Source of the DNA: Bacteroides sp. | GTDB lineage: Bacteria > Bacteroidota > Bacteroidia > Bacteroidales > Muribaculaceae | NCBI GenBank assembly: GCA_014802435.1 | Contig: JAAVCG010000005.1 | Coordinates: 1-64,000 of the forward strand | Direction of reading: 5' to 3' | Length of the DNA: 64,000 nt | Shown here: positions 1-64,000 of the stretch, piece by piece | Numbering within the stretch: the stretch's first letter is position 1 | How the letters are laid out: each line of letters starts with the position of its first letter | Notes under the pieces: generated by a model | The model's database searches: none | The model's input: only the letters and a program-made list of their open reading frames with translations | What the model was told of the DNA's origin: nothing | Position numbers and translations under genes: made by a program

Positions 1-48
1 GTGAAATGAGTCGCTGTCGTACAGAATCCGTACAAAATGGTGCATAAA

Positions 49-84
49 AACGCCTAACACTGACAGTTATCAGCATTAGGCGTT
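49..84. repeat. Inverted repeat/hairpin AACGCCTAA-N18-TTAGGCGTT downstream of mnmE, possible terminator
   Basis: 9-bp perfect arms with additional CTGA/TCAG pairing in the loop. Confidence 0.55.
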
Positions 85-156
85 CTTGAATGTATTAAGT
101 TTTATCGCTCAGTAACAGTCAATTGCTATCAATACAAAGCATTGATAATCAACTAA

Positions 157-1485
157 TTACTTGCCGATGCAGAAGGATTGGAAGATTTGGGTTAGGAGGA
201 GGGGGGTGGTGATTGGGGTGGTGATGGAGGAGAGGTGGGTTATTGTTTCGCGGATGTCTTGGGCGATTAGGTCAGTGGGGAGGGTTGTACGGAGGGCGTC
301 GATGATGCGGGCGGATGATTGTGCGGCTTGGATGAGGGCTTGGTAGTGGCGTGCGTTGGTGACGGTTTGTGCGGGGTTTATTTGCATTGGGGCGGCGCGG
401 CGGGTGAGTTCGTCAGTGAGTTTTTTGAGGTCAGAGTCGTTGAGGGCCGAGATGGAGATTGCGCCGTCGGGGGCGGGTGAGAGGTCGGTTTTGTTGTAGA
501 TTATGAGGGTTTTGGGGTCGTCGGAGGGGGGTAGGGTGGGGTTTGAGGCGTCGACGAGCCAGAGGGTAATATCGGCGGTTGAGATTGCTTTTCGAGCGCG
601 GTCAATGCCGATTTGTTCGATGGGGTCAGAGGTGGAGCGGATGCCTGCGGTGTCAATGAATCGGAAGAGGAGGCCGTTGATTTCGGCGGTGTCTTCAATG
701 ATGTCGCGGGTGGTTCCGTGAATGTTGGAGACGATGGCTTTTTCTTCTCCGAGGAGTCGGTTCAGGAGGGTTGATTTTCCGGCATTGGTGGCTCCGGCAA
801 TGGCTACTTTAATGCCTTCTTTGATAGCTTTTCCGGCGGCGAAGGAGTCGGCGAGGGCAGTTACTTTTTGGTTTATTTCTTTAGCGAGGGCGAGGAGTTG
901 GGAGCGGTCGGCAAAGTTGACGTCTTCTTCGCTGAAGTCGAGTTCGAGTTCAGTAAGTGTAGCGAGTTCAATGAGTTTGTTGCGCAGGGCGTCGAGTTGG
1001 GCGGAGTATTCGCCTCGGATGTGGGATAGTGCGATTTTGGCTGCGATTCGGGAGTCGGCGGCAATGATGTCGGCTACGGCTTCGGCTTCGGCAATGTCGA
1101 GTCGGCCGTTTACGACGGCTCTGCGAGTGAATTCGCCTCGGTCCGCAATTTCGGCTCCTTGGCGGATGAGGAGGTTAATGAGTTCTCGTTGAATCCATTT
1201 AGAGCCGTGGACGGAGATTTCTATGGTTTCTTCGCCGGTGTAGGAGCGGGGTGCGCGGAAGATGGTGATTACGGCGTCGTCGAGGTGTTGGCCGGTTTGA
1301 GGGTCGAGGATTGTTCCGAAGTGAGCGGTGTGGGATTTTGCTTTTGAGAGGTCGATTCCACGCCAAATTTTGCTGACAATTTCAATTGCTTTGGGTCCGG
1401 AGATGCGGGCGGTGGCTATTCCTCCGGTTCCGGGGGGAGTTGATATTGCGCAGATTGTTGAGTTGTTTATTTGGCGTTGTTCCAT
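157..1485 (-). CDS. mnmE: tRNA uridine-5-carboxymethylaminomethyl(34) synthesis GTPase MnmE
   Basis: 442 aa; GTPase motif GATNAGKSTLLN, DTAGIR, C-terminal FCIGK. Confidence 0.97.
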   Translation of the reverse strand: MEQRQINNSTICAISTPPGTGGIATARISGPKAIEIVSKIWRGIDLSKAKSHTAHFGTILDPQTGQHLDDAVITIFRAPRSYTGEETIEISVHGSKWIQRELINLLIRQGAEIADRGEFTRRAVVNGRLDIAEAEAVADIIAADSRIAAKIALSHIRGEYSAQLDALRNKLIELATLTELELDFSEEDVNFADRSQLLALAKEINQKVTALADSFAAGKAIKEGIKVAIAGATNAGKSTLLNRLLGEEKAIVSNIHGTTRDIIEDTAEINGLLFRFIDTAGIRSTSDPIEQIGIDRARKAISTADITLWLVDASNPTLPPSDDPKTLIIYNKTDLSPAPDGAISISALNDSDLKKLTDELTRRAAPMQINPAQTVTNARHYQALIQAAQSSARIIDALRTTLPTDLIAQDIRETITHLSSITTPITTPLLLTQIFQSFCIGK

Positions 1486-2312
1486 TTGTGGAATTGGGAT
1501 TTTGATTCGAGAATGTTTTCAATGGAGTCAGGGAGTGAGGCGAAGAAGTCGTGGCCTGTTAGTGCTTCGATGGAGTCAACGGTGACGACTGTGTTTTGCA
1601 TTCCTCCGACTACTTTTCCTTGGGGCATAAGGAAGGCGATTGCCCGGGGGGGATTGGCGTATGGGGCGAGGATAACCTTGAAGAATTGTTTTGGGACTGC
1701 TACTTCGGTGTTGCCAATGAATTCGTCGGGTGCGGGCGGGTTGATTACGGGTCCTGCAATGATGATAATGGCGGAGTCTCGGATGGCCCAGTCGCGACAT
1801 TTGTTTTCGAGTTTACCCCATGTTCCGCTGTTGAGAGCCTGGACTTGCGGACACATGTTTGCCATGGTGAAACATTCGGTCATAGCGAGTTCGGACCATT
1901 TCATGTCGGCCGCTGGGGCCATGTGTCCTCTGGTGTAGCCTGAGCCGGTGTAGTCAGCATGGGTTGGGCATCCTTCAATGTCATAGTCTTTGAAGAATTT
2001 TTTGCCTTTTCGTAGTGCGGGTCCGGATGTTTCGTCGGCGGTGAGTTCCCAGCTTACCCAGTTTGGGAGATGGGTTTCTTTATTGAAGCTGACTTTAAAT
2101 CCGGTGTATTGTTTGATTTGTTCGGGCACACCGGGGGCTGTTTTTACATCGAGGAGGCCTTTTGTGTCAGTAATTGCTGCGGGGACTTCGGGCGCGAGAT
2201 GAGGCATCATTGCATTGCATGCTTTGACGATGCAGCAGGCAATGATGATTGTCACTCCGACGAGAATCAGAGTGCGGGCAATTGACATTTTGTCGTTGTA
2301 TGGTTTACTCAT
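1467..2312 (-). CDS. DNA/RNA non-specific endonuclease (NUC1 family) with N-terminal TM/signal anchor
   Basis: Motif TRGHMAPAADMKW; start placed at MSKPYNDKMSIARTL rather than the longer ORF start (2390), which overlaps the upstream gene. Confidence 0.85.
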   Translation of the reverse strand: MSKPYNDKMSIARTLILVGVTIIIACCIVKACNAMMPHLAPEVPAAITDTKGLLDVKTAPGVPEQIKQYTGFKVSFNKETHLPNWVSWELTADETSGPALRKGKKFFKDYDIEGCPTHADYTGSGYTRGHMAPAADMKWSELAMTECFTMANMCPQVQALNSGTWGKLENKCRDWAIRDSAIIIIAGPVINPPAPDEFIGNTEVAVPKQFFKVILAPYANPPRAIAFLMPQGKVVGGMQNTVVTVDSIEALTGHDFFASLPDSIENILESKSQFHKWNNAK

Positions 2313-3912
2313 ATCGTGCGATGATGGCGTTAATGGAGTCGATTTGCCGGCCTGTGGAGGCATTGGGCCGGGGACGGGTGTGAGAGGCAATCATCAGAGC
2401 GTCATTGAGTTCGGCGAGGACTTCGGCATTGTTGTCAGCAATGAATTCGAGGCGGAGGAGGCGAACTTTTTCGCTGAGTTGGATACCTTCAATGAGGCGT
2501 TCGAATCTGACGGATGATTTCGCGTCGGGGTAGATGAAATAGGTGTCGCCCGGGGCAAAAAGTTTGAATCGGGAATCATGGAGCGGGTCGTCGGTCCAGT
2601 TGCTCCAACTCCAGTGGAGGTATCCGTCATGCCCGGTAATAGTGCTGTGGAGCGGGAGCCATGCGGCATCCGCGGGAGCTGAGTTGCTGAAGATGTTAGG
2701 TTCGGGAGATGAGCAGCAGGTATAGAGTGATGAGATCTGACCGCGGGCTCTGCGGCGCGCTACTTCACCGGGAGGGAACTGGTCACCTTGAGTGATTGTA
2801 AGAGCGTAGAGTCGGTCAGCAATTTCAGGGTGATAGTTTCCGGCGAGAGAGATTTTCATTCCGGGAGCGGCTTCGTCAATAATTTCGATGGCATTTTTCA
2901 TGTCGGCCATGGAGCGTTCGTCCATAGCAATCATGGTTCGGTCAAACCATCCTTTTTCAGTGACGTGGGCGGCGAAGGCGCTGAGGAAGTTGCTCCATAG
3001 TTCGCGATATTCAGGCGAATCAGTGGTAGTTTTCAGGAATTCATAATCATTTTTTGCGCGGTCAAAATAGCGGAAGCTCATTTCCCATGGAATCATCGAG
3101 TAACATTCAATGTCAGGGCCGACGCCTTGTTCGGTCATGAATTCAACCCATCGGTCAAAAACGGTGTAGTCATATTCCCAGGTGCCGTCAGCATTTCTGA
3201 ATGTTTCAACCATCGGCAGGAAGAGGTCATTGCTCTGTTCGCCCCAGGGCTCAAAAAAGAGGATTGCCGAGATGGTTCGCTGAGAGGCGTCGGCAAGCAT
3301 CTTTGCATAGGGTTTGAGGAGTTCGAAGTGGGCGTCAGACCATGGTTCAACGCCATAATAACGGCTGATGGCATAGGGCTGTTGCCACAGGTTGAGGTAG
3401 AATTTACGGTCGGCCGGAGCGGGGATAGCCCGGCGGTTGACTTTTATGGTGATGGGGATAGATTCTCCGTCAATTGTCAGGGAGTCAACGTAGGTGCCGG
3501 GCGCGATGTCGTCGGCGACATTGAGCGAGACCCAAACGGGACGTGATTGTCCGGCGACAACCTGCGCGGCGGGGTCGGAAATAATATCGGGGACTTCATA
3601 TGGCTCATACTCCTTTTGTGGGCGTCCGCAGCCGCGGAATCCATTGGTGGTCACATAGTCGATGAATCGGGCTTCGCCGCTGATGGGGCCTAAAATTTTG
3701 GCGGTCACTACTCCGTCCGTTTTGGGTGAAAACAGGGCCAGGGCATTGACTTTTTCGCCACGCCAACAGGAGATGACGGTGTCCGTCGGCCATTGTTCAA
3801 TGGATTCATTAGAGTAAAAATGGCGGTTTTTATCGGCCCAGGCAAGCTGAGCGGAGGCAGCAAATGAGCCCAGGGCAATAGCCGCCAGTGAGAGCATATT
3901 ACGAAGTTTCAT
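2305..3912 (-). CDS. Secreted DUF4091/glycoside-hydrolase-like protein
   Basis: Signal peptide and DUF4091-like C-terminal region (PDAKSSVRFERLIEGIQLSEKVRLL). Confidence 0.75.
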   Translation of the reverse strand: MKLRNMLSLAAIALGSFAASAQLAWADKNRHFYSNESIEQWPTDTVISCWRGEKVNALALFSPKTDGVVTAKILGPISGEARFIDYVTTNGFRGCGRPQKEYEPYEVPDIISDPAAQVVAGQSRPVWVSLNVADDIAPGTYVDSLTIDGESIPITIKVNRRAIPAPADRKFYLNLWQQPYAISRYYGVEPWSDAHFELLKPYAKMLADASQRTISAILFFEPWGEQSNDLFLPMVETFRNADGTWEYDYTVFDRWVEFMTEQGVGPDIECYSMIPWEMSFRYFDRAKNDYEFLKTTTDSPEYRELWSNFLSAFAAHVTEKGWFDRTMIAMDERSMADMKNAIEIIDEAAPGMKISLAGNYHPEIADRLYALTITQGDQFPPGEVARRRARGQISSLYTCCSSPEPNIFSNSAPADAAWLPLHSTITGHDGYLHWSWSNWTDDPLHDSRFKLFAPGDTYFIYPDAKSSVRFERLIEGIQLSEKVRLLRLEFIADNNAEVLAELNDALMIASHTRPRPNASTGRQIDSINAIIARYE

Positions 3913-3937
3913 AAGGGGCAGATGGGGGAGGGGTGAA

Positions 3938-5050
3938 TTATTTGTGTACTTCTACTTTTGCAGTTGGAGGAAGGGTTTCGTTGCGGCGATTCACTGCATC
4001 ATTAACCTTTGAGGCGAGTGCCAGGAAGGCGTGACCCTCAGGCGAGTCTCCGAGGGCAATGGGGGAGCCGGCATCAGCTTTTACGCCGATATCTTCAACC
4101 AGAGGGATTTGGCCCAAAAGCTCCACATTGAGCTCCTCAGCGAGGCGCTTGGCGCCTTCCTTGCCGAAGAGATAATATTTTTCTTCCGGATGACGCAGGG
4201 GGGTGAACCAAGCCATGTTTTCTACGAGTCCGAGCACCGGAACGTTGACTTTGGGGTCCGTAAACATTGCGATTCCTTTACGTGCATCGGCCAGGGCCAC
4301 TTCCTGCGGGGTGCTGACCACTACTACTCCGGTCAGCCCCAGGGTCTGGACCAGGGTCAGATGGATATCGCTGGTGCCCGGGGGCATATCAATCACAAAG
4401 TAATCCAGTTCGCCCCAGTCGGCCTGAGTAATCAGCTGATTGAGAGCATTAGAGGCCATTGAACCGCGCCAGAGGACCGGTTTGTTCTTATCAACCATGA
4501 ACCCGATAGAGAGCATCTTGATTCCATAGGCTTCAGCAGGGATGATGAGGTCGCGGCCTTCAACCTCATGCATGAAAAGCTGTTCATCCTCCACTCCAAA
4601 CATCTTGGGCATTGACGGGCCGAAGATGTCGGCGTCAAGTACCCCAACCTTATGGCCTAAGCGGCTGAGAGCCACGGCCAGATTTGCGGCAACAGTGCTT
4701 TTGCCGACACCACCCTTACCGGAGCTTACGCCGATGATGTTTTTGACTCCGGGTAGGGGCTTGGGAGCGGCTTGCTTTTCCGGGGCATTCTTTTTAGCGG
4801 TGACGGTAATGTTTCCCTTGATGTCAATATCGGGGGCGATGAAAGTCAGGATTGCCGTTTCGGCATTCTTAACAACTGAGCGGATAAACGGGTCAGTTGA
4901 TTTCTCAAAAGTCAGAGAGAAAGAGACTTTGCGTCCGTCAATACGGATGTCATCATTGACCATTCCGAGTTCAACGATGTTTTTCCCATTACCGGGATAA
5001 CGCACTTGCTTAAGCGCGTCGAGAATCAAGTTGGGGTAGAGCGTCTGCAT
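3938..5050 (-). CDS. mrp: Mrp/NBP35 family Fe-S carrier P-loop ATPase (ApbC-like)
   Basis: GVSSGKGGVGKSTVAANLA and DMPPGTSDIHLTL motifs. Confidence 0.95.
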   Translation of the reverse strand: MQTLYPNLILDALKQVRYPGNGKNIVELGMVNDDIRIDGRKVSFSLTFEKSTDPFIRSVVKNAETAILTFIAPDIDIKGNITVTAKKNAPEKQAAPKPLPGVKNIIGVSSGKGGVGKSTVAANLAVALSRLGHKVGVLDADIFGPSMPKMFGVEDEQLFMHEVEGRDLIIPAEAYGIKMLSIGFMVDKNKPVLWRGSMASNALNQLITQADWGELDYFVIDMPPGTSDIHLTLVQTLGLTGVVVVSTPQEVALADARKGIAMFTDPKVNVPVLGLVENMAWFTPLRHPEEKYYLFGKEGAKRLAEELNVELLGQIPLVEDIGVKADAGSPIALGDSPEGHAFLALASKVNDAVNRRNETLPPTAKVEVHK

Positions 5051-5805
5051 TATTCGGGTGAGTTATAATTTCGGCCATAGCTGCGATAGGAGTCGAGTTC
5101 AATATCGTCAGCCTGTGGCTCCAGGAGTTTGATTTCCGGAGGGAGGGTGAAAGCTAAGTATTTGATAGTGAGTCCTCGGTCAAGCCATTGTTTTTCATAA
5201 TGGGTTTTGATTTCGAGGATATCGTTTGAGCCGGGGGGAACGTCCTCATAGAGATTAGCCGTATTGGCCTTGACGGGGAGCTGATTGAGCTCAACAAGGC
5301 GGCGGGTATACTCATAGAGAAACGGGCTGTCCGTCTTCAGATTGATGATTCCGTCCGGAGCGAGAAGCGGACGATACATTTCAAGGAAGTTAGTGGCCGT
5401 CAGTCTTTTGCGGGTTTTCTTCATTTGCGGGTCAGGAAACGTAATCCAGATTTCCGCAACTTCTCCGGGGGCAAAAAAGCGGCTCAGGAGTTCAATGTTG
5501 GTGCGCAGGAATCCGGCGTTTTTCAGGCCGCTCAGGTGAGCCTCTTTTGCTCCGGCCCACATGCGCGCGCCCTTGATGTCGATGCCTATGAAGTTTTTAT
5601 CGGGGAATTTGCGGGCCAGGCCGACGGTGTATTCCCCTCGTCCGCAGCCTAATTCCAGAACTATCGGGTTAGAATTGCCAAAAAACCGGGAATGCCAATT
5701 TCCCCGGAGATCAAATTCTTGATTTTCAAGCGCGCTGAATGGAACCTGAATCACGTTAGGCAATTGTTCCATCTCGGCGAACTTCTTCAACTTGTTTTTT
5801 CCCAT
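5050..5805 (-). CDS. trmB: tRNA (guanine-N7-)-methyltransferase
   Basis: [16 protein letters not shown] and [15 protein letters not shown] motifs. Confidence 0.93.
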
Positions 5806-5832
5806 TCTTAATTTCAGTTGTTAGCTTAAAAG

Positions 5833-7056
5833 TTAAATGGAGACTTTAGCGATTCCGGCCTCGCTGACAATTAGGTAAACGCCTTTGGTCCAACCGGAAG
5901 TATTAAAGTTTGTTGACGTTTTAGGAGTGTTGGCGCGGGCAATCAGGTGGCCGGCGGCATTGTAGATGCTGACCGTCTGCAGCGGTTGATTTGCTTTAAT
6001 TATGATTTGGTTGCCGTTGCGCTTGATTGTCAGCAGTTTGGCGTTTGATGCCGTGTTGACTATATCAATTGTTGACTCGGCCAGGGGAATGACGTTGAAT
6101 TCCTTCCATTGGTCGGCCTCGCGAAAATCATCAATCAATTCATCAGGGGCAATCAGGGTTACGTCTTTTTGGGCAATGTTGCGCCAAACATTTTCGCCAA
6201 GATAGGGCACATTTGAAACCTGCGAGGCGTCAAATTCAGTCAGTCCGGTCATGTTGGCCATGGCGTTATCGGCAATATAATCAGTTGAGGCCGGAAGTGA
6301 CAGCATTTGAATTGAAGAGGTACCGTTCAGGGCCGATTCGCCAATATTTCTGACGTTTTCCGGAAGCACCAAGGTCACCAATCCCCGACATTCGGCCAGG
6401 GCCCAGGGTCCGATTTCCGAGCATCCGGCCAGCTCTTTCAGGTTAAGATTCTTGATTCCGCTCGCTTCAAACATTCCCTCCGGGATTGAAGGTAAGTTCA
6501 TGTTTGAGGCAATAGCTACTGACGTCAAGTTGCCGCAATAAGCAAACGCGCGTTCACCGATGGAGTGAACCGACGCGGGAATGGAGATTTTTTCCAGATT
6601 ATTGCATCGCAAGAAGGCATATTCGCCAATTGTTTCCAATCCAGAGGGGAGAGTAATTGAAATCAATCCTGTTCCTGACAGGGCTCCTTTATCAATGGAT
6701 TTCAGCCCGGCGGGAAGTTTCAGCTCTTTCAGCCGGCTGAGTCCGGTCAGGGAGTAAGCGGGTAGTGCATCGTCGGCTGATTTTGAGAGTCCCGTATATG
6801 GGAGTCGGCTTCCTGAATAGCTTACGATTTTGACGTTGCTGAGGTCCAGTGAGGTCAAATCGTTGAAGTTATCCTGAATGAAAGAGAAGTCGGCGGCATT
6901 CATCGTGCCGCTGAGGGTCAGAGTGGTTTCTTTCTTGTCAACTTCGGCGGCGGCATCTTTCAGCGAGCCGGCTGTAAGGCCCTTAATGTCAGTGGCCGAG
7001 CCGAATGAGGGCAGGATGACTGCGGAAGCGATTATGAGAGGATGGAGGAGTTTCAT
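5833..7056 (-). CDS. BspA-type leucine-rich-repeat secreted protein, T9SS-like C-terminal domain
   Basis: Repeats such as LETIGEYAFLRCNNLEKISIPASVHSIGERAFAYC; C-terminal VSIYNAAGHLIA...GVYLIV. Confidence 0.82.
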   Translation of the reverse strand: MKLLHPLIIASAVILPSFGSATDIKGLTAGSLKDAAAEVDKKETTLTLSGTMNAADFSFIQDNFNDLTSLDLSNVKIVSYSGSRLPYTGLSKSADDALPAYSLTGLSRLKELKLPAGLKSIDKGALSGTGLISITLPSGLETIGEYAFLRCNNLEKISIPASVHSIGERAFAYCGNLTSVAIASNMNLPSIPEGMFEASGIKNLNLKELAGCSEIGPWALAECRGLVTLVLPENVRNIGESALNGTSSIQMLSLPASTDYIADNAMANMTGLTEFDASQVSNVPYLGENVWRNIAQKDVTLIAPDELIDDFREADQWKEFNVIPLAESTIDIVNTASNAKLLTIKRNGNQIIIKANQPLQTVSIYNAAGHLIARANTPKTSTNFNTSGWTKGVYLIVSEAGIAKVSI

Positions 7057-7062
7057 TTTTAT

Positions 7063-7758
7063 TTATGCAGTTGTATAATTTATTACTGAGTCAACAATAT
7101 AGAGGCGCTGAATCTCATCACGCCTGATTTCCATATCGTCATATTCGGGGTTGTTACTGTGGAGAATAACGTAGTTGCTGTTCTCATGGCGCCGAATCTG
7201 TTTGACCATGCGGAATTCTTCCATGACTATTACGTAGGTTTTCCCCCAGATAATAGTGTCGGTTGCCACTTCGCGGATGGCAATGAAGCTTCCGTTAGGA
7301 ATTTGGGGCTGCATGGAGTTTCCGCTTACCCGGACCATACATTCATTGCTTCCGGTCAGTCCGGGCAGGTCAATATATCCGCTGATGCGGTCCTCCGTGA
7401 GCTGTCGCTCCAAGGGGCCGAATCCGGCGGTGACGTCAATATCGTAGAGGGGCACTCCGCGGCGTGCACTTGTCTCAACGAGAGTCTCCGCCGGGTTGAT
7501 GCCCACATGAGGCTCGGATTTGCCAAAGGGTACGTCCTCGCCCGTCATCAGCCAAAGTCGGGAGACACCCAAGTCAAGGCAGATACGATTTACCAGGCCT
7601 ACGGTGACGGGCAACCGGCCGCTCAGGTGCTTCGACATGTTTGCGGGACTGATGCCGAGCTTATTGGAAAAGGCGCTCTGCGACAGTCCCATCAAGAGCA
7701 TCAGCTTTTTGATGCGCTTGATGATTTCCTGCTGTTGTTCAATGGGTATTTGAGGCAT
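7063..7758 (-). CDS. Helix-turn-helix plus S24 (LexA/CI-like) peptidase-domain regulator
   Basis: N-terminal HTH (LSQSAFSNKLGISPANMSKHLSG), S24 signature VSGNSMQPQIPNGSFIAI. Confidence 0.85.
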   Translation of the reverse strand: MPQIPIEQQQEIIKRIKKLMLLMGLSQSAFSNKLGISPANMSKHLSGRLPVTVGLVNRICLDLGVSRLWLMTGEDVPFGKSEPHVGINPAETLVETSARRGVPLYDIDVTAGFGPLERQLTEDRISGYIDLPGLTGSNECMVRVSGNSMQPQIPNGSFIAIREVATDTIIWGKTYVIVMEEFRMVKQIRRHENSNYVILHSNNPEYDDMEIRRDEIQRLYIVDSVINYTTA

Positions 7759-7771
7759 ATGCAGAGCCGGG

Positions 7772-9475
7772 TTAATTAGGAGTGACGATTACTTTTACTG
7801 CGCCGCTAACTGAGTTTGAAACAAGGAGATACAGGCCGTCGGGCAGTTCAATGACGGTATTGTCGTCAACATCCTCCAGGCGGCGGACAACTCGGCCGCT
7901 CGGCTCGATGATTCGCAGTTCGGGCAGGGTAGAGGTGGTGTTGATAAGGATTGCTCCGCCAATGTTTTTCGCCGTCAGCTTGGCGCTTTGATATACTCCG
8001 GTGATAGCTCCGGGAGAAACGATGATGGAGTTGCTGGCCGGGGAGACTACTCCAAGGCGAACGGCCTGAACCGTATAGCTCTCTGAGCCGCTGAAATCAT
8101 TGATTTCAAGCCAGGTGTCTTCGGCAACCACTTGAGTTGTCGAGCCGCCGTGAGAATCATATATCGTGCGGTTAACAATATAGTAGTCAATGACTTCGTC
8201 CTGAGCTCCGGGCTCCCAGTTTGCCGTATAGCTTGTCTCGGTAATGTCAGTAGCCGCCAGGGCAATCGGGGCGGTTAGTTCGGGGCGTTCAAGGCATTCT
8301 CCTTTGAGGCCGATGCCTACGGAGCCGCTGATTCCGCCTCCGGAGATAACCATGCGGGTTTCATGAAGTCCCGTTTCGGTCGGCGTATAGGTAACGTTGA
8401 CCCAGAGTCCGTCTGCGGCATTGACGGCGATGGGTGATACCTTGACTGTTGCCTTTCCGTCAATGTTGAATTTATCGGCATCGTCGGTTACTCCCGGGCG
8501 GTCATAGATGGTCAGCGTGAGCATCTGGCCTTCCTTCATGTTCTCTCCTTTGAGGTGGAGTTTGGAGGTTGCCGAATTTCCCATGGCCACTTCTCCAAAG
8601 TCAAGTTCCATGTCTTGAATGGGAGTAATCAGAGTTGGAGTGCCGGAGGGAGTGTATCCCCCGTCAATATGTTCGCTCAGGAGGAAGGGCTCGCCATATT
8701 TATCGCCCCAGATGTATTCGGCCAGTTCCGGGAAGTCGATAAATGGGTTTCTGTTGTTCTGAATCTTATAGACGGCCTCATTGCGGTCTATTTCTTTTTG
8801 GCTTACTTGGTCAGCGCGGGCCCAGTTCAGGAGCAAGTCGCGGCTCCAGGTGTTGAGAGTGGGGTATGTGCCGGTCATGACCATATAAGTATATTTCCAG
8901 GTCAGGTCCTGATAACATGTCGCCATATAGAAGTAAGTTCGGGCAAAGTCACCTTTATACTCATCGTCAGGCTCAAAGACGAGGTTTGCGCCGCCTCCTT
9001 GTCCGGTGACGGGGATGCCTACGGTGGTGATTCCGTTGTCAAATTTCGGGGTCTTGGAGCGGTCAACAGTGCCCAAGGGATAGTTACTCTTGGCCATATT
9101 GGCGGCGCTTTCAGAGGGATAGAGATGGTTGAGGTCCACATAGGCCGGAATGTCGGTCAGGCCGCCCCACCAGCTCTTGGGGAACGAGTGCTCGCGGTTA
9201 AGTCCCTTAAAACTTGGCGCATAAAGGGGAATGTCGCTATACATGTCCCACCATCTGCGTGAGTCCGGATAGACGTCGGTCTTCTCAAAGTTGGTCGGTA
9301 AGCCGCTGTAGCTCACCTCTGTATGAGGATATATGACTTTATAAACGGCGGTTTTGAGTTCGGCGCCGCTCAGGCCGTTGATTGAGTTATAGTAACCCGC
9401 AGGTATCAGGCGGTCTGCAGCGCTGCCGCTGAGTGAAAGTCCGCTAAGTAAGCTGAGTAAAAGAAATTTTTTCAT
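7772..9475 (-). CDS. Secreted endonuclease I family protein with fibronectin-like and T9SS-like C-terminus
   Basis: NREHSFPKSWWG...DLNHLYPSE motif typical of endonuclease I; C-terminal ELRIIEPSGRVVRRL...LPDGLYLLV. Confidence 0.88.
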   Translation of the reverse strand: MKKFLLLSLLSGLSLSGSAADRLIPAGYYNSINGLSGAELKTAVYKVIYPHTEVSYSGLPTNFEKTDVYPDSRRWWDMYSDIPLYAPSFKGLNREHSFPKSWWGGLTDIPAYVDLNHLYPSESAANMAKSNYPLGTVDRSKTPKFDNGITTVGIPVTGQGGGANLVFEPDDEYKGDFARTYFYMATCYQDLTWKYTYMVMTGTYPTLNTWSRDLLLNWARADQVSQKEIDRNEAVYKIQNNRNPFIDFPELAEYIWGDKYGEPFLLSEHIDGGYTPSGTPTLITPIQDMELDFGEVAMGNSATSKLHLKGENMKEGQMLTLTIYDRPGVTDDADKFNIDGKATVKVSPIAVNAADGLWVNVTYTPTETGLHETRMVISGGGISGSVGIGLKGECLERPELTAPIALAATDITETSYTANWEPGAQDEVIDYYIVNRTIYDSHGGSTTQVVAEDTWLEINDFSGSESYTVQAVRLGVVSPASNSIIVSPGAITGVYQSAKLTAKNIGGAILINTTSTLPELRIIEPSGRVVRRLEDVDDNTVIELPDGLYLLVSNSVSGAVKVIVTPN

Positions 9476-9495
9476 GAAATGATTCTTTATTTTTG

Positions 9496-9527
9496 CAAAA
9501 TTACAACTTTTTTACGATATGGACAAA
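9496..9527 (-). promoter_or_regulatory. Bacteroidetes-type promoter for the endonuclease I gene
   Basis: Minus strand TTTG-N20-TAATTTTG upstream of the ATG at 9475. Confidence 0.65.
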
Positions 9528-9545
9528 TAAATTTGCCGATATTTA

Positions 9546-9575
9546 TTTGTTATTGATAATATTTTTGTAATTTTG
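9546..9575 (+). promoter_or_regulatory. Bacteroidetes-type promoter for pncB
   Basis: TTTG-N18-TAATTTTG just upstream of the ATG at 9583. Confidence 0.55.
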
Positions 9576-9582
9576 CACCATT

Positions 9583-10794
9583 ATGCAGCAGATAATCCAA
9601 CATTTTACCGACGACGACCTCTATAAGTTTACGATGTGTTGCGCCGTCATTGATAATTTTCCACGCACTCGCGTCAGGTATCAGTTTATTGACCGCAATC
9701 ACTCGGTCTATCCCGCCGGCTTTGCCGAGGAATTGACAAGACAAATAAAACTGCTTGAAAACGTGGTTATTACCCCGGAGGAAGTTGAATTTATGCGCCG
9801 GCATTGTTCTTACATTCCCGCATGGTTCCTGCGTTATCTTCAGGGATTCCGGTATAATAGCGAATGGGTTAAAGTTTCTCAGGATTCCGAGGGTCACCTT
9901 TCAATTGAATTTGAGGGCGCATGGTCTGATACTATTTTGCTTGAGGTCAAGGTCCTGGCCATTGTTTCAGAACTTTATTACCTGATGACCGGCGAGGCTG
10001 AATCTGCTGATTATGATGATTATTATTCCCGCTCGGCGCTGAAGGCTGAAAAGATGATTCAGGCCGGATGTAATTTCTCGGATATGGGCACGCGCCGCCG
10101 ACTGTCTTTTCGCGCTCAGGAGGTTGCCGTCCGCGCCATGAAGCAGCAGTCTGATGCAATGAATGGACCCGGTCGATTTATCGGCACGAGTAATGTCTAT
10201 CTCGCTATGAAATATAACGTTACTCCTATCGGCACAATGGCTCATGAATTTGTATGCGCCATCGCCGGAATGTTTGGCCCTCAGATGGCAAACCATATGG
10301 CCATGGAGGCGTGGTCCAAGACTTATCGCGGCGCTCTGGGCACTTTCCTCTATGACACCTACGGCTGGGAAATCTTCTCCCTTAACTTCTCTGAGGACTA
10401 TGCTAATATGTTCAAGGGGCTGAGAGTTGATAGCGGAGATAACTTTGAGCAACTCGACCTGATATGCGAAAAGTATCGGAGCCTTAACATTGACCCGCGC
10501 ACCAAGCAGGTGATTTTCAGCAATGGCCTGAACGTTGATGAGGCAATTGAGATTCAGCGTTATGCTGCTGATAAGTGTATCCCCTCATTTGGCATAGGCA
10601 CTCACTTCACGAATGATTTCCCGGGAATCAAGCCTCGGAATATAGTCATCAAGCTGATTGCCGCAAAAATCACTGAATCATGGCCCTTTTACTGTGATAC
10701 CTGCAAGTTTAGTGAGGACCGCGGAAAATATACCGGCAAGAAGGAAGTAGTCGACCGATTCAAGGCCGCGATTAACCTTGAATCTGAGGATTGA
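9583..10794 (+). CDS. pncB: Nicotinate phosphoribosyltransferase
   Basis: FTDDDLYKFTM N-terminus, GTMAHEF, RVDSGD and SFGIGTHFTND motifs. Confidence 0.95.
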   Translation: MQQIIQHFTDDDLYKFTMCCAVIDNFPRTRVRYQFIDRNHSVYPAGFAEELTRQIKLLENVVITPEEVEFMRRHCSYIPAWFLRYLQGFRYNSEWVKVSQDSEGHLSIEFEGAWSDTILLEVKVLAIVSELYYLMTGEAESADYDDYYSRSALKAEKMIQAGCNFSDMGTRRRLSFRAQEVAVRAMKQQSDAMNGPGRFIGTSNVYLAMKYNVTPIGTMAHEFVCAIAGMFGPQMANHMAMEAWSKTYRGALGTFLYDTYGWEIFSLNFSEDYANMFKGLRVDSGDNFEQLDLICEKYRSLNIDPRTKQVIFSNGLNVDEAIEIQRYAADKCIPSFGIGTHFTNDFPGIKPRNIVIKLIAAKITESWPFYCDTCKFSEDRGKYTGKKEVVDRFKAAINLESED

Positions 10795-11203
10795 TTTGCT
10801 TCAGTTGGATGATGAATTCCTTTTGTCGTACGGGCGAGATTACCAGCGGCATGACGCTTTTGAGCACACTCCGGTCAGTAAAATGAATGGCAATGCGGTG
10901 AACCAATGAGAGCGCCGGGGCTGACAAAATGGACTTTGTCGGCACTATTTTCGCGATTTTATCTATGGGATAATCCTGCTTGAAAAACATTGTGTAGACA
11001 ATCAGTTTGTCGCCCTCAATGCAGTAATATGTGCCGATATACAAAACGGCAATGAACACTAACATGCTGAGGCAAACAATCAGTGGCATGACTATGTCAT
11101 CGTCAATCAAAAGTGTGGAAAAACAACAGGCTATAACTATAATCAGCAATAGCCATGTCGACCAATCGCAACGGGAGCGATAGACAGTTCGTTGTTGAGT
11201 CAT
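10772..11203 (-). CDS. Small membrane PH-domain-like protein
   Basis: Two TM segments followed by a YYCIEGDKLIVYT PH-like segment; 3' end overlaps pncB convergently. Confidence 0.6.
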   Translation of the reverse strand: MTQQRTVYRSRCDWSTWLLLIIVIACCFSTLLIDDDIVMPLIVCLSMLVFIAVLYIGTYYCIEGDKLIVYTMFFKQDYPIDKIAKIVPTKSILSAPALSLVHRIAIHFTDRSVLKSVMPLVISPVRQKEFIIQLKQINPQIQG

Positions 11204-11631
11204 TTTTTGTCTGTCGATTTATGGAGGATAATGTATGCTCCGGAATTGATAAAATTCAGGCGCGTGATTGAGTCGTTTTCGGTGTCGATTGTGGCGACTT
11301 GCATTATGAATTTGCGGAAGGCGTCTTCTGTGGTCATGTTATCGCATGCTATTTCCGTCACGGCTCCGTCGCCAAGAATCAGGGTGTCGCCCTTGATGTC
11401 ATAGCTTCCGGCTAAGGTGTTGCAATTCGTTTGAACAAAATATTGACCCGAATCAAACGTAATGTATTGTCTGCTACCAGGAACTTCTTCGGCCGGCCGA
11501 ACATAGGTGGAATCATTGAAGACGATGTTTTCAATGTCCCATTGTCCCTGCATATCGATCGTGGGCTGCGGGGCCTGGTGAGCGCAGGCCGTTAATCCTG
11601 CGGCTCCTATTATAATATGGTGAAGTTTCAT
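11200..11631 (-). CDS. META domain lipoprotein (HslJ-like)
   Basis: Lipobox GLTAC; META-like GQWDIENI...NCNTLAGSYDI; ATGA overlap with 10772-11203. Confidence 0.75.
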   Translation of the reverse strand: MKLHHIIIGAAGLTACAHQAPQPTIDMQGQWDIENIVFNDSTYVRPAEEVPGSRQYITFDSGQYFVQTNCNTLAGSYDIKGDTLILGDGAVTEIACDNMTTEDAFRKFIMQVATIDTENDSITRLNFINSGAYIILHKSTDKK

Positions 11632-11700
11632 GATTTGAGATTTTTTGTCTGCGCAAATTTAGCAAAAAATCCCAAATTCCCAAAATCTCCAATTCAATTT

Positions 11701-12390
11701 TTAATTAAGGAGGGCGGCGAGGGGGGCGCGGGAGGGGACATGGAAGGAGTGAGGGGTCACATCCTTGATGAGTCCTGCCGAGGAGAGATGGTTAGTGGCT
11801 GAGCGCCAGGTTTGTGCCGGAATGCCGAAAACCGTATGCAGGTCGGTTTTTTCCGCGCGGATTTCAATGTCAGTGCTTCCTTGCTGAGTCAGGGAGCTTA
11901 TCCAGTAGGCTATGCGCTGGATAGGACTTCCGGAGGTCAGGGCGGTGAGCCATCGGGGGCCTCGCTGGGAGGTGGTGCAGACGCTGTTGAGATAGTTAAA
12001 GAGGAAGACGGTGTCAGAGGAGAGCATACGCCGATATTCTTCTTTTGAGATTTCCATGATTCCGGTGGTCTCTACGGCTTGAACCGTGGCCGGATATTGG
12101 GTGAGTCGCCCGAATAGATGGTCCGGCGCAATTACTTGCGGCGCCGTCAAGGTCTGGCTGACGGTCAGCAGGCCGTCAGGGTCAGTGATTGTCAGACGCA
12201 CTACTCCGGTCAACACGAACTTAAGTTCATCGCAGGGTGTGCCGGCGGTGACAATCGTCTGGCCGGGTTGAAATTTCAGGAAGTGGAGCTTATATTTTCC
12301 GGCAATTTCGGTTAATCGCGCGCTGCTGGCTCCCTTGATTAGAGGGAGGTCAAGAATGGTGCGGTATATGGGCGAGTCATGTTTTTTCAT
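11701..12390 (-). CDS. Crp/Fnr family transcriptional regulator
   Basis: Cyclic-nucleotide-binding-like fold and C-terminal HTH (FGIPAQTWRSATNHLSSAGLI). Confidence 0.82.
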   Translation of the reverse strand: MKKHDSPIYRTILDLPLIKGASSARLTEIAGKYKLHFLKFQPGQTIVTAGTPCDELKFVLTGVVRLTITDPDGLLTVSQTLTAPQVIAPDHLFGRLTQYPATVQAVETTGIMEISKEEYRRMLSSDTVFLFNYLNSVCTTSQRGPRWLTALTSGSPIQRIAYWISSLTQQGSTDIEIRAEKTDLHTVFGIPAQTWRSATNHLSSAGLIKDVTPHSFHVPSRAPLAALLN

Positions 12391-12417
12391 GGTGCAATAT
12401 GCTCTAATGCTACCATC

Positions 12418-13671
12418 TTAACGCTCATTCAGCTCGGAAAGTTCGCGGAAGAGTGCAATCAGGGCTGCTGTTGCGGCGCGGTCAATAACGCGGTCACGCG
12501 TTCCGGGGAAGTGGTAACACCGGGATTTTACTCCGGCAGCCGAAGCTGTAGCTATCCAGACGGTGCCCACGGGTTTCCCCTCCGTAGCGCCGCCGGGTCC
12601 GGCTATTCCTGAGGTGGCTACGGCAAGGTCGCTATTGGTCAGGTGCCTGATGCCGGCAGCCATTTGCTCTACAACGGATTCAGACACTGCTCCATGGGCT
12701 TCAATGTCGGCGGCGTTGACTCCTAAAACTGAGGCTTTGACCTCGTTGCTATAGGCAACAACGGATCCTTTCATTGCTGCGCTGGCTCCGGGAATGCTGC
12801 AAAGACGCGATGCAATGGTGCCTCCCGTGCAGCTTTCAGCAGTGGAGACTGTCAGCTTTCGCTCGGTCAGTAATCGAAGCAATTGCTCTTCAATGGTCAC
12901 ATCGCCGTCGGCAAGAAAATTCTCTGCCGGAATGAGGGCTATCAGTTCCTTGCGCAGATGCTCCATCTTCGGGCGGATTGACTCCGGACCTCGGCCGTCA
13001 AGGCGCAGGCGGATTATTCCCGGCTTGGGCAAGTAGGCCAGATGAGCAAAGGAGGGTAGGGAGTCTTCCCAGTCAGAGAGAATCTGCGCCAAGGCACTTT
13101 CGGAAATATCGAATGCCATAACGGTGTGGCGCACCAGGATATCTTTCTCCGGAAAACGTTTGATTAACTCCGCGGCAACTCGTTTTTCCATCATCTGAAC
13201 CGTTTCAAACGGCACTCCCGGCATGCAGACAACTACTTTGTCTTCCGGTCTTTCAAACCACAGGATGGGGGCCGTTCCCACTTCGTTTTGAATTATCCGG
13301 GCATTATCAGGCACCAGTGCCTGGCGGGCAGTCAGCTCGTTGAGATGCAGATTGCGGCGGCTTATTACTTGCTTGACGTTTTCCAGCACCTCAGGGTCCT
13401 CGCGGAGCTTGCCGCCAAACAGCCGGCAGAGTGTTTGCTTGGTTTGGTCATCTTTGGTGGGGCCGAGTCCGCCGGTGGTGAGCACGACTTTAACTTCACT
13501 GAGGGCGCGGTCAAGGGCTTCATGGAGCGCCTCGGCAGTGTCGGCAATGACTTCCACTCGCTTGAGTTCCCATCCGTGGGGCTCAAGTATGCGGGCAATG
13601 GAGCCGGAATTGGTGTCAGTGACTTGCCCGGCAAGCAGTTCGTCACCTATGGCTATGATAATATATTGCAT
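12418..13671 (-). CDS. cinA: CinA family nicotinamide-nucleotide amidohydrolase / competence-damage protein
   Basis: GDELLAGQVTDTNS, TTGGLGPTKDD and STAESCTGGTIASRL motifs. Confidence 0.95.
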   Translation of the reverse strand: MQYIIIAIGDELLAGQVTDTNSGSIARILEPHGWELKRVEVIADTAEALHEALDRALSEVKVVLTTGGLGPTKDDQTKQTLCRLFGGKLREDPEVLENVKQVISRRNLHLNELTARQALVPDNARIIQNEVGTAPILWFERPEDKVVVCMPGVPFETVQMMEKRVAAELIKRFPEKDILVRHTVMAFDISESALAQILSDWEDSLPSFAHLAYLPKPGIIRLRLDGRGPESIRPKMEHLRKELIALIPAENFLADGDVTIEEQLLRLLTERKLTVSTAESCTGGTIASRLCSIPGASAAMKGSVVAYSNEVKASVLGVNAADIEAHGAVSESVVEQMAAGIRHLTNSDLAVATSGIAGPGGATEGKPVGTVWIATASAAGVKSRCYHFPGTRDRVIDRAATAALIALFRELSELNER

Positions 13672-13772
13672 ATGATTCGGTTAATGAGGGGATTGTGTAT
13701 AAAAAAGTTGAAATCCGTCGCAGCATCACGCCGGTAACGGATTTCTTATAAGTGTCAAACATCATGAAGTAG

Positions 13773-13846
13773 TAGCGGGACCGAGAATTGAACTCGGGAC
13801 CTCCGGGTTATGAATCCGACGCTCTAACCAACTGAGCTATCCCGCC
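13773..13846 (-). tRNA. tRNA-Met (anticodon CAU)
   Basis: 74 nt cloverleaf GGCGGGATAGCTCAGTTGGTTAGAGCGTCGGATTCATAACCCGGAGGTCCCGAGTTCAATTCTCGGTCCCGCTA; CAT in the anticodon loop. Confidence 0.93.
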
Positions 13847-13950
13847 ATGAGGTCTTATGTCGTTTTGACGGGTGCAAAGTTACGGAGAATTTTTTAAACC
13901 ACCAAATTTTTCGCCAAAAAATTTCTGAAATGTAAAATTTTATGCTAATA

Positions 13951-13983
13951 TTTGGTGTGTATGCGGAAAAATTGTTACCTTTG
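13951..13983 (+). promoter_or_regulatory. Bacteroidetes-type promoter for gyrA
   Basis: TTTG-N21-TACCTTTG upstream of gyrA. Confidence 0.6.
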
Positions 13984-14055
13984 TAGGTTGATTTACGGGT
14001 GCTGTTACCCCGCGCCCCTATAATTAATGCGTAAATAATAGACTAATCTTACTAT

Positions 14056-16572
14056 ATGCAAGAAGACAGGATTCAGAGAATTAACATTGAGAGCGAGATG
14101 AAGTCCGCTTACATCGACTACTCAATGTCAGTTATCGTTTCGCGTGCGTTGCCTGACGTGCGCGACGGACTCAAGCCCGTACAGCGTCGTGTGCTCTATG
14201 GCATGCACGAGATGGGCAATACGTCTGACAGACCGCCGATGAAGTCGGCTAACTGTGTCGGTGAAGTGATGGGTAAATATCACCCTCATGGTGACTCATC
14301 AATCTATGGCACTGTAGTCCGTATGGCTCAAGACTGGGCCATGCGTAACATCCTCATCAATGGTAAGGGTAACTTCGGTTCTATCGACGGCGACTCTGCC
14401 GCCGCTATGCGTTACACCGAGGTGCGCCTGGCAAAGATGGGTGAGGAGATGCTCGCCGATATCGGCTCTGACACCGTGGAGATGCAGCGCAACTATGACG
14501 ATAAGCGCGACGAACCTACGGTGCTCCCAACCCGATTCCCTAACCTCCTGGTGAATGGCGGAACGGGTATTGCCGTCGGTATGGCTACTAATATGCCTAC
14601 TCATAACCTGCGCGAATCTATCGATGCCTCGATTGCCCTGCTGGAGAATCCCGAAATCACCATTGAGGAGCTGATGAATTATATTCCCGCTCCTGACTTC
14701 CCTACGGGCGGTATCATCTATGGTATTCAGGGAGTGAAGGATGCTTATGAAACCGGACGTGGACGCGTCATTATCCGTTCAAAGTATGAAATGGAGAATG
14801 AAGGCAACCACACCAATATCATCATCACTGAGATTCCCTACGGAGTTAACCGCTCGGACCTGGTCAAGCAAATTGCCGGACTCGTCTCCGAAAAGAAAAT
14901 TGACGGCATCTCGGATATTAACGACGAAAGCGACTCTAACACCGTTCAGCGCATTGTTATCTCCCTGAAGGTTGATGCCAACCCGATGGTGGTGCTCAAC
15001 AAGCTCTTCAAGATGTCGGCTCTGCAGTCAAGCTTTGCCGTTAATAATGTGGCCCTCGTCAATGGCCGCCCCAAGACTCTCAATCTCAAGGAGCTGCTCC
15101 AGGCGTTCATTGCTCATCGTTATGACGTCGTTATCCGCCGCACGAAGTATGAGCTCCGTAAGGCCGAAGAACGCGCTCATATCCTTGAAGGATTGATTAT
15201 CGCCTCTCAGAATATCGACGAGGTTATCCGTATAATTAAGGAGAGCGACAGCCCCGATGCCGCGCGTGAAGCCCTGGCGGAACGTTTCGGCTTGACCGAG
15301 GCTCAGACTCAGGCCATCGTTGAAATGCGTCTGCGTCAGCTCACCGGACTCGAACAAGACAAACTTCATAAGAACTACGAGGAAGTGCAGGCCGAAATCC
15401 GTCGCTTGCATGAAATTCTTGACAATCCCGACGTTTGTCGTGCCGTTATCCGTGGCGAACTGGAAGAAGTGCGTGATAAGTATGGCGACGACCGCCGCTC
15501 GGAAATCAATCAGGCCGGCGGACAGTTTGATGATGACTCCTTCTATGATGATGACGAAATGGTTATCACCATCAGCCATCTTGGCTACATCAAGCGCACC
15601 AAGCTGACCGAATTCCGCGCTCAAAATCGCGGTGGAGTCGGAATCAAGGGCTCCTCAACCCGCTCTGAGGACTTCATCGAACATATTTATACGGCCAATA
15701 ACCGCTCCTATATGCTCTTCTTTACCGAGCGCGGCCGCTGCTACTGGCTCAAGGTTTACAATATCCCCGAAGCTGCGCGTAATCAGAAGGGTAGGGCAAT
15801 CCAAAACCTCCTCAGCATTGAAAGCAACGACTCCGTTAAGGCTTACATTGCCGTTCGCTCGCTCTCTGATGCCGAATTTGTCAATGGTCATAACCTCGTG
15901 TTCTGCACCAAGAAGGGCGTGATTAAGAAGACTCCCCTCGAGGCTTACTCCCGCCCGCGCTCGCTCGGCGTCAATGCCATTATTATCCGTGAAGACGACG
16001 AGCTGCTCCAGGTTGAACTCACCAGCGGCAACAGCGAAATCATCATGGCTAACCGCAATGGTCGCGCAATTCGTTTCGATGAAAAGCGTGTTCGCGAAAT
16101 GGGCCGTATGTCAACGGGTGTGCGCGGCATGACCCTTGATGATGAGCAGGATGAAATCGTTGGCATGATTTGCATGGAGCCTGAAACTTCCAAGTCAGTC
16201 CTCGTGCTCTCTGAAAATGGCTACGGCAAGCGCTCTGACCTTGACGACTACCGAATCACCAACCGTGGCGGCAAGGGCGTGAAGACCTTGAACATCACTG
16301 ACAAGACCGGTAAACTCGTGGCAATCAAGAGCGTCGATGATGAAAATGACCTCGTAATCATTAATCGCTCCGGAATCACTATCCGTCTGCACATGGACGA
16401 TATCCGCATCATGGGCCGAGCAACTCAGGGTGTGCGCATGATTAACCTTGAAAAGCGCGGTGACACGATTGCAAGTGTCTGCGTCGTGGATACTGACCCC
16501 GATGAGGCTGTTGATGAGCAGGAAGGCGCTGATGTGCAATCCTCTGATGATGCCCCCGCAACTGATGAATAA
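14056..16572 (+). CDS. gyrA: DNA gyrase subunit A
   Basis: [44 protein letters not shown]-terminal beta-pinwheel repeats. Confidence 0.98.
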
Positions 16573-16602
16573 ATTTTCGTAAACACTATAACTTTAAAAA
16601 TC

Positions 16603-17853
16603 ATGAAAAAATTACTTCTGCTCGCTTGCGGTCTGCTGATTTCTGGAGCCGCTGTCGCTCAGGAGCAGGTGCTCAAGGAAGCTGAGCGCATGCTCAAAGT
16701 TGAAGTGCCCGATCATGGCAAAGTGGCTACTATGCTTAAAGGCGCTATGGCTGACCCTTCTACGGCCAATAACGTTAAGACCTGGTTCCTTGCCGGTAAA
16801 AACGGTTTCCAGACTTGGCAGACCGGTTATGAACAATACATGCAGGGTGCTAACCCTGACAAGGTTAATATGAGCCGTGCGCTCGTCGAGGGCTATTCTT
16901 ATCTGATGAAGGCCCTTCCGATGGACACTATCGTTGACGATAAGGGTAAAGTTAAGACCAAATACTCCAAGGAGATTGTCAAGCTGATTTCTTCCAGCCC
17001 CAGCTCTTTCCATGATGCCGGCGTCTTCCTTTATGAAAGCAACGATATGGCCGGAGCTTATCATGCTTGGGAAATCTATCAGGAACTCCCCACTCTGGCT
17101 TTCCTCGGCAAGGCTGCGCCCGCGTTTGACCCTGACTCAGTTCGTGCCGCTGACCTCTATAACATGGGTATCTTCGCTTATCAGGCTGACATGAAGCCCG
17201 AAGCTATGAGCGCATTCCTGCGCGCCGGCCGCCTCGGTCATGGTGAAGTGGCTTATGACAATGCCCTGGCTATGGCTTCTGCTATCGGTGACCCGGAAAT
17301 GATTGCCGAAGTGGCCAATGAAGGCTTCAGCAAGTATGGCAAGCAGGCTTATATTGCCGAGCTCATCAACCTCTATATCCGCAATAAGGAATATGACAAG
17401 GCTATGGAGATGCTTGACCGCTCACTGGCTGCTACTCCCAATAATGCCGTGCTCCTTTATTCAAAGGGCGTGCTCGTTGAAAACCAGGTCAACGAAGAAG
17501 GCATCTCTCAGGAAAAGATTGACGCTGCCAATGCCGAGGCTCTTGACCTCTATAAGCAGGCTTCAGAAGCTGACCCCAACAATGCCGAAGCTCATTTCCA
17601 TTATGGACGTATGCTCGCCAACAGGGCTTACACCATGAGCGATAATGCAACTGACCTCTCTGTTTCAGAATATAACGAACTGAAAAAGAACACCCTCGAC
17701 CCGCTCTTCCGTCAGGCTGCCGGTGAACTCGAAAAGTGCATCGAGCTTGACAAGGAAGCTAACCGTCAGGCATTTAGCATCCTCAAGAATATCTATTACA
17801 ACCTCAACGATGAGGCTAACATGAACCGCATTGCCGAGCTCGAACTCGACTGA
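16603..17853 (+). CDS. Tetratricopeptide-repeat periplasmic protein
   Basis: Signal peptide and TPR motifs. Confidence 0.8.
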   Translation: MKKLLLLACGLLISGAAVAQEQVLKEAERMLKVEVPDHGKVATMLKGAMADPSTANNVKTWFLAGKNGFQTWQTGYEQYMQGANPDKVNMSRALVEGYSYLMKALPMDTIVDDKGKVKTKYSKEIVKLISSSPSSFHDAGVFLYESNDMAGAYHAWEIYQELPTLAFLGKAAPAFDPDSVRAADLYNMGIFAYQADMKPEAMSAFLRAGRLGHGEVAYDNALAMASAIGDPEMIAEVANEGFSKYGKQAYIAELINLYIRNKEYDKAMEMLDRSLAATPNNAVLLYSKGVLVENQVNEEGISQEKIDAANAEALDLYKQASEADPNNAEAHFHYGRMLANRAYTMSDNATDLSVSEYNELKKNTLDPLFRQAAGELEKCIELDKEANRQAFSILKNIYYNLNDEANMNRIAELELD

Positions 17854-17883
17854 TTCATGACGCTGAATCTTTAAACATTCGCG

Positions 17884-17913
17884 GAGGGCTGTCAGTGAAA
17901 ACTGATGGCCCTC
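17884..17913 (+). terminator. Hairpin terminator after the TPR gene
   Basis: GAGGGCtgTCAGTgaaaACTGAtgGCCCTC. Confidence 0.7.
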
Positions 17914-17942
17914 TTAAATTTAAGTGCTTTTTTTCTGATTTT

Positions 17943-17974
17943 TTTGCGTGATTCAAATATTTTTCGTAACTTTG
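17943..17974 (+). promoter_or_regulatory. Bacteroidetes-type promoter for clpP-clpX
   Basis: TTTG-N20-TAACTTTG. Confidence 0.65.
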
Positions 17975-18013
17975 ATTAGAAATTTGATAATAATACGAAA
18001 AAGATAAATAGAA

Positions 18014-18712
18014 ATGAACAACTTCATGCACGACGATTTTCGCAAGTTTGCTACCAAACATTGCGGAATTAACCCGTTGGTTTTCGACCAATATACGGCT
18101 CAAGCCAACTCTAACATAACCTCAAGCTATATCAGCCCCACCATCATGGAAGAACGCTCCCTCAATGTTACTCAGATGGACGTTTTCTCCCGCTTGATGA
18201 TGGACCGCATTATCTTCCTCGGCACTCAGGTTGATGATTATAGCGCCAACGTTATTCAGGCTCAGCTGCTTTATCTTGATAATAATGACCCCGGCAAGGA
18301 CGTAAATCTCTATATCAACTCTCCCGGCGGCTCCGTTTATGCCGGCCTCGGTATCTATGACACCATGCAGTATATCAATAGCGACGTCGCTACAATCTGC
18401 ACCGGCATGGCTGCTTCAATGGCTGCCGTGCTCCTCGTGGCCGGTGAAAAGGGTAAGCGATTCGCCCTCAAGCACTCCCGAGTGATGATTCATCAGCCGA
18501 TGGGCGGCGCTCAGGGTCAGGCAAGCGATATTGAAATCACTGCCCGCGAAATCCTCAAACTCAAGCATGAACTCTACTCAATCATTGCTGATCATTCCGG
18601 CCAACCCATTGAAAAGGTCGAGCAGGACAGTGACCGTGACTACTGGATGATTGCCGAGGAAGCCAAGAAATATGGCATGATTGACGAAGTTCTTATCCGC
18701 AGCAAGAAATAA
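18014..18712 (+). CDS. clpP: ATP-dependent Clp protease proteolytic subunit
   Basis: [31 protein letters not shown]. Confidence 0.96.
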
Positions 18713-19968
18713 TGGCAAAAAAGAATTCCGGACATACCTGTAGCTTCTGCGGCGGTCCGATGTCGGCTGATGCCGTCGTCGTCCCCTCACCGCTCGAACC
18801 CGGGGTGTTGATTTGTTCTGACTGTGTTGCCGGCATCAGTGATTTGCTCCGCGACGTTGCCAATGAAAAGCATCGTCGCTCGGGCTCCGACGCCGTCAAG
18901 TCGATGGACGAGGTCCCGACTCCCCGCGAAATCAATGATTATCTGAATCAATACGTCATCGGACAAGATAGCGCTAAACGCTATCTTTCCGTTGCCGTCT
19001 ATAACCACTATAAGCGCCTGGCTCAAAAGAAGGAAGACGATGATGTCGATATTGAAAAAAGCAATATCATCATCGTTGGCCCGACGGGCACCGGCAAGAC
19101 CCTGCTGGCCAAGACCATTGCCCGCCTGCTTGACGTTCCGTTCACCATTGTTGACGCTACGGTCCTGACTGAGGCCGGTTATGTAGGTGAAGACATTGAG
19201 AGCTTGCTCACCCGTCTGCTCCAGGTGGCTGACTATGACGTTGCCAAGGCTGAACGCGGCATTGTCTTCATTGACGAAATTGACAAGATTGCCCGCAAGA
19301 GCGACAATCCGTCAATCACCCGCGACGTTTCCGGCGAAGGCGTTCAGCAAGGGCTCCTCAAGCTCCTTGAAGGCTCAATTGTCAATGTCCCGCCCCAGGG
19401 AGGCCGCAAACACCCTGAAGCCAAGATGATTCAGGTCGACACCAAGAATATCCTCTTCATTTGTGGCGGCGCATTTGACGGCATCGAGCGCAAGATTGCT
19501 AACCGATTGAACACTCACGTCGTTGGTTACGCCACTGACTCCAATAAGCAGAAAATCAAGCGCGACAATTATCTCAGCTATGTGGCCCCGCAGGACCTCA
19601 AGTCTTTCGGCCTTATTCCTGAAATCATTGGCCGTCTGCCCATTTTGACTCATCTTGACCCGCTTGACCGTGACGCCCTTCTGCGCGTTCTGACCGAACC
19701 GAAGAATGCAATCATCAAGCAGTATCAGAAGATGTTTAAGATGGATGGCGTTGAGCTGACTTTTGATTCCGATGCCTTGGAGCTGATTGTTGATAAGGCT
19801 ATTGAATATAAACTCGGTGCGCGCGGTTTGCGCTCCATCGTGGAGTCAATCATGGTCGACATGATGTATGACATCCCCGGAACCGATACCAAGAAGTTGA
19901 ATATTACTCGCGATTATGCTTTGGGGCAGATTCAAAAAGCCCATTTCGAAACAGATATTGTGCAGTAA
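18712..19968 (+). CDS. clpX: ATP-dependent Clp protease ATP-binding subunit ClpX
   Basis: N-terminal zinc-binding [20 protein letters not shown] Walker A. Confidence 0.97.
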
Positions 19969-20127
19969 TATCTCCCCCTCCCGCTGATATACATTCGCCT
20001 CTCTCCTCATTTTGTCTATAAACAACAGAATATAACTCTTTTTAAGTCATAATAATCCCGCAGAAAAAGAAATAGAACTCAACCTCTCTTTCTCAAACTG
20101 ATTAATTCTCACATTATTCACGAACTT

Positions 20128-22314
20128 ATGGCCAACTATACCGACCTGTCCGATGCTCTGAAGCGTCATTTCGGCTTTGAATCCTTCAAAGGTAATCAAG
20201 AGCAAGTCATCAATGCCCTGCTTGAGGGTAACGACGTCTTCGTATTGATGCCGACGGGGGGAGGAAAATCCCTCTGTTATCAGTTGCCGTCATTGATGAT
20301 GGACGGTTGTGCCATAGTCGTTTCCCCGCTGATAGCACTGATGAAGAATCAGGTCGATGCCATGCGCAATTTCAGCGAGGATGACGGGATTGCTCATTTC
20401 CTGAATTCGAGTCTTAACCGCGCGGCTGTTGACGCCGTGAAGGAAGATATTATCTCCGGACGCACCAAGCTCCTCTATGTTGCGCCCGAATCGCTCACCA
20501 AGGAAGACAATATTGAATTCCTCAAGAGCGTGACCATTTCGTTCTATGCCATTGACGAGGCTCATTGCATCTCTGAATGGGGCCATGATTTCCGCCCTGA
20601 ATATCGCCGCATCCGCCCGATAATCAATGAAATCGGTGTCCGTCCGGTCATTGCTCTGACCGCTACGGCCACTCCTAAGGTGCAACATGACATTCAGAAA
20701 AACCTTGGAATGACCTCGGCTAAGGTCTTCAAGTCGTCGTTTAATCGCGAAAACCTGTATTACGAAATCAAGTCTAAAACCGCTAATGTCGATAAGGACA
20801 TTATCCGATATATCAAGACTCATGAAGGGAAAAGCGGCATTATTTATTGCTTGGCGCGAAAAAAGGTGGAAGAACTCGCCGAACTCTTGCGCGTCAACAA
20901 TATCAAGGCCTTGGCTTATCATGCCGGAATGGATTCGGCTACTCGCTCCGCTAATCAGGACGCTTTCCTGATGGAAGAAGTGGACGTGATTGTTGCCACC
21001 ATTGCCTTCGGTATGGGTATTGACAAGCCCGACGTCAGGTTCGTGATTCACTATGATATGCCGAAAAGTCTGGAAGGATATTACCAGGAGACGGGTCGTG
21101 CAGGCCGTGACGGCGGCGAAGGCCATTGTATCACGTTTTATTCCTCCAAGGATTTGAGAAAAATGGAGAAGTTCATGCAGGGTAAACCCGTGGCTGAACA
21201 GGAAATTGGAAAGCAGCTTCTTGCCGAGACGGCATCATATGCTGAATCTTCCGTCTGCCGCCGGCGCACTCTCCTCCATTATTTCGGTGAGAATTATGAG
21301 GTTGAGTATTGCGGAAACTGCGATAATTGCATTCATCCGAAAAAGAAAGTGGAAGCTAAAGAAGAATTATCGGCTATAATTGAAATAGTAGCCGCACTGA
21401 AAGAAAAATTTAAGGCAGAACTGATTGTTGATGTAGCCCTCGGTAACAAGACCGCCGACGTGAAGGCTTATGGTCTTGATGAATTGGACCAGTTTGGAAT
21501 GCTTGACCATAGCTCTGACCGCCTGCTGATGGCAGTTATCCGTCAGGCTGTGATTGCCGGCTATCTGAGCCGCGACATTGAAAACTTCGGGCTTATTCGT
21601 GTAACTGACAAAGGCATGCAATATCTTCATAAGCCGACGTCGTTCAAAATCGTGGAGGATAATGAGTTTAGTGACGAAGACGAAGAACCGATGCCCCCGA
21701 AGGGCGGCGCAACCGGTGCCGTTGACCCCGAGCTCTTCTCAATCCTTAAGGACCTCCGCAAAAAAATTGCGCGTAACCATAATCTCCCTCCTTACGTCAT
21801 TTTCCAGGACCCCTCCCTTGAACAGATGGCTACTACTTATCCCATCACCATGGAGGAACTCCAGAACATTACCGGAGTAGGGCAGGGAAAGGCCAAACGC
21901 TATGGCGATGAATTCCTGCGCGTCATCCGCCAGCATGTCGAAGATAATGAAATCGTCCGCCCGGAAGACATTACCGTAAGGACCGTCCCCAAAAAGAGCC
22001 GCCAGAAAATCTCTATCATTCAAGGTATTGACCGCAAGATTCCGCTTGATGAACTTGCCATTACCCTTGCTCTCGATTTTGATGAACTGCTGACGGAGAT
22101 TGAGGCCATTGTCTATTCCGGCACCAAACTGAACATCAATTATTTCATTGACCAGATGATTGACCCTGACGTGGTCGACGAAATATCTGACTATTTCAAA
22201 ACCGAGAGCGAAAGCGGCGATGTTGAAACCGCCATTCAGGACCTCGGCTCTGATTTTGACGATAACGAAATCCGTCTGGTCCGCATCAAGTTCCTCTCAG
22301 AGGTTGCTAACTGA
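20128..22314 (+). CDS. recQ: ATP-dependent DNA helicase RecQ
   Basis: MPTGGGKSLCYQLP, DEAHCISEWGHDFRPEY, RQC Cys motif, HRDC region. Confidence 0.96.
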   Translation: MANYTDLSDALKRHFGFESFKGNQEQVINALLEGNDVFVLMPTGGGKSLCYQLPSLMMDGCAIVVSPLIALMKNQVDAMRNFSEDDGIAHFLNSSLNRAAVDAVKEDIISGRTKLLYVAPESLTKEDNIEFLKSVTISFYAIDEAHCISEWGHDFRPEYRRIRPIINEIGVRPVIALTATATPKVQHDIQKNLGMTSAKVFKSSFNRENLYYEIKSKTANVDKDIIRYIKTHEGKSGIIYCLARKKVEELAELLRVNNIKALAYHAGMDSATRSANQDAFLMEEVDVIVATIAFGMGIDKPDVRFVIHYDMPKSLEGYYQETGRAGRDGGEGHCITFYSSKDLRKMEKFMQGKPVAEQEIGKQLLAETASYAESSVCRRRTLLHYFGENYEVEYCGNCDNCIHPKKKVEAKEELSAIIEIVAALKEKFKAELIVDVALGNKTADVKAYGLDELDQFGMLDHSSDRLLMAVIRQAVIAGYLSRDIENFGLIRVTDKGMQYLHKPTSFKIVEDNEFSDEDEEPMPPKGGATGAVDPELFSILKDLRKKIARNHNLPPYVIFQDPSLEQMATTYPITMEELQNITGVGQGKAKRYGDEFLRVIRQHVEDNEIVRPEDITVRTVPKKSRQKISIIQGIDRKIPLDELAITLALDFDELLTEIEAIVYSGTKLNINYFIDQMIDPDVVDEISDYFKTESESGDVETAIQDLGSDFDDNEIRLVRIKFLSEVAN

Positions 22315-22327
22315 TTAATTTAACATT

Positions 22328-23044
22328 ATGGAAGATCTGATTATCGATTACTCCGATGCCGAGGTGCTCCGCAAGGAGTTGGTAGTGCTCAAGCATGTCA
22401 ACTTCCGGTTGAGCAAAGGCGAGTTTGTCTATTTTATCGGCAAGGTGGGTAGCGGAAAGTCATCATTGCTCAAAACAATGTATGCTGAGGTGCCCGTTAA
22501 TAGCGGCGAGGCGCGCGCCTTTGAGTTTGACTTGCTCAAGCTCAAAGCCAAGCGAGTCCACCTCCTGCGCCGTAAAATCGGTATTGTCTTCCAGGATTTC
22601 CAGCTGCTCACTGACCGCTCGGTCCATGAAAATCTCCTCTTTGTCCTGAAAGCAACCGGATGGAAGGACAAGCAGCTGATGGAGGAGCGCATTGAAAAGG
22701 TGCTCGGAATGGTGAATATGGCCAATAAGTCATATAAAATGCCTCATGAACTCTCCGGAGGCGAGCAGCAACGCATCGCTATTGCCCGCGCGCTCCTCAA
22801 TGAACCGGACCTGATTTTGGCCGATGAACCGACCGGAAACCTCGACCCCGAAACCGGCACCCGCATCGTTGAAATGCTCCATCAGATTGCGGCCGATAAT
22901 AAGACAGCCGTCATTATGGCCACCCATAATCTGGCGCTGACCGAGCAATTCCCCGCCAAGATTTATCGCATTGAGGACAAACGCCTCATCTGCCTCTCAG
23001 AAAATCCCCAAGAAATCAAAACTCAAGAAGATATAGAAGAATGA
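22328..23044 (+). CDS. ftsE: Cell-division ABC ATPase FtsE-like
   Basis: Walker [30 protein letters not shown]. Confidence 0.8.
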
Positions 23045-24357
23045 ATGTAATGAAGTTTGGCGGTACGTCCGTCGGTTCAGCGCTGCGCATTAAGGAAGTG
23101 GCCAAGCTGGTCACTTCGCGTGGTAAGAACATCATTGTGCTCTCCGCAATGTCAGGAACCACTAACACCCTGGTGGAAATCTGTGACTATCTCTACAAAA
23201 AAAACATTGATGGCGCCAAGGAAATCATCAATCAGCTTGAACTCAAGTATCAGCAGGTAATTGCCGAACTTTTTGACTCGGAAATAGCCATTGAGGAAGC
23301 ATCTAAGGAAATCAAGCAGATTTTTGCTTATATCCGTTCGCTCGCCAAGGATATTTTCACTCTCTTTGAAGAGCGTGAAATTCTTGCTCAGGGCGAAATG
23401 ATGAGCACTAAGCTCATGAACATCTATCTGCATGAACAGGGAGTCAACTCCGCCTTGATTCCGGCTCTTGACTTCATGAAGACCGACAAGAACTCCGAGC
23501 CTGACACTCAATATATTCGCACTCACCTGCTCGAACTCCTTGACAAGAACCCTGACGCCGCTCTCTATATCACTCAGGGATATATCTGCCGCAATGCTTA
23601 TGGCGAGGTCGATAATCTCCAGCGCGGAGGCAGCGACTATACGGCATCGCTCATCGGAGCCGCCGTCAGTGCCGACGAAATTGAAATCTGGACCGATATT
23701 GACGGCATGCACAATAATGACCCCCGTTACGTTGAGGGAACCTCGCCCGTTGCCGAGCTGCATTTTGAGGAAGCGGCCGAGCTCGCTTATTTCGGCGCCA
23801 AGATTCTTCACCCGACGTGTGTGCTCCCCGCAAAGCTGAATAATATCCCCGTCAGATTGCTTAACACCATGCAGCCTGAGGCCAAGGGTACGCTCATCTA
23901 TAACTGCACTCCGACTCATACAATCAAGGCCGTCGCCGCAAAGGATAACATTACCGCCATCAAAATCAAGAGCGGACGCATGCTCCTGGCTTATGGCTTC
24001 CTCCGCAAGGTGTTTGAAATCTTTGAAACCTATCAGACATCCATTGATATGATTGCCACTTCAGAGGTGGGAGTCTCCGTGACGATTGACAATACCCGCA
24101 ATCTGCATCATATCATTGATGACCTGAAGAAGTTCGGTACGGTTACGGTTGACCATGACATGGCGATTATCTGCGTGGTCGGCGACCTCGAATGGCACAA
24201 CTGCGGCTTTGAAACCCGCGTGCTCGATGCCATGACTAACATTCCCGTGCGCATGATTTCTTATGGCGGCAGCAATTACAACATCTCGCTGCTTGTTCGC
24301 CAAAGTGATAAGGTCAATGCTCTTAATGCACTTCAAAAATCTCTCTTCAATGACTGA
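23041..24357 (+). CDS. lysC: Monofunctional aspartate kinase
   Basis: MKFGGTSVGSA, RGGSDYTASLIGAA, C-terminal ACT regions; ATGA overlap with ftsE. Confidence 0.93.
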   Translation: MNVMKFGGTSVGSALRIKEVAKLVTSRGKNIIVLSAMSGTTNTLVEICDYLYKKNIDGAKEIINQLELKYQQVIAELFDSEIAIEEASKEIKQIFAYIRSLAKDIFTLFEEREILAQGEMMSTKLMNIYLHEQGVNSALIPALDFMKTDKNSEPDTQYIRTHLLELLDKNPDAALYITQGYICRNAYGEVDNLQRGGSDYTASLIGAAVSADEIEIWTDIDGMHNNDPRYVEGTSPVAELHFEEAAELAYFGAKILHPTCVLPAKLNNIPVRLLNTMQPEAKGTLIYNCTPTHTIKAVAAKDNITAIKIKSGRMLLAYGFLRKVFEIFETYQTSIDMIATSEVGVSVTIDNTRNLHHIIDDLKKFGTVTVDHDMAIICVVGDLEWHNCGFETRVLDAMTNIPVRMISYGGSNYNISLLVRQSDKVNALNALQKSLFND

Positions 24358-25483
24358 ACATTTTCCCCTGACGGAGTTTGAATCTCATCGAACTCCGTTT
24401 TATTTCTATGACCTCGGGCTTCTTGACCGAACTATTGATGACCTTCTGGCAAATAAGGGCGATTTCCATGTTCATTATGCTCTGAAGGCTAATTCTAATC
24501 CGGTTATCGTGAGCCATATCGCCGGGCGCGGACTCGGCGCTGACTGTGTGAGCGGAGGTGAAATTCAGCGCGCCCTTGATTGTGGAATCCCCGCTGAGAA
24601 AATCGTCTTTGCCGGAGTGGGTAAGACTGACGAGGAAATCCTCCTGGCCTTAAATGCCGGGATTGGTTGCTTCAACGTTGAATCTGCACCTGAGCTCGAG
24701 GTGATTTCCGCCCTCGCCGTACAGACCGGGAAGAAAGCCCGCATTGCCATTCGTGTCAACCCCAATGTCGATGCACATACCCATGCCAATATCACTACCG
24801 GCCTGGCCGAAAATAAGTTTGGAATCAATTTTGAGATGCTCCCTGATATGGTGAGCCTTGCTCATTCCCTTCCGGCCATTGAACTTACCGGTCTTCATTT
24901 CCATATCGGGTCACAAATAACTGATTTTGAGCCCTTCGTGAAGCTCTGTGAGGTGATTAATCGCTTGCAGACCCAGGTGCGCGTTAACCATATTAACGTG
25001 GGCGGTGGCCTCGGAATTGACTATACCACTCCTGACGGACACCCGATTCCTGACTTCAAGGGCTATTTTGATACCTTCCGCCGGAATCTCAACCTCCTCC
25101 CCGGCCAGACTCTCCATTTTGAACTGGGGCGGAGCGTGGTCGCTCAGTGCGGCTCGCTGATTTCACGGGTGGTTTACGTCAAACATGGGTTGGCCAAAAA
25201 TTTCATGATTTGTGATGCCGGAATGAGTGAATTGCTCCGTCCCGCCCTTTATCAGGCCCATCATCTCATTCAAAACCTCTCTGAACCGGAGAGTGCTCCA
25301 AGAGAGACCTATGATGTCGTCGGGCCAATTTGCGAGTCATCTGACGTTTTCGGCTCTGATGAAATCCTCCCTGCAGCCCGGCGCGGCGATTTGATTGCCT
25401 TCCGTTCTGCCGGAGCTTATGGAGAAACTATGGCCTCAAATTATAATTTACGTCAACTTTATCCCCCGGTATTTAAAAAATGA
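24350..25483 (+). CDS. lysA: Diaminopimelate decarboxylase
   Basis: PLP lysine HYALKANSNP, GLHFHIGSQI; start set to MTEHFPLTEF. Confidence 0.92.
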   Translation: MTEHFPLTEFESHRTPFYFYDLGLLDRTIDDLLANKGDFHVHYALKANSNPVIVSHIAGRGLGADCVSGGEIQRALDCGIPAEKIVFAGVGKTDEEILLALNAGIGCFNVESAPELEVISALAVQTGKKARIAIRVNPNVDAHTHANITTGLAENKFGINFEMLPDMVSLAHSLPAIELTGLHFHIGSQITDFEPFVKLCEVINRLQTQVRVNHINVGGGLGIDYTTPDGHPIPDFKGYFDTFRRNLNLLPGQTLHFELGRSVVAQCGSLISRVVYVKHGLAKNFMICDAGMSELLRPALYQAHHLIQNLSEPESAPRETYDVVGPICESSDVFGSDEILPAARRGDLIAFRSAGAYGETMASNYNLRQLYPPVFKK

Positions 25484-26433
25484 AGCAACTTAGCAAGTGG
25501 ATTTATATCCTCATTGTGGTGCTTATTTTAGTGCCCTTCTCTTATTTCTGCAACATTTCCGAGCCTATCTCGCCGGCAATTGCTCTGCTCTTGGGCCTGA
25601 TTTTGGCGTTTACGCTTGAAAATCCTTTCCCCAAGTTCAATAAAAAGTGCTCCAAGTATCTCCTCCAGGCTTCAGTCGTTGGCTATGGTTTCTCAATGAA
25701 TCTCCAGGAATCATTGAAGTCAGGTGCTGAGGGCATGGCCTTCACCGTTTGCTCCGTTATCGGGCTGATGGTTATCGGTGTGATGCTTGGCTATTGGCTT
25801 CATATCGAGCGCAAAACTGCTTATCTCATCTCGTCAGGCACAGCCATCTGCGGCGGCTCGGCAATCGCCGCCGTCGGCCCCGTTGTCAAGGCTAATGACC
25901 ATGAGATGGCCGTCTCTCTCGGCGTGATTTTTATTCTGAACGCTATCGCCCTCTTCATTTTCCCGCCCTTAGGTCATATGGCCGGAATGACGGAAACGCA
26001 GTTTGGCACATGGGCGGCTATTGCCATCCATGACACTTCCTCCGTTGTTGGTGCCGGCGATGCTTATGGTCCCAAGGCACTTGAAGTGGCCACTCTCATT
26101 AAGCTCACCCGTGCCCTCTGGATTATCCCCTTGGCTCTGGTTACAATGGCGATTTTCCGTGACAAAACAGCTAAAATCTCCATCCCCTGGTTCATTTTCC
26201 TTTTCATCCTGGCTATGGTTATCAATACTTATGCCGGACTCCCCGTTGCCTTTGGTCAAACAATGGCTTTCTGGGCTAAGAAAGGAATGGTGCTGACACT
26301 CTTCATGATTGGTGCTTCACTCTCTCTGAAGAGCATCAAGGCGGTTGGTTTCAAGCCGTTGATTCTTGCCGTCGCGCTTTGGGTCATCATTGGTGTCACC
26401 TCTTTCTTCGTGGTGATTAACACTATCGACTGA
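25480..26433 (+). CDS. YeiH family putative sulfate/anion exporter
   Basis: Multi-TM; ISSGTAICGGSAIAAVGPVV and HDTSSVVGAGDAYG motifs. Confidence 0.88.
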   Translation: MKQLSKWIYILIVVLILVPFSYFCNISEPISPAIALLLGLILAFTLENPFPKFNKKCSKYLLQASVVGYGFSMNLQESLKSGAEGMAFTVCSVIGLMVIGVMLGYWLHIERKTAYLISSGTAICGGSAIAAVGPVVKANDHEMAVSLGVIFILNAIALFIFPPLGHMAGMTETQFGTWAAIAIHDTSSVVGAGDAYGPKALEVATLIKLTRALWIIPLALVTMAIFRDKTAKISIPWFIFLFILAMVINTYAGLPVAFGQTMAFWAKKGMVLTLFMIGASLSLKSIKAVGFKPLILAVALWVIIGVTSFFVVINTID

Positions 26434-26437
26434 CCTG

Positions 26438-28132
26438 ATGGGGCGCGCCCCGTTTTTACTTCCCTTAATCGGGCTGATATTCGGAATTTTGATTTCCGAG
26501 TATTTGCCCGATTTTCCCTTATGGGGACTGGCCCTGTTAGTTCTTGCAGGCGTGGCGCTTATGTTCGTCCGGCGTCCGGTTATAGGCCTGCTGATGATGT
26601 TTATGGCCGTAGGGTGGGGCGTTACGGAGCTGCATAAGCCGCTGCCCCTTGCCGTTACGGGCGACGGACGTTATTCCGCGTCGGTGCTCCATTCCTGGGA
26701 GACTGACGGAAATGCACTGATGGGTATAGTTAAGGTCGACTCGGTCAACCGGTCATCAGTCGCGCCCTTCACTATTACGGTCCAGATGATTGGCCACCGT
26801 AACGTTATCATGCCCGGGGAAAGGATTGCCTTCCGTGCAAAGATTATGCCGCCTAAGGAGAATCCGCAACTGCCTGACATTCCGTTTGGAAATTCGTTGG
26901 ACCGTCGCTTCGGAGTTGTCGGATTCGCTATGGTTTTGCCTGATTCGTTGATTTACTGTGTTGATGGGTGCGGATTTTCCGCCATGATGTACAGGCTGAA
27001 CCGGCAGATGATTTCAAGGCTCAGTGAGGCTGACCTTGATGACCGGGCCTTCTCCCTTCTTGCGGCCATGCTGCTTGGCGATAAGTCAATGCTGCCGCCG
27101 GATGAGGTCAATGCCTATTCCGCCTCCGGATTGTCTCATCTTTTGGCGCTGAGTGGAACCCATGTTGCGGTGATTGTCTCTCTGATAGCTCTCGCCCTGT
27201 TTCCGTTGACCATTGCACGCCATAATCAGGTTCGCTTCCTTTTGTCAGTGGTGCTCCTTTGGTTCTATGCGTTCTTGACCGGAATGTCGCCATCAGTTGT
27301 GAGGGCGGCAGTCATGGCCTCGGTTTACCTTTTCGGGCGCATAATTGAGCGTCCCTCGGTGCCGATTAATTCCCTCTGTTTCGCCGCCTGGGTTATTCTG
27401 ATGGTTAACCCGATGGAATTGTTTATGCCCGGATTTCAGATGAGTTTTGCGGCCGTTGCCGGCATTATCGTTTTTTATCCCCTGCTGAATCAGATTGACC
27501 GCCGCAAGCATCCCCGCCTTTATTTTCTTTGGTCTTACCCGGCTGTTTCTATCGCCGCCATGATGCTGACAGGGCTGGTGGCCACATGGTATTTCCATAC
27601 TTTTCCCCTTTATTTTCTCCCGGCCAATCTGCTGGCGGTGCCCGTTATGCCCCTGATTTTGGGCTTGGGCGTTTTGTTGCTGATGGCTCCGTCATTTCAT
27701 CCGGCTGCATGGGCGGTTAATGGGTTGTGTGGATTTCTGAGCGCCGTCGCCCGCTGGATTTCTGAGATGCCTCAGGCCGTTTTTGCTGATGTCTATCTGC
27801 CGCTGTGGTTTACTGTTTTGTTGCCGATTTTACTGCTTTTGGCCGGAATTGCATTGGGAAAGAAGAATTATGCGGCCGCGATTGCCTCTGTGATGCTTAT
27901 TCTGACGGCTTTTGGTGCCGAACGGATTTTGCGCCCGCAGTTTCCTCCGGAGGAATCATTTGAGTTGGATGATGCCTTGGTAGTGCGCCGGGGTGACTCG
28001 CTGATGGTCTTTACGGAGCTGAAAAATGAAACAGACCGCCGGGAAGCAGCGGTCTATTTTACTCGGCGGTTGAGGCACTATTGCGCGCGGCGCGGCTTGC
28101 CTCCGCCTGAAATCTTTGAGAGAGTTGATTAA
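26438..28132 (+). CDS. ComEC/Rec2-related competence membrane protein (short form)
   Basis: LLALSGTHVAVIV competence motif; no recognisable C-terminal metallo-beta-lactamase domain. Confidence 0.85.
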   Translation: MGRAPFLLPLIGLIFGILISEYLPDFPLWGLALLVLAGVALMFVRRPVIGLLMMFMAVGWGVTELHKPLPLAVTGDGRYSASVLHSWETDGNALMGIVKVDSVNRSSVAPFTITVQMIGHRNVIMPGERIAFRAKIMPPKENPQLPDIPFGNSLDRRFGVVGFAMVLPDSLIYCVDGCGFSAMMYRLNRQMISRLSEADLDDRAFSLLAAMLLGDKSMLPPDEVNAYSASGLSHLLALSGTHVAVIVSLIALALFPLTIARHNQVRFLLSVVLLWFYAFLTGMSPSVVRAAVMASVYLFGRIIERPSVPINSLCFAAWVILMVNPMELFMPGFQMSFAAVAGIIVFYPLLNQIDRRKHPRLYFLWSYPAVSIAAMMLTGLVATWYFHTFPLYFLPANLLAVPVMPLILGLGVLLLMAPSFHPAAWAVNGLCGFLSAVARWISEMPQAVFADVYLPLWFTVLLPILLLLAGIALGKKNYAAAIASVMLILTAFGAERILRPQFPPEESFELDDALVVRRGDSLMVFTELKNETDRREAAVYFTRRLRHYCARRGLPPPEIFERVD

Positions 28133-28458
28133 GGTTTCACTTTGACGAGCATCACCTTGGCATCGGTTTTGGCGTAAACGCTGTGGGGCACGTCAGCGCC
28201 CATCAGCAGGAATTCGCCTGCATGAAGAATGTAGGGCTTATCGTGCATGAAGAAGTCAATTTCGCCTTCAAGCACCGTCACCATGACTTCCGCCGGGGCC
28301 ACGTGTGTGTCAAGTTTCTGGCCGGCTTTGAAGCCTACCAGGCTGACTCCGCCATTGTCGGTGGAGAAGATGTTTTGGAAGCTGACGTGCTCATCGCTGA
28401 GCCCTACGTGATAGGTAAGGTTATGAACCTCACCGAATTTAATGTGTGTTTCTAACAT
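28129..28458 (-). CDS. Cupin-domain protein
   Basis: 109 aa, cupin-like GQKLDTHVAPAEVMVTVLEGE. Confidence 0.82.
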   Translation of the reverse strand: MLETHIKFGEVHNLTYHVGLSDEHVSFQNIFSTDNGGVSLVGFKAGQKLDTHVAPAEVMVTVLEGEIDFFMHDKPYILHAGEFLLMGADVPHSVYAKTDAKVMLVKVKP

Positions 28459-28528
28459 AGCTATTATGTTTTTTGAGGTTTGAGTTTTACGATATTTAAA
28501 CGCCCTCAGCCCCCCTTTTGTTTAAACG

Positions 28529-28561
28529 GAAAAGGCGGACGCATGGTTGGCCCGCCTTTTC
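28529..28561 (-). terminator. Hairpin terminator downstream of the lpx operon
   Basis: 10-bp perfect stem GAAAAGGCGG...CCGCCTTTTC. Confidence 0.6.
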
Positions 28562-28583
28562 TGAAGAGGTGATGTATTTAAGT

Positions 28584-29369
28584 TTAATTGTTTCCCTTGA
28601 GGATTCCGCGTTTTGATGCGCGGATAAAGGAGATGACTTCGTTGCGGAGTTCGCTTTCCGGAATGGTTTGTTCAACGCAGGTGATAGCGCTGGTGGTGTT
28701 CAGGTCGGCCGAGAAGATGATGCGGTAAATCTCCTGAAGCAATGAAATCTGCTCGCTGGAAAAGCCGCGGCGACGAAGGCCGACAACGTTGATACCGACA
28801 TAAGAGCTCGGATTGCGTCCACACATGATGTAAGGAGGAATGTCCTTATTGATGAGCGAGCCGCCCTGCATCATTACGTGGGCACCGACATGGCAGAACT
28901 GATGAATCAGAGAGCCGCCGCCGATAACTGCGTTATGGTCAATATGAACTTCTCCGGCAATCTGGCTGGCATTGGAAATGATGACGCTGTCGCCGATAAC
29001 GCAGTCGTGGGCCACATGGGTATAAGCCATAATCAGGCAGTGGGAGCCAACGATGGTAGTGCCCTTGGAGGCAGTGCCGCGGTTGACTGTGGCACATTCG
29101 CGGATATTGGTATAGTCGCCAATCACGGCGGTAGTCTTCTCGCCTTTGAATTTCAGGTCTTGCGGCTCGCCGGCAATGACGGCTCCGGAATGGATATTGC
29201 AGTGGCGGCCGATGCGCGCACCGTCAAGAACCACGGCGCCCGCATGAAGATGAGTTCCTTCACCGATTTCTACGTCGTCGGCAACGAAAACAAACGGGTC
29301 TATCTTGACATTTGAGCCGAGGCGAGCATTGGGAGAGACGCTGGCAAGGGGGCTGATAAGTTCAGACAT
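28584..29369 (-). CDS. lpxA: Acyl-ACP--UDP-N-acetylglucosamine O-acyltransferase
   Basis: Hexapeptide repeats, LpxA-like GEPQDLKFKGE and NIRECATVNRGT. Confidence 0.95.
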   Translation of the reverse strand: MSELISPLASVSPNARLGSNVKIDPFVFVADDVEIGEGTHLHAGAVVLDGARIGRHCNIHSGAVIAGEPQDLKFKGEKTTAVIGDYTNIRECATVNRGTASKGTTIVGSHCLIMAYTHVAHDCVIGDSVIISNASQIAGEVHIDHNAVIGGGSLIHQFCHVGAHVMMQGGSLINKDIPPYIMCGRNPSSYVGINVVGLRRRGFSSEQISLLQEIYRIIFSADLNTTSAITCVEQTIPESELRNEVISFIRASKRGILKGNN

Positions 29370-29371
29370 AA

Positions 29372-30754
29372 TTACTTGTTTTTGATAATTTGGGCCATGA
29401 ATTCACATTCGGTGACAATCTTTTCGCCGACAAAGGCATAACCTTTCATGACGGCACATCCGCGGCGAAGCTCGCTCATGAACGATACATGGAAAATCAG
29501 TGTGTCGCCCGGAACTACCTTGTTGCGGAATTTAACATTGTCAATCTTCATGAAGTAAGTGGAGTAACGTTCGGGCTCGTCAACGGTTGAGAGCACGAGG
29601 AGTCCGCCGGTTTGAGCCATGGCTTCAACTAACAGCACTCCCGGCATCACGGGTTCCTGGGGGAAGTGGCCCTGGAAGAACGGTTCGTTGCCGGTGACGT
29701 TCTTAACGCCGACAATATAGTTGGGGCCGCGGTCAATGATTTTATCAACCAAAAGGAACGGATAACGATGAGGGAGTTTTGAGCGGATATCGTTAACGTC
29801 CATCAGGGGCTCGATGTTGGGATTATAGACCGGAGCCTGGATTTCCTGACGCTTGAGTTCCTTGCGGATTTTCTTGGAGAGGGTAGTGTTGAGGCTGTGG
29901 CCCGGGCGAGTGGCAATCACGCGGCCCTTGATGCGACGGCCAATGAGGGCAAGGTCGCCTAACACGTCAAGGAGCTTATGGCGCGCGGGTTCATTGTCAT
30001 GCACCAGGGGAGTGGTGTTGACATAGCCGAACTCGCTGACGTTAACGTGAGGAGCACCCATCAGGTCGGCGATATGGTCAAGCGTTTCCTGATTCATCTC
30101 TGAATCATAGATGACGATGGCATTTTCAAGGTCGCCCCCCTTGATGAGATTGGCTTTTACCAGGGGTTCAATTTCGCGCACAAAGACGAAGGTGCGGCTG
30201 GCGGCTATCTCCTTGTTGAAGTCTTCGAGACTGTCAAGGCTGGCAAATTGATTGGGAATCACGGGAGAGTCAAATGCAATCATGACGTCAATGGCGAATT
30301 CATCATCGGGCATCACGACGATGGATGCGCCGGTGGTGTCGTCACGCACCTCGATTTTCTGTTTGACTACGTAGACTTCGCGCTCGGCCGACTGCTCTTC
30401 CAGGCCTACTTTTTCAATCGCTTCGGCAATCTTGATGGCAGAGCCGTCAAGAATGGGCATTTCAGGGGCGTTGACCTTGATGAGGCAGTTATCAACCCCG
30501 GCAGCATAGAGTGCGGCAAGGGCATGTTCAATGGTGCTGACGGTTACGTCGCCTTTACCGATTACGGTGCCGCGGGTGGTTGCCTTGACGTTTTCGGCTA
30601 AGGCGTCGATGATGGGCTGATCTTCAAGGTCTACTCGCTGGAATTTATATCCATGGTTGACGGGAGCGGGAACGAATTCCGCTTCAATTTGAAGGCCGGT
30701 GTGGAGTCCGGCGCCATTCAGTTTGAATGACTCTTTAAGCGTTTGCTGCTTCAT
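29372..30754 (-). CDS. lpxC/fabZ: Bifunctional LpxC / FabZ
   Basis: Lpx[18 protein letters not shown]; Fab[11 protein letters not shown] and [13 protein letters not shown]. Confidence 0.95.
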
Positions 30755-30769
30755 ATTGTATGAAATATC

Positions 30770-31804
30770 TTAATTTTCGAGTTCTTTAATTTTCTTTTCA
30801 AGTTCACGCACCTTGACGATGAGGTCGCCGACGCGGGTCAGCTGTGCTTGCTGACGCATCCATTGACGAGCCGGGAGCACGGGTGAGCCCATCAGGGTTG
30901 ACCCGTCGGCCGCATTGGAGTGCATGCCGCTCTGGGCGCCAACGTTGACATGGTTACCGATGGAGATATGTCCGGCAATGCCTACCTGGCCGCCAAACAT
31001 GCAGTTGCTGCCAATCTTGGTTGACCCGGCAATGCCCACTTGGGCCGCCATCACGGTGTTTTCACCTATCTCTACGTTATGGGCCACTTGAATCAGATTG
31101 TCTAACTTGGTGCCGCGGCCAATGAAGGTTTGACCCATAGTGGCACGGTCAACCGTCGTGTTGGCGCCGATTTCAACGTTGTCGGCAATGACTACGCGTC
31201 CCATCTGGGGAATCTTTGAGTAGGTGCCGTCAGGGTTCGGTGCGTGGCCAAAACCGTCGGCGCCGATAACTGCACCGGAATGGAGAATGCAGTTGCTGCC
31301 AATCTGACAGCCCCTGTAAATCTTTACTCCGGCATAGATTATGGTGCCGTCGCCAATGGTGACGCCCGGACCTACATAAGCCTGAGGATAGATTTTGACC
31401 CCTTTGCCGAGTTTGGCACCTTGGCCGATATAGGCAAATGCACCAATGTAGGCCTCTTCCGGAATCTCTACTCCCGGAGCGATAAAGCTCGGCTCCTCAA
31501 TCCCCGTCGGCTGGGGATTCGTCAGCTGGTCAACGAGGGTCATCAACTGAGCCAGGGCCGCATAAGGCTCTGCCACTCGGATAAGGGTGGCATTCGTGGG
31601 CTCGGTCAGCTGAAACTCGGTGGATACGAGAATTGCTCCCGCCCGGCTTTCCGGAACGTAATGGGCATATTTAGGGTTGGAAAGAAAGGTCAGGGCCTTG
31701 GGGCCGGCGCTTTCAATCTTATCAAATGCAGAGAGCATAACGTCGGGGTTGCCTTCAACGGTCCCTCCGATCAGTTGCGCAATTTGCTGTGCGGAAAATT
31801 CCAT
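30770..31804 (-). CDS. lpxD: UDP-3-O-(3-hydroxymyristoyl)glucosamine N-acyltransferase
   Basis: Hexapeptide repeats, GADGFGHAP. Confidence 0.95.
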
Positions 31805-31846
31805 TTATGATATATATAATGTGATAAACGTGTTTTATTTGACGTG

Positions 31847-31854
31847 CAAATTTA
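31847..31854 (-). promoter_or_regulatory. Candidate -7 element TAAATTTG upstream of lpxD
   Basis: Minus-strand TAAATTTG; the -33 box is T-rich but not a clean TTTG. Confidence 0.4.
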
Positions 31855-31981
31855 CAAAAAATCCCGTAAAAAATAAAAAAAATTGCCCAAAATGACCTTT
31901 TATGAGGCATTGAAAACTATTATTTTGCAAAAAATGTTGTAAATTTGCAGTATTAATCCAAAAAAACAAGTATATAACCCT

Positions 31982-32611
31982 ATGCAAATCACTTCAGCTA
32001 AATTTCAGATAAGCAACTCGCAAGTGGAGAAATGCCCCGATACGGACCTCCATGAATATGCCTTTATCGGGCGAAGTAACGTTGGCAAATCTTCGCTCAT
32101 CAACATGCTGACCGGACGCCGTAAACTCGCCATGACTTCGTCGACTCCCGGCAAGACCACTTTGATTAATCATTTCATCATTAATGATTCCTGGTATATC
32201 GTCGACTTGCCCGGATATGGCTATGCCCAGCGCAGCAAAACCGAGCGCGAGAAGCTTAAGCATATTATCGATGGCTACATTCTCGGGCGCCCTCAGATGA
32301 CCTCACTCTTCGTCCTGGTTGATTCGCGCCATGAGCCGCAGAAAATTGACCTCGAATTTATGGAATGGCTCGGCGAAAACGGCGTGCCCTTCGCTATTGT
32401 CTTCACTAAGATAGACAAACTCTCGCGCACGGCGGCCGAGAAAAATATCGAGGACTATAAGCGTCGGCTTCTGGAGCAATGGGAAGAACTGCCCCCCATC
32501 TTTATCACCTCCTCTGAAACCGGACTGGGCCGCGAGGAGCTGCTTGACTATATTGAAGAGCTCAATCAGCTCCCCGTTCAGACTGAATTTACCTCTGAAC
32601 CCGAACAATGA
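31982..32611 (+). CDS. engB: Ribosome biogenesis GTPase YihA/YsxC
   Basis: [24 protein letters not shown]. Confidence 0.95.
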
Positions 32612-32895
32612 ATAAGAACTTCACTCAAGAACTGAGCCTCAGAATTGGCCGCGACAAAAAGTCTACACAAGCGCTGATTGAGGGCCTTCAGAAGGCCATG
32701 ATTCAGTATTGTGGCGACGAGGAATCAGTGGCCATTCCCGGATTTGGAACTTTTTCAGCGGTCAAACACCCTGAACGCATCAGTACTGACCTCTCCACGG
32801 GGAAAACAATGCTGATGCCCCCTGAAATTATCGTAGAATTCCAACCCGCAAGCAAATTGCGCAAAATCGCCGAAAAGAATGTTGACTCTAAATGA
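32608..32895 (+). CDS. HU/IHF family DNA-binding protein
   Basis: [40 protein letters not shown]. Confidence 0.85.
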
Positions 32896-33832
32896 TTTAT
32901 CTAAAACTTTGGTTGAACTGACCGGATGTCAGCCTACTGAAGCCGATGATTTTCTCCGCGAACTGTTTGCTCTTGCAGCTGAAATTCTGGAGGCGGAAGG
33001 CTCCGTAGAGGTGCCTCACTTAGGCCGATTTGTCATCATGGACGGAGCCATCCTTTTCCGTCCTGATGCCGATTTGGCCACTGAAGTAAACACCCCCTTT
33101 GCCGACTTTCAACCCATGGAAGTCCCCGACACGTTCTCACTCCAGACTCCCTTAGACCCGAAACCTGCCGAGGCACCCGAACCGGCACCGGAACCCGCCC
33201 CCGCCCCCGAACCTGAACCGGAGCCCGAACCCGTCCCCGCCCCTGAGCCCGCCCCGGAACCGGAGCCTGAGCCCTCTGATAACTCTGAGCCCTCTGATAC
33301 CCCCGCAGAAGCTAATGAGGAAATCAAAACCCGCAAGGCTTTGACCTGTTGTCGCACCCTGATGGTTGGCTTGGTTTGCGCAATTGCCGGTTTTGTCGGC
33401 GGTTGGTTTGCCGCAAGATATTATTCTCAGCAACCGTTCATCCAAGCTCAACCTGCTGAAAATACTCTCCCTGCCGTGATTGCCGAGCCGGAAGACTCCG
33501 TTGAAGATACTCTCGTCCCTGAAATCTCTGAACCCTCTGATTCTGCCGTGACTGCTGAAGAACCGGAGATTATTCAGCCCCGCAAAATCGTGACCGATAC
33601 CGTTAAAGTAGGGCGTTATCTGACCACTATGGCTCGCAGTCATTACGGACAAAAGGAATACTGGGTCTACATCTATGAGGCAAATCCGCAATTTGGGAAT
33701 CCTAACACTTTGCCCGCCGGAACCGTAGTCATTATTCCCCCGGCTGATTCCCTTGGCCTGACGCCCGGAAATGAGGAAAAATTGGCTGAGGCACATCGCA
33801 AATTAAACGAGATTTTGAGCCGCTTTAACTGA
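32879..33832 (+). CDS. HU-like domain, Pro/Glu linker, TM helix and LysM-like domain fusion
   Basis: HU-like N-terminus (VEVPHLGRFVIMDGAILFRPDADLA); P-E-A repeat linker; TM TLMVGLVCAIAGFVGGWFAA; LysM-like TMARSHYGQKEYWVYIYEANP. Confidence 0.75.
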   Translation: MLTLNDLSKTLVELTGCQPTEADDFLRELFALAAEILEAEGSVEVPHLGRFVIMDGAILFRPDADLATEVNTPFADFQPMEVPDTFSLQTPLDPKPAEAPEPAPEPAPAPEPEPEPEPVPAPEPAPEPEPEPSDNSEPSDTPAEANEEIKTRKALTCCRTLMVGLVCAIAGFVGGWFAARYYSQQPFIQAQPAENTLPAVIAEPEDSVEDTLVPEISEPSDSAVTAEEPEIIQPRKIVTDTVKVGRYLTTMARSHYGQKEYWVYIYEANPQFGNPNTLPAGTVVIIPPADSLGLTPGNEEKLAEAHRKLNEILSRFN

Positions 33833-33862
33833 TTGAAATTTTTTATAGCTTAAATTAACAAA

Positions 33863-33898
33863 AACTAACGCTTAATTAACAATTATTTGGCGTTAGTT
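33863..33898. repeat. Inverted repeat AACTAACGC-N18-GCGTTAGTT between the HU-LysM and moxR genes
   Basis: 9-bp perfect arms, extendable by AACAAA/TTTGTT. Confidence 0.7.
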
Positions 33899-33980
33899 AT
33901 TTGTTAATTTATTAATTTTGCACTGTTAATTTACCCAAATTAAGAATATAAAACACATAATTACCAAAATTTAAAACTAT

Positions 33981-34976
33981 ATGAGTGACTCTGTTAATAT
34001 TCGTGAGCTAAACGAGATCGTAGCTGCGAAGAGCGACTTCATCAACCTTATCACCAAGGGCATGGACCAGACAATCGTCGGCCAGAAGCACCTTGTTGAA
34101 TCACTCCTGATTGCACTCCTCTCTAATGGGCATGTGCTCCTTGAGGGTGTCCCCGGCCTGGCCAAGACTTTGGCTATCAAGACTCTCGCTCAACTCATTG
34201 ACGCTAATTACAGCCGCATACAGTTTACTCCTGACCTCCTCCCGGCCGACGTGATTGGCACCATGGTCTATTCCGTCAAGAATGAAACATTCCAGGTGAA
34301 GAAAGGCCCGATTTTTGCCAACTTCGTCCTTGCCGATGAAATCAACCGTGCCCCCGCCAAGGTTCAGTCAGCCCTCCTTGAAGCTATGCAGGAGCGCCAG
34401 GTGACCATCGGCGATAACACTTTTAAGCTTGATGAGCCGTTCCTGGTAATGGCTACTCAAAACCCCATTGAACAGGAAGGTACTTATCCGCTGCCCGAAG
34501 CGCAGGTTGACCGTTTCCTTCTGAAGGTCATTATCGGTTATCCCACCCGCGATGATGAACGCCTGATTATCCGTCAGAACATCTCTCCGGTGAAGACTGA
34601 AATCCATCCCTTGGTGAAGCCTGAAGAGGTTATCGAGGCTCAGAAGGTTGTTTCTCAGATTTATGTCGACGAAAAAATCGAACGCTATATCGTCGATATC
34701 GTCTTCGCTACCCGTATGCCCGCTGAATATGGAATGGATGACCTGACCGGCGTCATTGCCTTCGGCGCTTCGCCCCGTGCGTCTATCGCCCTGGCCAAGG
34801 CTGCCCGCGCCTATGCCTTCCTTCAGCATCGCGGATTCGTGGTGCCTGAGGATGTCCGCGCCGTTTGTCATGATGTGCTCCGCCATCGTATCGGCCTGAC
34901 CTATGAAGCCGAGGCTAACAACATTACCACTGACGAAATCGTTTCTAATATCCTTGACCGCGTACAGGTTCCCTAA
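33981..34976 (+). CDS. MoxR family AAA+ ATPase
   Basis: EGVPGLAKTLAIKTLA, ATQNPIEQEGTYPLPEAQ. Confidence 0.93.
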   Translation: MSDSVNIRELNEIVAAKSDFINLITKGMDQTIVGQKHLVESLLIALLSNGHVLLEGVPGLAKTLAIKTLAQLIDANYSRIQFTPDLLPADVIGTMVYSVKNETFQVKKGPIFANFVLADEINRAPAKVQSALLEAMQERQVTIGDNTFKLDEPFLVMATQNPIEQEGTYPLPEAQVDRFLLKVIIGYPTRDDERLIIRQNISPVKTEIHPLVKPEEVIEAQKVVSQIYVDEKIERYIVDIVFATRMPAEYGMDDLTGVIAFGASPRASIALAKAARAYAFLQHRGFVVPEDVRAVCHDVLRHRIGLTYEAEANNITTDEIVSNILDRVQVP

Positions 34977-34991
34977 TTCCTTGACTGATAT

Positions 34992-35867
34992 ATGGACGCA
35001 AACGAACTGCTGAAAAAGGTCCGCAAAATTGAGATAAAGACCAAAGGGCTTTCCCGCAATATCTTTGCGGGAGAGTATCATTCGGCCTTTAAGGGACGCG
35101 GCATGACGTTCAGCGAGGTCCGCGAATATCAGTATGGCGACGACATTCGCGACATTGACTGGAATGTCACCGCGCGCCATAATCATCCTTACGTCAAGGT
35201 CTATGAGGAGGAGCGTGAACTGACCGTAATGCTCTTGGTCGACGTCTCCGGCAGTCGCCTTTTTGGTGCCGCGGGAGTTGAAAAGCGGGAAATGATTGCT
35301 GAAATTGCCGCAACTCTGGCTTTTTCCGCCTCGCAGAATAATGATAAAATCGGATGTATTTTCTTCTCGTCCAAGGTTGAAAAATTCATTCCTCCCAAGA
35401 AGGGTATGCGTCATATCCTCTACATTATTCGCGAGCTCCTGGATTTCCGCCCCACTGAGGCCGGAACTGATATTGGCGGCGCGCTCCGCTTCCTGACGGA
35501 TGCCATGAAGAAGCGATGCACTACTTTCATCCTCAGTGACTTTATTGACGATTCCGCTTATTACCAACCCATGTCAATTGCCTCGCGCAAGCATGATGTC
35601 AGCGCCATTCAGGTCTATGATAAGCGCGATTCGGAGATTCCTGATGTAGGGCTTCTCTGTGTGCGCGACCTTGAAACCGGAGGCGAATGTTGGGTTGATA
35701 CTTCCTCCAAAAAGGTCAGGAATGCCTATGGAAAGTGGTGGTATGAACGACAGCAGAAAATGTCGGAAACCTTAAATCGCTGTCAGGTTGATTATGTCTC
35801 CGTCTCAACGGACGATGATTATGTTAAAGCCCTCATGGGCATGTTTAAACGTAGAGGTGTCAAATAA
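34992..35867 (+). CDS. DUF58 domain protein
   Basis: GRGMTFSEVREYQYGDDIRDIDWNVTAR. Confidence 0.92.
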   Translation: MDANELLKKVRKIEIKTKGLSRNIFAGEYHSAFKGRGMTFSEVREYQYGDDIRDIDWNVTARHNHPYVKVYEEERELTVMLLVDVSGSRLFGAAGVEKREMIAEIAATLAFSASQNNDKIGCIFFSSKVEKFIPPKKGMRHILYIIRELLDFRPTEAGTDIGGALRFLTDAMKKRCTTFILSDFIDDSAYYQPMSIASRKHDVSAIQVYDKRDSEIPDVGLLCVRDLETGGECWVDTSSKKVRNAYGKWWYERQQKMSETLNRCQVDYVSVSTDDDYVKALMGMFKRRGVK

Positions 35868-36854
35868 ATGAACAGACTTAAAAACATATTGGCCGGACTC
35901 CTGGCGCTGACTTCGCTCGGCGCCGTCGCGCAAGTGAAGGTCACGGCGAAGGTGGACTCTATCGATGTCATTCAGGGAGCCCTGCGTCGGGTCGACGTAG
36001 AGGTTGTTCAGCCTGAGCAGATGAATCTCCGCTGGCTGACGGAGCGTCCCGCTGATGCCCGCTCTCAGGAGCCCGTGGAGCTGATTCCCGGGGTGGAAGT
36101 TAATTCCTCGTCGGAGGTCGATACCGTAAATCTCGGCTCCGGACGCCTGCAGCTTAACCGCACCTTGCTGATTCAGCCCTGGGATAGCGGCGAATTCGTC
36201 ATTCCCGGAATAGCCTTGGTGGCCGGCGAGGATACTTTTCGTTCTTCGCAGCTGGTAATCAAGGTGTTTACTGCTGATGTTGACACGATGACCACTATTC
36301 ATTCATGGGGTCCTGCTGTCAGTCAGTCCCGTGGATTTTTTGACTGGGTTCCGGACTGGATTGCCGATTATTGGTGGGCCTATGTTTTAGGTCTGCTGCT
36401 CATTGCCGGAGCTGTAACCGCTTATATCATCAAGCGTAAGGGCGGATTCAGCCAGGCTCTCAAACCCGCCGCCAAACCCGTGCCGCCTTATGAAAAGGCC
36501 ATGGAGCAACTTGCCGTGCTCAAGCAGCGTCAGCTCTGTGAAAAGGGTCAGGAAAAGACCTATTATACCGAACTTACTGAAATCCTGCGTCAATACCTTG
36601 AAGGTCGCTTCGGTATCAACGCAATGGAGATGACCACTCCGCAAATCAAGCGTGCGGTGCGCGCAACTGTCCCCGCTGAGGCTGCTCCCGGACTGATGAA
36701 TGAGGTTCTCGAGATGGCTGACTATGTTAAGTTTGCCAAGATGCGTCCGCTCCCGGAAGATAACGTGCGTGCCTTTGAGCAGGCCATCAAGTTCGTTGAA
36801 AACACCCGTCCGGCACCCGAACAGGATAATCAAGGAAAGGAGGCTGAAAAATGA
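35868..36854 (+). CDS. Bat-operon membrane protein (BatD/DUF4381-like)
   Basis: Signal peptide, one TM, position in Bat operon. Confidence 0.65.
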   Translation: MNRLKNILAGLLALTSLGAVAQVKVTAKVDSIDVIQGALRRVDVEVVQPEQMNLRWLTERPADARSQEPVELIPGVEVNSSSEVDTVNLGSGRLQLNRTLLIQPWDSGEFVIPGIALVAGEDTFRSSQLVIKVFTADVDTMTTIHSWGPAVSQSRGFFDWVPDWIADYWWAYVLGLLLIAGAVTAYIIKRKGGFSQALKPAAKPVPPYEKAMEQLAVLKQRQLCEKGQEKTYYTELTEILRQYLEGRFGINAMEMTTPQIKRAVRATVPAEAAPGLMNEVLEMADYVKFAKMRPLPEDNVRAFEQAIKFVENTRPAPEQDNQGKEAEK

Positions 36855-37849
36855 TTCAGTTTGCTCATCCCGCAATGCTCTGGCTCCTGCTGCTCCTGAT
36901 TCCGGTTATTGCCTGGTATATTATCCGGCGCCATAAGGAGCCCTCGCTTGGAATCTCGTCTACTTTCGCTTTTTCAAAGGTTAGCGGCGGATGGAAAGCG
37001 ATGTTGCGCCATTTGCTATTTGCCATGCGGGTGCTTGCCGCCGCCTGTTTGATTGTGGTGCTTGCACGCCCTCAGACTCATGATTCCTGGAGCCGCACTA
37101 ATGTTGAGGGCACTGACATCGTTCTGGTGCTTGATATTTCCGGGTCTATGCGCGCCGGCGACCTTGGACGGGTTAATCGCCTGGAGGCCGCTAAGAAGGT
37201 TGCCTCTCAGTTTGTTGCCGGACGTCAGAATGATAACATGGGCCTGGTGGTCTTTGCCGGCGAGAGCTTCTCAGCCGTGCCTCTGACCTCTGATCGTGCC
37301 ATGCTCGCCAATTACATCGGTGGAGTGAAAACCGGCCTTATTTCCGCCGACGGTACGGCCATCGGTGACGGTATTGCCTCCGCAATTAACCGTATTAAGG
37401 ACGGTCAGGCCGTCAGCAAAAGCATTATCCTCATCACTGACGGCTCTAACAATGCCGGAGTAGTGGCCCCCGAAACCGCTGCTGAAATCGCCAAGGACTT
37501 GGGGGTGAAAATCTACACTATCGGCGTTGGTAACACTCGCTCTTCAAATGAGGCCGTTCCTTATCTGGATGAAAACGGCAACTTGATTGACTATGCCCTT
37601 GTTGCGCCTATCGACACCGAGACTCTGGAGAGAATCTCATCCATGACCGGCGGCAAATATTTCGCCGCAACGTCAAGCACAGCCCTGAGCGATGTGTTCA
37701 GCGAAATCGATGCACTGGAGAAGACCGAATTTGATGTACGTAATTTCTCTCACACGGAAGATGACTATATGCCTTGGGCATGGCTCGCTTTCGGTCTGTT
37801 CGCGTTGCAGTTACTGCTGAAAGTCACCGTGGTTCGTTCAATTCCTTAA
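36851..37849 (+). CDS. batA: VWA-domain protein BatA
   Basis: VLVLDISGSMRAGD MIDAS motif. Confidence 0.87.
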   Translation: MIQFAHPAMLWLLLLLIPVIAWYIIRRHKEPSLGISSTFAFSKVSGGWKAMLRHLLFAMRVLAAACLIVVLARPQTHDSWSRTNVEGTDIVLVLDISGSMRAGDLGRVNRLEAAKKVASQFVAGRQNDNMGLVVFAGESFSAVPLTSDRAMLANYIGGVKTGLISADGTAIGDGIASAINRIKDGQAVSKSIILITDGSNNAGVVAPETAAEIAKDLGVKIYTIGVGNTRSSNEAVPYLDENGNLIDYALVAPIDTETLERISSMTGGKYFAATSSTALSDVFSEIDALEKTEFDVRNFSHTEDDYMPWAWLAFGLFALQLLLKVTVVRSIP

Positions 37850-37864
37850 TCCGATTCAGATACT

Positions 37865-39679
37865 ATGGTTAACTTTGCATATCCTCAGCTTTTTTATTTG
37901 CTGATTCCCGTGGCCTTACTCGGCCTGCTTTATATCTTCATGCGCTATCGGCGCAAGCGTAACATTGCCCGCTTTGGTAATCCTCAGATTTTGGCCGGGC
38001 TGATGCCTGATGTTTCAAAATATCTGCCTACGGTTAAAATCGTCATAGCCCTTCTGGCGCTGGTGAGCATGGTTTTCATGCTCGTTCGCCCGCGCACCAA
38101 GGGCGTGGCCACTGAAGAGGAGATGGAGGGCATCGAAGTGATGATTGCCATGGACGTTTCCAACTCCATGCTTGCTTCATCAACGGATGATCCTCGCGGA
38201 GTGTCACGCCTTAATCGAGCCAAACAGGTGCTCAATTCGCTCCTTGGCAAGCTGAATAATGACCGCGTCGGCCTCATTGTCTTTGCCGGCGATGCGTTCA
38301 CTCAGCTCCCCCTGACCCCGGACTTCGTTTCGGCCAAGCTTTACCTGAACGAGATTTCAACCGGCATGGTTGAGAATCAGGGCACTTCTATCGGTGCCGC
38401 CATTGAAGTGGCCATGAATTCTTTCAGCGGCGCTACTGACGTTGAACGCGCCATCATCGTTATCACTGATGCGGAAGATCAGGAGGGCGATGCGCAGGCA
38501 ATGGCTGCCGCTGCTCATAGCGAGGGAATTGAGGTTGACGTCATCGGCCTCGGCTCCGGAAAAGGCGCCCAGATTCCGCTTGACCGCTCCTATACTAATT
38601 GGCTCAAGGATGAGAATGGTCAGGTTGTAACGACCTATCTCAATGAGCAGTTGGCTCAGGAGATTGCCCAAGCTGGCGGCGGTGTCTATATCAACGGCGC
38701 ATCGGCTTCGGCTCTCAATGAACTGGTCAAGCGCCTTGATGAAATTAAAAAATCAAACCTCGGAAAGGTTAATTATACGGCCAATGATGAGCAATTTCCC
38801 ATCTTTGCATGGATTGCCCTGATTTTGGTCCTGGCTGATTGTATCCTTTCCAATAGAAAGATTGGATTCTTGAGAAAATATAACTTCTTTAGTCGTGGCG
38901 GAGCCGCCGTGATGTTCCTGCTTCTGAGCTTCGGAGCATCCGCTCAGTCCATCAAGCCTTATGGCAAGCCCATGGAGGATACATCGGTCCGTAAGGAGCG
39001 TCGGTTGATTCGTCAGGGCAATTCTGAATTTGACAGGGGACATTATTCAGAGGCGGAGATTCTTTATCGTCGCGCCCTGAATGAAAATCCCTCAAGTGAG
39101 GTGGCTCAGTTTAATCAGGCTCTTGCGCAGCTTCATTTAGCCGCAGATAATGCCGAGGCTAATCAGGAACTGATGGCAAATGCCGTAGAGACCATGCAGA
39201 AGCTCATGGCTGCCGCCCAAAACACTCAGGTGGCTGAATGGGCCGCATATAATCTCGGTAACGTGGCTTTTAATCAGCAGAACCTTCAGGGTGCCCTGCA
39301 GGGTTATAAGCAGGCCCTGAGAAAGAATCCCGCCAATGAACAGGCGCGTGAAAACATGCGCTTTGTCCAGAAGCAGATGGAAAATCAGGACCAGAATCAG
39401 GACCAGAACCAAGACCAGAATCAGGACCAAAATCAGCAGAATCAGGACCAACAGAATCAAGATCAGCAGAATCAGGACCAAAATCAGCAGAATCAAGACC
39501 AAAATAATAAGGATAATCAACAAGACCAACAGCAACAGCAGCAGAACATGAGTCAGCAAAACCGTGACCAGATTCTTAATGCCGTTGAAAAGAAAGATGC
39601 CGCAGCCCGCGCCCGTGCCGCCAAGCAAAATGCCAAGGACGGTCAAGGCTCGCGTCGTCAAACCGGTCGCAACTGGTAA
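37865..39679 (+). CDS. batB: VWA-domain BatB fused to TPR BatC-like region with Gln/Asp/Asn-rich tail
   Basis: VMIAMDVSNSML MIDAS; central TM; TPR repeats; QDQNQDQNQ tract. Confidence 0.82.
   Translation: MVNFAYPQLFYLLIPVALLGLLYIFMRYRRKRNIARFGNPQILAGLMPDVSKYLPTVKIVIALLALVSMVFMLVRPRTKGVATEEEMEGIEVMIAMDVSNSMLASSTDDPRGVSRLNRAKQVLNSLLGKLNNDRVGLIVFAGDAFTQLPLTPDFVSAKLYLNEISTGMVENQGTSIGAAIEVAMNSFSGATDVERAIIVITDAEDQEGDAQAMAAAAHSEGIEVDVIGLGSGKGAQIPLDRSYTNWLKDENGQVVTTYLNEQLAQEIAQAGGGVYINGASASALNELVKRLDEIKKSNLGKVNYTANDEQFPIFAWIALILVLADCILSNRKIGFLRKYNFFSRGGAAVMFLLLSFGASAQSIKPYGKPMEDTSVRKERRLIRQGNSEFDRGHYSEAEILYRRALNENPSSEVAQFNQALAQLHLAADNAEANQELMANAVETMQKLMAAAQNTQVAEWAAYNLGNVAFNQQNLQGALQGYKQALRKNPANEQARENMRFVQKQMENQDQNQDQNQDQNQDQNQQNQDQQNQDQQNQDQNQQNQDQNNKDNQQDQQQQQQNMSQQNRDQILNAVEKKDAAARARAAKQNAKDGQGSRRQTGRNW
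39380..39545 (+). repeat. Low-complexity tandem repeat encoding QDQN/QQNQD
   Basis: Repeated caggaccagaat-type units in frame. Confidence 0.85.
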
Positions 39680-39684
39680 TAGTC

Positions 39685-41517
39685 ATGAAAAAATTCATTT
39701 CATTTTGCGCACTGTTATGTGTGGCGGTGATTGCCGCCGCACAAACGTCGGTTGAAGTATCCCTGCCGCGCAACGTCGCGGTTGGCGATAGGTTCAGCCT
39801 GACTGTGACTGTCAATAATCCGGAGGGTAGGGTGGCCGACTTCAAGGCCCCGAATCTGCCCGGGTGTACTTTTCTCGGAGGCCCGGGAGTGAGCACCAGC
39901 TCTTACACGAGCATTATCAACGGACGCATGCAGTCTTCAAAGTCTACCGGATATTCATTCACCTATCAGGCCGATAAGGAAGGCACGGTGAAGGTTCCGC
40001 AAGTGGATGTTAACGTTGACGGAAAGAACTATTCTACTAATCCCGGGCAGTTCACAGTGCTCCCGGCGTCGCAGTCGCGCCGCAATCAGCAGGGAGGGTG
40101 GGGACAGCCCGCGCCCTCTCAGCGTCAGCAACAGCAGCAGGATGCCTCCGGACGTAACAGCTCCGATTTTCAGGTTGGCGCAAATGAACTTTTCATGCGT
40201 GTTGCCCTCTCTAATAATAATATTTATGAGCAGCAGGCCGTTGAGTGTTCAATCAAACTCTATAGCATCAACGGGCAGGTTAGCGCCCTGGCCGCCTCTT
40301 CGATTCCTACTTTCGACGGCTGCCTGATTGAGGTTATCGGTATGCCCTCCACTCTTGACTGGCATTCGGAAACCATCAATGGCCGAAACTATTATGTAGC
40401 CACGGTTTATCGCGCATTGCTCTATCCTCAGCGCTCGGGCGATATTTCCCTGAGCGGTGGCGAATATAATGTGCAGGTTTATCGTCAGATGCTTGTTCAG
40501 GACTTCTTCTCCGCGCGCCCCGTCATGCAGGAAAAGGAAGTGACCCTGAAGCCGCAGGCCTCTACTCTCCATGTCAGGGCGCTCCCCGAGCCGCGTCCGG
40601 CGAATTTCTCCGGCGCTGTCGGGCGGTTTACCGCTTCAAGTCGCCTGGTGGGAAGCAAGTTTAAGACCAACGAGGCTTCCTCACTGATTTATACTGTTGA
40701 AGGCACCGGCAACATCAAGTTCCTGACTGAGCCGACGATTGACTTCCCGTCCGAATTCGAGGTCTATGACCCTCATGTCGAGAGCAATACCCGCGTGAGC
40801 GGCAGCAATATGACCGGAACGCAAACCATTGAGTATACTTTTGTGCCGCAGAGTGTCGGCAAGTTTAATATCGGCTCACATGAGTTTGTTTATTTTGACC
40901 CATCCAAGGGTCAATACGTGACCGAATCAGTCCCCGGATTTGAAATTGACGTTGAGCGCGGCGCCGAAGTAAGTAACTCGGCTGTGGTTGCCAAGTCTGA
41001 TATCCAGGCCAAAAACACTGATATCCATCATATCAAGCCCGGAGCGGACTCTCCGTCCCGCCCGGTGACTTATCTCACTCAGAGCGTCATTTATTGGCTT
41101 GTCTATCCGTTGCTGATAATTCTGGCGTCAGTCCTTCTCTGGCTGGCATTCAAGCGCAGGGGTGTCGACGTCAGAGAGCGGCGACTCAACCGCGCCGGAA
41201 AAGTGGCCCGCAAGCGGCTTGCCGGTGCCGGAAAGCTCCTGAATGCTCGGAAGTATGAAGCATTTTATGCCGAGTTGCTCCGCGCCATGCAGACTTATCT
41301 TGGCGATAAATTCATGATTCCCGCCTCACAGTTGAACCGTGACAATATTATCAAGGCGCTCAACGAAAGGGGCGCTCAACAGGAAACTGTCAGCGAGGTG
41401 ATCCGGATTATCGATGAATGTGAAATGGCACGTTACACTCCGAATCTCACCCCCGAAAATGCCGATAAAATCTTCATTTCGGCTCGTGATTGCATCAATA
41501 ATATTGAGAAGTTATGA
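39685..41517 (+). CDS. batD: BatD family protein
   Basis: Signal peptide, SVEVSLPRNVAVGDRFSLTVTVNNPEG, C-terminal TM. Confidence 0.87.
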   Translation: MKKFISFCALLCVAVIAAAQTSVEVSLPRNVAVGDRFSLTVTVNNPEGRVADFKAPNLPGCTFLGGPGVSTSSYTSIINGRMQSSKSTGYSFTYQADKEGTVKVPQVDVNVDGKNYSTNPGQFTVLPASQSRRNQQGGWGQPAPSQRQQQQQDASGRNSSDFQVGANELFMRVALSNNNIYEQQAVECSIKLYSINGQVSALAASSIPTFDGCLIEVIGMPSTLDWHSETINGRNYYVATVYRALLYPQRSGDISLSGGEYNVQVYRQMLVQDFFSARPVMQEKEVTLKPQASTLHVRALPEPRPANFSGAVGRFTASSRLVGSKFKTNEASSLIYTVEGTGNIKFLTEPTIDFPSEFEVYDPHVESNTRVSGSNMTGTQTIEYTFVPQSVGKFNIGSHEFVYFDPSKGQYVTESVPGFEIDVERGAEVSNSAVVAKSDIQAKNTDIHHIKPGADSPSRPVTYLTQSVIYWLVYPLLIILASVLLWLAFKRRGVDVRERRLNRAGKVARKRLAGAGKLLNARKYEAFYAELLRAMQTYLGDKFMIPASQLNRDNIIKALNERGAQQETVSEVIRIIDECEMARYTPNLTPENADKIFISARDCINNIEKL

Positions 41518-42281
41518 AAAAGTTAGCAATTTTACTCGTCGGAATCCTCATGTCCGTAACCGGCGTGAAAGCCTCAGTGGCCGATGCCGACTCCGCATAT
41601 ATGGCCGATGATTTCTTGACGGCCGCCGCCCTCTATCAGGAAGCGATCGACTCGCTCGGACCGTCGCCCGAGAGATATTATAACCTCGGCAATGCCTACT
41701 ATCGCGCCGGACTTAACGGCATGGCTATCGTCAGCTATGAACGCGCCCTGAGGCTTGACCCGTCAAACGCCGATGCAAAGGATAATCTGGAGTTTGTCAA
41801 CTCAAAGATTACTGACCGCACGGCTGCTTCCTCGTCGCTCTTCAGCTCCGCGACAGATAAGATCGCCGGGACGGTTCATCCCAATGTCTGGGCTTGGATT
41901 GCCATCGGGTGTTTCGTTTTGGCTCTCGTCGGGGTGTGTGTCTATTTCCTCACTGATGCCGTCATTTTGCGTAAAATCGGCTTCTTCGGCGGCGGTTTGT
42001 TACTGATTCTCGCTATTATTGGCAATGTGCTTGCATGGCGCGGCACTCGGGCTGCCGTCGGGAGCAATTCTGCCGTAGTGGTCAGTCCTTCCGTGATTCT
42101 GTCAACAACTCCCCGCCAGCCCAAGGATAGATCCGAAGAGGCATTGCTCCTCCATGAAGGAACAAAACTGGAGATTCTTGACTCCATTCCCGGCACGGGA
42201 AAAGACCGGATGTGGTATGACGTCAAGGTTGATAATGCCCATCGCGCCTGGATTTCATCTGATGCCGTTGAAATTATTTAA
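41514..42281 (+). CDS. batE: BatE: TPR plus SH3-like domain
   Basis: YYNLGNAYYRAGLNGMAIVSYERALRLDP TPR; C-terminal SH3-like segment. Confidence 0.8.
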   Translation: MKKLAILLVGILMSVTGVKASVADADSAYMADDFLTAAALYQEAIDSLGPSPERYYNLGNAYYRAGLNGMAIVSYERALRLDPSNADAKDNLEFVNSKITDRTAASSSLFSSATDKIAGTVHPNVWAWIAIGCFVLALVGVCVYFLTDAVILRKIGFFGGGLLLILAIIGNVLAWRGTRAAVGSNSAVVVSPSVILSTTPRQPKDRSEEALLLHEGTKLEILDSIPGTGKDRMWYDVKVDNAHRAWISSDAVEII

Positions 42282-42304
42282 TCATCTGATTATCAGTAAT
42301 TAAT

Positions 42305-42332
42305 AAAAAGTATGTTTAACAACATACTTTTT
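42305..42332 (+). terminator. Terminator of the Bat operon
   Basis: 12-bp perfect stem AAAAAGTATGTT-taac-AACATACTTTTT followed by ATTTTTG. Confidence 0.85.
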
Positions 42333-42335
42333 ATT

Positions 42336-42366
42336 TTTGCCCTGACCGAAATTATGCCTAACTTTA
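42336..42366 (+). promoter_or_regulatory. Candidate promoter for the 42421 gene
   Basis: TTTG-N19-TAACTTTA (one mismatch to TAnnTTTG). Confidence 0.4.
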
Positions 42367-42420
42367 CGGACAACAAAACGAGAATTCACACCATTTAATA
42401 ACCATTAAAACCGATAACAT

Positions 42421-42672
42421 ATGAGCAAGACTATTTCATTCAACGAACTTCGTCAACTCAAAGACTCTCTGCCTGACGGTTCAATGCACCGCATTGCCGA
42501 CAAACTCAATATCACCGTTCAAACCGTTCGCAACTATTTTGGCGGAACAAATTATGAATTCGGCAAAAATCATGGCGTTCACATCGAACCCGGTCCTGAC
42601 GGCGGCATCGTGGTGCTTGACGACACCACAATCTACGACATGGCCCTTGAAATTCTCGCTGAAAACAAGTAA
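42421..42672 (+). CDS. Small HTH-like DNA-binding protein
   Basis: 83 aa; MHRIADKLNITVQTVRNYFGG HTH-like segment. Confidence 0.6.
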   Translation: MSKTISFNELRQLKDSLPDGSMHRIADKLNITVQTVRNYFGGTNYEFGKNHGVHIEPGPDGGIVVLDDTTIYDMALEILAENK

Positions 42673-42694
42673 TTCCCCCCTTTCATTCTGAAAA

Positions 42695-43822
42695 ATGGCT
42701 GATGGACGACTGATTACGGTAGCTATTCATACTTTTGACAAGGCTGCTCAATTAAAAACGCTCTTGGAAAATGAGGGCGTGGAGGCCGTCCTGCAGAACG
42801 TTAACCTCTCTGACCCCGTGATTTCTTCCGGGGTCAGAGTTCGTATACATGAGGATGACCTCCCGTTGGCCCTGCGCATTATTGAAAACCCGGAGATTTT
42901 TGCCGTCGTTGATAAAGCGAAGCCCATGGAGAGCGTGACCGGCGAACAGACTTTGCTCTTGCCAGTTGACTTTTCCGAGCGGTCGTTTCATAGCGCCAAG
43001 GTGGCGTTTTCTATTGCTGCTCAGCATGGTTGGCGCGTCGTTTTCCTTCATGCCTATCTTGTGCCGCGCTCATCGTCAATCATGTCTCTTTCTGATTCGC
43101 TCAACTTTGATGTCAGTCAGGCGGGAGAATCGCAAGCCTCCATTGAGATTGCCCGTGGAGCGCATGAAATGATGTCATCGCTGATTGAGCGCGTAAAGTC
43201 ATCAATCAAGCGCGGACTCATGCCGGGCGTGAAATTCTCCAGTGTACTCCTTGAGGGAGTCCCGGAGGAGTGTATTGCCCAGTATATTAAGGAAAACCGC
43301 ACCGTGCGCCTGATTATTATGGGCACTCGTGCCGCCAGCCGGAAGGCCCATGACCTGGCGGGAAGCATTACGGCCGAGGTGCTTGATAGTTGCCGCATTC
43401 AAGCCTTGACAGTCCCTGAGGGTGACGCTTGGTTTAACTCGTTGGCCGACGTTAAGAGCGTCAGTCTGCTCTCAACCCTCGAGCAAGAAGACTTCCTCGC
43501 CCTTGACGCTCTCAACCGGTTGATGCCCCCCGGCAAACATCTTGACGTCAAGGTAATCTGTCTGCCCTCAAACAAGTATATGCGCTCAACAACCAAGGCT
43601 GCGCGCACAGCCCTCAGCGAGTACTGTAACGAACACTTCCCTCATTACTCCTTTACCCTCGAAAACGCCGGGAGCAAATTAGAGTCGCTTGAACAAAACG
43701 GCCCCGACCTTATCGTCGTCCCCAACCGCAAGAAAAACATGCTCCTCCGCCTCTTCAATCCCGGCCTCGCCCACCGCATCCTCTTCCACACAGACATCCC
43801 CATGATGGTCATCCCCGTCTAA
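42695..43822 (+). CDS. DUF2007-like domain fused to universal stress protein domain(s)
   Basis: DUF2007-like N-terminus; Usp-like LLPVDFSERSFHSAKVAFSIAAQHG and LIIMGTRAASRKAHDLAGSITAEVL. Confidence 0.75.
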   Translation: MADGRLITVAIHTFDKAAQLKTLLENEGVEAVLQNVNLSDPVISSGVRVRIHEDDLPLALRIIENPEIFAVVDKAKPMESVTGEQTLLLPVDFSERSFHSAKVAFSIAAQHGWRVVFLHAYLVPRSSSIMSLSDSLNFDVSQAGESQASIEIARGAHEMMSSLIERVKSSIKRGLMPGVKFSSVLLEGVPEECIAQYIKENRTVRLIIMGTRAASRKAHDLAGSITAEVLDSCRIQALTVPEGDAWFNSLADVKSVSLLSTLEQEDFLALDALNRLMPPGKHLDVKVICLPSNKYMRSTTKAARTALSEYCNEHFPHYSFTLENAGSKLESLEQNGPDLIVVPNRKKNMLLRLFNPGLAHRILFHTDIPMMVIPV

Positions 43823-45213
43823 TCCGGCTCGATAGTTTCGGTTACGGAATTATAGGTGAAGGATTCGGTGGCGGATTTGATGAAGTTGGGGCCGGAGGTC
43901 AGGAGGTCGTCGGGGAGGTCATAGGTGTTGTCGTTGACTTGGAGGGTGTAGATTCGCATTCCTTTGGCTTGAGCTGCGGTGAGTTGTCGTGTCATTTCCG
44001 GATGGAGCGGGCCCCATTGGAAATCAGAGATTACGAGCATGTCGGCATTCTTGAATTTTTGTTTAAAGGGCCGGTATTTTGATTCTTGGGGAAGATGGTT
44101 GAAAATGAAGTCAAAGAGCGCGTTTTCATTGTTTCCGCCTGAATAGGAGTAAGATAGGAAGTGAAGCAGTCGCTTCCGCTGTCTGATAAGATTTGTCAGG
44201 ACAAAGAATGAAACGTCAAATGAATAGTTAATCAGACAGACCGGGCGTTTGTCTTTCTGAGCCACAATGGCTATGGCTAATGCCAGGGTCTTGGCAAGCG
44301 TTTCCGGTTCGCCGGTCATTGAGCCGCTGGTGTCAATACAGATGTAGATGGGGCCGGATTTGTCTTCCTGTTGTTCGGTTGAGCGGGAGGCGGAGGAGAA
44401 TATTTGGAGGCGTTTTTCGGCAAATTTTTGGTAGAAAATGTTTTCTGTCCCACGGGTGGCTAACAGGGCTAATTCAGAGGGCAGGAGGGTGTTGAGATTA
44501 TTTCCGGTGGTTACTCCGGAGATGTCGCTTCGTGAGGCAGACTGAAATTTTCCCTTTGCTGTGAACGATATGGAGCCTCCCCGACGCCCGATTTTCACCG
44601 CTAAATCCAAGATTGACGGATGAATTCGGCGGAGAAACTTCGCCTCGGCCGTGTGTGCCTGATCTGATGCTCCGCCGCCATGTTGATTTTTTGCGGCGAT
44701 GGCATAGTCTTTCAGCTCATCAGATTGAAACTGATTGGGCTTGAATGAGGTTGAGTGGCTTTCCGTAAGGTCTGATATTTCGGCATTTGGGGAAAAGAAC
44801 TCCATCATTTCCGGAGTGACTTCATCTTCATCCTTTTCTTGTTTCTCCTCCGGGTTGATTTCTGACTCGATGCGTGCCTTTTCGCTGTCAGAGAGCGGAA
44901 AGAGATGGCGTGCCATCCAGTCATTGAGGAAGTCTTCCTTCAGCTCCGTTCGTCTCGTTTCATCTGCCCATTCTCCGGAGCTCAGCGAGTCCATAAACTG
45001 CCTGATTTCAGCTATGGAGTATGCTTTCCAAAAGTCATCTTCGCCAATGACGCTATAAAACCGCGAATCGCAAACAATGTCCTTCATCATCTGATATTCA
45101 GGCGAAGAGGCGCCATGGAGATGATTTACCATGGTCATGAAATTGCCTCCACCTTTCATTGAGGCGGCAAATCCAACGATGCGTCGAAGATATGTCAGGT
45201 GAGTTTTAATCAT
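43819..45213 (-). CDS. VWA-domain protein, ViaA-like
   Basis: IYICIDTSGSMTGEPETLAKTLALA; adjacent to a RavA-like ATPase. Confidence 0.78.
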   Translation of the reverse strand: MIKTHLTYLRRIVGFAASMKGGGNFMTMVNHLHGASSPEYQMMKDIVCDSRFYSVIGEDDFWKAYSIAEIRQFMDSLSSGEWADETRRTELKEDFLNDWMARHLFPLSDSEKARIESEINPEEKQEKDEDEVTPEMMEFFSPNAEISDLTESHSTSFKPNQFQSDELKDYAIAAKNQHGGGASDQAHTAEAKFLRRIHPSILDLAVKIGRRGGSISFTAKGKFQSASRSDISGVTTGNNLNTLLPSELALLATRGTENIFYQKFAEKRLQIFSSASRSTEQQEDKSGPIYICIDTSGSMTGEPETLAKTLALAIAIVAQKDKRPVCLINYSFDVSFFVLTNLIRQRKRLLHFLSYSYSGGNNENALFDFIFNHLPQESKYRPFKQKFKNADMLVISDFQWGPLHPEMTRQLTAAQAKGMRIYTLQVNDNTYDLPDDLLTSGPNFIKSATESFTYNSVTETIEPD

Positions 45214-46616
45214 TTCACACTTTTAATTCGGGTGCGATAAACTGCTATTACGTTTTGGAGTGGGGCATAAAGAGATGAGTTTGCCGTAAACAGATTTTGA
45301 TTCATCGAGCCAAAAAGCCTGTCAGCCATGGCGTCAACCGAATCACCCGCCTCAGTGATAAAATCGCCGGTCAGGTGACTGTCTGAGGTCCTCTTAAGGG
45401 AGTAATTAAACCCGTTGATGGCAATGACTCCCTCCTGGATAAACTTGATGATAAATGGTCCGCGGGCACGGATTATGAGATTTCCGTCAGTTGTTTCCGC
45501 TCCATAATGCAACGTGCCAGAGTTGGCCTTGAGGGCTTCATAATCTTTAATGGCAATTTTCATGGGGCTGCCATCACATTGCAGGATGTAATTCTTCTTG
45601 TCAGGGGAGAAGAAGGCGGGCTGCGAGTCAGTCTTCACGTGGCGCACGCTGCTCTTGATGTTGTCAAGATATTGCCGGAACAGGGCGGCGACAATCGTTT
45701 CAAACAGGATTTGTTGCACCACGGGAATCGATTCAACATCGTTCCAGAGCATATGGCTTAACAGCATCAGGTCAGAGAGGTCCGTCTCCTCGCGCCCGTT
45801 GAGAAACGCCGACATACGCATTACTCCGACGGCCTTTTTCCATCGGCGGTCTGATACGTAATACTTCATGTTTTCAGGCAGATTCTCGCCCGTGATCGGA
45901 TCTTTTTCGTCAATCTTGTTGTTGAGCTTCACCCTGATGTCGTAGATGAGGTCAAGCAGTATCCCGGGGATTCTGACCTGCTTGCTTTTTGATTGGATGG
46001 AGTTAAAATCTGACTCCGTCAGGGGCTTAAACTTTGGCGGCGTAGTTGCGCATGGCTGACTCTCCAGAAGATGGATAAAATTCTGTTTGCGGTCAATCGG
46101 GTTGACGATGTATCGGATAAGGAATCGGTCCCATAGGGCCTCAAGGCCTTCATCCTTGGCGGGGAGCTCATTAGAGGCTGCGATGATTCCTTTCATCGGG
46201 AGCTTCATTTCGCGGTTACCATTGATGAATATGCGCTCATTCAGGGCGGTCAGGAGTGAATTTTGAATCGCCGGCCCCGCCTTCCATATTTCGTCAAGAA
46301 ACACCACTTCCGCCTCCGGGAGATAACCGGCGGTTACGCGCTCATAGCAGTCGTTATCCTTGAGTTTGGATATGCTGACCGGGCCGAATATTTCATCCGG
46401 AGTGGAAAAACGTGACATCAAGTATTCAAACACCCGGGCATCCTTAAATGCCAATTTAAGCCGTCGGGCCATCATTGATTTGCCTACTCCCGGGAGGCCC
46501 AAAAGAAAGATGCTTTCACCGCTCAAGGCGCTTAATAGGCTCAGCGCCATCGCATCATCCCGCTCAAAAGTGTCGGCCTTCATAGCCGTAAGTATTTCCT
46601 GTATTCGCTTCTTCAT
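45210..46616 (-). CDS. AAA+ MoxR-type ATPase, RavA-like
   Basis: LLGLPGVGKSMMARRLKLAF, VFLDEIWKAGPAIQNSLLTALNER; start set to MKKRIQEIL. Confidence 0.82.
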   Translation of the reverse strand: MKKRIQEILTAMKADTFERDDAMALSLLSALSGESIFLLGLPGVGKSMMARRLKLAFKDARVFEYLMSRFSTPDEIFGPVSISKLKDNDCYERVTAGYLPEAEVVFLDEIWKAGPAIQNSLLTALNERIFINGNREMKLPMKGIIAASNELPAKDEGLEALWDRFLIRYIVNPIDRKQNFIHLLESQPCATTPPKFKPLTESDFNSIQSKSKQVRIPGILLDLIYDIRVKLNNKIDEKDPITGENLPENMKYYVSDRRWKKAVGVMRMSAFLNGREETDLSDLMLLSHMLWNDVESIPVVQQILFETIVAALFRQYLDNIKSSVRHVKTDSQPAFFSPDKKNYILQCDGSPMKIAIKDYEALKANSGTLHYGAETTDGNLIIRARGPFIIKFIQEGVIAINGFNYSLKRTSDSHLTGDFITEAGDSVDAMADRLFGSMNQNLFTANSSLYAPLQNVIAVYRTRIKSVK

Positions 46617-46748
46617 AGTAACTGCAAAGATAAAACACCCCACGGGCGGAATCACGACCCATGCCTGTTAAAATTCCTTAACCATTCACAATTCCCCCCA
46701 AGTTTCGCTATCACTCTGTTATAATTCACTCATACTATATAACCAATG

Positions 46749-47435
46749 TCAGTTCATGATTTTTGTTTTATGGCGGATTGTCGTAAGTAGTTTTTGCAGG
46801 ATGGTTTGGGAGGAGATAGTTAGGTCGGTTTTGATGGGGTTATGGAAATATTTAGAGTTATTTGAGGATATTTCAATGTAATAGTTGCCTTGGGAGTTGG
46901 GCGAGCGGGAGATGGTTTTGACAATTCCAGTACCTATTTCGGGGATGGTTATTTGTTGGCCCGGGGTTATTTTAGATGCGATGTTTTGCGGGATATATGC
47001 GTAGTAGATTGCGTAGTCGGCCGGGCTTTCGTTGGCCACTTTAAGAAGTTCGGTTCCTGCGGGAATCGGGGTGTCTTCGTGGACGGGACCTATGTAGGTT
47101 ACACGTCCGGCTATTGGGGCGGTCGCGCAGGTGCCGTTGGTAAAGGCGAGCAGCGTGTCATTGGCTTTTACCGGGGCGTTGTCAGCGACATATATATGCT
47201 TGATTTTTACTGCCTCGGGCATTGAGATTATGGCGCTTCCGTCTGTGGCGAGGGGTGTGAGTTCGATGTCATAGCGTTCGGGAAGGCGGATGGTTGCACA
47301 CAAAGCCAGCGCGCCAATCAGTATCAGCGCAATCAGGGTTATCCCCCATCGCTGAATCCAAGAGGGGACTGCGCCCATAAGTTCCTGTACTTCTTCGCTA
47401 TGCAGGTCAAGGCCTTTCAGGTTTGGTTCGCTCAT
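46749..47435 (-). CDS. HlyD-like periplasmic adaptor (short) of the C39 exporter
   Basis: N-terminal TM, barrel/lipoyl-like segments; ATGA-type overlap with the exporter gene. Confidence 0.75.
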   Translation of the reverse strand: MSEPNLKGLDLHSEEVQELMGAVPSWIQRWGITLIALILIGALALCATIRLPERYDIELTPLATDGSAIISMPEAVKIKHIYVADNAPVKANDTLLAFTNGTCATAPIAGRVTYIGPVHEDTPIPAGTELLKVANESPADYAIYYAYIPQNIASKITPGQQITIPEIGTGIVKTISRSPNSQGNYYIEISSNNSKYFHNPIKTDLTISSQTILQKLLTTIRHKTKIMN

Positions 47436-49645
47436 GAGAGTCCGAGTTCAATTTGGTTTTTAACGAGTGTATAATATGTTCCTTGGCGGGCGAGGAGTTC
47501 GGAGTGCGTCCCTTCCTCGACCACTTTTCCGTGGTCCATGACGATGATTTTGTCGGCGTCAACAACGGTGCTTAGCCGATGGGCTACGATGACTACGGTC
47601 TTGCCTTTATAGAAGGTCTTGAGATTCTGCATGATGATGCTTTCGTTGTAGGCGTCGAGTGAGTTTGTCGCTTCGTCAAAGAAGATGAATTGCGGATTTT
47701 TGTAGACTGCGCGGGCAATCAGTATACGCTGTTTCTGACCGGAGCTGATGCCGTTACCCTCCATACCGATTTTGGTGTTATAGCCCATCGGCAGGGAAAG
47801 GATAAAGTCCTCGATATTGGCCACCCGGACGGCATGGGCCAGGCGCTCGGGGTCTATCTCGTCGGTCGAGACGGCGATATTGCGGGCTATGGTGTCAGAG
47901 AATATGAAACCCTCCTGCAAGACCGAGCCGGAGACCTCGCGCCACTTGTGAGGATTAAGCATATTGAGCGGCGTCGGACCGATTTTTATAGAGCCGTGCA
48001 TCGGTTCGTAGAAACCCTGAAGGAGTTTTACTATTGTGGTCTTGCCGCTTCCGCTTGCGCCGACAATGGCAGTCACTTTGTTCGGCTCGATGGTGAGGCT
48101 TACCCCGTCGAGGGCGTAGTCCCGCTCGGCCCCGCTATAACTGAATTTAACGTCTGTGAAGGTAATAGGCTTGTCCGTAGGTACTTCGGTCTGCTTTGAT
48201 TCGATGTCCTGTTCCTCGTCAGGCTGTTTGTGGATTTCGTTGAGGCGCTCAAGGCTGATTTTCGCATCCTGGACAGCTTGGGTGAGTCCGATTAGGTCGC
48301 CGATGGGGGCCGACAGTTGACCGATAATGTAGGTCATTGACATCATCATACCGAGGGTCATCTGCCCGTCAATCACGGCTTTGGCGGCGATGAAGGTTAT
48401 CAGGATGTTGGTGCTCTGCGTGAAGAAAGCGCTGCCCACTTGCTGAATCTGGCCGATTGCCAATCCGCGCAGCCCGACTTTGAAGAGTTTCACCTGAATC
48501 CGCTCCCATTCCCAGCGTTTCTGGCGCTCGCTGTTGTTGAGCTTGATTTCCTGCATGCCCTGAATCAACTGGATTACGGAACTCTGCTCGCTCGCCGAGA
48601 GATTGAAGCGTCGGATGTCAAGTTCGCGACGGTATTTCATGAAGCCCCATATCCAAAGGACATAGAGAGCGTTGCCGCCGAGGAAAATCAGCAGGATAGG
48701 CATATAATAGTAGCCCAAGATGGCGGCGAATATCAGGAAGTTGAAGGCTGAGAAGATGATGTTCAGCGAGTTGTTCATCAGCAGCGACTTGATGCGGGCA
48801 TGGTCGCCGATACGCTGCATCAGGTCGCCGGTCATCTTCGAGTCGAAGAAGCGCAGTGGCAACCTCATCAACTTTATCAGGAAGTCTGAAATCAGCGCGA
48901 TGTCAATCCGGGCGTTGACATGAAGTGTAATCCAACTTCGCAGAAACCCGACCATCAACTGCGAGACAAACAGAAAGAGCTGAGCCATCAGAATCATCGT
49001 TACGAACCCGACGTGACGGCCGCCGATGCCCACATCGACAAGCGCCTGAGTCAGAAACGGGAAAATCAACTGCAAGACGCTGCCGATGAGCAACGCCAGA
49101 CCCAACTGGACGAACTGCCGCTTATATGGCAGCAGGTAGCGTCCGAAGTGAGCCAGTCCGCGCCAGGTTGTGTCGCGGCTTTCGCCGGGCGATTCGTAGA
49201 ACTGAGGCGCCGGCTCAAGCAGCAGAACCGTGCCTAACTTTTCTCCATTGGAGTTGCCGGAACTGACCCAGCATTTTTCAAACTCCTTGGCGTCATAGTC
49301 AACAATCTGCGATGCCGGGTCGGCTATGCGGTAAATAGTCTTCCCGCGGCGTTTAAACACTTTGCAGAGGACTACAAAGTGTTTATAATTCCAATGGAGG
49401 ATACAAGGCGTCGGCGCCGCTTTGGTCAAGCGTTCAACAGAAGTGCGGATACCCGTCGAGCGCATACCGATGCTTTCGGCGGCATCGCTTAGTCCAAGCA
49501 TTGAGACACCCTCGCGGGTAATGAACGACCTCTTCTGAAGGGTCTCCAGTGAGTAATGCCGCCCGTAGTACTGCGCAACCATCCGCAGACAAGCCGGGCC
49601 GCAGTCCATCATATTTAGTTGATGATAATGAGGAAACTTTCGCAT
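47432..49645 (-). CDS. Peptidase C39-containing bacteriocin-type ABC exporter
   Basis: C39 N-terminus HYHQLNMMDCGPACLRMVAQYYG; ABC TM; Walker A VGASGSGKTTIVKLL; start at 49645 in a TAATG overlap with the preceding stop. Confidence 0.93.
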   Translation of the reverse strand: MRKFPHYHQLNMMDCGPACLRMVAQYYGRHYSLETLQKRSFITREGVSMLGLSDAAESIGMRSTGIRTSVERLTKAAPTPCILHWNYKHFVVLCKVFKRRGKTIYRIADPASQIVDYDAKEFEKCWVSSGNSNGEKLGTVLLLEPAPQFYESPGESRDTTWRGLAHFGRYLLPYKRQFVQLGLALLIGSVLQLIFPFLTQALVDVGIGGRHVGFVTMILMAQLFLFVSQLMVGFLRSWITLHVNARIDIALISDFLIKLMRLPLRFFDSKMTGDLMQRIGDHARIKSLLMNNSLNIIFSAFNFLIFAAILGYYYMPILLIFLGGNALYVLWIWGFMKYRRELDIRRFNLSASEQSSVIQLIQGMQEIKLNNSERQKRWEWERIQVKLFKVGLRGLAIGQIQQVGSAFFTQSTNILITFIAAKAVIDGQMTLGMMMSMTYIIGQLSAPIGDLIGLTQAVQDAKISLERLNEIHKQPDEEQDIESKQTEVPTDKPITFTDVKFSYSGAERDYALDGVSLTIEPNKVTAIVGASGSGKTTIVKLLQGFYEPMHGSIKIGPTPLNMLNPHKWREVSGSVLQEGFIFSDTIARNIAVSTDEIDPERLAHAVRVANIEDFILSLPMGYNTKIGMEGNGISSGQKQRILIARAVYKNPQFIFFDEATNSLDAYNESIIMQNLKTFYKGKTVVIVAHRLSTVVDADKIIVMDHGKVVEEGTHSELLARQGTYYTLVKNQIELGLS

Positions 49646-52614
49646 TATTTTCGCTTGGGGGTGATTGTCAGGTTGTATGTCAGTGATAGGAGGACGTAGG
49701 AAGGCTGGGTGTTGTAGCGGGTCATACTTATGGATTGAGTGTCGATTGAGCGCGAGAAGGTGGGAATTTGTTGGAGGATGTCGTAGCCGTGGATTTTGAT
49801 CAGCCAATTGCGGGCAAACTTCTTGCTGAGCGAGAGGTTCCATACCCAGTATGGACGGTCAATGTCGGAGTTACCGTAGCCGTAGCGGGTGTTTAGCGTC
49901 AGGGAGGTTTCGAGTCCGATGCCCCAGGGGAGTATGCCTTGGGCTTCGAGTGAGTAGTCAATGTCAGAGTAGCGGGCATTGGCAAATGAGTATTTTTCAG
50001 AGATTTGTCGGTTGAAGCGCATATCAACGTTTGCGCGGATATTGAAGTCGCGGATTGAGAATGACAGCGTGAATCTGTCGCCGAAAGTCCGGTAGTCGGA
50101 GCCTATCGTACCGGGATTGTCTATTTCTGATGAATAATCTACATTATGGCGGAGGCTATGGGAGAACTGGTTTTGAATGAAGAATCGGTTGCGAGGTCCG
50201 AAAGATTGACTGTAACCGAGCGACTGGGAAGTTGACCGGTTGCCGTTAACGTTCATCGGGGTTGAGATAATAGCTCCGGTTTCGGGGTTTAGGAATCGGG
50301 CTCTGGAAACGGCGTCATCAACTTTGCGGTAGTCGATGGACGCACTGATGGAGTGATGTCTTTTGCCGAACGACTTACGGTAGCTTAGCGAGTGGACCCA
50401 TGAACGGGTGTCTTTCAGATTCGGATTTCCCCTATAAATGTTCATCGGGTCAGTGGTATCTTCCTGATCATTGAGCCAGCGCATCTGAGGTAGAGTAAGG
50501 TATGTTGAGAACGAATAACTTAACCCTAAAATGTCAACTTTGGCCGAAGGAATCCACATTTCGGTATATTTCCGTAGGTTGATATGGCTGTGAACTCTGT
50601 TTTCTTGATATTGCCGGTAGTTCAGTTCATATTTGGAGTCAAGAATTATGCTCAGGTTCCAAAATCGGAGTCCAAGGTTTGCGCCGAATTTGTTGATATT
50701 TTCGGTTGAGCGGGAGTCATAACTGTTTATTTCGTCAAGAAGCATAGCCGACGAGCGGGTCAGCAGAGCCGGTTCCAGTTTGGCCTGATTGTCATAATAG
50801 CGGTTGAGGTCTCCCCGGTTGTCGTGGATAGAAAATAAATAGTCGATGGCGCCCTCAATGCTGAACTTTTTGTAAGTATATTTCGCCGAGCCGACGCTGA
50901 GGGTCAGATTCCCGGAGTTGTAGGTTCGCCGCTGTTCTGCCTTGGATATTTGGTTTAAATTATTGACAGCATCGTCAGGATAGATAATCTGTTGGGCGGA
51001 ATTATAGTCCAGGCGGGATGTCCGGAAGTTATAATTGCCATCAAATTTCATTCGGGCAATCGCGGGAATCAAGTAGGGGGCGAGCGCGTAACTGAGGTGG
51101 CCATTGCCTTCATAACTCCTTGACCGTTCATCGTTCTTCAAGGTCTGACGATATTTTATCGCCTCGGTCAGAGGGTCGGCCGACTCGCGATTTTCGAGGT
51201 CCGATTGGCGCGAATTGCTGCTTTCGTCTCTCTTTTCCCGTTCGGTATTCAGGTCAATGGAGGTCTTAAAAAGTCCGAAGCGGAAATGACGCGATAAAAT
51301 ATTATCCCAGCGCAGATCCATTGCGCGTGTCTTTCGGGCGTTTTCGTATGTGCCCAGACGAGAGCCTTCCGTAAAGAGTTCGGTTGTCTCACTTTGTGAT
51401 TCATAAAATCTTTTCCGGCCGCTGACGGTTAGATTCGAATTGAAGCCTTCTCTTTGCTGGTCTTTCCAATAGGTTTTAAATGTAGCACCCGCTTTGGCGG
51501 ACGTGACGAGCCCGGTATGAATGTCGGAAGCTGACCAACGGCCAGAGCCGTCGACCGACGCATCACTATTGACGTTGTTTCCCTGCAGATAAAGCCCATA
51601 CTCGACTCGGGAGTCATAGACCAAGGCGAAGATTCGGCCTAACCATTTCAACGACGGGTCATTGCTGACGTTCACTCCCCCACCAAGAGTATAGTTCGTA
51701 ATCAGCCCTCGGGAAAACTCCTTTTTCAGGTTAACATCAAGTACCAGCGGGTCATTTTCCTTGTCCCGCTCCTCGACTTTGCGGCTGTAGGCAATCTCGT
51801 CGGGCGCTTTTTTGTAGACCTTTATGTCTTTGACGGTATAGTGTGGTAGATTTTCAAGGGCGACTATTGGGTCTCCATTAAAAAACTTCTTACCGTTGAC
51901 AAGAAGTTCGCTGACCGGTTCACCATTGATGGTAATCTGACCACGGCGCGACAGAGAAGCCCCGGGCAAAGCCCTGATCAGGGCGTCAAGCATCGAGCCG
52001 TCGGGCAGATTGAACGCGTCGGCATTGTATACCAGCGTATCGCCGTTATGATACATCTTGATTTTCGTCGCCGTAACGGTCAGTTCCTTCAGCCTCAACG
52101 ATTTATCCTCGGGATAGATTCCATATTTTCCCGCATATAAGTAGGCGATATTGTCATAGACCTTTGCCTCATTCGTTTTCAGACGCATTGTGCGCCCCTC
52201 AAATCCCGGTTTTGTCAGACTGACAATCAGGACACTGTCATAAGGCACCGTAACTGAATATCTCACCGTATTGTTCATCGGGTCACTTAAATCAGGCAGG
52301 TCCATCCGGTCCCCCCTTTCCTTGGCGCGCTTTGCCTCGTCCATCATCTCCGTCTTGCGGTCAATCCAGCCGATGGAATCCACGGAGAATCCACCCGAAA
52401 GGCCGCTGACCGCCACCTTTACCCCGCTCAGAGGCAACTTATTCGACGAATTATAAATTTTCATCGAAAACTGAATCGAATCCGGTGTTTGCGCCTTATC
52501 CTGTGCCTTAGAGACAAGGAGAGTGCAAAAGATTATTAAGAAGGAAACATATAGTCGTATATGACCATATGTCCTATATTTAGCAAATTGTCGACTATAT
52601 GTTTCCATTGGCAT
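49645..52614 (-). CDS. TonB-type outer-membrane beta-barrel protein 1 (CarboxypepD_reg plus plug plus barrel)
   Basis: ELTVTATKIKMYHNGDTLVYNADAF plug-like region, C-terminal barrel SYVLLSLTYNLTITPKRK. Confidence 0.82.
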   Translation of the reverse strand: MPMETYSRQFAKYRTYGHIRLYVSFLIIFCTLLVSKAQDKAQTPDSIQFSMKIYNSSNKLPLSGVKVAVSGLSGGFSVDSIGWIDRKTEMMDEAKRAKERGDRMDLPDLSDPMNNTVRYSVTVPYDSVLIVSLTKPGFEGRTMRLKTNEAKVYDNIAYLYAGKYGIYPEDKSLRLKELTVTATKIKMYHNGDTLVYNADAFNLPDGSMLDALIRALPGASLSRRGQITINGEPVSELLVNGKKFFNGDPIVALENLPHYTVKDIKVYKKAPDEIAYSRKVEERDKENDPLVLDVNLKKEFSRGLITNYTLGGGVNVSNDPSLKWLGRIFALVYDSRVEYGLYLQGNNVNSDASVDGSGRWSASDIHTGLVTSAKAGATFKTYWKDQQREGFNSNLTVSGRKRFYESQSETTELFTEGSRLGTYENARKTRAMDLRWDNILSRHFRFGLFKTSIDLNTEREKRDESSNSRQSDLENRESADPLTEAIKYRQTLKNDERSRSYEGNGHLSYALAPYLIPAIARMKFDGNYNFRTSRLDYNSAQQIIYPDDAVNNLNQISKAEQRRTYNSGNLTLSVGSAKYTYKKFSIEGAIDYLFSIHDNRGDLNRYYDNQAKLEPALLTRSSAMLLDEINSYDSRSTENINKFGANLGLRFWNLSIILDSKYELNYRQYQENRVHSHINLRKYTEMWIPSAKVDILGLSYSFSTYLTLPQMRWLNDQEDTTDPMNIYRGNPNLKDTRSWVHSLSYRKSFGKRHHSISASIDYRKVDDAVSRARFLNPETGAIISTPMNVNGNRSTSQSLGYSQSFGPRNRFFIQNQFSHSLRHNVDYSSEIDNPGTIGSDYRTFGDRFTLSFSIRDFNIRANVDMRFNRQISEKYSFANARYSDIDYSLEAQGILPWGIGLETSLTLNTRYGYGNSDIDRPYWVWNLSLSKKFARNWLIKIHGYDILQQIPTFSRSIDTQSISMTRYNTQPSYVLLSLTYNLTITPKRK
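52543..52606. repeat. 15-bp perfect inverted repeat at the OMP1 gene start
   Basis: GGAAACATATAGTCG (52543-52557) / CGACTATATGTTTCC (52592-52606), 34-nt spacer. Confidence 0.9.
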
Positions 52615-52624
52615 CTAAGTTGCG

Positions 52625-52903
52625 TTAGTAGCCTTTACCGTTAAATTCGATCGAGAATGAACCGGAGTATGATTCACACTTCTTTGTGATGTTTTCGTTG
52701 CATCGACTTGCGCATGCAGTTTCACAACCAGCTGCATCTTTTGCGTCGGAAATAGTTAACGAACGTGTGTCAGGGTCTCCTAAAAGATTATAGGAGCACT
52801 TGCAGACAGGATTGGTTAAATCGCCTGCCAGGATGCCTTTGAGTTCCTCCGGGGTCAGAGGGGTGCCGATGAGTTCGGCAGCAGGAATGATGAGTTTGCT
52901 CAA
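52625..52903 (-). CDS. GG/AG-leader precursor peptide 1, six-Cys core (TTG start)
   Basis: MSKLIIPAAELIGTPLTPEELKGILAG leader; core with C-x-C ... C-x3-C-x3-C-x7-C. Confidence 0.8.
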   Translation of the reverse strand: MSKLIIPAAELIGTPLTPEELKGILAGDLTNPVCKCSYNLLGDPDTRSLTISDAKDAAGCETACASRCNENITKKCESYSGSFSIEFNGKGY

Positions 52904-52940
52904 GATTCTTTTAGGTTTAAATGGTTAATAATTGAGTTTA

Positions 52941-54809
52941 TTAGTGAGGCTTTTGGGCCTCGATTGTTATTGATTCTTTTAGGTATTGTTCTTTGGGGAG
53001 GTAGGGATTGTGTTTGTTGACGTTTTGCAGTTCCTGATGGGTGCTTTCGTTCGGAGAAGTGAGGTTTATATGGTCAAAACCTGATTCGGAGAGGAGAGTG
53101 CAGATTTCTGAGACAAGATGGAGGTAGGCCTTGCTGAGTCGGGCGATGAAAGCATTGATTTGTTTTGAATCAGGCATTTCGCGCAGAGCATCGGCGCGAT
53201 AGAAGGTCAGGCGCAGTGTGCCTCCGGGTGAAAGGATACGGAAACATTCGCTTAAAACTTTCTTGAGCCTTTCAGGTCCGAAATTTTCAATGAGATGCTC
53301 GGCAAAAATGAAGTCAAAGGAACTGTCCGGGGCCGGAATCGGTTGGGTCACATCAAGAAACGTCACTCCAAAGTCCGGTTCAACGTCAGTGTTGAGCCAT
53401 CCGGGCAACTGATTCATCCCGCAGCCCAATTGTAGCGCCTTTGGACCGTCGCCGGCAAGATATTCGGCAATGCTCACCGGGTTGGGTTGCTCCGCCGCAG
53501 TCTTGAACGCCATAGGATAATGGCGCAATTTGACGCGGGCATTGTCGAAGTGGCGGCGAATCATGGAGTCATGGTTGTTTGACTCAGTGATGTCCGAATA
53601 GCCGAAGTCGGTTTGCTCGGAGATGAATGGAACGGTAACCATCTTGGCGGTCAGAAGGGCGGATAGTTTCTCATCGGCCACGTCGCGCAGGCTGAACGGA
53701 GCGCTGAGTATCAGGTCGTAAGCGTTGCGGTAAATGACGATGAACTGTGTACACCAAAATCGGTCAATCCACGCCACACCGCCCGGTAGGGGGACGAGGT
53801 TAGAGAAGTCACCGATGCCGCCCGAAAGCATCTGCGCACCCATTGCTCCGGCGAGCATTATCTGATGCAGAAGGCGCTCGCGATTGTATGCTTCCGTAAA
53901 GAAGTGGTCGTCCTCACATATCAGCACGAAGTCTTCATCGCTCTCCTTGGCTTCGGTGATTATTCGACAGATACTTTGCCAAAGGCCGATAGCGCCGATT
54001 TCGTGGCGCGACGCCTCGACGATATGCAGGTCAAATTCCGGACGGCCCTCAAACTCCTTGCGGATATGCTCCAGGCGGTCTGTTCGCTCCGGAAGGTTGA
54101 TGACGTAAGTGGGGATGAACGCGCGGCTTACGTCGGCCGACATAATGGCGCGCAGGGTATCGGGCGATATGGCTGAGTAGTGATTACGGACCTTATGCAG
54201 CTGAGCAAGAAGGCTTTCATTCTTCTGGAAAAAGCGAGTTACGCGCCCTTCCTCCTCGTTGATACTGGTAGCGTCGGAATAGCCAAACTCGCGCTGAATA
54301 CTGATATAAGGCGCCATAACATATTTTCGTTTGGCCAAATAGGAGAGTTGAATATCAACGGCATAACCCTCAGTGGTCTTTGCGGCAAGAATCTTAGGGT
54401 AGCAGCGGCGGAAAATCACCGTAAACTGCATCCCGTTAAACCAGTTGACCCAAAAAAGTCCCGGCGCAACCTCAACGGGATTGCGACAAACGGACATTCC
54501 ACCCGACAGCAGGTCGGCGTCAAGACTCTGCGCAAGCCGGATATAGTGCAACAATGTATCCCGGCTATAAGCTTCGGTAAAGGCATGGTCATCCTCGCAG
54601 AAGATGAAAAACTCACTTCCCCGGCGCTCCTCTTCCTCGACTATGCCGTAGAAAGTCTGCCACAGCCCATAGGGACCGTTGCGATGCTCGATTGCCGGAA
54701 CGATATGCAACTCAAACTCATCGCGCCCCTCAAACTCGCCGATAATCGACTCCCTGCGCTCAGTCCGAGCCGCAAGATTCACAGCATATACTTGTAGTTT
54801 TTCTGTCAT
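52941..54809 (-). CDS. Tandem GT25-like glycosyltransferase domains fused to a SAM methyltransferase
   Basis: Two copies of ...EDDHxFTEAYxRxxLLHxIxxAxxxxAxxLSGG; C-terminal ALQLGCGMNQLPGWLNTDVEP...FAEHLIENF. Confidence 0.82.
   Translation of the reverse strand: MTEKLQVYAVNLAARTERRESIIGEFEGRDEFELHIVPAIEHRNGPYGLWQTFYGIVEEEERRGSEFFIFCEDDHAFTEAYSRDTLLHYIRLAQSLDADLLSGGMSVCRNPVEVAPGLFWVNWFNGMQFTVIFRRCYPKILAAKTTEGYAVDIQLSYLAKRKYVMAPYISIQREFGYSDATSINEEEGRVTRFFQKNESLLAQLHKVRNHYSAISPDTLRAIMSADVSRAFIPTYVINLPERTDRLEHIRKEFEGRPEFDLHIVEASRHEIGAIGLWQSICRIITEAKESDEDFVLICEDDHFFTEAYNRERLLHQIMLAGAMGAQMLSGGIGDFSNLVPLPGGVAWIDRFWCTQFIVIYRNAYDLILSAPFSLRDVADEKLSALLTAKMVTVPFISEQTDFGYSDITESNNHDSMIRRHFDNARVKLRHYPMAFKTAAEQPNPVSIAEYLAGDGPKALQLGCGMNQLPGWLNTDVEPDFGVTFLDVTQPIPAPDSSFDFIFAEHLIENFGPERLKKVLSECFRILSPGGTLRLTFYRADALREMPDSKQINAFIARLSKAYLHLVSEICTLLSESGFDHINLTSPNESTHQELQNVNKHNPYLPKEQYLKESITIEAQKPH
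52946..52961 (-). promoter_or_regulatory. Conserved stem-loop before precursor 1 (GAGGC-N6-GCCTC)
   Basis: Same element at 58195-58210 and 62899-62913. Confidence 0.5.
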
Positions 54810-54814
54810 TTCGG

Positions 54815-57673
54815 TTATTTCTTTTTCGGTTTGATGTCGAGGCGATAGGTGAGGGAGAGCAGGGCGTAAGATGATACTGTGTTGTAGCGGATCTCGGTGC
54901 GTCCTTGGGCGTTGACGGAGCGTTGGGTGTTGGGGAGTTGGTGGAGGATATCAAACCCTATGGCCTTGACAACCCATTGGTTACTCTTTCCGAAGGCTTT
55001 TGAGAGAGTGAGATTCCATACCCAGTCAGTGGTGTTCATCGCTTTTTCGGCATATCCGCGGCGGCAGTAGGCCATAAGTTCGGTGTCAAGGTCGATTCCC
55101 CAGACAAGGGGCGACGTGGCTGAGACGCCATAGTTGACGTCAAGGTAACTGAACGGGGCAAAAACGTCGCTGAGGCTGACAAGCCTGTTCCATTTCAGGT
55201 CAACAATGCCATTGACGCTGAACGCATTATGTCGCCATGTGAGCTTGAATTTTTCGCTTATTCTGTAGTTGTTGACTTTCAGAAGATCCAGCCCGGAATT
55301 GTTGTCGGACGAGTAATCAACACTGCGCATAAGGGTTGGTATAATAGAGTTGCTGAAATAGAAGCTCTCTCTACGGTCAAGTGCCCGCTGATATGAAATG
55401 TTACCATAGACATTGAAGTTGCCGTTGATGTTGCGAGGTTGCAGTGTTGTCAGACCCGATTGGCGGTCGTAGGTTTGTGCCAATGCAATCAAATTGTTTG
55501 CTTGTTCGTATCCGGCACTGATTGACCAGCGTTGCATATGAGGCAGACCTTCTTGACTGATTTCGGCTTTTAGATTGTGAACGGAAGCTTTCGTCAACTG
55601 GGGATTTCCCAGACGAATCAATAGCGGATTACTCGTGTCTGAAACTTGAAGCATTTCCATCATTTCAGGGAGAATCTGCCTCAAGGACCAAGATATTCTC
55701 CATCCGATTTTGGATTTATTTACGGAGTAAAGCGCGATAATTGGCTGGAAGGTGATATCATTCTTATTCAGACGAAGGAGTTCGTTATAGCGGTAATCGT
55801 TAATTGTGCGGTTATGGAATTCCAAAGGGAGGTCCATCTGGAGCTGAGCCTTGAATATCCGTAATATGAAGGAAGCTGATAGAGAGTTCTTTTTGTTAAG
55901 GCGTGTAGTACTGTAGCTATTTATTTCGTCTAAGACCCATGTATTGGCTGCTGAGGGAACTATCTGTTCTTGGAAGACGCCAGACTCAACTTCGCGACGC
56001 TTGAGCGCACGCGATCCGCTTAAATGTTCCTGCTCGTAGCTGTATGTCAGGTGGCCGTCCATATAACCGTTGATTGGTTTATCCGAACCGAAGCTATGCC
56101 TGAAAGAAAGGGGACTGAAGCTCGCTCCATAGTGATAGCTGTGGCTTGGTTGATGGCCTTGTTGCTGCTCGTCGAGATTATAAGTGGCGTTGAGAGGATA
56201 GTGGAGGTAGTCCCAATTGTTAGCGTTTTCGTTGGCAGAGTTATATTTGCCGAATACGTTGAACAGGACATATCGGTTCGCAAACTTTAAAGGGCTACGA
56301 ACTGCAAAATCGGTCGATAAAGATACGCCCCAACGCTCTTCTTTTTGGTTGTTGAAGACCTTGCGGCTATAGAGTAAAGGAGTACCATCTGTAATACCTT
56401 CTTTGCCGTCTGTTTTTTCAATATTTTCTGAGTATTTGCAGCTGTTATGATGATAGAATGCTGCGGGCTTAACATTTAGCCAACCCCAGTCCCATTTTTT
56501 GTTCATGTTGCCGTTCCATTTCAGTTCGGTTGAATTGTTGTGGGAGTTGCTCGCCGAGCGGCTGAACGTATTTCCCCCCTCGAGGTATGTCTCGGTAAAT
56601 GTCTGCCTCCCTAATTTAACGTTACGTCTCTCGGCTTGTAGAGTCGTGTTGAAACTAAGCCGTTTCGATTTGTTTTCATTGCTATAATCAACTCCGGCAG
56701 ATTTGACGGTTATTTCGCCGCTTCCAGGGTCGGTTTTTATCCAGGTTCCACTGCTTGATGCTTCGCGCGTATCGTTCAGATTATTAGCGTTGGCATATAC
56801 TGATATGCTCTGAACCGGAGTGTAATACATAGCGAATACTCGCCCTAACCACTTCAAGTCAGCGCGATCATAGAGCGTTGATCCCAGACCTAATTCATAG
56901 TTGGAAATCAATCCCTTAGCATATTCTCGCTTAAGTTTAACGTCCATAACCAATGGGTCCTCCTTTGTCTTCGCCATTCCATTGAGTCCCTTCATTTCGT
57001 CCTCTTTACGATAAACCTGAATCTTATTTACCGTATAGGCGGGCAGATTGCTCAGAGCAACGCGCGGATCTCCCTTGAAGAAGTCTCGGCCGTTGACCAT
57101 TAGCGACGATACAAACTCGCCGTTAATCGTTATGCGCCCGTTTTCGTGCAACTCTGCGCCGGGGAGCGCCTTTATGAGATTATCGAGCATCGAACCCTCC
57201 GAGAGCTGAAAAGCCGCTGCATTATACTCGATAGTATCCCCCTTCATGACCATCTTGACCCGTGTAGCCGTCGCCGTGACCTCATTCAGCAATTTGGCGT
57301 TCATTTTCGGGAACATCTCTACGTCAGGAAGCCACAAAAGAGCTCCGGGTTTTAAAGCTAATTTAGTCGGCTTAAACTCAATAACCTTATTGTCATAACC
57401 ACTTACAATAAAAGTCAATGAGTAATATTTCATCATAGGGACCTGAACAACAAATCTCCCGTTATCACCTTCTACATTGATCTTAACCGAATCTGCAATT
57501 AGTTTATTTCCTGTCGTTCGGATTTCGAAAATATGATTACCTAATATCGGTTCTCCATTAAAACCATCAATTACACTTCCGGCAAAATATACAGAGTCAA
57601 TCTTCTCTGAGTGAGTAGCAAAACAAAAGATTGAGTTCGTCAATAATAATATTATAACTAAAAATACTCTCAT
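54815..57673 (-). CDS. TonB-type outer-membrane beta-barrel protein 2
   Basis: Paralog of 49645-52614 and 59915-62857; EVTATATRVKMVMKGDTIEYNAAAFQL; C-term SYALLSLTYRLDIKPKKK. Confidence 0.82.
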   Translation of the reverse strand: MRVFLVIILLLTNSIFCFATHSEKIDSVYFAGSVIDGFNGEPILGNHIFEIRTTGNKLIADSVKINVEGDNGRFVVQVPMMKYYSLTFIVSGYDNKVIEFKPTKLALKPGALLWLPDVEMFPKMNAKLLNEVTATATRVKMVMKGDTIEYNAAAFQLSEGSMLDNLIKALPGAELHENGRITINGEFVSSLMVNGRDFFKGDPRVALSNLPAYTVNKIQVYRKEDEMKGLNGMAKTKEDPLVMDVKLKREYAKGLISNYELGLGSTLYDRADLKWLGRVFAMYYTPVQSISVYANANNLNDTREASSSGTWIKTDPGSGEITVKSAGVDYSNENKSKRLSFNTTLQAERRNVKLGRQTFTETYLEGGNTFSRSASNSHNNSTELKWNGNMNKKWDWGWLNVKPAAFYHHNSCKYSENIEKTDGKEGITDGTPLLYSRKVFNNQKEERWGVSLSTDFAVRSPLKFANRYVLFNVFGKYNSANENANNWDYLHYPLNATYNLDEQQQGHQPSHSYHYGASFSPLSFRHSFGSDKPINGYMDGHLTYSYEQEHLSGSRALKRREVESGVFQEQIVPSAANTWVLDEINSYSTTRLNKKNSLSASFILRIFKAQLQMDLPLEFHNRTINDYRYNELLRLNKNDITFQPIIALYSVNKSKIGWRISWSLRQILPEMMEMLQVSDTSNPLLIRLGNPQLTKASVHNLKAEISQEGLPHMQRWSISAGYEQANNLIALAQTYDRQSGLTTLQPRNINGNFNVYGNISYQRALDRRESFYFSNSIIPTLMRSVDYSSDNNSGLDLLKVNNYRISEKFKLTWRHNAFSVNGIVDLKWNRLVSLSDVFAPFSYLDVNYGVSATSPLVWGIDLDTELMAYCRRGYAEKAMNTTDWVWNLTLSKAFGKSNQWVVKAIGFDILHQLPNTQRSVNAQGRTEIRYNTVSSYALLSLTYRLDIKPKKK

Positions 57674-57787
57674 AGGAAGTTTTCAACACTTAATTTATAT
57701 AAGATTAGAGTTTGATATTCGCAAGATTTGCTTGACAACAAGGGGATTAGAGGGTTCTATAAGAATTGATGAGCAGGGTCGAAGATT

Positions 57788-57820
57788 TAGATAAACTGAT
57801 TTTCAAAACCTGTTTATCTA
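57788..57820. repeat. Inverted repeat TAGATAAAC-N15-GTTTATCTA between precursor 2 and OMP2
   Basis: 9-bp perfect arms. Confidence 0.65.
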
Positions 57821-57830
57821 TGTCAGAAAC

Positions 57831-57876
57831 TAAAAGGAGGGGCCCTCAATATTAGAATTATAATTTGAGGAGCCCC
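57831..57876 (-). terminator. Rho-independent-type terminator after precursor 2
   Basis: Minus strand GGGGCTCCTCAA-loop-TTGAGGGCCCC followed by TCCTTTTA. Confidence 0.7.
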
Positions 57877-57898
57877 ACCCCAAATGGGAACATGTGTG

Positions 57899-58153
57899 TT
57901 AACTATCTATTGCTGAGAATGAGATAGAGTAATCGTAGCAGTTCTCCGTTTTAGAACAGAGATCTTTGCATTCTGACCGGCATTCTTTTTCGGTTGTAAT
58001 GCCATTAAGTTCCTTGCCAACTCCGGTAGCTCCTAACACTTTCAGGTGACAAGAGCATGAGTAAGTGGTTGCTCCGGCAATGATGCCTTTGAGTTCCTCC
58101 GGTGTCAGAGGGGTGCCGATGAGTTCGGCAGCAGGAATGATGAGTTTGCTCAT
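57899..58153 (-). CDS. GG/AG-leader precursor peptide 2, six-Cys core
   Basis: MSKLIIPAAELIGTPLTPEELKGIIAG leader; CSC...CRSECKDLCSKTENC core. Confidence 0.82.
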   Translation of the reverse strand: MSKLIIPAAELIGTPLTPEELKGIIAGATTYSCSCHLKVLGATGVGKELNGITTEKECRSECKDLCSKTENCYDYSISFSAIDS

Positions 58154-58194
58154 GATTCTTTGGTTTTTAAATGGTTAAAATTTAGTTGATTAGT

Positions 58195-58210
58195 GAGGAT
58201 TTCGGGCCTC
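58195..58210 (-). promoter_or_regulatory. Conserved stem-loop before precursor 2 (GAGG-N8-CCTC)
   Basis: Homologous position to 52946-52961 and 62899-62913. Confidence 0.5.
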
Positions 58211-58218
58211 GTTTTTGG

Positions 58219-59790
58219 TCAGGTGTAGAGGTAAATGAGGTCTTCGACAGTGTAGCCGGCGGGGAGTGGCTTGCCGTCAATAAGGATTGTTGGGGTCGCT
58301 GATATTCCCGCTTTTGCGGTCCATTTGTCGTGACGGATGAGTTCATCGACTATCTCCTTGGCGGTTTCCGCGGGGATTTCCTGCTCAGGAGGATTGGCAA
58401 AGGGATGCTCCTTGGGGTGACCGTTTGTGTACCAGTCTGTTAGCAATTTCCATGTCGCTTGTTGGCCTTCAGTCTTGTAGGTTTCGACAATTCGTTTGTT
58501 TACGGGCGCGAGGTCGGGGTTGAAGTAGGTAAAGAAATATTGAATTCTGAACCCGGCGTCAATCAGTGGCTCAAGGCGCGAGTGCATCCTTCCGCACGGA
58601 TTGCAGAATGGGTTGCCGACAATGGTTATCAGCGGCAATTCCGAGTCAGGATTGCCGAAGAAGATGCTTGAAGCCTCCTCGCCCTCAACGGGATACGTCT
58701 CCGGGGAGTCACGCAGCAGTGAGTCCCAGATATGACTGTCAAACTTTATTTGGCGCAGTGATGTATTCTCCTTTTTGTCCTTCTCTGCAGCCGTATAATA
58801 ATCACTCAGATATCGCAGTGTGCTCATTATCAGCCAGTAAGCTGCGGCCAATGCCGCAAGGGCGCAAAGTAGAGGAAGAGTCAGTATAACATCCCGATAT
58901 ATGCCCCCGACAATCATGACTACGAACGCAACCCATACGCAAACCATGACCAGGAGGCAAAGCGCACACCACGACTTACGCTTAAACCCTTGGTAAGCAA
59001 CGCTCCATAGCGTTAAAGGTAGCGCAAGGGCCACGGCGATACTTACCGCTCCACCCAATCCCTGCGGACTACTAAGGAGCGTTGCCACTAAATTTACGCC
59101 GAAAAAGGCTATGCCGGCAATGCTCAGGTCAAATATTCCGAACAGTAGAGGCCCCGGGCCTGGGGATTTGTGCGGGTCAGTGCAACCGGCTGAGTTCAAC
59201 AGGCTGCAAATCTTGTCGGCAGCGGTGCTGTTGATATTCAGTTGCTTCTTAAGGAGCAAAACAGAGAGCCATGTTCCTAAAATATAAACAAGGCCGAGAG
59301 ATATGCTCAATGCCGAGAGTCTGCCGGCGACCGCTGCGCCCACAAGCAAGACAATAAGCCCGAGGCTGGACAAGACTGTCTGCAACCGATTGCTACGCTC
59401 TTCCCGGCGGTGGTCTTTCAGATTAGGTTCAGAAGAGGATTCCGATGCCTTAACTATCATTACTGTGCCGGTCCAGGCCTGCTTAAAAGTATCAAGCGGC
59501 GCCGAAAATGCACCGGATGAGGTCCGATATTTAACCTCATCGTCGGTTACCGAGGTGACTACCACGCAGTCGCCCGAGGCCTGGGCGACAAACGGACATG
59601 GAATCCGCCCAATCTGCTCCTTATTAGAAACGCGCAGCGACGTATGGTCAACGCCATAGCGGTTCAGAATCTGCCCGATGGCCCATAGCGAAGCGCCGTA
59701 AGGCATCTCCCGCTCTACTTGCCGGAGGTAGAGCGGAGTGAACGGCACTTTCAATTCCGAAAGAATGATTTCAATAATTGGCTGCGGCAT
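58219..59790 (-). CDS. Degenerate C39-like domain, VKOR membrane domain and DsbA-like thioredoxin fusion
   Basis: VKOR-type WCALC; thioredoxin-type FCNPCGRMH and cis-Pro ISATPTILIDGKPL; N-terminus C39-like without catalytic Cys. Confidence 0.85.
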   Translation of the reverse strand: MPQPIIEIILSELKVPFTPLYLRQVEREMPYGASLWAIGQILNRYGVDHTSLRVSNKEQIGRIPCPFVAQASGDCVVVTSVTDDEVKYRTSSGAFSAPLDTFKQAWTGTVMIVKASESSSEPNLKDHRREERSNRLQTVLSSLGLIVLLVGAAVAGRLSALSISLGLVYILGTWLSVLLLKKQLNINSTAADKICSLLNSAGCTDPHKSPGPGPLLFGIFDLSIAGIAFFGVNLVATLLSSPQGLGGAVSIAVALALPLTLWSVAYQGFKRKSWCALCLLVMVCVWVAFVVMIVGGIYRDVILTLPLLCALAALAAAYWLIMSTLRYLSDYYTAAEKDKKENTSLRQIKFDSHIWDSLLRDSPETYPVEGEEASSIFFGNPDSELPLITIVGNPFCNPCGRMHSRLEPLIDAGFRIQYFFTYFNPDLAPVNKRIVETYKTEGQQATWKLLTDWYTNGHPKEHPFANPPEQEIPAETAKEIVDELIRHDKWTAKAGISATPTILIDGKPLPAGYTVEDLIYLYT

Positions 59791-59819
59791 AACAAATTAT
59801 TACGGTTGAACTGATGCTG

Positions 59820-59851
59820 CAAATTTAGGTGAAAAAAATGAGATATGCAAA
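59820..59851 (-). promoter_or_regulatory. Bacteroidetes-type promoter for the VKOR-precursor 2 unit
   Basis: Minus strand TTTG-N20-TAAATTTG. Confidence 0.7.
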
Positions 59852-59914
59852 AAAAATGGTAAATATTTTTTTTTCTTCAAAATGCCCCCTAACTTATTGA
59901 TTCATAATTATGCT

Positions 59915-62857
59915 TTATTTTCGCTTGGGTTTGATGTCGAGGCGATAGGAGAGAGTTAGCAGGGCATAGGCCGGCTGGGAGTTGAGGCGGGTTTCGGAGC
60001 GGCCCTGGGCGTTGAGGGTACGTTGTACGGTTGGGAGCTGTTGAAGCAGGTCGAAGCCGATGGCCTTGACGGTCCATTGCTTTGCGCTGCCGAAGGACTT
60101 ACTGATTTCGAGGTTCCAGACCCAGTCCGTGCGGTTCATAGTTGCGTCGCCATAACCGCGGCGGCAGTAGGCCATCAGGTCGGTGTCAATGTAGACTTCT
60201 CCCGGGATTTTTGCGCGTCCACCGATGCCATAATTAATGTCCAGATAGTCAAATGGCAGGAAAAGTCCGTCGAGGCTCTTCATCTGAGTCCAGCTGACGT
60301 TGACCTTGGCATTCAATTTGAAATCTGCCGAAAAGTTAAAACTCAGGCGGAAATCATCACGGATTGTCCAACTATTGACGGCTACGGCCACAGGAATGTC
60401 TGAATCTGATGAATAATCAACGTTATGTCTAAATCGCGGTATAAATGAATTGTTAAATTCGAGATTATTGTTTCGGGTCAGGAAAGAGAACGTTTCAAGT
60501 TTAATGTTTGCTGTCCAGTTTCCGTTGATATTGGCGGGTTGCCAAGTCGTAACGCCTGTTTCGCGATTATAGGTGCGCGCCATTGCCAATGCGTCGTCAA
60601 CCTTACTCCATCCCGCCGATAAATCAAACTGGGTCTTTAATCCTGTGCTTTTTTTATGACGGATGTAAGCTGATGCTGTATAAGTCTTCGCGCGCTTGAG
60701 GTTGGGGTTGCCGAGATTGGTGACCATCGGATTTGACGAGTCGCGGACATCAAGCATCTTCAGCATATCAGGCAACTCCTGATAGAAATTTCCGTCAAAG
60801 CCCCAGCTAAGCCCGGGAGTCCAGTAATCGCCATAGTCGAATTTGATTCTGGCGGAGTTTTTCCAATCATTGCGCGCAACTTCGCGCATGGTTTGCATGC
60901 GGAAGTCGGTCAGTCGACGAATTGAATATGTGGAGGCTCCCGAGAACGAAAGGCCATATTTGCCGCCAAAACTATAGGCGATATAGGCATTAATTCCGTT
61001 GTTCCATTCCCGGCGGGTGGTGTGATAACTATTTGCTTCATCAAGAAACCAACTTCCGAATTCTGACATAGAGGGCGCGTCTGAATCCGACTCTTGGAGA
61101 TTCATTTCTTCGAGAGAGCGTCGGCCGAGATTGTATTTTTGCTCATATTGATAGCCCAATCGTAAATTGAGGAATTTCGTTTCTGAAAGAGCAATCCTAT
61201 ATCTGTCCCATGATGGGGATATGGAGAAATTATAGTCTCTTGACGGGGCCAAATCATGTTGCAGGAGGTTGATGTCGCGATTCAGAATATTGGGATAAAT
61301 AATGAGGTCTGAGCTTTTGGAAGACACTCGCGAATTATTGTGAGCACCTTGGATTTCAATGCCGGCGCTACCATATTTGGATGGCAAGCAGTATAAGTTG
61401 AAGAGCAAGCGGCTCTTGACACCAAATTTTTGATCGCGGCTGAGCAGACGCTGACTGCGATAATAGAGCATATCTTGAGCAAAGTCTATTGAACCGGGGG
61501 CGGTGAAGTTCTCCGGGAGCATAGAGTTGCTTTCGGCCGAGGAGGAGGTGCGTCGGCCTGTACCTTTATCAAAGTTTATGTCCGTGCGGAACCAAATGCG
61601 CCCGATTCTATCAAAGCGGCGTGAGATTTCCCCTCCCCAGTCAATACTCCATGAACTGCGGCGAGCGGAATTCTTTGAACGGCTAAACGTGTTCCCACCT
61701 TCCATAAATTGCTCGCTTATGGCCGTTTGACCGGTCAGGCTCGTCTGGCGAACGATATTGAATGTCGTATTTATGCCGTTATAGCTTTGGTCGGCCCAGT
61801 CCGTGTTAAACTCTATTCCGGCGCGTTTGGTCGTGGTCTCGCCGGCGGAAACCTGCGGTTTATACCATTGACCTTTTGAACCGGCTTTTGCCGGGTCGTT
61901 AAGATTATTGGCCGAGGCATGAAGCGCAAGATAATTAAGTTTGGTATAGCGCATTGCAAACAGTCGGCCCATCCAGCGGGTATCCCACGCATTTTTCAGC
62001 GACGTGCCGCCACCGATTTCGCCGTTGGCAAGCCATCCGCCCATATATTCCTTTTTGAGGTTTACGTCCATGACCAAGGGGTCATTACTCTTATCGCGCT
62101 CAATGTTTCTCCCGCGGAATTCCTCCGGCTCGCGGCGATAGACCTGCACGTTTTTGACGGTAAACGCCGGGAGACTGCGCAAGGCAACTTGCGGGTCACC
62201 CTGAAAGAACTTGCGACCGTTGACCAACAGTTGATCTACAAACTGCCCGTTGACCGTAATCCGCCCGTTATCATCTAATTGCGCCCCCGGAAGTTCACGA
62301 ATCAGATTGTCAAGCATCGAACCCTCCGGAAGTTGAAAGGCCGTAGCGTCATATTCCAAGGTGTCGCCTTTCATCACCATCTTAACCTTTGTGGCCGTGA
62401 CGGTTACTTCATTCAGTCGATGTTCCTTTTGCGGGCGTCTTAGATATATTGCGCCCAACTCTACAAATGAAACCTTTTCCCCGGAGAATATCACCGATTT
62501 TTTTTCTACGTCAAACTCTTCCGTTTGATAGCCCTTTGCAGAGATTGTTACCTGATATTTGTCATGCTCGGGTACCGTTCCCTCATAGCGAACGATTTCA
62601 TAGGCTGAACGATAGCTCTCAGAAATTTCATATCCGATAGAATCTACCAACACGACTCCAAGAGAATCCCGTATAGTGATTTTTGCGTTTTTTAATGGTA
62701 GTTCCGTAACAGCGTCAAAAACGCTCCCAATTACGTTTATTGAGTTCTTTGGCTCACTGCATAGGCAGTACCCCCATATCATCATTGCGATTATTGTCAT
62801 TCCTATCCGCCTAAACGGATAGGAATGACATGTCGTTACTTTAATGAGTTTGCTCAT
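59915..62857 (-). CDS. TonB-type outer-membrane beta-barrel protein 3 with chimeric 5' end
   Basis: Plug EVTVTATKVKMVMKGDTLEYDATAFQL; C-term AYALLTLSYRLDIKPKRK; N-terminal MSKLI from a precursor gene; probable original start at 62800 (MTIIAMM). Confidence 0.82.
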   Translation of the reverse strand: MSKLIKVTTCHSYPFRRIGMTIIAMMIWGYCLCSEPKNSINVIGSVFDAVTELPLKNAKITIRDSLGVVLVDSIGYEISESYRSAYEIVRYEGTVPEHDKYQVTISAKGYQTEEFDVEKKSVIFSGEKVSFVELGAIYLRRPQKEHRLNEVTVTATKVKMVMKGDTLEYDATAFQLPEGSMLDNLIRELPGAQLDDNGRITVNGQFVDQLLVNGRKFFQGDPQVALRSLPAFTVKNVQVYRREPEEFRGRNIERDKSNDPLVMDVNLKKEYMGGWLANGEIGGGTSLKNAWDTRWMGRLFAMRYTKLNYLALHASANNLNDPAKAGSKGQWYKPQVSAGETTTKRAGIEFNTDWADQSYNGINTTFNIVRQTSLTGQTAISEQFMEGGNTFSRSKNSARRSSWSIDWGGEISRRFDRIGRIWFRTDINFDKGTGRRTSSSAESNSMLPENFTAPGSIDFAQDMLYYRSQRLLSRDQKFGVKSRLLFNLYCLPSKYGSAGIEIQGAHNNSRVSSKSSDLIIYPNILNRDINLLQHDLAPSRDYNFSISPSWDRYRIALSETKFLNLRLGYQYEQKYNLGRRSLEEMNLQESDSDAPSMSEFGSWFLDEANSYHTTRREWNNGINAYIAYSFGGKYGLSFSGASTYSIRRLTDFRMQTMREVARNDWKNSARIKFDYGDYWTPGLSWGFDGNFYQELPDMLKMLDVRDSSNPMVTNLGNPNLKRAKTYTASAYIRHKKSTGLKTQFDLSAGWSKVDDALAMARTYNRETGVTTWQPANINGNWTANIKLETFSFLTRNNNLEFNNSFIPRFRHNVDYSSDSDIPVAVAVNSWTIRDDFRLSFNFSADFKLNAKVNVSWTQMKSLDGLFLPFDYLDINYGIGGRAKIPGEVYIDTDLMAYCRRGYGDATMNRTDWVWNLEISKSFGSAKQWTVKAIGFDLLQQLPTVQRTLNAQGRSETRLNSQPAYALLTLSYRLDIKPKRK
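62795..62830. repeat. 15-bp perfect inverted repeat at the OMP3 gene start
   Basis: TGTCATTCCTATCCG-cctaaa-CGGATAGGAATGACA. Confidence 0.93.
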
Positions 62858-62898
62858 GATTCTTTTGGTTAAAGTAGTTAATAGATTGATTTATTAGT

Positions 62899-62913
62899 GA
62901 GGCACGTGGCCTC
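62899..62913 (-). promoter_or_regulatory. Conserved stem-loop before the lost third precursor (GAGGC-N5-GCCTC)
   Basis: Homologous to 52946-52961 and 58195-58210. Confidence 0.5.
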
Positions 62914-62915
62914 GT

Positions 62916-63174
62916 TTTTGGTCAGGTGGTAAATAAGGTTTTCAACGGTGTAGCCGGAGGGGAGTGGCTTGCCGTCGATGAGGATAGTTGGGGTGGAGGA
63001 GATTCACGCTTTTGCGGTCCATTTGTCGTGACGGATGAGTTCATCTACTATCTCCTTGGCGGTTTCGATGGGGATTTCCTGCTCAGGAGGATTGGCAAAG
63101 ATTTGCCGGAGGTAGAGCGGAGTGAACGGTACTTTCAATTCCGAAAGAATGATTTCAATAATTGGCTGCGGCAT
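62916..63174 (-). pseudogene. Remnant of a second C39-like/VKOR/DsbA gene with internal deletion and nonsense codon
   Basis: N-terminal 24 codons (MPQPIIEIILSELKVPFTPLYLRQ) joined in frame to IFANPPEQEIPIETAKEIVDELIRHDKWTAKA then TGA at 63004-63006; C-terminal homology continues past the stop. Confidence 0.92.
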
Positions 63175-63203
63175 AACAAATTATTACGGTTGAATTGATG
63201 CTG

Positions 63204-63235
63204 CAAATTTATGTAAAAAAAATGAGATATACAAA
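63204..63235 (-). promoter_or_regulatory. Duplicated promoter upstream of the VKOR pseudogene
   Basis: Minus strand TTTG-N20-TAAATTTG, homologous to 59820-59851. Confidence 0.65.
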
Positions 63236-63345
63236 AATAGTGGTAAATATTTTTTCTTCAAAATGGCCCCTAACTTATTGATTCACAATATGGACGAAAA
63301 TTAAATTTTCTTCAGGCTGTTTTTATGCGTTATTTTAGAGCAATT

Positions 63346-63441
63346 CTAAGGCATATTTGAAGCCCTATTGCTACAGGATGGTTGCCGGCGAGAAATGCCC
63401 CCCGTTAGACTAAATTGGTGATAATGATGGAAATTTTGCAT
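63346..63441 (-). pseudogene. 5' stub of a second C39 ABC exporter
   Basis: MQNFHHYHQFS resembles MRKFPHYHQLN of the intact exporter and has the same TAATG junction with the upstream barrel gene; unrelated sequence follows, then TAG. Confidence 0.6.
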
Positions 63442-64000
63442 TATTTTCGTCTGGGTTTTATGTCAAGGCGGTAGGTGAGGGAGAGCAGGGCGTAGGAGGG
63501 CTGGGAGTTATAGCGGGTTTCGGTTCGCCCCTGAGCGTTGACCACCTGGCGAATGGTCGGAAGTTGGTGGAGCAGGTCAAAGCCGATGGCTTTGACGGTC
63601 CATTGCTTGGCGGAACCGAAAGTCTTGCTCAGTTGGAGGTTCCATACCCAGTCGGTCGTGTTCATTGTTGGCTCTTCGTAGCCACGGCGACAATATACCA
63701 TCAGTTCGGTTTGTATGTCGACACCCCAAAGCAATGGCGTCGAGGCTAATATTCCATAGTTTACGTGCATAAAATAAAATGGCGCAAAAACCCGGTCAAG
63801 ACTTACAAGTCTATTCCAGTTAAAGTCGACTTTGCCGGAGATGGTTGCGTTCCCCGGCGTCCATTTAAGTTCAAAGTTGTTATTAATTTGCCAGTGATTT
63901 ACTTTCAGAACATTAGGCACGTCCGAATCAGTTGAGTAGTCCGCAGAACGCAATAACTCGCCTTTAAGAGAGTTTGAAAGGTAGACCCGTTCGCTTTTAT
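63441..64000 (-). CDS. TonB-type outer-membrane beta-barrel protein 4 (C-terminal part; runs off the window)
   Basis: C-term SYALLSLTYRLDIKPRRK; WVWNLQLSKTFGSAKQWTVKAIGFDLLHQLPT shared with OMP2/OMP3. Confidence 0.85.
   Translation of the reverse strand, partial: KSERVYLSNSLKGELLRSADYSTDSDVPNVLKVNHWQINNNFELKWTPGNATISGKVDFNWNRLVSLDRVFAPFYFMHVNYGILASTPLLWGVDIQTELMVYCRRGYEEPTMNTTDWVWNLQLSKTFGSAKQWTVKAIGFDLLHQLPTIRQVVNAQGRTETRYNSQPSYALLSLTYRLDIKPRRK

Follow-up and report, generated by a model that had tools for sequence, protein, structure and literature searches.

Two short genes on the minus strand in the genome of a gut bacterium of the Muribaculaceae encode cysteine-rich precursors, and each is followed by a gene for a TonB-receptor-like OMP. 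What are these peptides, and why is each of them paired with an OMP? We addressed these questions in the window, by which we mean the whole analysed stretch of 64,000 nt (the first part of contig C5 of this genome, G000). Coordinates without a prefix refer to the window, and those on the contig beyond its end carry the prefix C5.

Layout of the array and the cysteine frame

The precursors were found to belong to a 30-kb array that spans about C5:77,000 down to 46,749, lies entirely on the minus strand and runs past the window end. It comprises five leader genes, seven OMPs, one intact oxidase, a GT25-methyltransferase, a PCAT and an HlyD-like protein, in the following arrangement.

C5:78518-77301, minus: histidine kinase, chromosomal neighbour upstream of the array
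C5:77113-76938, minus: start remnant of an oxidase gene
C5:76896-74068, minus: OMP1
C5:74001-73885, minus: dead precursor (leader plus 12 residues, then a stop; no Cys)
C5:73700-70836, minus: OMP2
C5:70519-70349 (L009:10349-10519), minus: internally deleted oxidase remnant
C5:69926-70195, minus: precursor d, beyond the window; full length, five Cys, spacers 1-34-5-8
C5:69915-66577, minus: OMP3, behind precursor d
C5:66259-66513, minus: precursor c, beyond the window; six Cys, spacers 1-24-3-3-5
C5:66233-63441, minus: OMP4, behind precursor c; only the 3' end (63441-64000) in the window
63174-63004, minus: internally deleted oxidase remnant
62857-59915, minus: OMP5; ORF begins with leader codons (MSKLI), own precursor lost
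59790-58219, minus: C39-like/VKOR/thioredoxin oxidase, 523 aa, the array's only intact copy (Pfam VKOR E 3.7e-9, Peptidase_C39 E 7e-7)
58074-58214, minus: 5'UTR and leader block of precursor b
57899-58153, minus: precursor b, 84 aa, ATG start; 27-aa leader ending KGIIAG and 57-aa six-Cys core; profile match
57673-54815, minus: OMP6, TonB-receptor-like beta-barrel behind precursor b; aligns with its paralog OMP7, itself without a Pfam match
54809-52941, minus: GT25-like glycosyltransferase-methyltransferase fusion, 622 aa (Pfam PF08241 E 3.5e-8, PF01755 E 2.7e-6)
52824-52965, minus: 142-bp 5'UTR and leader block of precursor a, ending at the leader/core junction
52625-52903, minus: precursor a, 92 aa, TTG start; 27-aa leader ending KGILAG and 65-aa six-Cys core
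52614-49645, minus: OMP7, behind precursor a (PF14905 OMP_b-brl_3 E 6.8e-18)
49645-47432, minus: PCAT, C39 peptidase and ABC exporter (PF03412 E 2.5e-29, PF00664, PF00005)
47435-46749, minus: HlyD/membrane-fusion-like protein, 228 aa, assigned by position and length; directly after the PCAT and kept with it in the sister species

The PCAT start was set at MRKFPHYHQ, as the listed ORF reaching 49843 looks over-extended. Both internally deleted oxidase remnants have an identical deletion joint, and the precursor deletions, in this genome and in the sister species alike, start shortly after ATGAGCAAACT; these common joints could stem from one event that was later duplicated or from a site at which breaks occur preferentially. 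A short hairpin (GAGGC...GCCTC) lies in the 5'UTR before each leader (52904-52965, 58154-58214 and further copies). It folds strongly in precursors a and c and weakly in b, and we therefore make no claim for it as a functional element.

Both window precursors proved to be as an earlier note on this DNA had described them, with a 27-aa leader (MSKLIIPAAELIGTPLTPEELKGI[LI]AG), cores of 65 and 57 aa, and cysteine spacers of 1-23-3-3-7 (core a) and 1-22-3-3-5 (core b). Their leaders are 93% identical at the DNA level. Across the precursors, the 5'UTR and leader form a block of about 142 bp with 84-92% identity, and self-comparison showed that homology stops at the leader/core junction. Two further six-Cys precursors were found in the sister species G004 (contig CAMWNI010000015.1), whose array is shorter than that of G000; their spacers are 1-21-3-3-5 and 1-24-3-3-4. 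The six-Cys frame is kept in 5/6 full-length cores of the two genomes. When each of the two window cores was shuffled 400,000 times, the frame (CxC, then 20-26, 3, 3 and 4-7) appeared 1 and 8 times, i.e., about once in 10^5. Since a and b are clearly paralogs, however, the frame is better argued from the conservation of the cysteines against the divergence of the cores. Among the five six-Cys cores compared, identity to core b is 21-45%, and the invariant columns consist of the six cysteines and one Gly and nothing else, which bears out the claim that the constraint lies on the cysteine frame. A tail of x2-Y-S-x-S-F-S, proposed as a second common feature, did not hold up, being confined to the two window copies and absent from the other three six-Cys cores. 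Loss of the cysteines in homologs had been named as the outcome that would speak against the frame; both G004 precursors keep it, whereas precursor d has five cysteines, and neither of its two alternative frames yields six.

Export, oxidation and the predicted core

The leader (...ELKGILAG, a GG/GA/AG-type end) precedes a variable core, and a C39-ABC exporter with the catalytic DCGPAC motif is encoded in the cluster, which is the combination by which PCAT substrates are recognised. The precursors thus appear to be double-glycine-leader PCAT substrates of a class II bacteriocin-like type, with cleavage predicted behind the leader. Three domains make up the oxidase: a C39-like one that lacks the catalytic Cys, a VKOR domain and a thioredoxin-like domain. 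Cys195, Cys203 and the CxxC pairs 275/278 and 396/399 were invariant in 18/18 full-length homologs. A VKOR-thioredoxin disulfide relay, as established for this family, is the role expected of these redox cysteines. As the oxidase keeps all six of them, disulfides in the cores are well supported.

Relatives of the oxidase with about 30% identity adjoin genes for Cys-rich proteins of about 150 aa without a GG leader (L092:7644-9771, on contig C32 of G000; L096, L102 and L103). Neighbours at these loci are TIGR04157-like glycosyltransferases or other enzymes, often with an OMP facing divergently.

Structure prediction, one of the checks that had been proposed, gave a confident compact mini-protein for core b (AlphaFold2 with four sequences in the input; pLDDT 89.1, pTM 0.68). 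Its predicted beta-beta-alpha-beta layout consists of strand 2-12, strand 15-22, helix 28-41 and strand 45-56, and the model places the CxC on strand 1, the Cx3Cx3C on successive helix turns and the last Cys at the opening of strand 3. The modelled geometry would be suited to strand-helix disulfides, and we claim no particular pairing. Foldseek and VIA-align found nothing below E 0.5 for the core, and Z scores reached at most 5.3 (phi29 p6, BioW, PurS), a level that the VIA-align notes class as a common arrangement. A CxC on a strand and a Cx3C on a helix fit the idea of a CS-alpha-beta fold; the matches listed included neither CS-alpha-beta nor PAN structures. Membership in the PAN domain was considered and rejected (PF14295 E 0.007; Pfam PAN_4 score 16.8 against a cut-off of 27). 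A PDB sequence search with the core profile gave no significant match, and at the NCBIfam curated cut-offs the best model, TIGR04117, reached 19.5 bits against the 50 required. The earlier suggestion of three disulfides gains from the conserved oxidase, the compact predicted core and the redox precedent of the bacteroidetocins (PMC6671954); the products probably carry three disulfides.

Cassette exchange and distribution

Comparison with G004 was possible at two sites. The flanking genes are highly similar at the amino acid level, with 94% identity for the VKOR protein, 94% for the GT25-methyltransferase (dN/dS 0.10) and 98% for the PCAT, whereas the cores show 45% (b) and 34% (a) and the OMPs behind them 30% and 35%. 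At the DNA level, identity of about 0.9 before the core drops to 0.3-0.6 across it and climbs back to about 0.95 where the OMP gene ends. The drop coincides with the leader/core boundary at site a and lies about 50 nt inside the core at site b. Other parts of the array were retained: OMP4 (95.7% DNA identity) is linked to the latter half of core c (89%) in both genomes, and OMP5 shows 93% DNA identity. Cassettes therefore have different company in each genome. Similarity of cores and similarity of OMPs were uncorrelated (rho of -0.35 to -0.29 and -0.44 over six pairs, for three OMP regions), and the closest pair of cores, b and its G004 counterpart b' (45%), precedes OMPs that differ greatly. 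Thus, the data speak for physical linkage and replacement and not for mutual specificity. Taken from sequence comparison, the array, the cysteine frame, the export and oxidation genes and the exchange of cassettes are well supported.

Precursor relatives were found in 2/11 genomes of the genus (G000 and G004) and only there. A search with the full precursor in 397 genomes of the family yielded no convincing relative besides that in G004, and a search with the core alone in 393 genomes of the order gave only weak matches, two of them with internal stops. One weak core-only match (G158) turned out on inspection to contain no precursor. IMG/VR, PLSDB and INPHARED contained no convincing relative of precursor or core. 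In another species of the genus (G008), the kinase joins a stress-protein-like gene (window 42695-43822 in G000) directly, which represents an empty site; a segment of 33.5 kb (43824 to C5:77355) is therefore present in G000 and missing there. This segment holds MoxR/VWA genes (43819-46655) as well as the array. A kinase fragment in the G004 array (L045:13159-13304) is 94.5% identical to the G000 kinase, compared to 82% to G004's own kinase, which lies on a contig separate from the array. These identities are best explained if the array passed into G004 by transfer from a G000-like lineage. A tyrosine-recombinase-like gene, named from its N-terminal sequence only, lies near the fragment (L045:3585-5021).

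Proposed function and relation to known systems

By analogy with known toxins of Bacteroidales, we tentatively favor the reading that the peptides are PCAT-exported bacteriocins and that the neighbouring OMP serves for self-protection, which we regard as plausible rather than probable. The PCAT would cut behind the leader and export the core, and the VKOR-thioredoxin protein would oxidise its cysteines in the periplasm, so that the core would fold as predicted, held by up to three disulfides. The exported core would act as a bacteriocin against close relatives, while the OMP behind each precursor would guard the producer, probably by being a form of the surface receptor that the peptide does not target, on the pattern of the BSAP systems. 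Segments comprising core and OMP would be swapped by recombination, and new specificities might arise because the common leader and the conserved OMP ends permit such recombination. A wider model, possible though more doubtful, is that of a modular interference locus with a fixed leader, exporter and oxidase and an exchangeable core and OMP, in which toxin and protective protein would be replaced in one step near the leader cleavage boundary and the OMP end; orphan OMPs would then confer immunity to former or neighbouring peptides. The missing correlation between cores and OMPs, the five-Cys precursor, the occurrence of oxidase relatives beside other kinds of Cys-rich peptides and the lack of an immunity gene in producers of bacteroidetocins (PMC6671954) count against a role as bacteriocins with self-protection.

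The OMPs themselves provide evidence on this point. OMP7 passes PF14905 and the other copies align to it; the alignment shows a plug-like region with a TonB-box-like LxEVTVTA motif, and a barrel. A structure model of OMP6 from six sequences (pLDDT 48.5) was too poor for use. Several OMPs have kept an open reading frame despite an absent, truncated or broken precursor (OMP1, OMP2 and OMP5 in G000, OMP4' in G004). G008, in which no array was detected (assembly 88% complete), has OMP5-like genes in two copies (66-68%) and a single OMP7-like gene (72%), none of them beside a precursor. In G004, an intact six-Cys precursor precedes the OMP5 ortholog. In the tree of OMP5 genes, the branch whose precursor is dead has a dN/dS of 0.38 and the one whose precursor is live a dN/dS of 0.40. 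These values derive from small synonymous/nonsynonymous counts (20/27 and 15/21, respectively), and the precursor may have been lost at any time along the first of these branches. OMPs that outlive their precursors would behave like immunity genes or receptors and less so like a pure exit portal. TPR lipoprotein-like genes (..GCRKSPVNEQLD..) adjoin several orphan OMPs (L110:8030-9709, L110:3422-5092 and L114:8909-10636).

An exit portal is nevertheless the first alternative to be weighed. The PCAT and the membrane-fusion-like protein would deliver the peptides, perhaps still bacteriocins, to the periplasm, from where a TonB-energised OMP would secrete them. We saw no gene for TolC in the cluster, and secretion of PopC in Myxococcus requires the TonB-dependent transporter Oar (PMC6434023), a precedent for such a route. 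The N-terminal domain of OMP5 has 61% amino acid identity to its G004 ortholog with saturated dS (3.4), compared to 98% for the plug and 95-97% for the barrel (dS about 0.1), as if this domain had been exchanged separately from plug and barrel; that it can vary apart from them would suit a portal as well. Gene order at a further locus (G000:C45), peptide-OMP-PCAT-MFP, means that an export role of the OMP fits too. Seven OMPs are served by a single PCAT, however, and together with the survival of OMPs after precursor loss and the orphans in G008, this makes the portal rather unlikely.

We also consider it unlikely that the peptides serve as signals, or scavenge a nutrient or metal, and are then recaptured as ligands by their own OMP, even though the plug, TonB-box-like motif and barrel, the assignment of one OMP to each peptide and the orphan OMPs would all suit a receptor. 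In the array we saw neither a signalling domain nor a sigma/anti-sigma pair nor a SusD-like partner, and the histidine kinase upstream belongs to the chromosomal surroundings, being present also where the array is absent. The GT25-methyltransferase is a possible candidate for a peptide-modifying enzyme. GT25 differs from the glycosyltransferase type usual for glycocins, and alignment of the five cores revealed no extra conserved Ser or Thr. That this enzyme glycosylates or methylates the cores, with some cysteines carrying a sugar in a glycocin-like manner and fewer than three disulfides, is thus improbable, despite its conserved place within the array in both genomes and the existence of S-glycosylated peptides with disulfides (PMC12457901), as the six-Cys frame and the conserved VKOR-thioredoxin enzyme suit disulfides.

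Elsewhere in G000, the nearest OMP paralogs follow Cys-rich peptides of the GG type that are accompanied by radical SAM maturases. As these paralogs and the oxidase relatives both occur beside other Cys-rich peptides, the partnership of peptide and OMP extends beyond the array. Four loci (contigs C8, C14, C39 and C45; L114-L117) combine a GG-leader Cys-rich peptide, a radical SAM/SPASM maturase, a GT2/LanC-like protein and an OMP of the array's family; the maturases are closest to TIGR04463/CefB, below cut-offs, and C45 also has a PCAT and an MFP-like gene. If the favored reading of PCAT-exported bacteriocins with protective OMPs is correct, the locus would represent a precursor family without a match in the collections searched, with disulfide-locked mini-proteins naturally diversified on one scaffold. 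The partner of each peptide, its OMP, would be directly testable at the locus, and a function would be given to a Bacteroidales OMP family that recurs beside exported peptides of very different chemistry. This would raise the question whether members of the family act in immunity, as receptors or as exit portals.

Among known systems, the RiPP clusters that accompany a PCAT in Bacteroidales (PMC10352776) and, in G000 itself, the clusters of radical SAM peptides share with the array a GG-type precursor, an OMP and sometimes a PCAT and an MFP; the array differs in its oxidase and tandem cassettes and in having no radical SAM, YcaO or LanC enzyme. Colicin-V-type class II microcins likewise combine a PCAT, an MFP-like protein and leader peptides, whereas the array has TonB-receptor-like OMPs in place of a TolC gene and a VKOR-type oxidase. 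BSAP toxin genes adjoin genes whose products replace the surface target of the toxin in a resistant form (PMC4999547). In the array, too, a toxin-like gene stands beside a divergent OMP, the two apparently acquired together, and OMP relatives occur as putative targets in a genome without the array. Unlike BSAPs, which are MACPF proteins, the array peptides are of about 6 kDa, with cores of 56-65 aa and no MACPF match in Pfam.

The closest resemblance is to the bacteroidetocins (PMC6671954, PMC8546649), which Bacteroidales make as class II bacteriocins and which require PCAT and thiol-oxidoreductase genes, show redox-dependent migration and have producers without an immunity gene (PMC6671954). 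Bacteroidetocins kill Bacteroidales with BamA as their target. Common to both are a short precursor with a double-glycine-type leader, an even number of cysteines expected to be disulfide bonded, a Bacteroidales producer, and a PCAT together with a thiol-oxidoreductase-type gene, the oxidoreductases being matched by gene type and not by sequence. Bacteroidetocins have a leader of 15-16 aa and a mature peptide of 42 aa with four cysteines (PMC6671954), in contrast to the 27-aa leader, the 56-65 aa core and the six cysteines found here. The array further differs in having several precursors, each with an OMP, plus the GT25-methyltransferase, and no separate five-TM protein was seen.

What the first reader, a model, noticed from the sequence alone, without database searches (positions are those of the whole stretch)
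52823..58153. Leader DNA nearly identical, including synonymous sites, while cores are unalignable at DNA level
The leader-coding stretch of both precursors (about 75 bp) differs at about two bases, one of which is the start codon, whereas the core-coding halves diverge strongly. Protein-level selection alone would not preserve synonymous positions. This points to gene conversion, or recent cassette duplication with rapidly diversifying cores, using the leader as a recombination anchor.
Basis: partly seen in the sequence, partly recalled or inferred. Interest (0 to 1): 0.7.

Follow-up and report, generated by a model that had tools for sequence, protein, structure and literature searches.

The report
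Shared peptide leader with swapped cores
In a gut-type Bacteroidales bacterium, a row of secreted-peptide genes keeps nearly the same export-tag DNA in every copy while the peptide part, and often the membrane-protein gene behind it, has been exchanged wholesale by recombination, which lets one export machine serve many different peptides.

Summary
The two precursors (52625-52903 and 57899-58153, minus strand) differ at 2 bases in the first 72 and at 6 in the 81-bp leader, while core synonymous sites are saturated (pS 0.16 against 0.70; Fisher P = 1.4e-4). The array continues past the window: four intact leader-core genes, one broken copy and one leader stub, each next to its own outer-membrane-protein (OMP) gene. 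A sister species (G006) carries the same locus. There, two slots keep the flanking genes, 5'UTR and leader (leader dS 0.22-0.23, like the species background 0.08-0.47), but hold a different core and OMP: core dS 1.3 in one, unalignable in the other. The exchange starts at or just after the GG cleavage site and ends at the OMP stop codon. A 125-bp identical tract ending in the leader, remnants of VKOR and transporter genes, and the leader stub point to tandem operon duplication plus homologous recombination or gene conversion. Leader synonymous sites diverge as fast as the adjacent UTR, so no special codon constraint is needed. The cores are old alleles swapped in, not rapidly mutating ones. 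The product is probably a GG-leader, disulfide-rich, bacteriocin-like peptide (untested). Conserved-leader/variable-core precursors are known; the cassette boundaries with a linked OMP are new.

The parts
52625..52903 (-). precursor A (92 aa, TTG start); leader 52823-52903, core 52628-52822 with the six framework Cys
57899..58153 (-). precursor B (84 aa, ATG start); leader 58073-58153, core 57902-58072 with the six framework Cys
52904..52969 (-). 5'UTR of precursor A, homologous to the other leader copies
58154..58219 (-). 5'UTR of precursor B, homologous to the other leader copies
62844..62923 (-). leader stub: precursor 5'UTR plus ATGAGCAAACTCAT (first 14 bp of the leader) joined in frame to the OMP5 gene; leader remainder and core lost
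   Evidence: self-blast and alignment
58219..59790 (-). VKOR/thioredoxin fusion with a C39-like N-terminal domain; probable disulfide-forming enzyme, complete copy
   Evidence: Pfam VKOR 3.7e-9, Peptidase_C39 7e-7; 94% aa identity to the G006 copy
62926..63174 (-). VKOR pseudogene with residues about 26-463 deleted, duplicated block
   Evidence: same deletion again at C5:70265-70519
54815..57673 (-). OMP6, beta-barrel OMP homolog paired with precursor B
   Evidence: homologous to OMP7; one OMP per precursor
49645..52614 (-). OMP7, PF14905 beta-barrel OMP paired with precursor A
   Evidence: Pfam OMP_b-brl_3 6.8e-18
59915..62857 (-). OMP5, behind the leader stub; its ortholog in G006 sits behind precursor A' next to the transporter
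63441..64000 (-). OMP4, 3' part in the window (gene runs to C5:66233), paired with precursor C beyond the window
63415..63455 (-). remnant of the start of the ABC-transporter gene behind OMP4, a scar of an earlier operon copy
   Evidence: blastn 83% over 41 bp; a 93%, 102-bp version lies behind OMP2 outside the window
52941..54809 (-). glycosyltransferase-25-like plus methyltransferase fusion (GT/MT) between the two slots
   Evidence: Pfam Glyco_transf_25 and Methyltransf_11
47432..49642 (-). C39-peptidase ABC exporter with active-site motif DCG; shared exporter and leader peptidase
   Evidence: Pfam Peptidase_C39 2.5e-29, ABC_membrane, ABC_tran; intact and 98% identical in G006
46749..47435 (-). 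small HlyD-like membrane protein
   Evidence: position and sequence only; no Pfam match above cut-off

Best explanation
This is a multi-copy operon for GG-leader, cysteine-rich secreted peptides served by one C39-ABC exporter and one VKOR oxidoreductase. The ancestral unit (VKOR - UTR/leader/core - OMP - ABC exporter) was duplicated in tandem; redundant VKOR and exporter copies decayed to fragments. The UTR/leader block and the OMP 3' end are the stretches shared by the units, so homologous recombination or gene conversion between units, and with related strains, exchanges what lies between them: the core and usually the OMP. The leader is thereby kept uniform by shared recent ancestry, with protein-level selection for recognition by the single exporter, while the cores are old divergent alleles. 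Shown: leader/core dS contrast, slot exchange in a sister species, junction positions, the identical tract, the VKOR and transporter scars. Inferred: RecA-type recombination as the agent, GG cleavage and export, disulfide formation, antibacterial activity, and a core-specific role of the OMP.
For: Leader pS 0.15-0.33 among paralogs against core pS 0.70-0.81 and OMP pS 0.72-0.81. In the same slot across two species: B/B' leader dS 0.23, core dS 1.30; A/A' leader dS 0.22, core unalignable; background ortholog dS 0.08-0.47. Slot A: identity stays near 90% to the end of the leader and then collapses; at the 3' side it switches from OMP5-type (mostly 95-100%) to OMP7/exporter-type within the last ~50 bp of the OMP gene. 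Slot B: homology resumes at the start of the GT/MT gene. In G006 a VKOR fragment differs from the intact VKOR at 30 sites in 399 bp but at none in the last 125 bp, which end in the leader (permutation 6 in 20000). Exporter-start scars lie behind OMP2 and OMP4 and two VKOR pseudogenes share one deletion. Contrast case: in L081, a related but older two-copy array, leader pS is 0.68, near the saturation of its core (0.80).
Against: Only two species carry this leader family (2 of 397 family genomes; one other locus in the GTDB scan), so independent exchanges are few. The leader offers only about 21 synonymous sites. B and B' cores are related (45% aa) while their OMPs are not (24%), and over six pairs core and OMP similarity do not correlate (r = -0.44), so core and OMP do not always travel together. 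Both genomes are multi-contig assemblies, G006 a MAG, and its exact 125-bp repeat could in principle be an assembly effect. Nothing about export, disulfides or killing was tested.
Confidence: 0.78

Rival explanations
1. The leader DNA itself is a constrained nucleic-acid element (translation control, RNA structure, codon choice at the start), so synonymous sites are held by selection rather than by shared descent.
For: Position-specific codons are largely kept in seven copies.
Against: Leader pS (mean 0.23) is close to divergence of the adjacent 5'UTR (mean 0.19) and lies within the species dS range; the related array L081 keeps leader protein similarity while its leader synonymous sites are near saturation.
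Confidence: 0.08
2. Simple recent tandem duplication of the whole precursor gene, followed by very fast point mutation of the core under diversifying selection, without exchange.
For: Tandem operon scars are present; four cores share a six-Cys framework.
Against: Core dS is saturated along with dN, and the linked OMP paralogs are equally saturated over more than 850 codons; the C core has hardly changed between species where it survives; OMP5 occupies different slots in the two genomes.
Confidence: 0.07
3. A dedicated switching system (site-specific recombinase or retroelement) moves cores in and out at the leader.
For: Exchange starts close to the GG site in two slots, and the stub and the G006 remnant both break 10-14 bp into the leader.
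Against: No recombinase or reverse-transcriptase gene was recognised among the array ORFs read; flanking homology suffices for ordinary recombination. No family search aimed at recombinases was run.
Confidence: 0.04

Closest known systems
Bacteroidetocins (Coyne et al. 2019, PMC6671954)
   Same: Bacteroidales; double-glycine leader; ABC transporter with C39 peptidase; thiol oxidoreductase and small TM protein in the cluster; Cys-containing mature peptide
   Different: leader 15-16 aa there, 27 aa here; mature 42-48 aa, four Cys in the best-studied ones there, 57-65 aa with a six-Cys framework in most cores here; no array with one large OMP gene per precursor is described in the passages read
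NHLP/Nif11 and prochlorosin precursors (PMC2887384; PMC10783134)
   Same: conserved leader ending at GG, hypervariable core, several tandem precursors served by one enzyme set; recombination proposed
   Different: long leaders of other families; lanthionine or azole chemistry; no linked OMP described in the passages read
Pneumococcal blp bacteriocin-immunity region (PMC4860687)
   Same: double-glycine peptides, one exporter, variable modules between conserved flanks, recombination of leaders and modules proposed
   Different: Gram-positive, small immunity genes rather than large OMPs, quorum-sensing control
Conotoxin precursor families (partly recalled; PMC3823881 on cysteine codons)
   Same: conserved precursor region and position-specific codon conservation beside a hypervariable mature peptide
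   Different: animal genes with other proposed causes for the codon conservation

Membership tests
double-glycine leader peptides exported by C39-ABC transporters | leader ending in a GG-type site with conserved hydrophobic/acidic positions before it (L..EEL..I.AG) | tested here: met
   LT.EELKGI(L/I)AG in all leader copies
double-glycine leader peptides exported by C39-ABC transporters | C39-peptidase ABC exporter in the same cluster | tested here: met
   Pfam Peptidase_C39 2.5e-29 with ABC domains at 47432-49642
double-glycine leader peptides exported by C39-ABC transporters | cleavage after the GG-type site and secretion | not testable with these tools
   needs mass spectrometry
bacteroidetocins | leader of 15-16 aa and mature peptide of 42-48 aa | tested here: not met
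   leader 27 aa, cores 57-65 aa
bacteroidetocins | killing of Bacteroidales through BamA | not testable with these tools
   no assay possible
NCBIfam TIGR04117 (Cys-Xaa-Xaa-Xaa repeat radical SAM target) | score above the curated cut-off of 50 bits | tested here: not met
   19.5 and 11.4 bits
PAN/apple domain | score above the Pfam cut-off of 27 bits | tested here: not met
   B core 16.8 bits, other cores no match
PAN/apple domain | PAN fold | tested here: inconclusive
   core model pLDDT about 90 but no significant structural match
PF14905 outer-membrane beta-barrel family (OMPs) | score above the Pfam cut-off of 27 bits | tested here: met
   OMP7 65 bits, OMP1 37, OMPb' of G006 54; OMP2 to OMP6 give no match and are assigned by 30-44% aa identity to the others

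The most novel reading that the evidence does not exclude
The locus works as a natural cassette-assortment system: the UTR/leader and the OMP 3' end are maintained as homology anchors, so a peptide core and its OMP partner can be replaced as a module from other units or strains, giving a lineage a changing set of secreted peptides from one exporter.
Probability: 0.3. Interest if true: 0.72.

Novelty: new variant of a known kind. Interest (0 to 1): 0.52.

Why it matters
Conserved leaders beside variable cores are usually put down to recognition by shared enzymes. Here the DNA record shows another cause, recombination between units, with mapped junctions at the cleavage site and at the end of a linked OMP gene. 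If it holds across strains it explains how gut Bacteroidales change their secreted peptides without changing the export machine, and the linked OMP becomes a testable candidate for peptide-specific export or self-protection.

Tried and rejected
Codon bias as the cause: rejected, because the same residue uses different codons at different positions. Replicates through VKOR homologs (L050-L067): these sit beside glycosyltransferases or other genes, and no comparable leader array was recognised; L057 has repeats but of another kind. Replicates through the exporter (L078-L095): a strict leader pattern found none; reading the ORFs of six of them gave L081, used as the contrast case. Core structure: the confident part gave no significant PDB match (best Foldseek E 0.29; best Z 5.3), so no fold family is claimed. 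OMP structure: model too poor to use (mean pLDDT 34.9), and no PDB sequence match. A mobile hairpin at the stub: its sequence is unique in the genome. The PAN_4 hit is below cut-off and limited to one core.

Full report
What is there. On the minus strand of the window, precursor A (52625-52903) and precursor B (57899-58153) share a 27-codon leader, MSKLIIPAAELIGTPLTPEELKGI(L/I)AG, followed by cores of 65 and 57 residues. They differ at 2 of the first 72 bp and 6 of 81 bp in the leader. The resemblance continues upstream through the 5'UTR. The window is part of contig C5 (526 kb) of an assembly of 45 contigs, 98.6% complete.

The whole array. In the direction of transcription (high to low coordinates) the locus reads: VKOR fragment - OMP1 - broken precursor E - OMP2 - exporter scar - VKOR pseudogene - precursor D - OMP3 - precursor C - OMP4 - exporter scar - VKOR pseudogene - leader stub fused to OMP5 - VKOR - precursor B - OMP6 - glycosyltransferase/methyltransferase (GT/MT) - precursor A - OMP7 - C39-ABC exporter - HlyD-like protein. 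OMP1 to OMP4 lie wholly or partly beyond the window. Five leader starts exist in this genome, all in this array.

Leader against core inside the genome. By Nei-Gojobori counting, leader pS between A, B, C and D is 0.15-0.33 (mean 0.23), core pS 0.70-0.81, and OMP pS 0.72-0.81 with 29-44% amino-acid identity (the OMP figures include the G006 copy OMPb'). For A against B the leader/core contrast gives Fisher P = 1.4e-4. The adjacent 66-bp UTRs of A to D differ by a mean of 19% (from the matrix), so the leader's synonymous sites are about as divergent as the untranslated DNA next to them. Codons differ between positions for the same residue but are largely kept by position across copies, the mark of shared descent rather than of codon preference.

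The sister species. The leader family occurs in 2 of 397 searched genomes of the family, both in this genus; the GTDB scan found one further locus, contig CAMWNI010000015.1, which matches G006 contig 15 in length and position. In G006 the exporter is intact and 98% identical. Ortholog dS between the two: VKOR 0.15, GT/MT 0.31, exporter 0.36, HlyD 0.47, OMP4 0.08, OMP5 0.23.

Exchange in two slots. Slot B (VKOR - leader - [core, OMP] - GT/MT): leader dS 0.23, core dS 1.30 and dN 0.57, and a different OMP. Identity falls from 0.90-0.97 to 0.67 and lower about 90 bp after the ATG, that is, a few codons after the cleavage site, and homology resumes at the GT/MT start. Slot A (GT/MT - leader - [core, OMP] - exporter): leader dS 0.22, core unalignable. 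The G006 slot holds the ortholog of OMP5, which in the window's genome sits elsewhere behind the leader stub. The switch from OMP5-type to OMP7/exporter-type sequence falls in the last ~50 bp of the OMP gene. Since dS rises along with dN in core B/B' (dN/dS about 0.44), the core was more likely replaced by an old divergent version than changed by fast point mutation. The C core gives the opposite case: its G006 remnant, which has lost the leader, is nearly identical where it survives.

Gene conversion and duplication scars. In G006 a VKOR fragment and the intact VKOR differ at 30 sites over 399 bp but at none in the last 125 bp, which run through the UTR into the leader (a run that long arose in 6 of 20000 random placements); the two UTRs are identical over 66 bp. 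This is the clearest conversion tract, with the reservation that G006 is a MAG. In the window's genome two VKOR pseudogenes share the same internal deletion, and the first ~100 bp of the exporter gene region survive behind OMP2 at 93% identity and ~40 bp behind OMP4 at 83%. These are scars of whole-operon tandem copies.

A contrast case. In genome G240 (locus L081) a related exporter (56% identity) serves two precursors with another GG leader. Its leader pS is 0.68 and its core pS 0.80, alongside saturated neighbours. A shared exporter therefore does not by itself preserve leader synonymous sites; recent shared descent does.

What the product may be. Four cores share six cysteines (C33, C35, C58, C62, C66, C72 of B). 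The core of B is modelled with pLDDT near 90 as strand-strand-helix-strand from a four-sequence alignment, with no significant known fold. A VKOR/thioredoxin fusion and a C39-ABC exporter fit a secreted, disulfide-bonded, bacteriocin-like peptide, as in bacteroidetocin clusters (PMC6671954), but leader length, core length and cysteine number differ, so it is not filed as a bacteroidetocin. The OMPs are PF14905-type or homologs of these; whether they export, protect or receive the peptide is unknown, and core and OMP similarities are not positively correlated over the six units (r = -0.44).

Verdict. Recombination with the leader as an anchor is well supported by two slots in two species, one conversion tract and several scars. 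Fast diversification of cores and special protection of leader codons are not supported. Known parallels are prochlorosin/NHLP precursors (PMC2887384, PMC10783134) and the pneumococcal blp region (PMC4860687); the exchange of a core with a linked large OMP gene between mapped junctions appears to be a new variant in the papers searched.

Noticed in passing
62797-62828: Perfect 13-bp-arm hairpin (TCATTCCTATCCG-TTTAGG-CGGATAGGAATGA) just inside the OMP5 gene next to the leader-stub fusion; it occurs once in the genome.
   Followed up: partly
52901-52903: Precursor A starts with TTG where the other copies have ATG, which may lower its expression.
   Followed up: no
58219-59790: The VKOR protein carries a C39-like N-terminal domain without the cysteine expected at the active site; it may bind the leader instead of cutting it.
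   Followed up: no
L018:3585-5021: In G006 an integrase-like gene lies about 5 kb upstream of the first array remnant (named from its sequence only; no family search run).
   Followed up: no
L081:4398-19784: Another genome of the family has a two-unit array with radical-SAM and cytidylyltransferase genes beside GG-leader precursors, and a decayed duplicate of a 433-aa gene.
   Followed up: partly
L057:4602-8192: Tandem repeats including two related Cys-containing small ORFs (88 and 84 aa) downstream of a glycosyltransferase and VKOR pair, another possible duplicated precursor.
   Followed up: no

Follow-up and report, generated by a model that had tools for sequence, protein, structure and literature searches.

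Apparent loss of a peptide precursor at the start of the barrel gene OMP3 in a Muribaculaceae peptide/barrel cluster

Results

The window analysed here is a stretch of 64,000 nucleotides (C5:1-64000) from a 2.48 Mb genome assembled in 45 contigs; the contig itself continues to 526 kb. A cluster of peptide and barrel genes occupies its minus strand from ∼77 kb down to 47 kb. The cluster contains seven barrel genes (74068-76896, 70836-73700, 66577-69915, 63441-66233, 59915-62857, 54815-57673 and 49645-52614), four intact precursors (starts at 70195, 66513, 58153 and 52903), one core-truncated precursor (start at 74001), three VKOR remnants and one intact C39-like/VKOR/thioredoxin gene, together with a GT25-like/methyltransferase protein and an ABC exporter with a C39 peptidase.

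The barrel gene studied here, OMP3, is an open reading frame of 980 amino acids on the minus strand (59915..62857) with no internal stop, and is assigned to a barrel family through its homologs. On the same strand lie the intact C39-like/VKOR/thioredoxin gene (58219..59790), with Pfam matches to VKOR and Peptidase_C39, and two intact precursors that served for comparison: a Cys-rich one with a GG-type leader (57899..58153) and one with a TTG start (52625..52903). The TTG (at 52890-52909 of the window) is peculiar to that gene, as all other precursors start with ATG. The ABC exporter (47432..49843, minus strand), recognized by its domain matches including the C39 peptidase domain, is the probable leader-cleaving exporter of the cluster. 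The GT25-like/methyltransferase protein (52941-54809 of the window) is conserved in the sister species G006 with a dN/dS of 0.10. At the upstream end of the cluster (L008), the precursor at C5 73800-74001 has an intact leader and an internally deleted, frameshifted core (the core-truncated precursor, C5 73909-74001), and a VKOR gene cut to its first ∼60 nt (C5 76897-77020) stands directly before the barrel at C5 74068-76896. This barrel has no precursor and represents a second precursor-less module.

The DNA upstream of OMP3 consists of elements shared with the precursor genes, all on the minus strand. A promoter-like site (63204..63235; TTTG, 20 nt, TAAATTTG), recognized against the Bacteroidetes promoter consensus TTTG/TAnnTTTG, is located upstream of a VKOR-thioredoxin remnant (62922..63174) with an internal deletion, whose junction is the same as in the remnant at C5 ∼70519. 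The remaining VKOR copies, the intact gene as well as the remnants, follow the same promoter-like DNA. Next comes the UTR hairpin GAGGC-CACGT-GCCTC (62899..62913), found in the precursor genes by alignment of all precursor 5' regions and folding, and then ATGAGCAAACTCAT, encoding MSKLI (62844..62857), which folds around the start codon into a hairpin of 5 bp, marks the end of the homology and appears to be the retained 5' end of a lost precursor. The 20-mer around the start, AGAATCATGAGCAAACTCAT, occurs without mismatches at 62863-62844 (OMP3) and 58159-58140 (precursor), and with one mismatch at 52909-52890, against a shuffled expectation of 0.02 on average.

The upstream module has a duplicate on the same contig, outside the window. 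Positions 63366-62844 align with C5 70711-70182 at 93.8% identity over 520 ungapped columns, and both copies carry the promoter-like site, the VKOR remnant, the GAGGC/GCCTC hairpin, the UTR and ATGAGCAAACTCAT. The duplicate runs on into an intact precursor (C5 69929-70195), and on the OMP3 side the homology stops after base 2 of codon 5 (ATT versus ATC, both Ile). The original prediction, which had the OMP3 upstream DNA and first codons matching the precursor genes with their hairpin and 5'UTR, thus holds for a far longer shared stretch than it proposed. The switch from precursor to barrel sequence that it placed at codon 6 is real, with the match ending inside codon 5, and the span of 59915-62920 that it gave to OMP3 included the UTR. 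It did not mention the VKOR remnant just upstream or the inverted repeat described below. Past the junction, alignment scores were at chance level (shuffle fractions of 0.77 for the rest of the leader, 0.46 for the module copy and 0.53 for the precursor core of the sister species), which speaks against a hidden leader or core remnant downstream. The absence of a match past the junction, together with a duplicate that leads into an intact precursor, argues that the module upstream of OMP3 formerly had a precursor.

The join itself contains two further elements on the minus strand. A 13-nt joiner, TAAAGTAACGACA (62831..62843), had no other copy when a source was looked for in the sequence analysed. 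It is followed by a perfect inverted repeat with 15-bp arms and a 6-nt loop (62795..62830; TGTCATTCCTATCCG-TTTAGG-CGGATAGGAATGACA), whose stem contains the ATG of Met20 (62798-62800). This is one of two perfect repeats with arms of at least 12 bp and loops of at most 10 nt in 100.9 kb. The other perfect 15-bp inverted repeat in the 101 kb, at 42302-42335 of the window, is AT-rich (AATAAAAAGTATGTT). Even when one mismatch was allowed, the genome showed no second copy of the repeat arm, and the inverted repeat was found neither in 296 other family genomes nor in viral contigs, which rules out a dispersed element or transposon end. Its position 13 nt from the junction has a chance of ∼0.2% by density, assessed post hoc, and is unlikely to be accidental. 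The repeat might, as a speculation, be a fold-back copy arising in the joining event.

The inverted repeat bears on where OMP3 is translated from. The hydrophobic stretch MTIIAMMIWGYC, which had been taken for a normal signal sequence, lacks an n-region when translation starts at Met20, and the fold places every base of the Met20 AUG in a paired stem of −25.7 kcal/mol; a usable signal needs the fused start. Starting at the precursor ATG adds the n-region MSKLIKVTTCHSYPFRR with four K/R. A K or R precedes the hydrophobic core in 14 of 15 other barrel starts from the present and related genomes, some of which are themselves uncertain (for example OMP1), the sole exception being the OMP4 ortholog of the sister species (MNGLIP). 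With the Met20 AUG buried and no n-region behind it, we infer that the precursor ATG is the likely start of OMP3. The open frame across the join is mildly informative, with a probability of ∼0.12 by chance.

In the sister species (L043, L040), the OMP3 ortholog encodes 969 aa with 91-92% identity. An intact Cys-rich precursor of 86 aa (L043:16208-16468) is located 66 nt upstream of this ortholog (16535-19444). The sister species also shows a reciprocal loss: before its OMP4 ortholog (L043:6073-6200), a precursor reads ATGAGCAAACT and then jumps out of frame into the precursor core, and the precursor cut there is intact in the present genome. Both breakpoints, at OMP3 and at ATGAGCAAACT, fall within the mini-hairpin ATGAG-CAAA-CTCAT or on its border. 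This hints at a break-prone site, with two cases being too few for a claim. All other copies of the precursor-type UTR in both genomes lead into a whole or broken precursor. Colinearity with the sister species fails on both sides of the join, as the barrel 5' segment is divergent and the upstream gene order is different.

The divergence of the barrel 5' segment is strongly localized. Between OMP3 and its ortholog, synonymous differences per site amount to 0.97, 0.73 and 0.50 in the blocks of the alignment that end at codons 54, 114 and 174, and to 0.03-0.16 in the rest of the gene except for its last 26 codons (0.34); the overall value for OMP4 is about 0.08. The DNA identity rises stepwise near codon 150. 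Near-saturation of synonymous sites in codons ∼1-150 with a closely related remainder shows that the 5' ∼450 nt are an allele from another lineage. By synonymous divergence per block, this imported segment, comprising the signal peptide and the N-terminal domain, corresponds to 62400..62797 on the minus strand, with an approximate edge. In a comparison with 297 family genomes, its closest relative, at 70%, was the ortholog of the sister species.

Values of dN/dS between OMP3 and the ortholog are below 1 in most blocks, reflecting selection that may predate the precursor loss. The residue changes assignable to a lineage are balanced, with five in the OMP3 lineage and four in that of the sister species, and 18 remained without assignment. 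OMP3-like barrels in another genome, G007, have their own promoter and no precursor, which indicates that such barrels can stand alone. Two of seven aligned OMP3 homologs match OMP_b-brl_3 (PF14905; best 4e-24) and the homolog N-domains weakly match CarboxypepD_reg, whereas OMP3 itself has no match to PF14905 at E up to 1, and the curated cut-off is not reached. No sequence relatives of OMP3 were found in PDB, and its structure prediction is of low confidence (mean pLDDT 44). The functions of peptide and barrel discussed below are putative.

The peptides have a narrow distribution. None of the NCBIfam models matches the precursors above cut-off. Precursors were detected in two of 297 family genomes, the present genome and the sister species, and in a draw of 393 genomes from the order they were detected in the present genome alone. 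VKOR relatives occur in 142 of the 297 family genomes and, at three of the six loci that were inspected, adjoin a barrel. One further genome, G001, has a 118-aa Cys-rich open reading frame with a leader-like start (LTPEE), flanked by a barrel and a VKOR gene (L077:3289-3645), and its sequence suggests that the arrangement extends beyond the present leader family.

Discussion

The sequence comparisons give good support to the loss of a precursor ahead of OMP3. This reading rests on the precursor before the ortholog in the sister species, on the duplicate module leading into a precursor, and on the independent truncation in the sister species at nearly the same base. OMP3 is probably an orphan barrel: the peptide was lost, while the barrel, with its imported 5' segment, was kept and took over the peptide start in the same frame. 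A complete unit of the cluster would comprise a promoter, a VKOR oxidase or its remnant, a UTR hairpin, a Cys-rich peptide with a GG leader and a barrel. Judged against the duplicate, the OMP3 unit lacks all of the peptide gene beyond base 14, and the remaining peptide start is fused, with the frame kept, to a barrel gene carrying an imported divergent 5' allele. The inverted repeat at the join was probably made in the same event. OMP3 would then likely be read from the peptide ATG, with residues 1-17 giving the charged n-region. As the weakest step, and most simply, the barrel may have been kept without its peptide because it still has an independent task, for example protecting against the peptides that neighbours make or recognizing them.

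The original prediction explained the junction by deletion of a third precursor. The ortholog, the module duplicate and the truncation in the sister species bear out the loss, and the imported 5' ∼450 nt make a plain deletion an incomplete account. The event may have been a deletion after import or a single recombination that created the join, and because the 5' segment is imported, a precursor may at no time have stood directly before this particular OMP3 allele. A related possibility, which we regard as somewhat unlikely, is that recombination joined the 5' end of a module (promoter, VKOR remnant, UTR and 14 bases) to an incoming barrel that had never been preceded by a precursor. The import itself would fit such a capture, as would the self-standing relatives in G007. 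It sits poorly with the precursor before the ortholog and with the other UTR copies, each of which is followed by a precursor, whole or broken, and the module copy lost its precursor in either case. The counter-evidence named in the original prediction, relatives whose barrels all carry MSKLI with no precursor homology, did not turn up: in the genus search, no other barrel aligned to OMP3 from its first residue.

Two further explanations concern the reading of the junction. The MSKLI stretch could be leftover upstream sequence, with translation beginning at Met20, which shares the frame and immediately precedes the hydrophobic stretch. The strong pairing of this AUG, the missing n-region and the intact start context of the precursor make such a start improbable. 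An assembly error is easier to imagine at a module end that forms a ∼520 nt repeat, with a palindrome at the join, in a genome of 45 contigs. We consider it very improbable, since the repeat copies differ at ∼6% of sites, the reading frame stays open, the contig extends far beyond the join and another genome bears a comparable scar.

The literature on the exact peptide-VKOR-barrel arrangement offered nothing closer than the bacteroidetocins and a Bacteroidales RiPP survey. Bacteroidetocins are class IIf bacteriocins, whose loci pair a secreted antibacterial peptide with a thiol oxidoreductase and a transporter/peptidase; their leaders have 15-16 aa and the Cys-containing mature peptides about 42 aa (PMC6671954). 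The present cluster similarly combines, in one locus of a member of Bacteroidota, short Cys-containing peptides and their double-glycine-type leaders with a nearby C39-type ABC exporter and thiol oxidoreductase. In contrast to bacteroidetocins, the leader here has 27 aa to the GG-type site and the core 56-65 aa, there are many peptides per cluster, and a large barrel follows each peptide; any antibacterial activity of these peptides is putative. We do not claim membership in the bacteroidetocins because the leader and mature lengths differ. A second parallel is found in the orphan immunity arrays of the V. cholerae T6SS, where the attack gene is displaced or lost, the neighbouring partner is kept and recombinant mosaic genes arise (PMC5361080). 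Here too a partner gene is retained after loss of the putative attack gene, and genes are mosaic; unlike in V. cholerae, there is no such secretion system and the protective role of the barrels is putative. By this analogy, we infer that the cluster barrels may act as orphan immunity genes.

The cluster is best read as a bacteriocin-like peptide/barrel array that loses peptides and keeps barrels. A broader and more doubtful picture treats the cluster as a cassette array: every secreted Cys-rich peptide would have a dedicated barrel for self-protection or as a receptor, recombination in the near-identical leader DNA would swap or remove peptides while sparing the barrels, and an orphan barrel could capture the peptide start and expression signals. 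The OMP3 junction appears to be a genuine mark left by the loss of a peptide gene, in a rapidly changing cluster of a gut bacterium. The two sister genomes offer a graded record of the decay of peptide/barrel modules, from intact through core-truncated and leader-truncated to start-fused, in which the losses are reciprocal. Should the barrels turn out to be peptide-specific, the reciprocal orphan barrels would predict which strain tolerates or senses which peptide.
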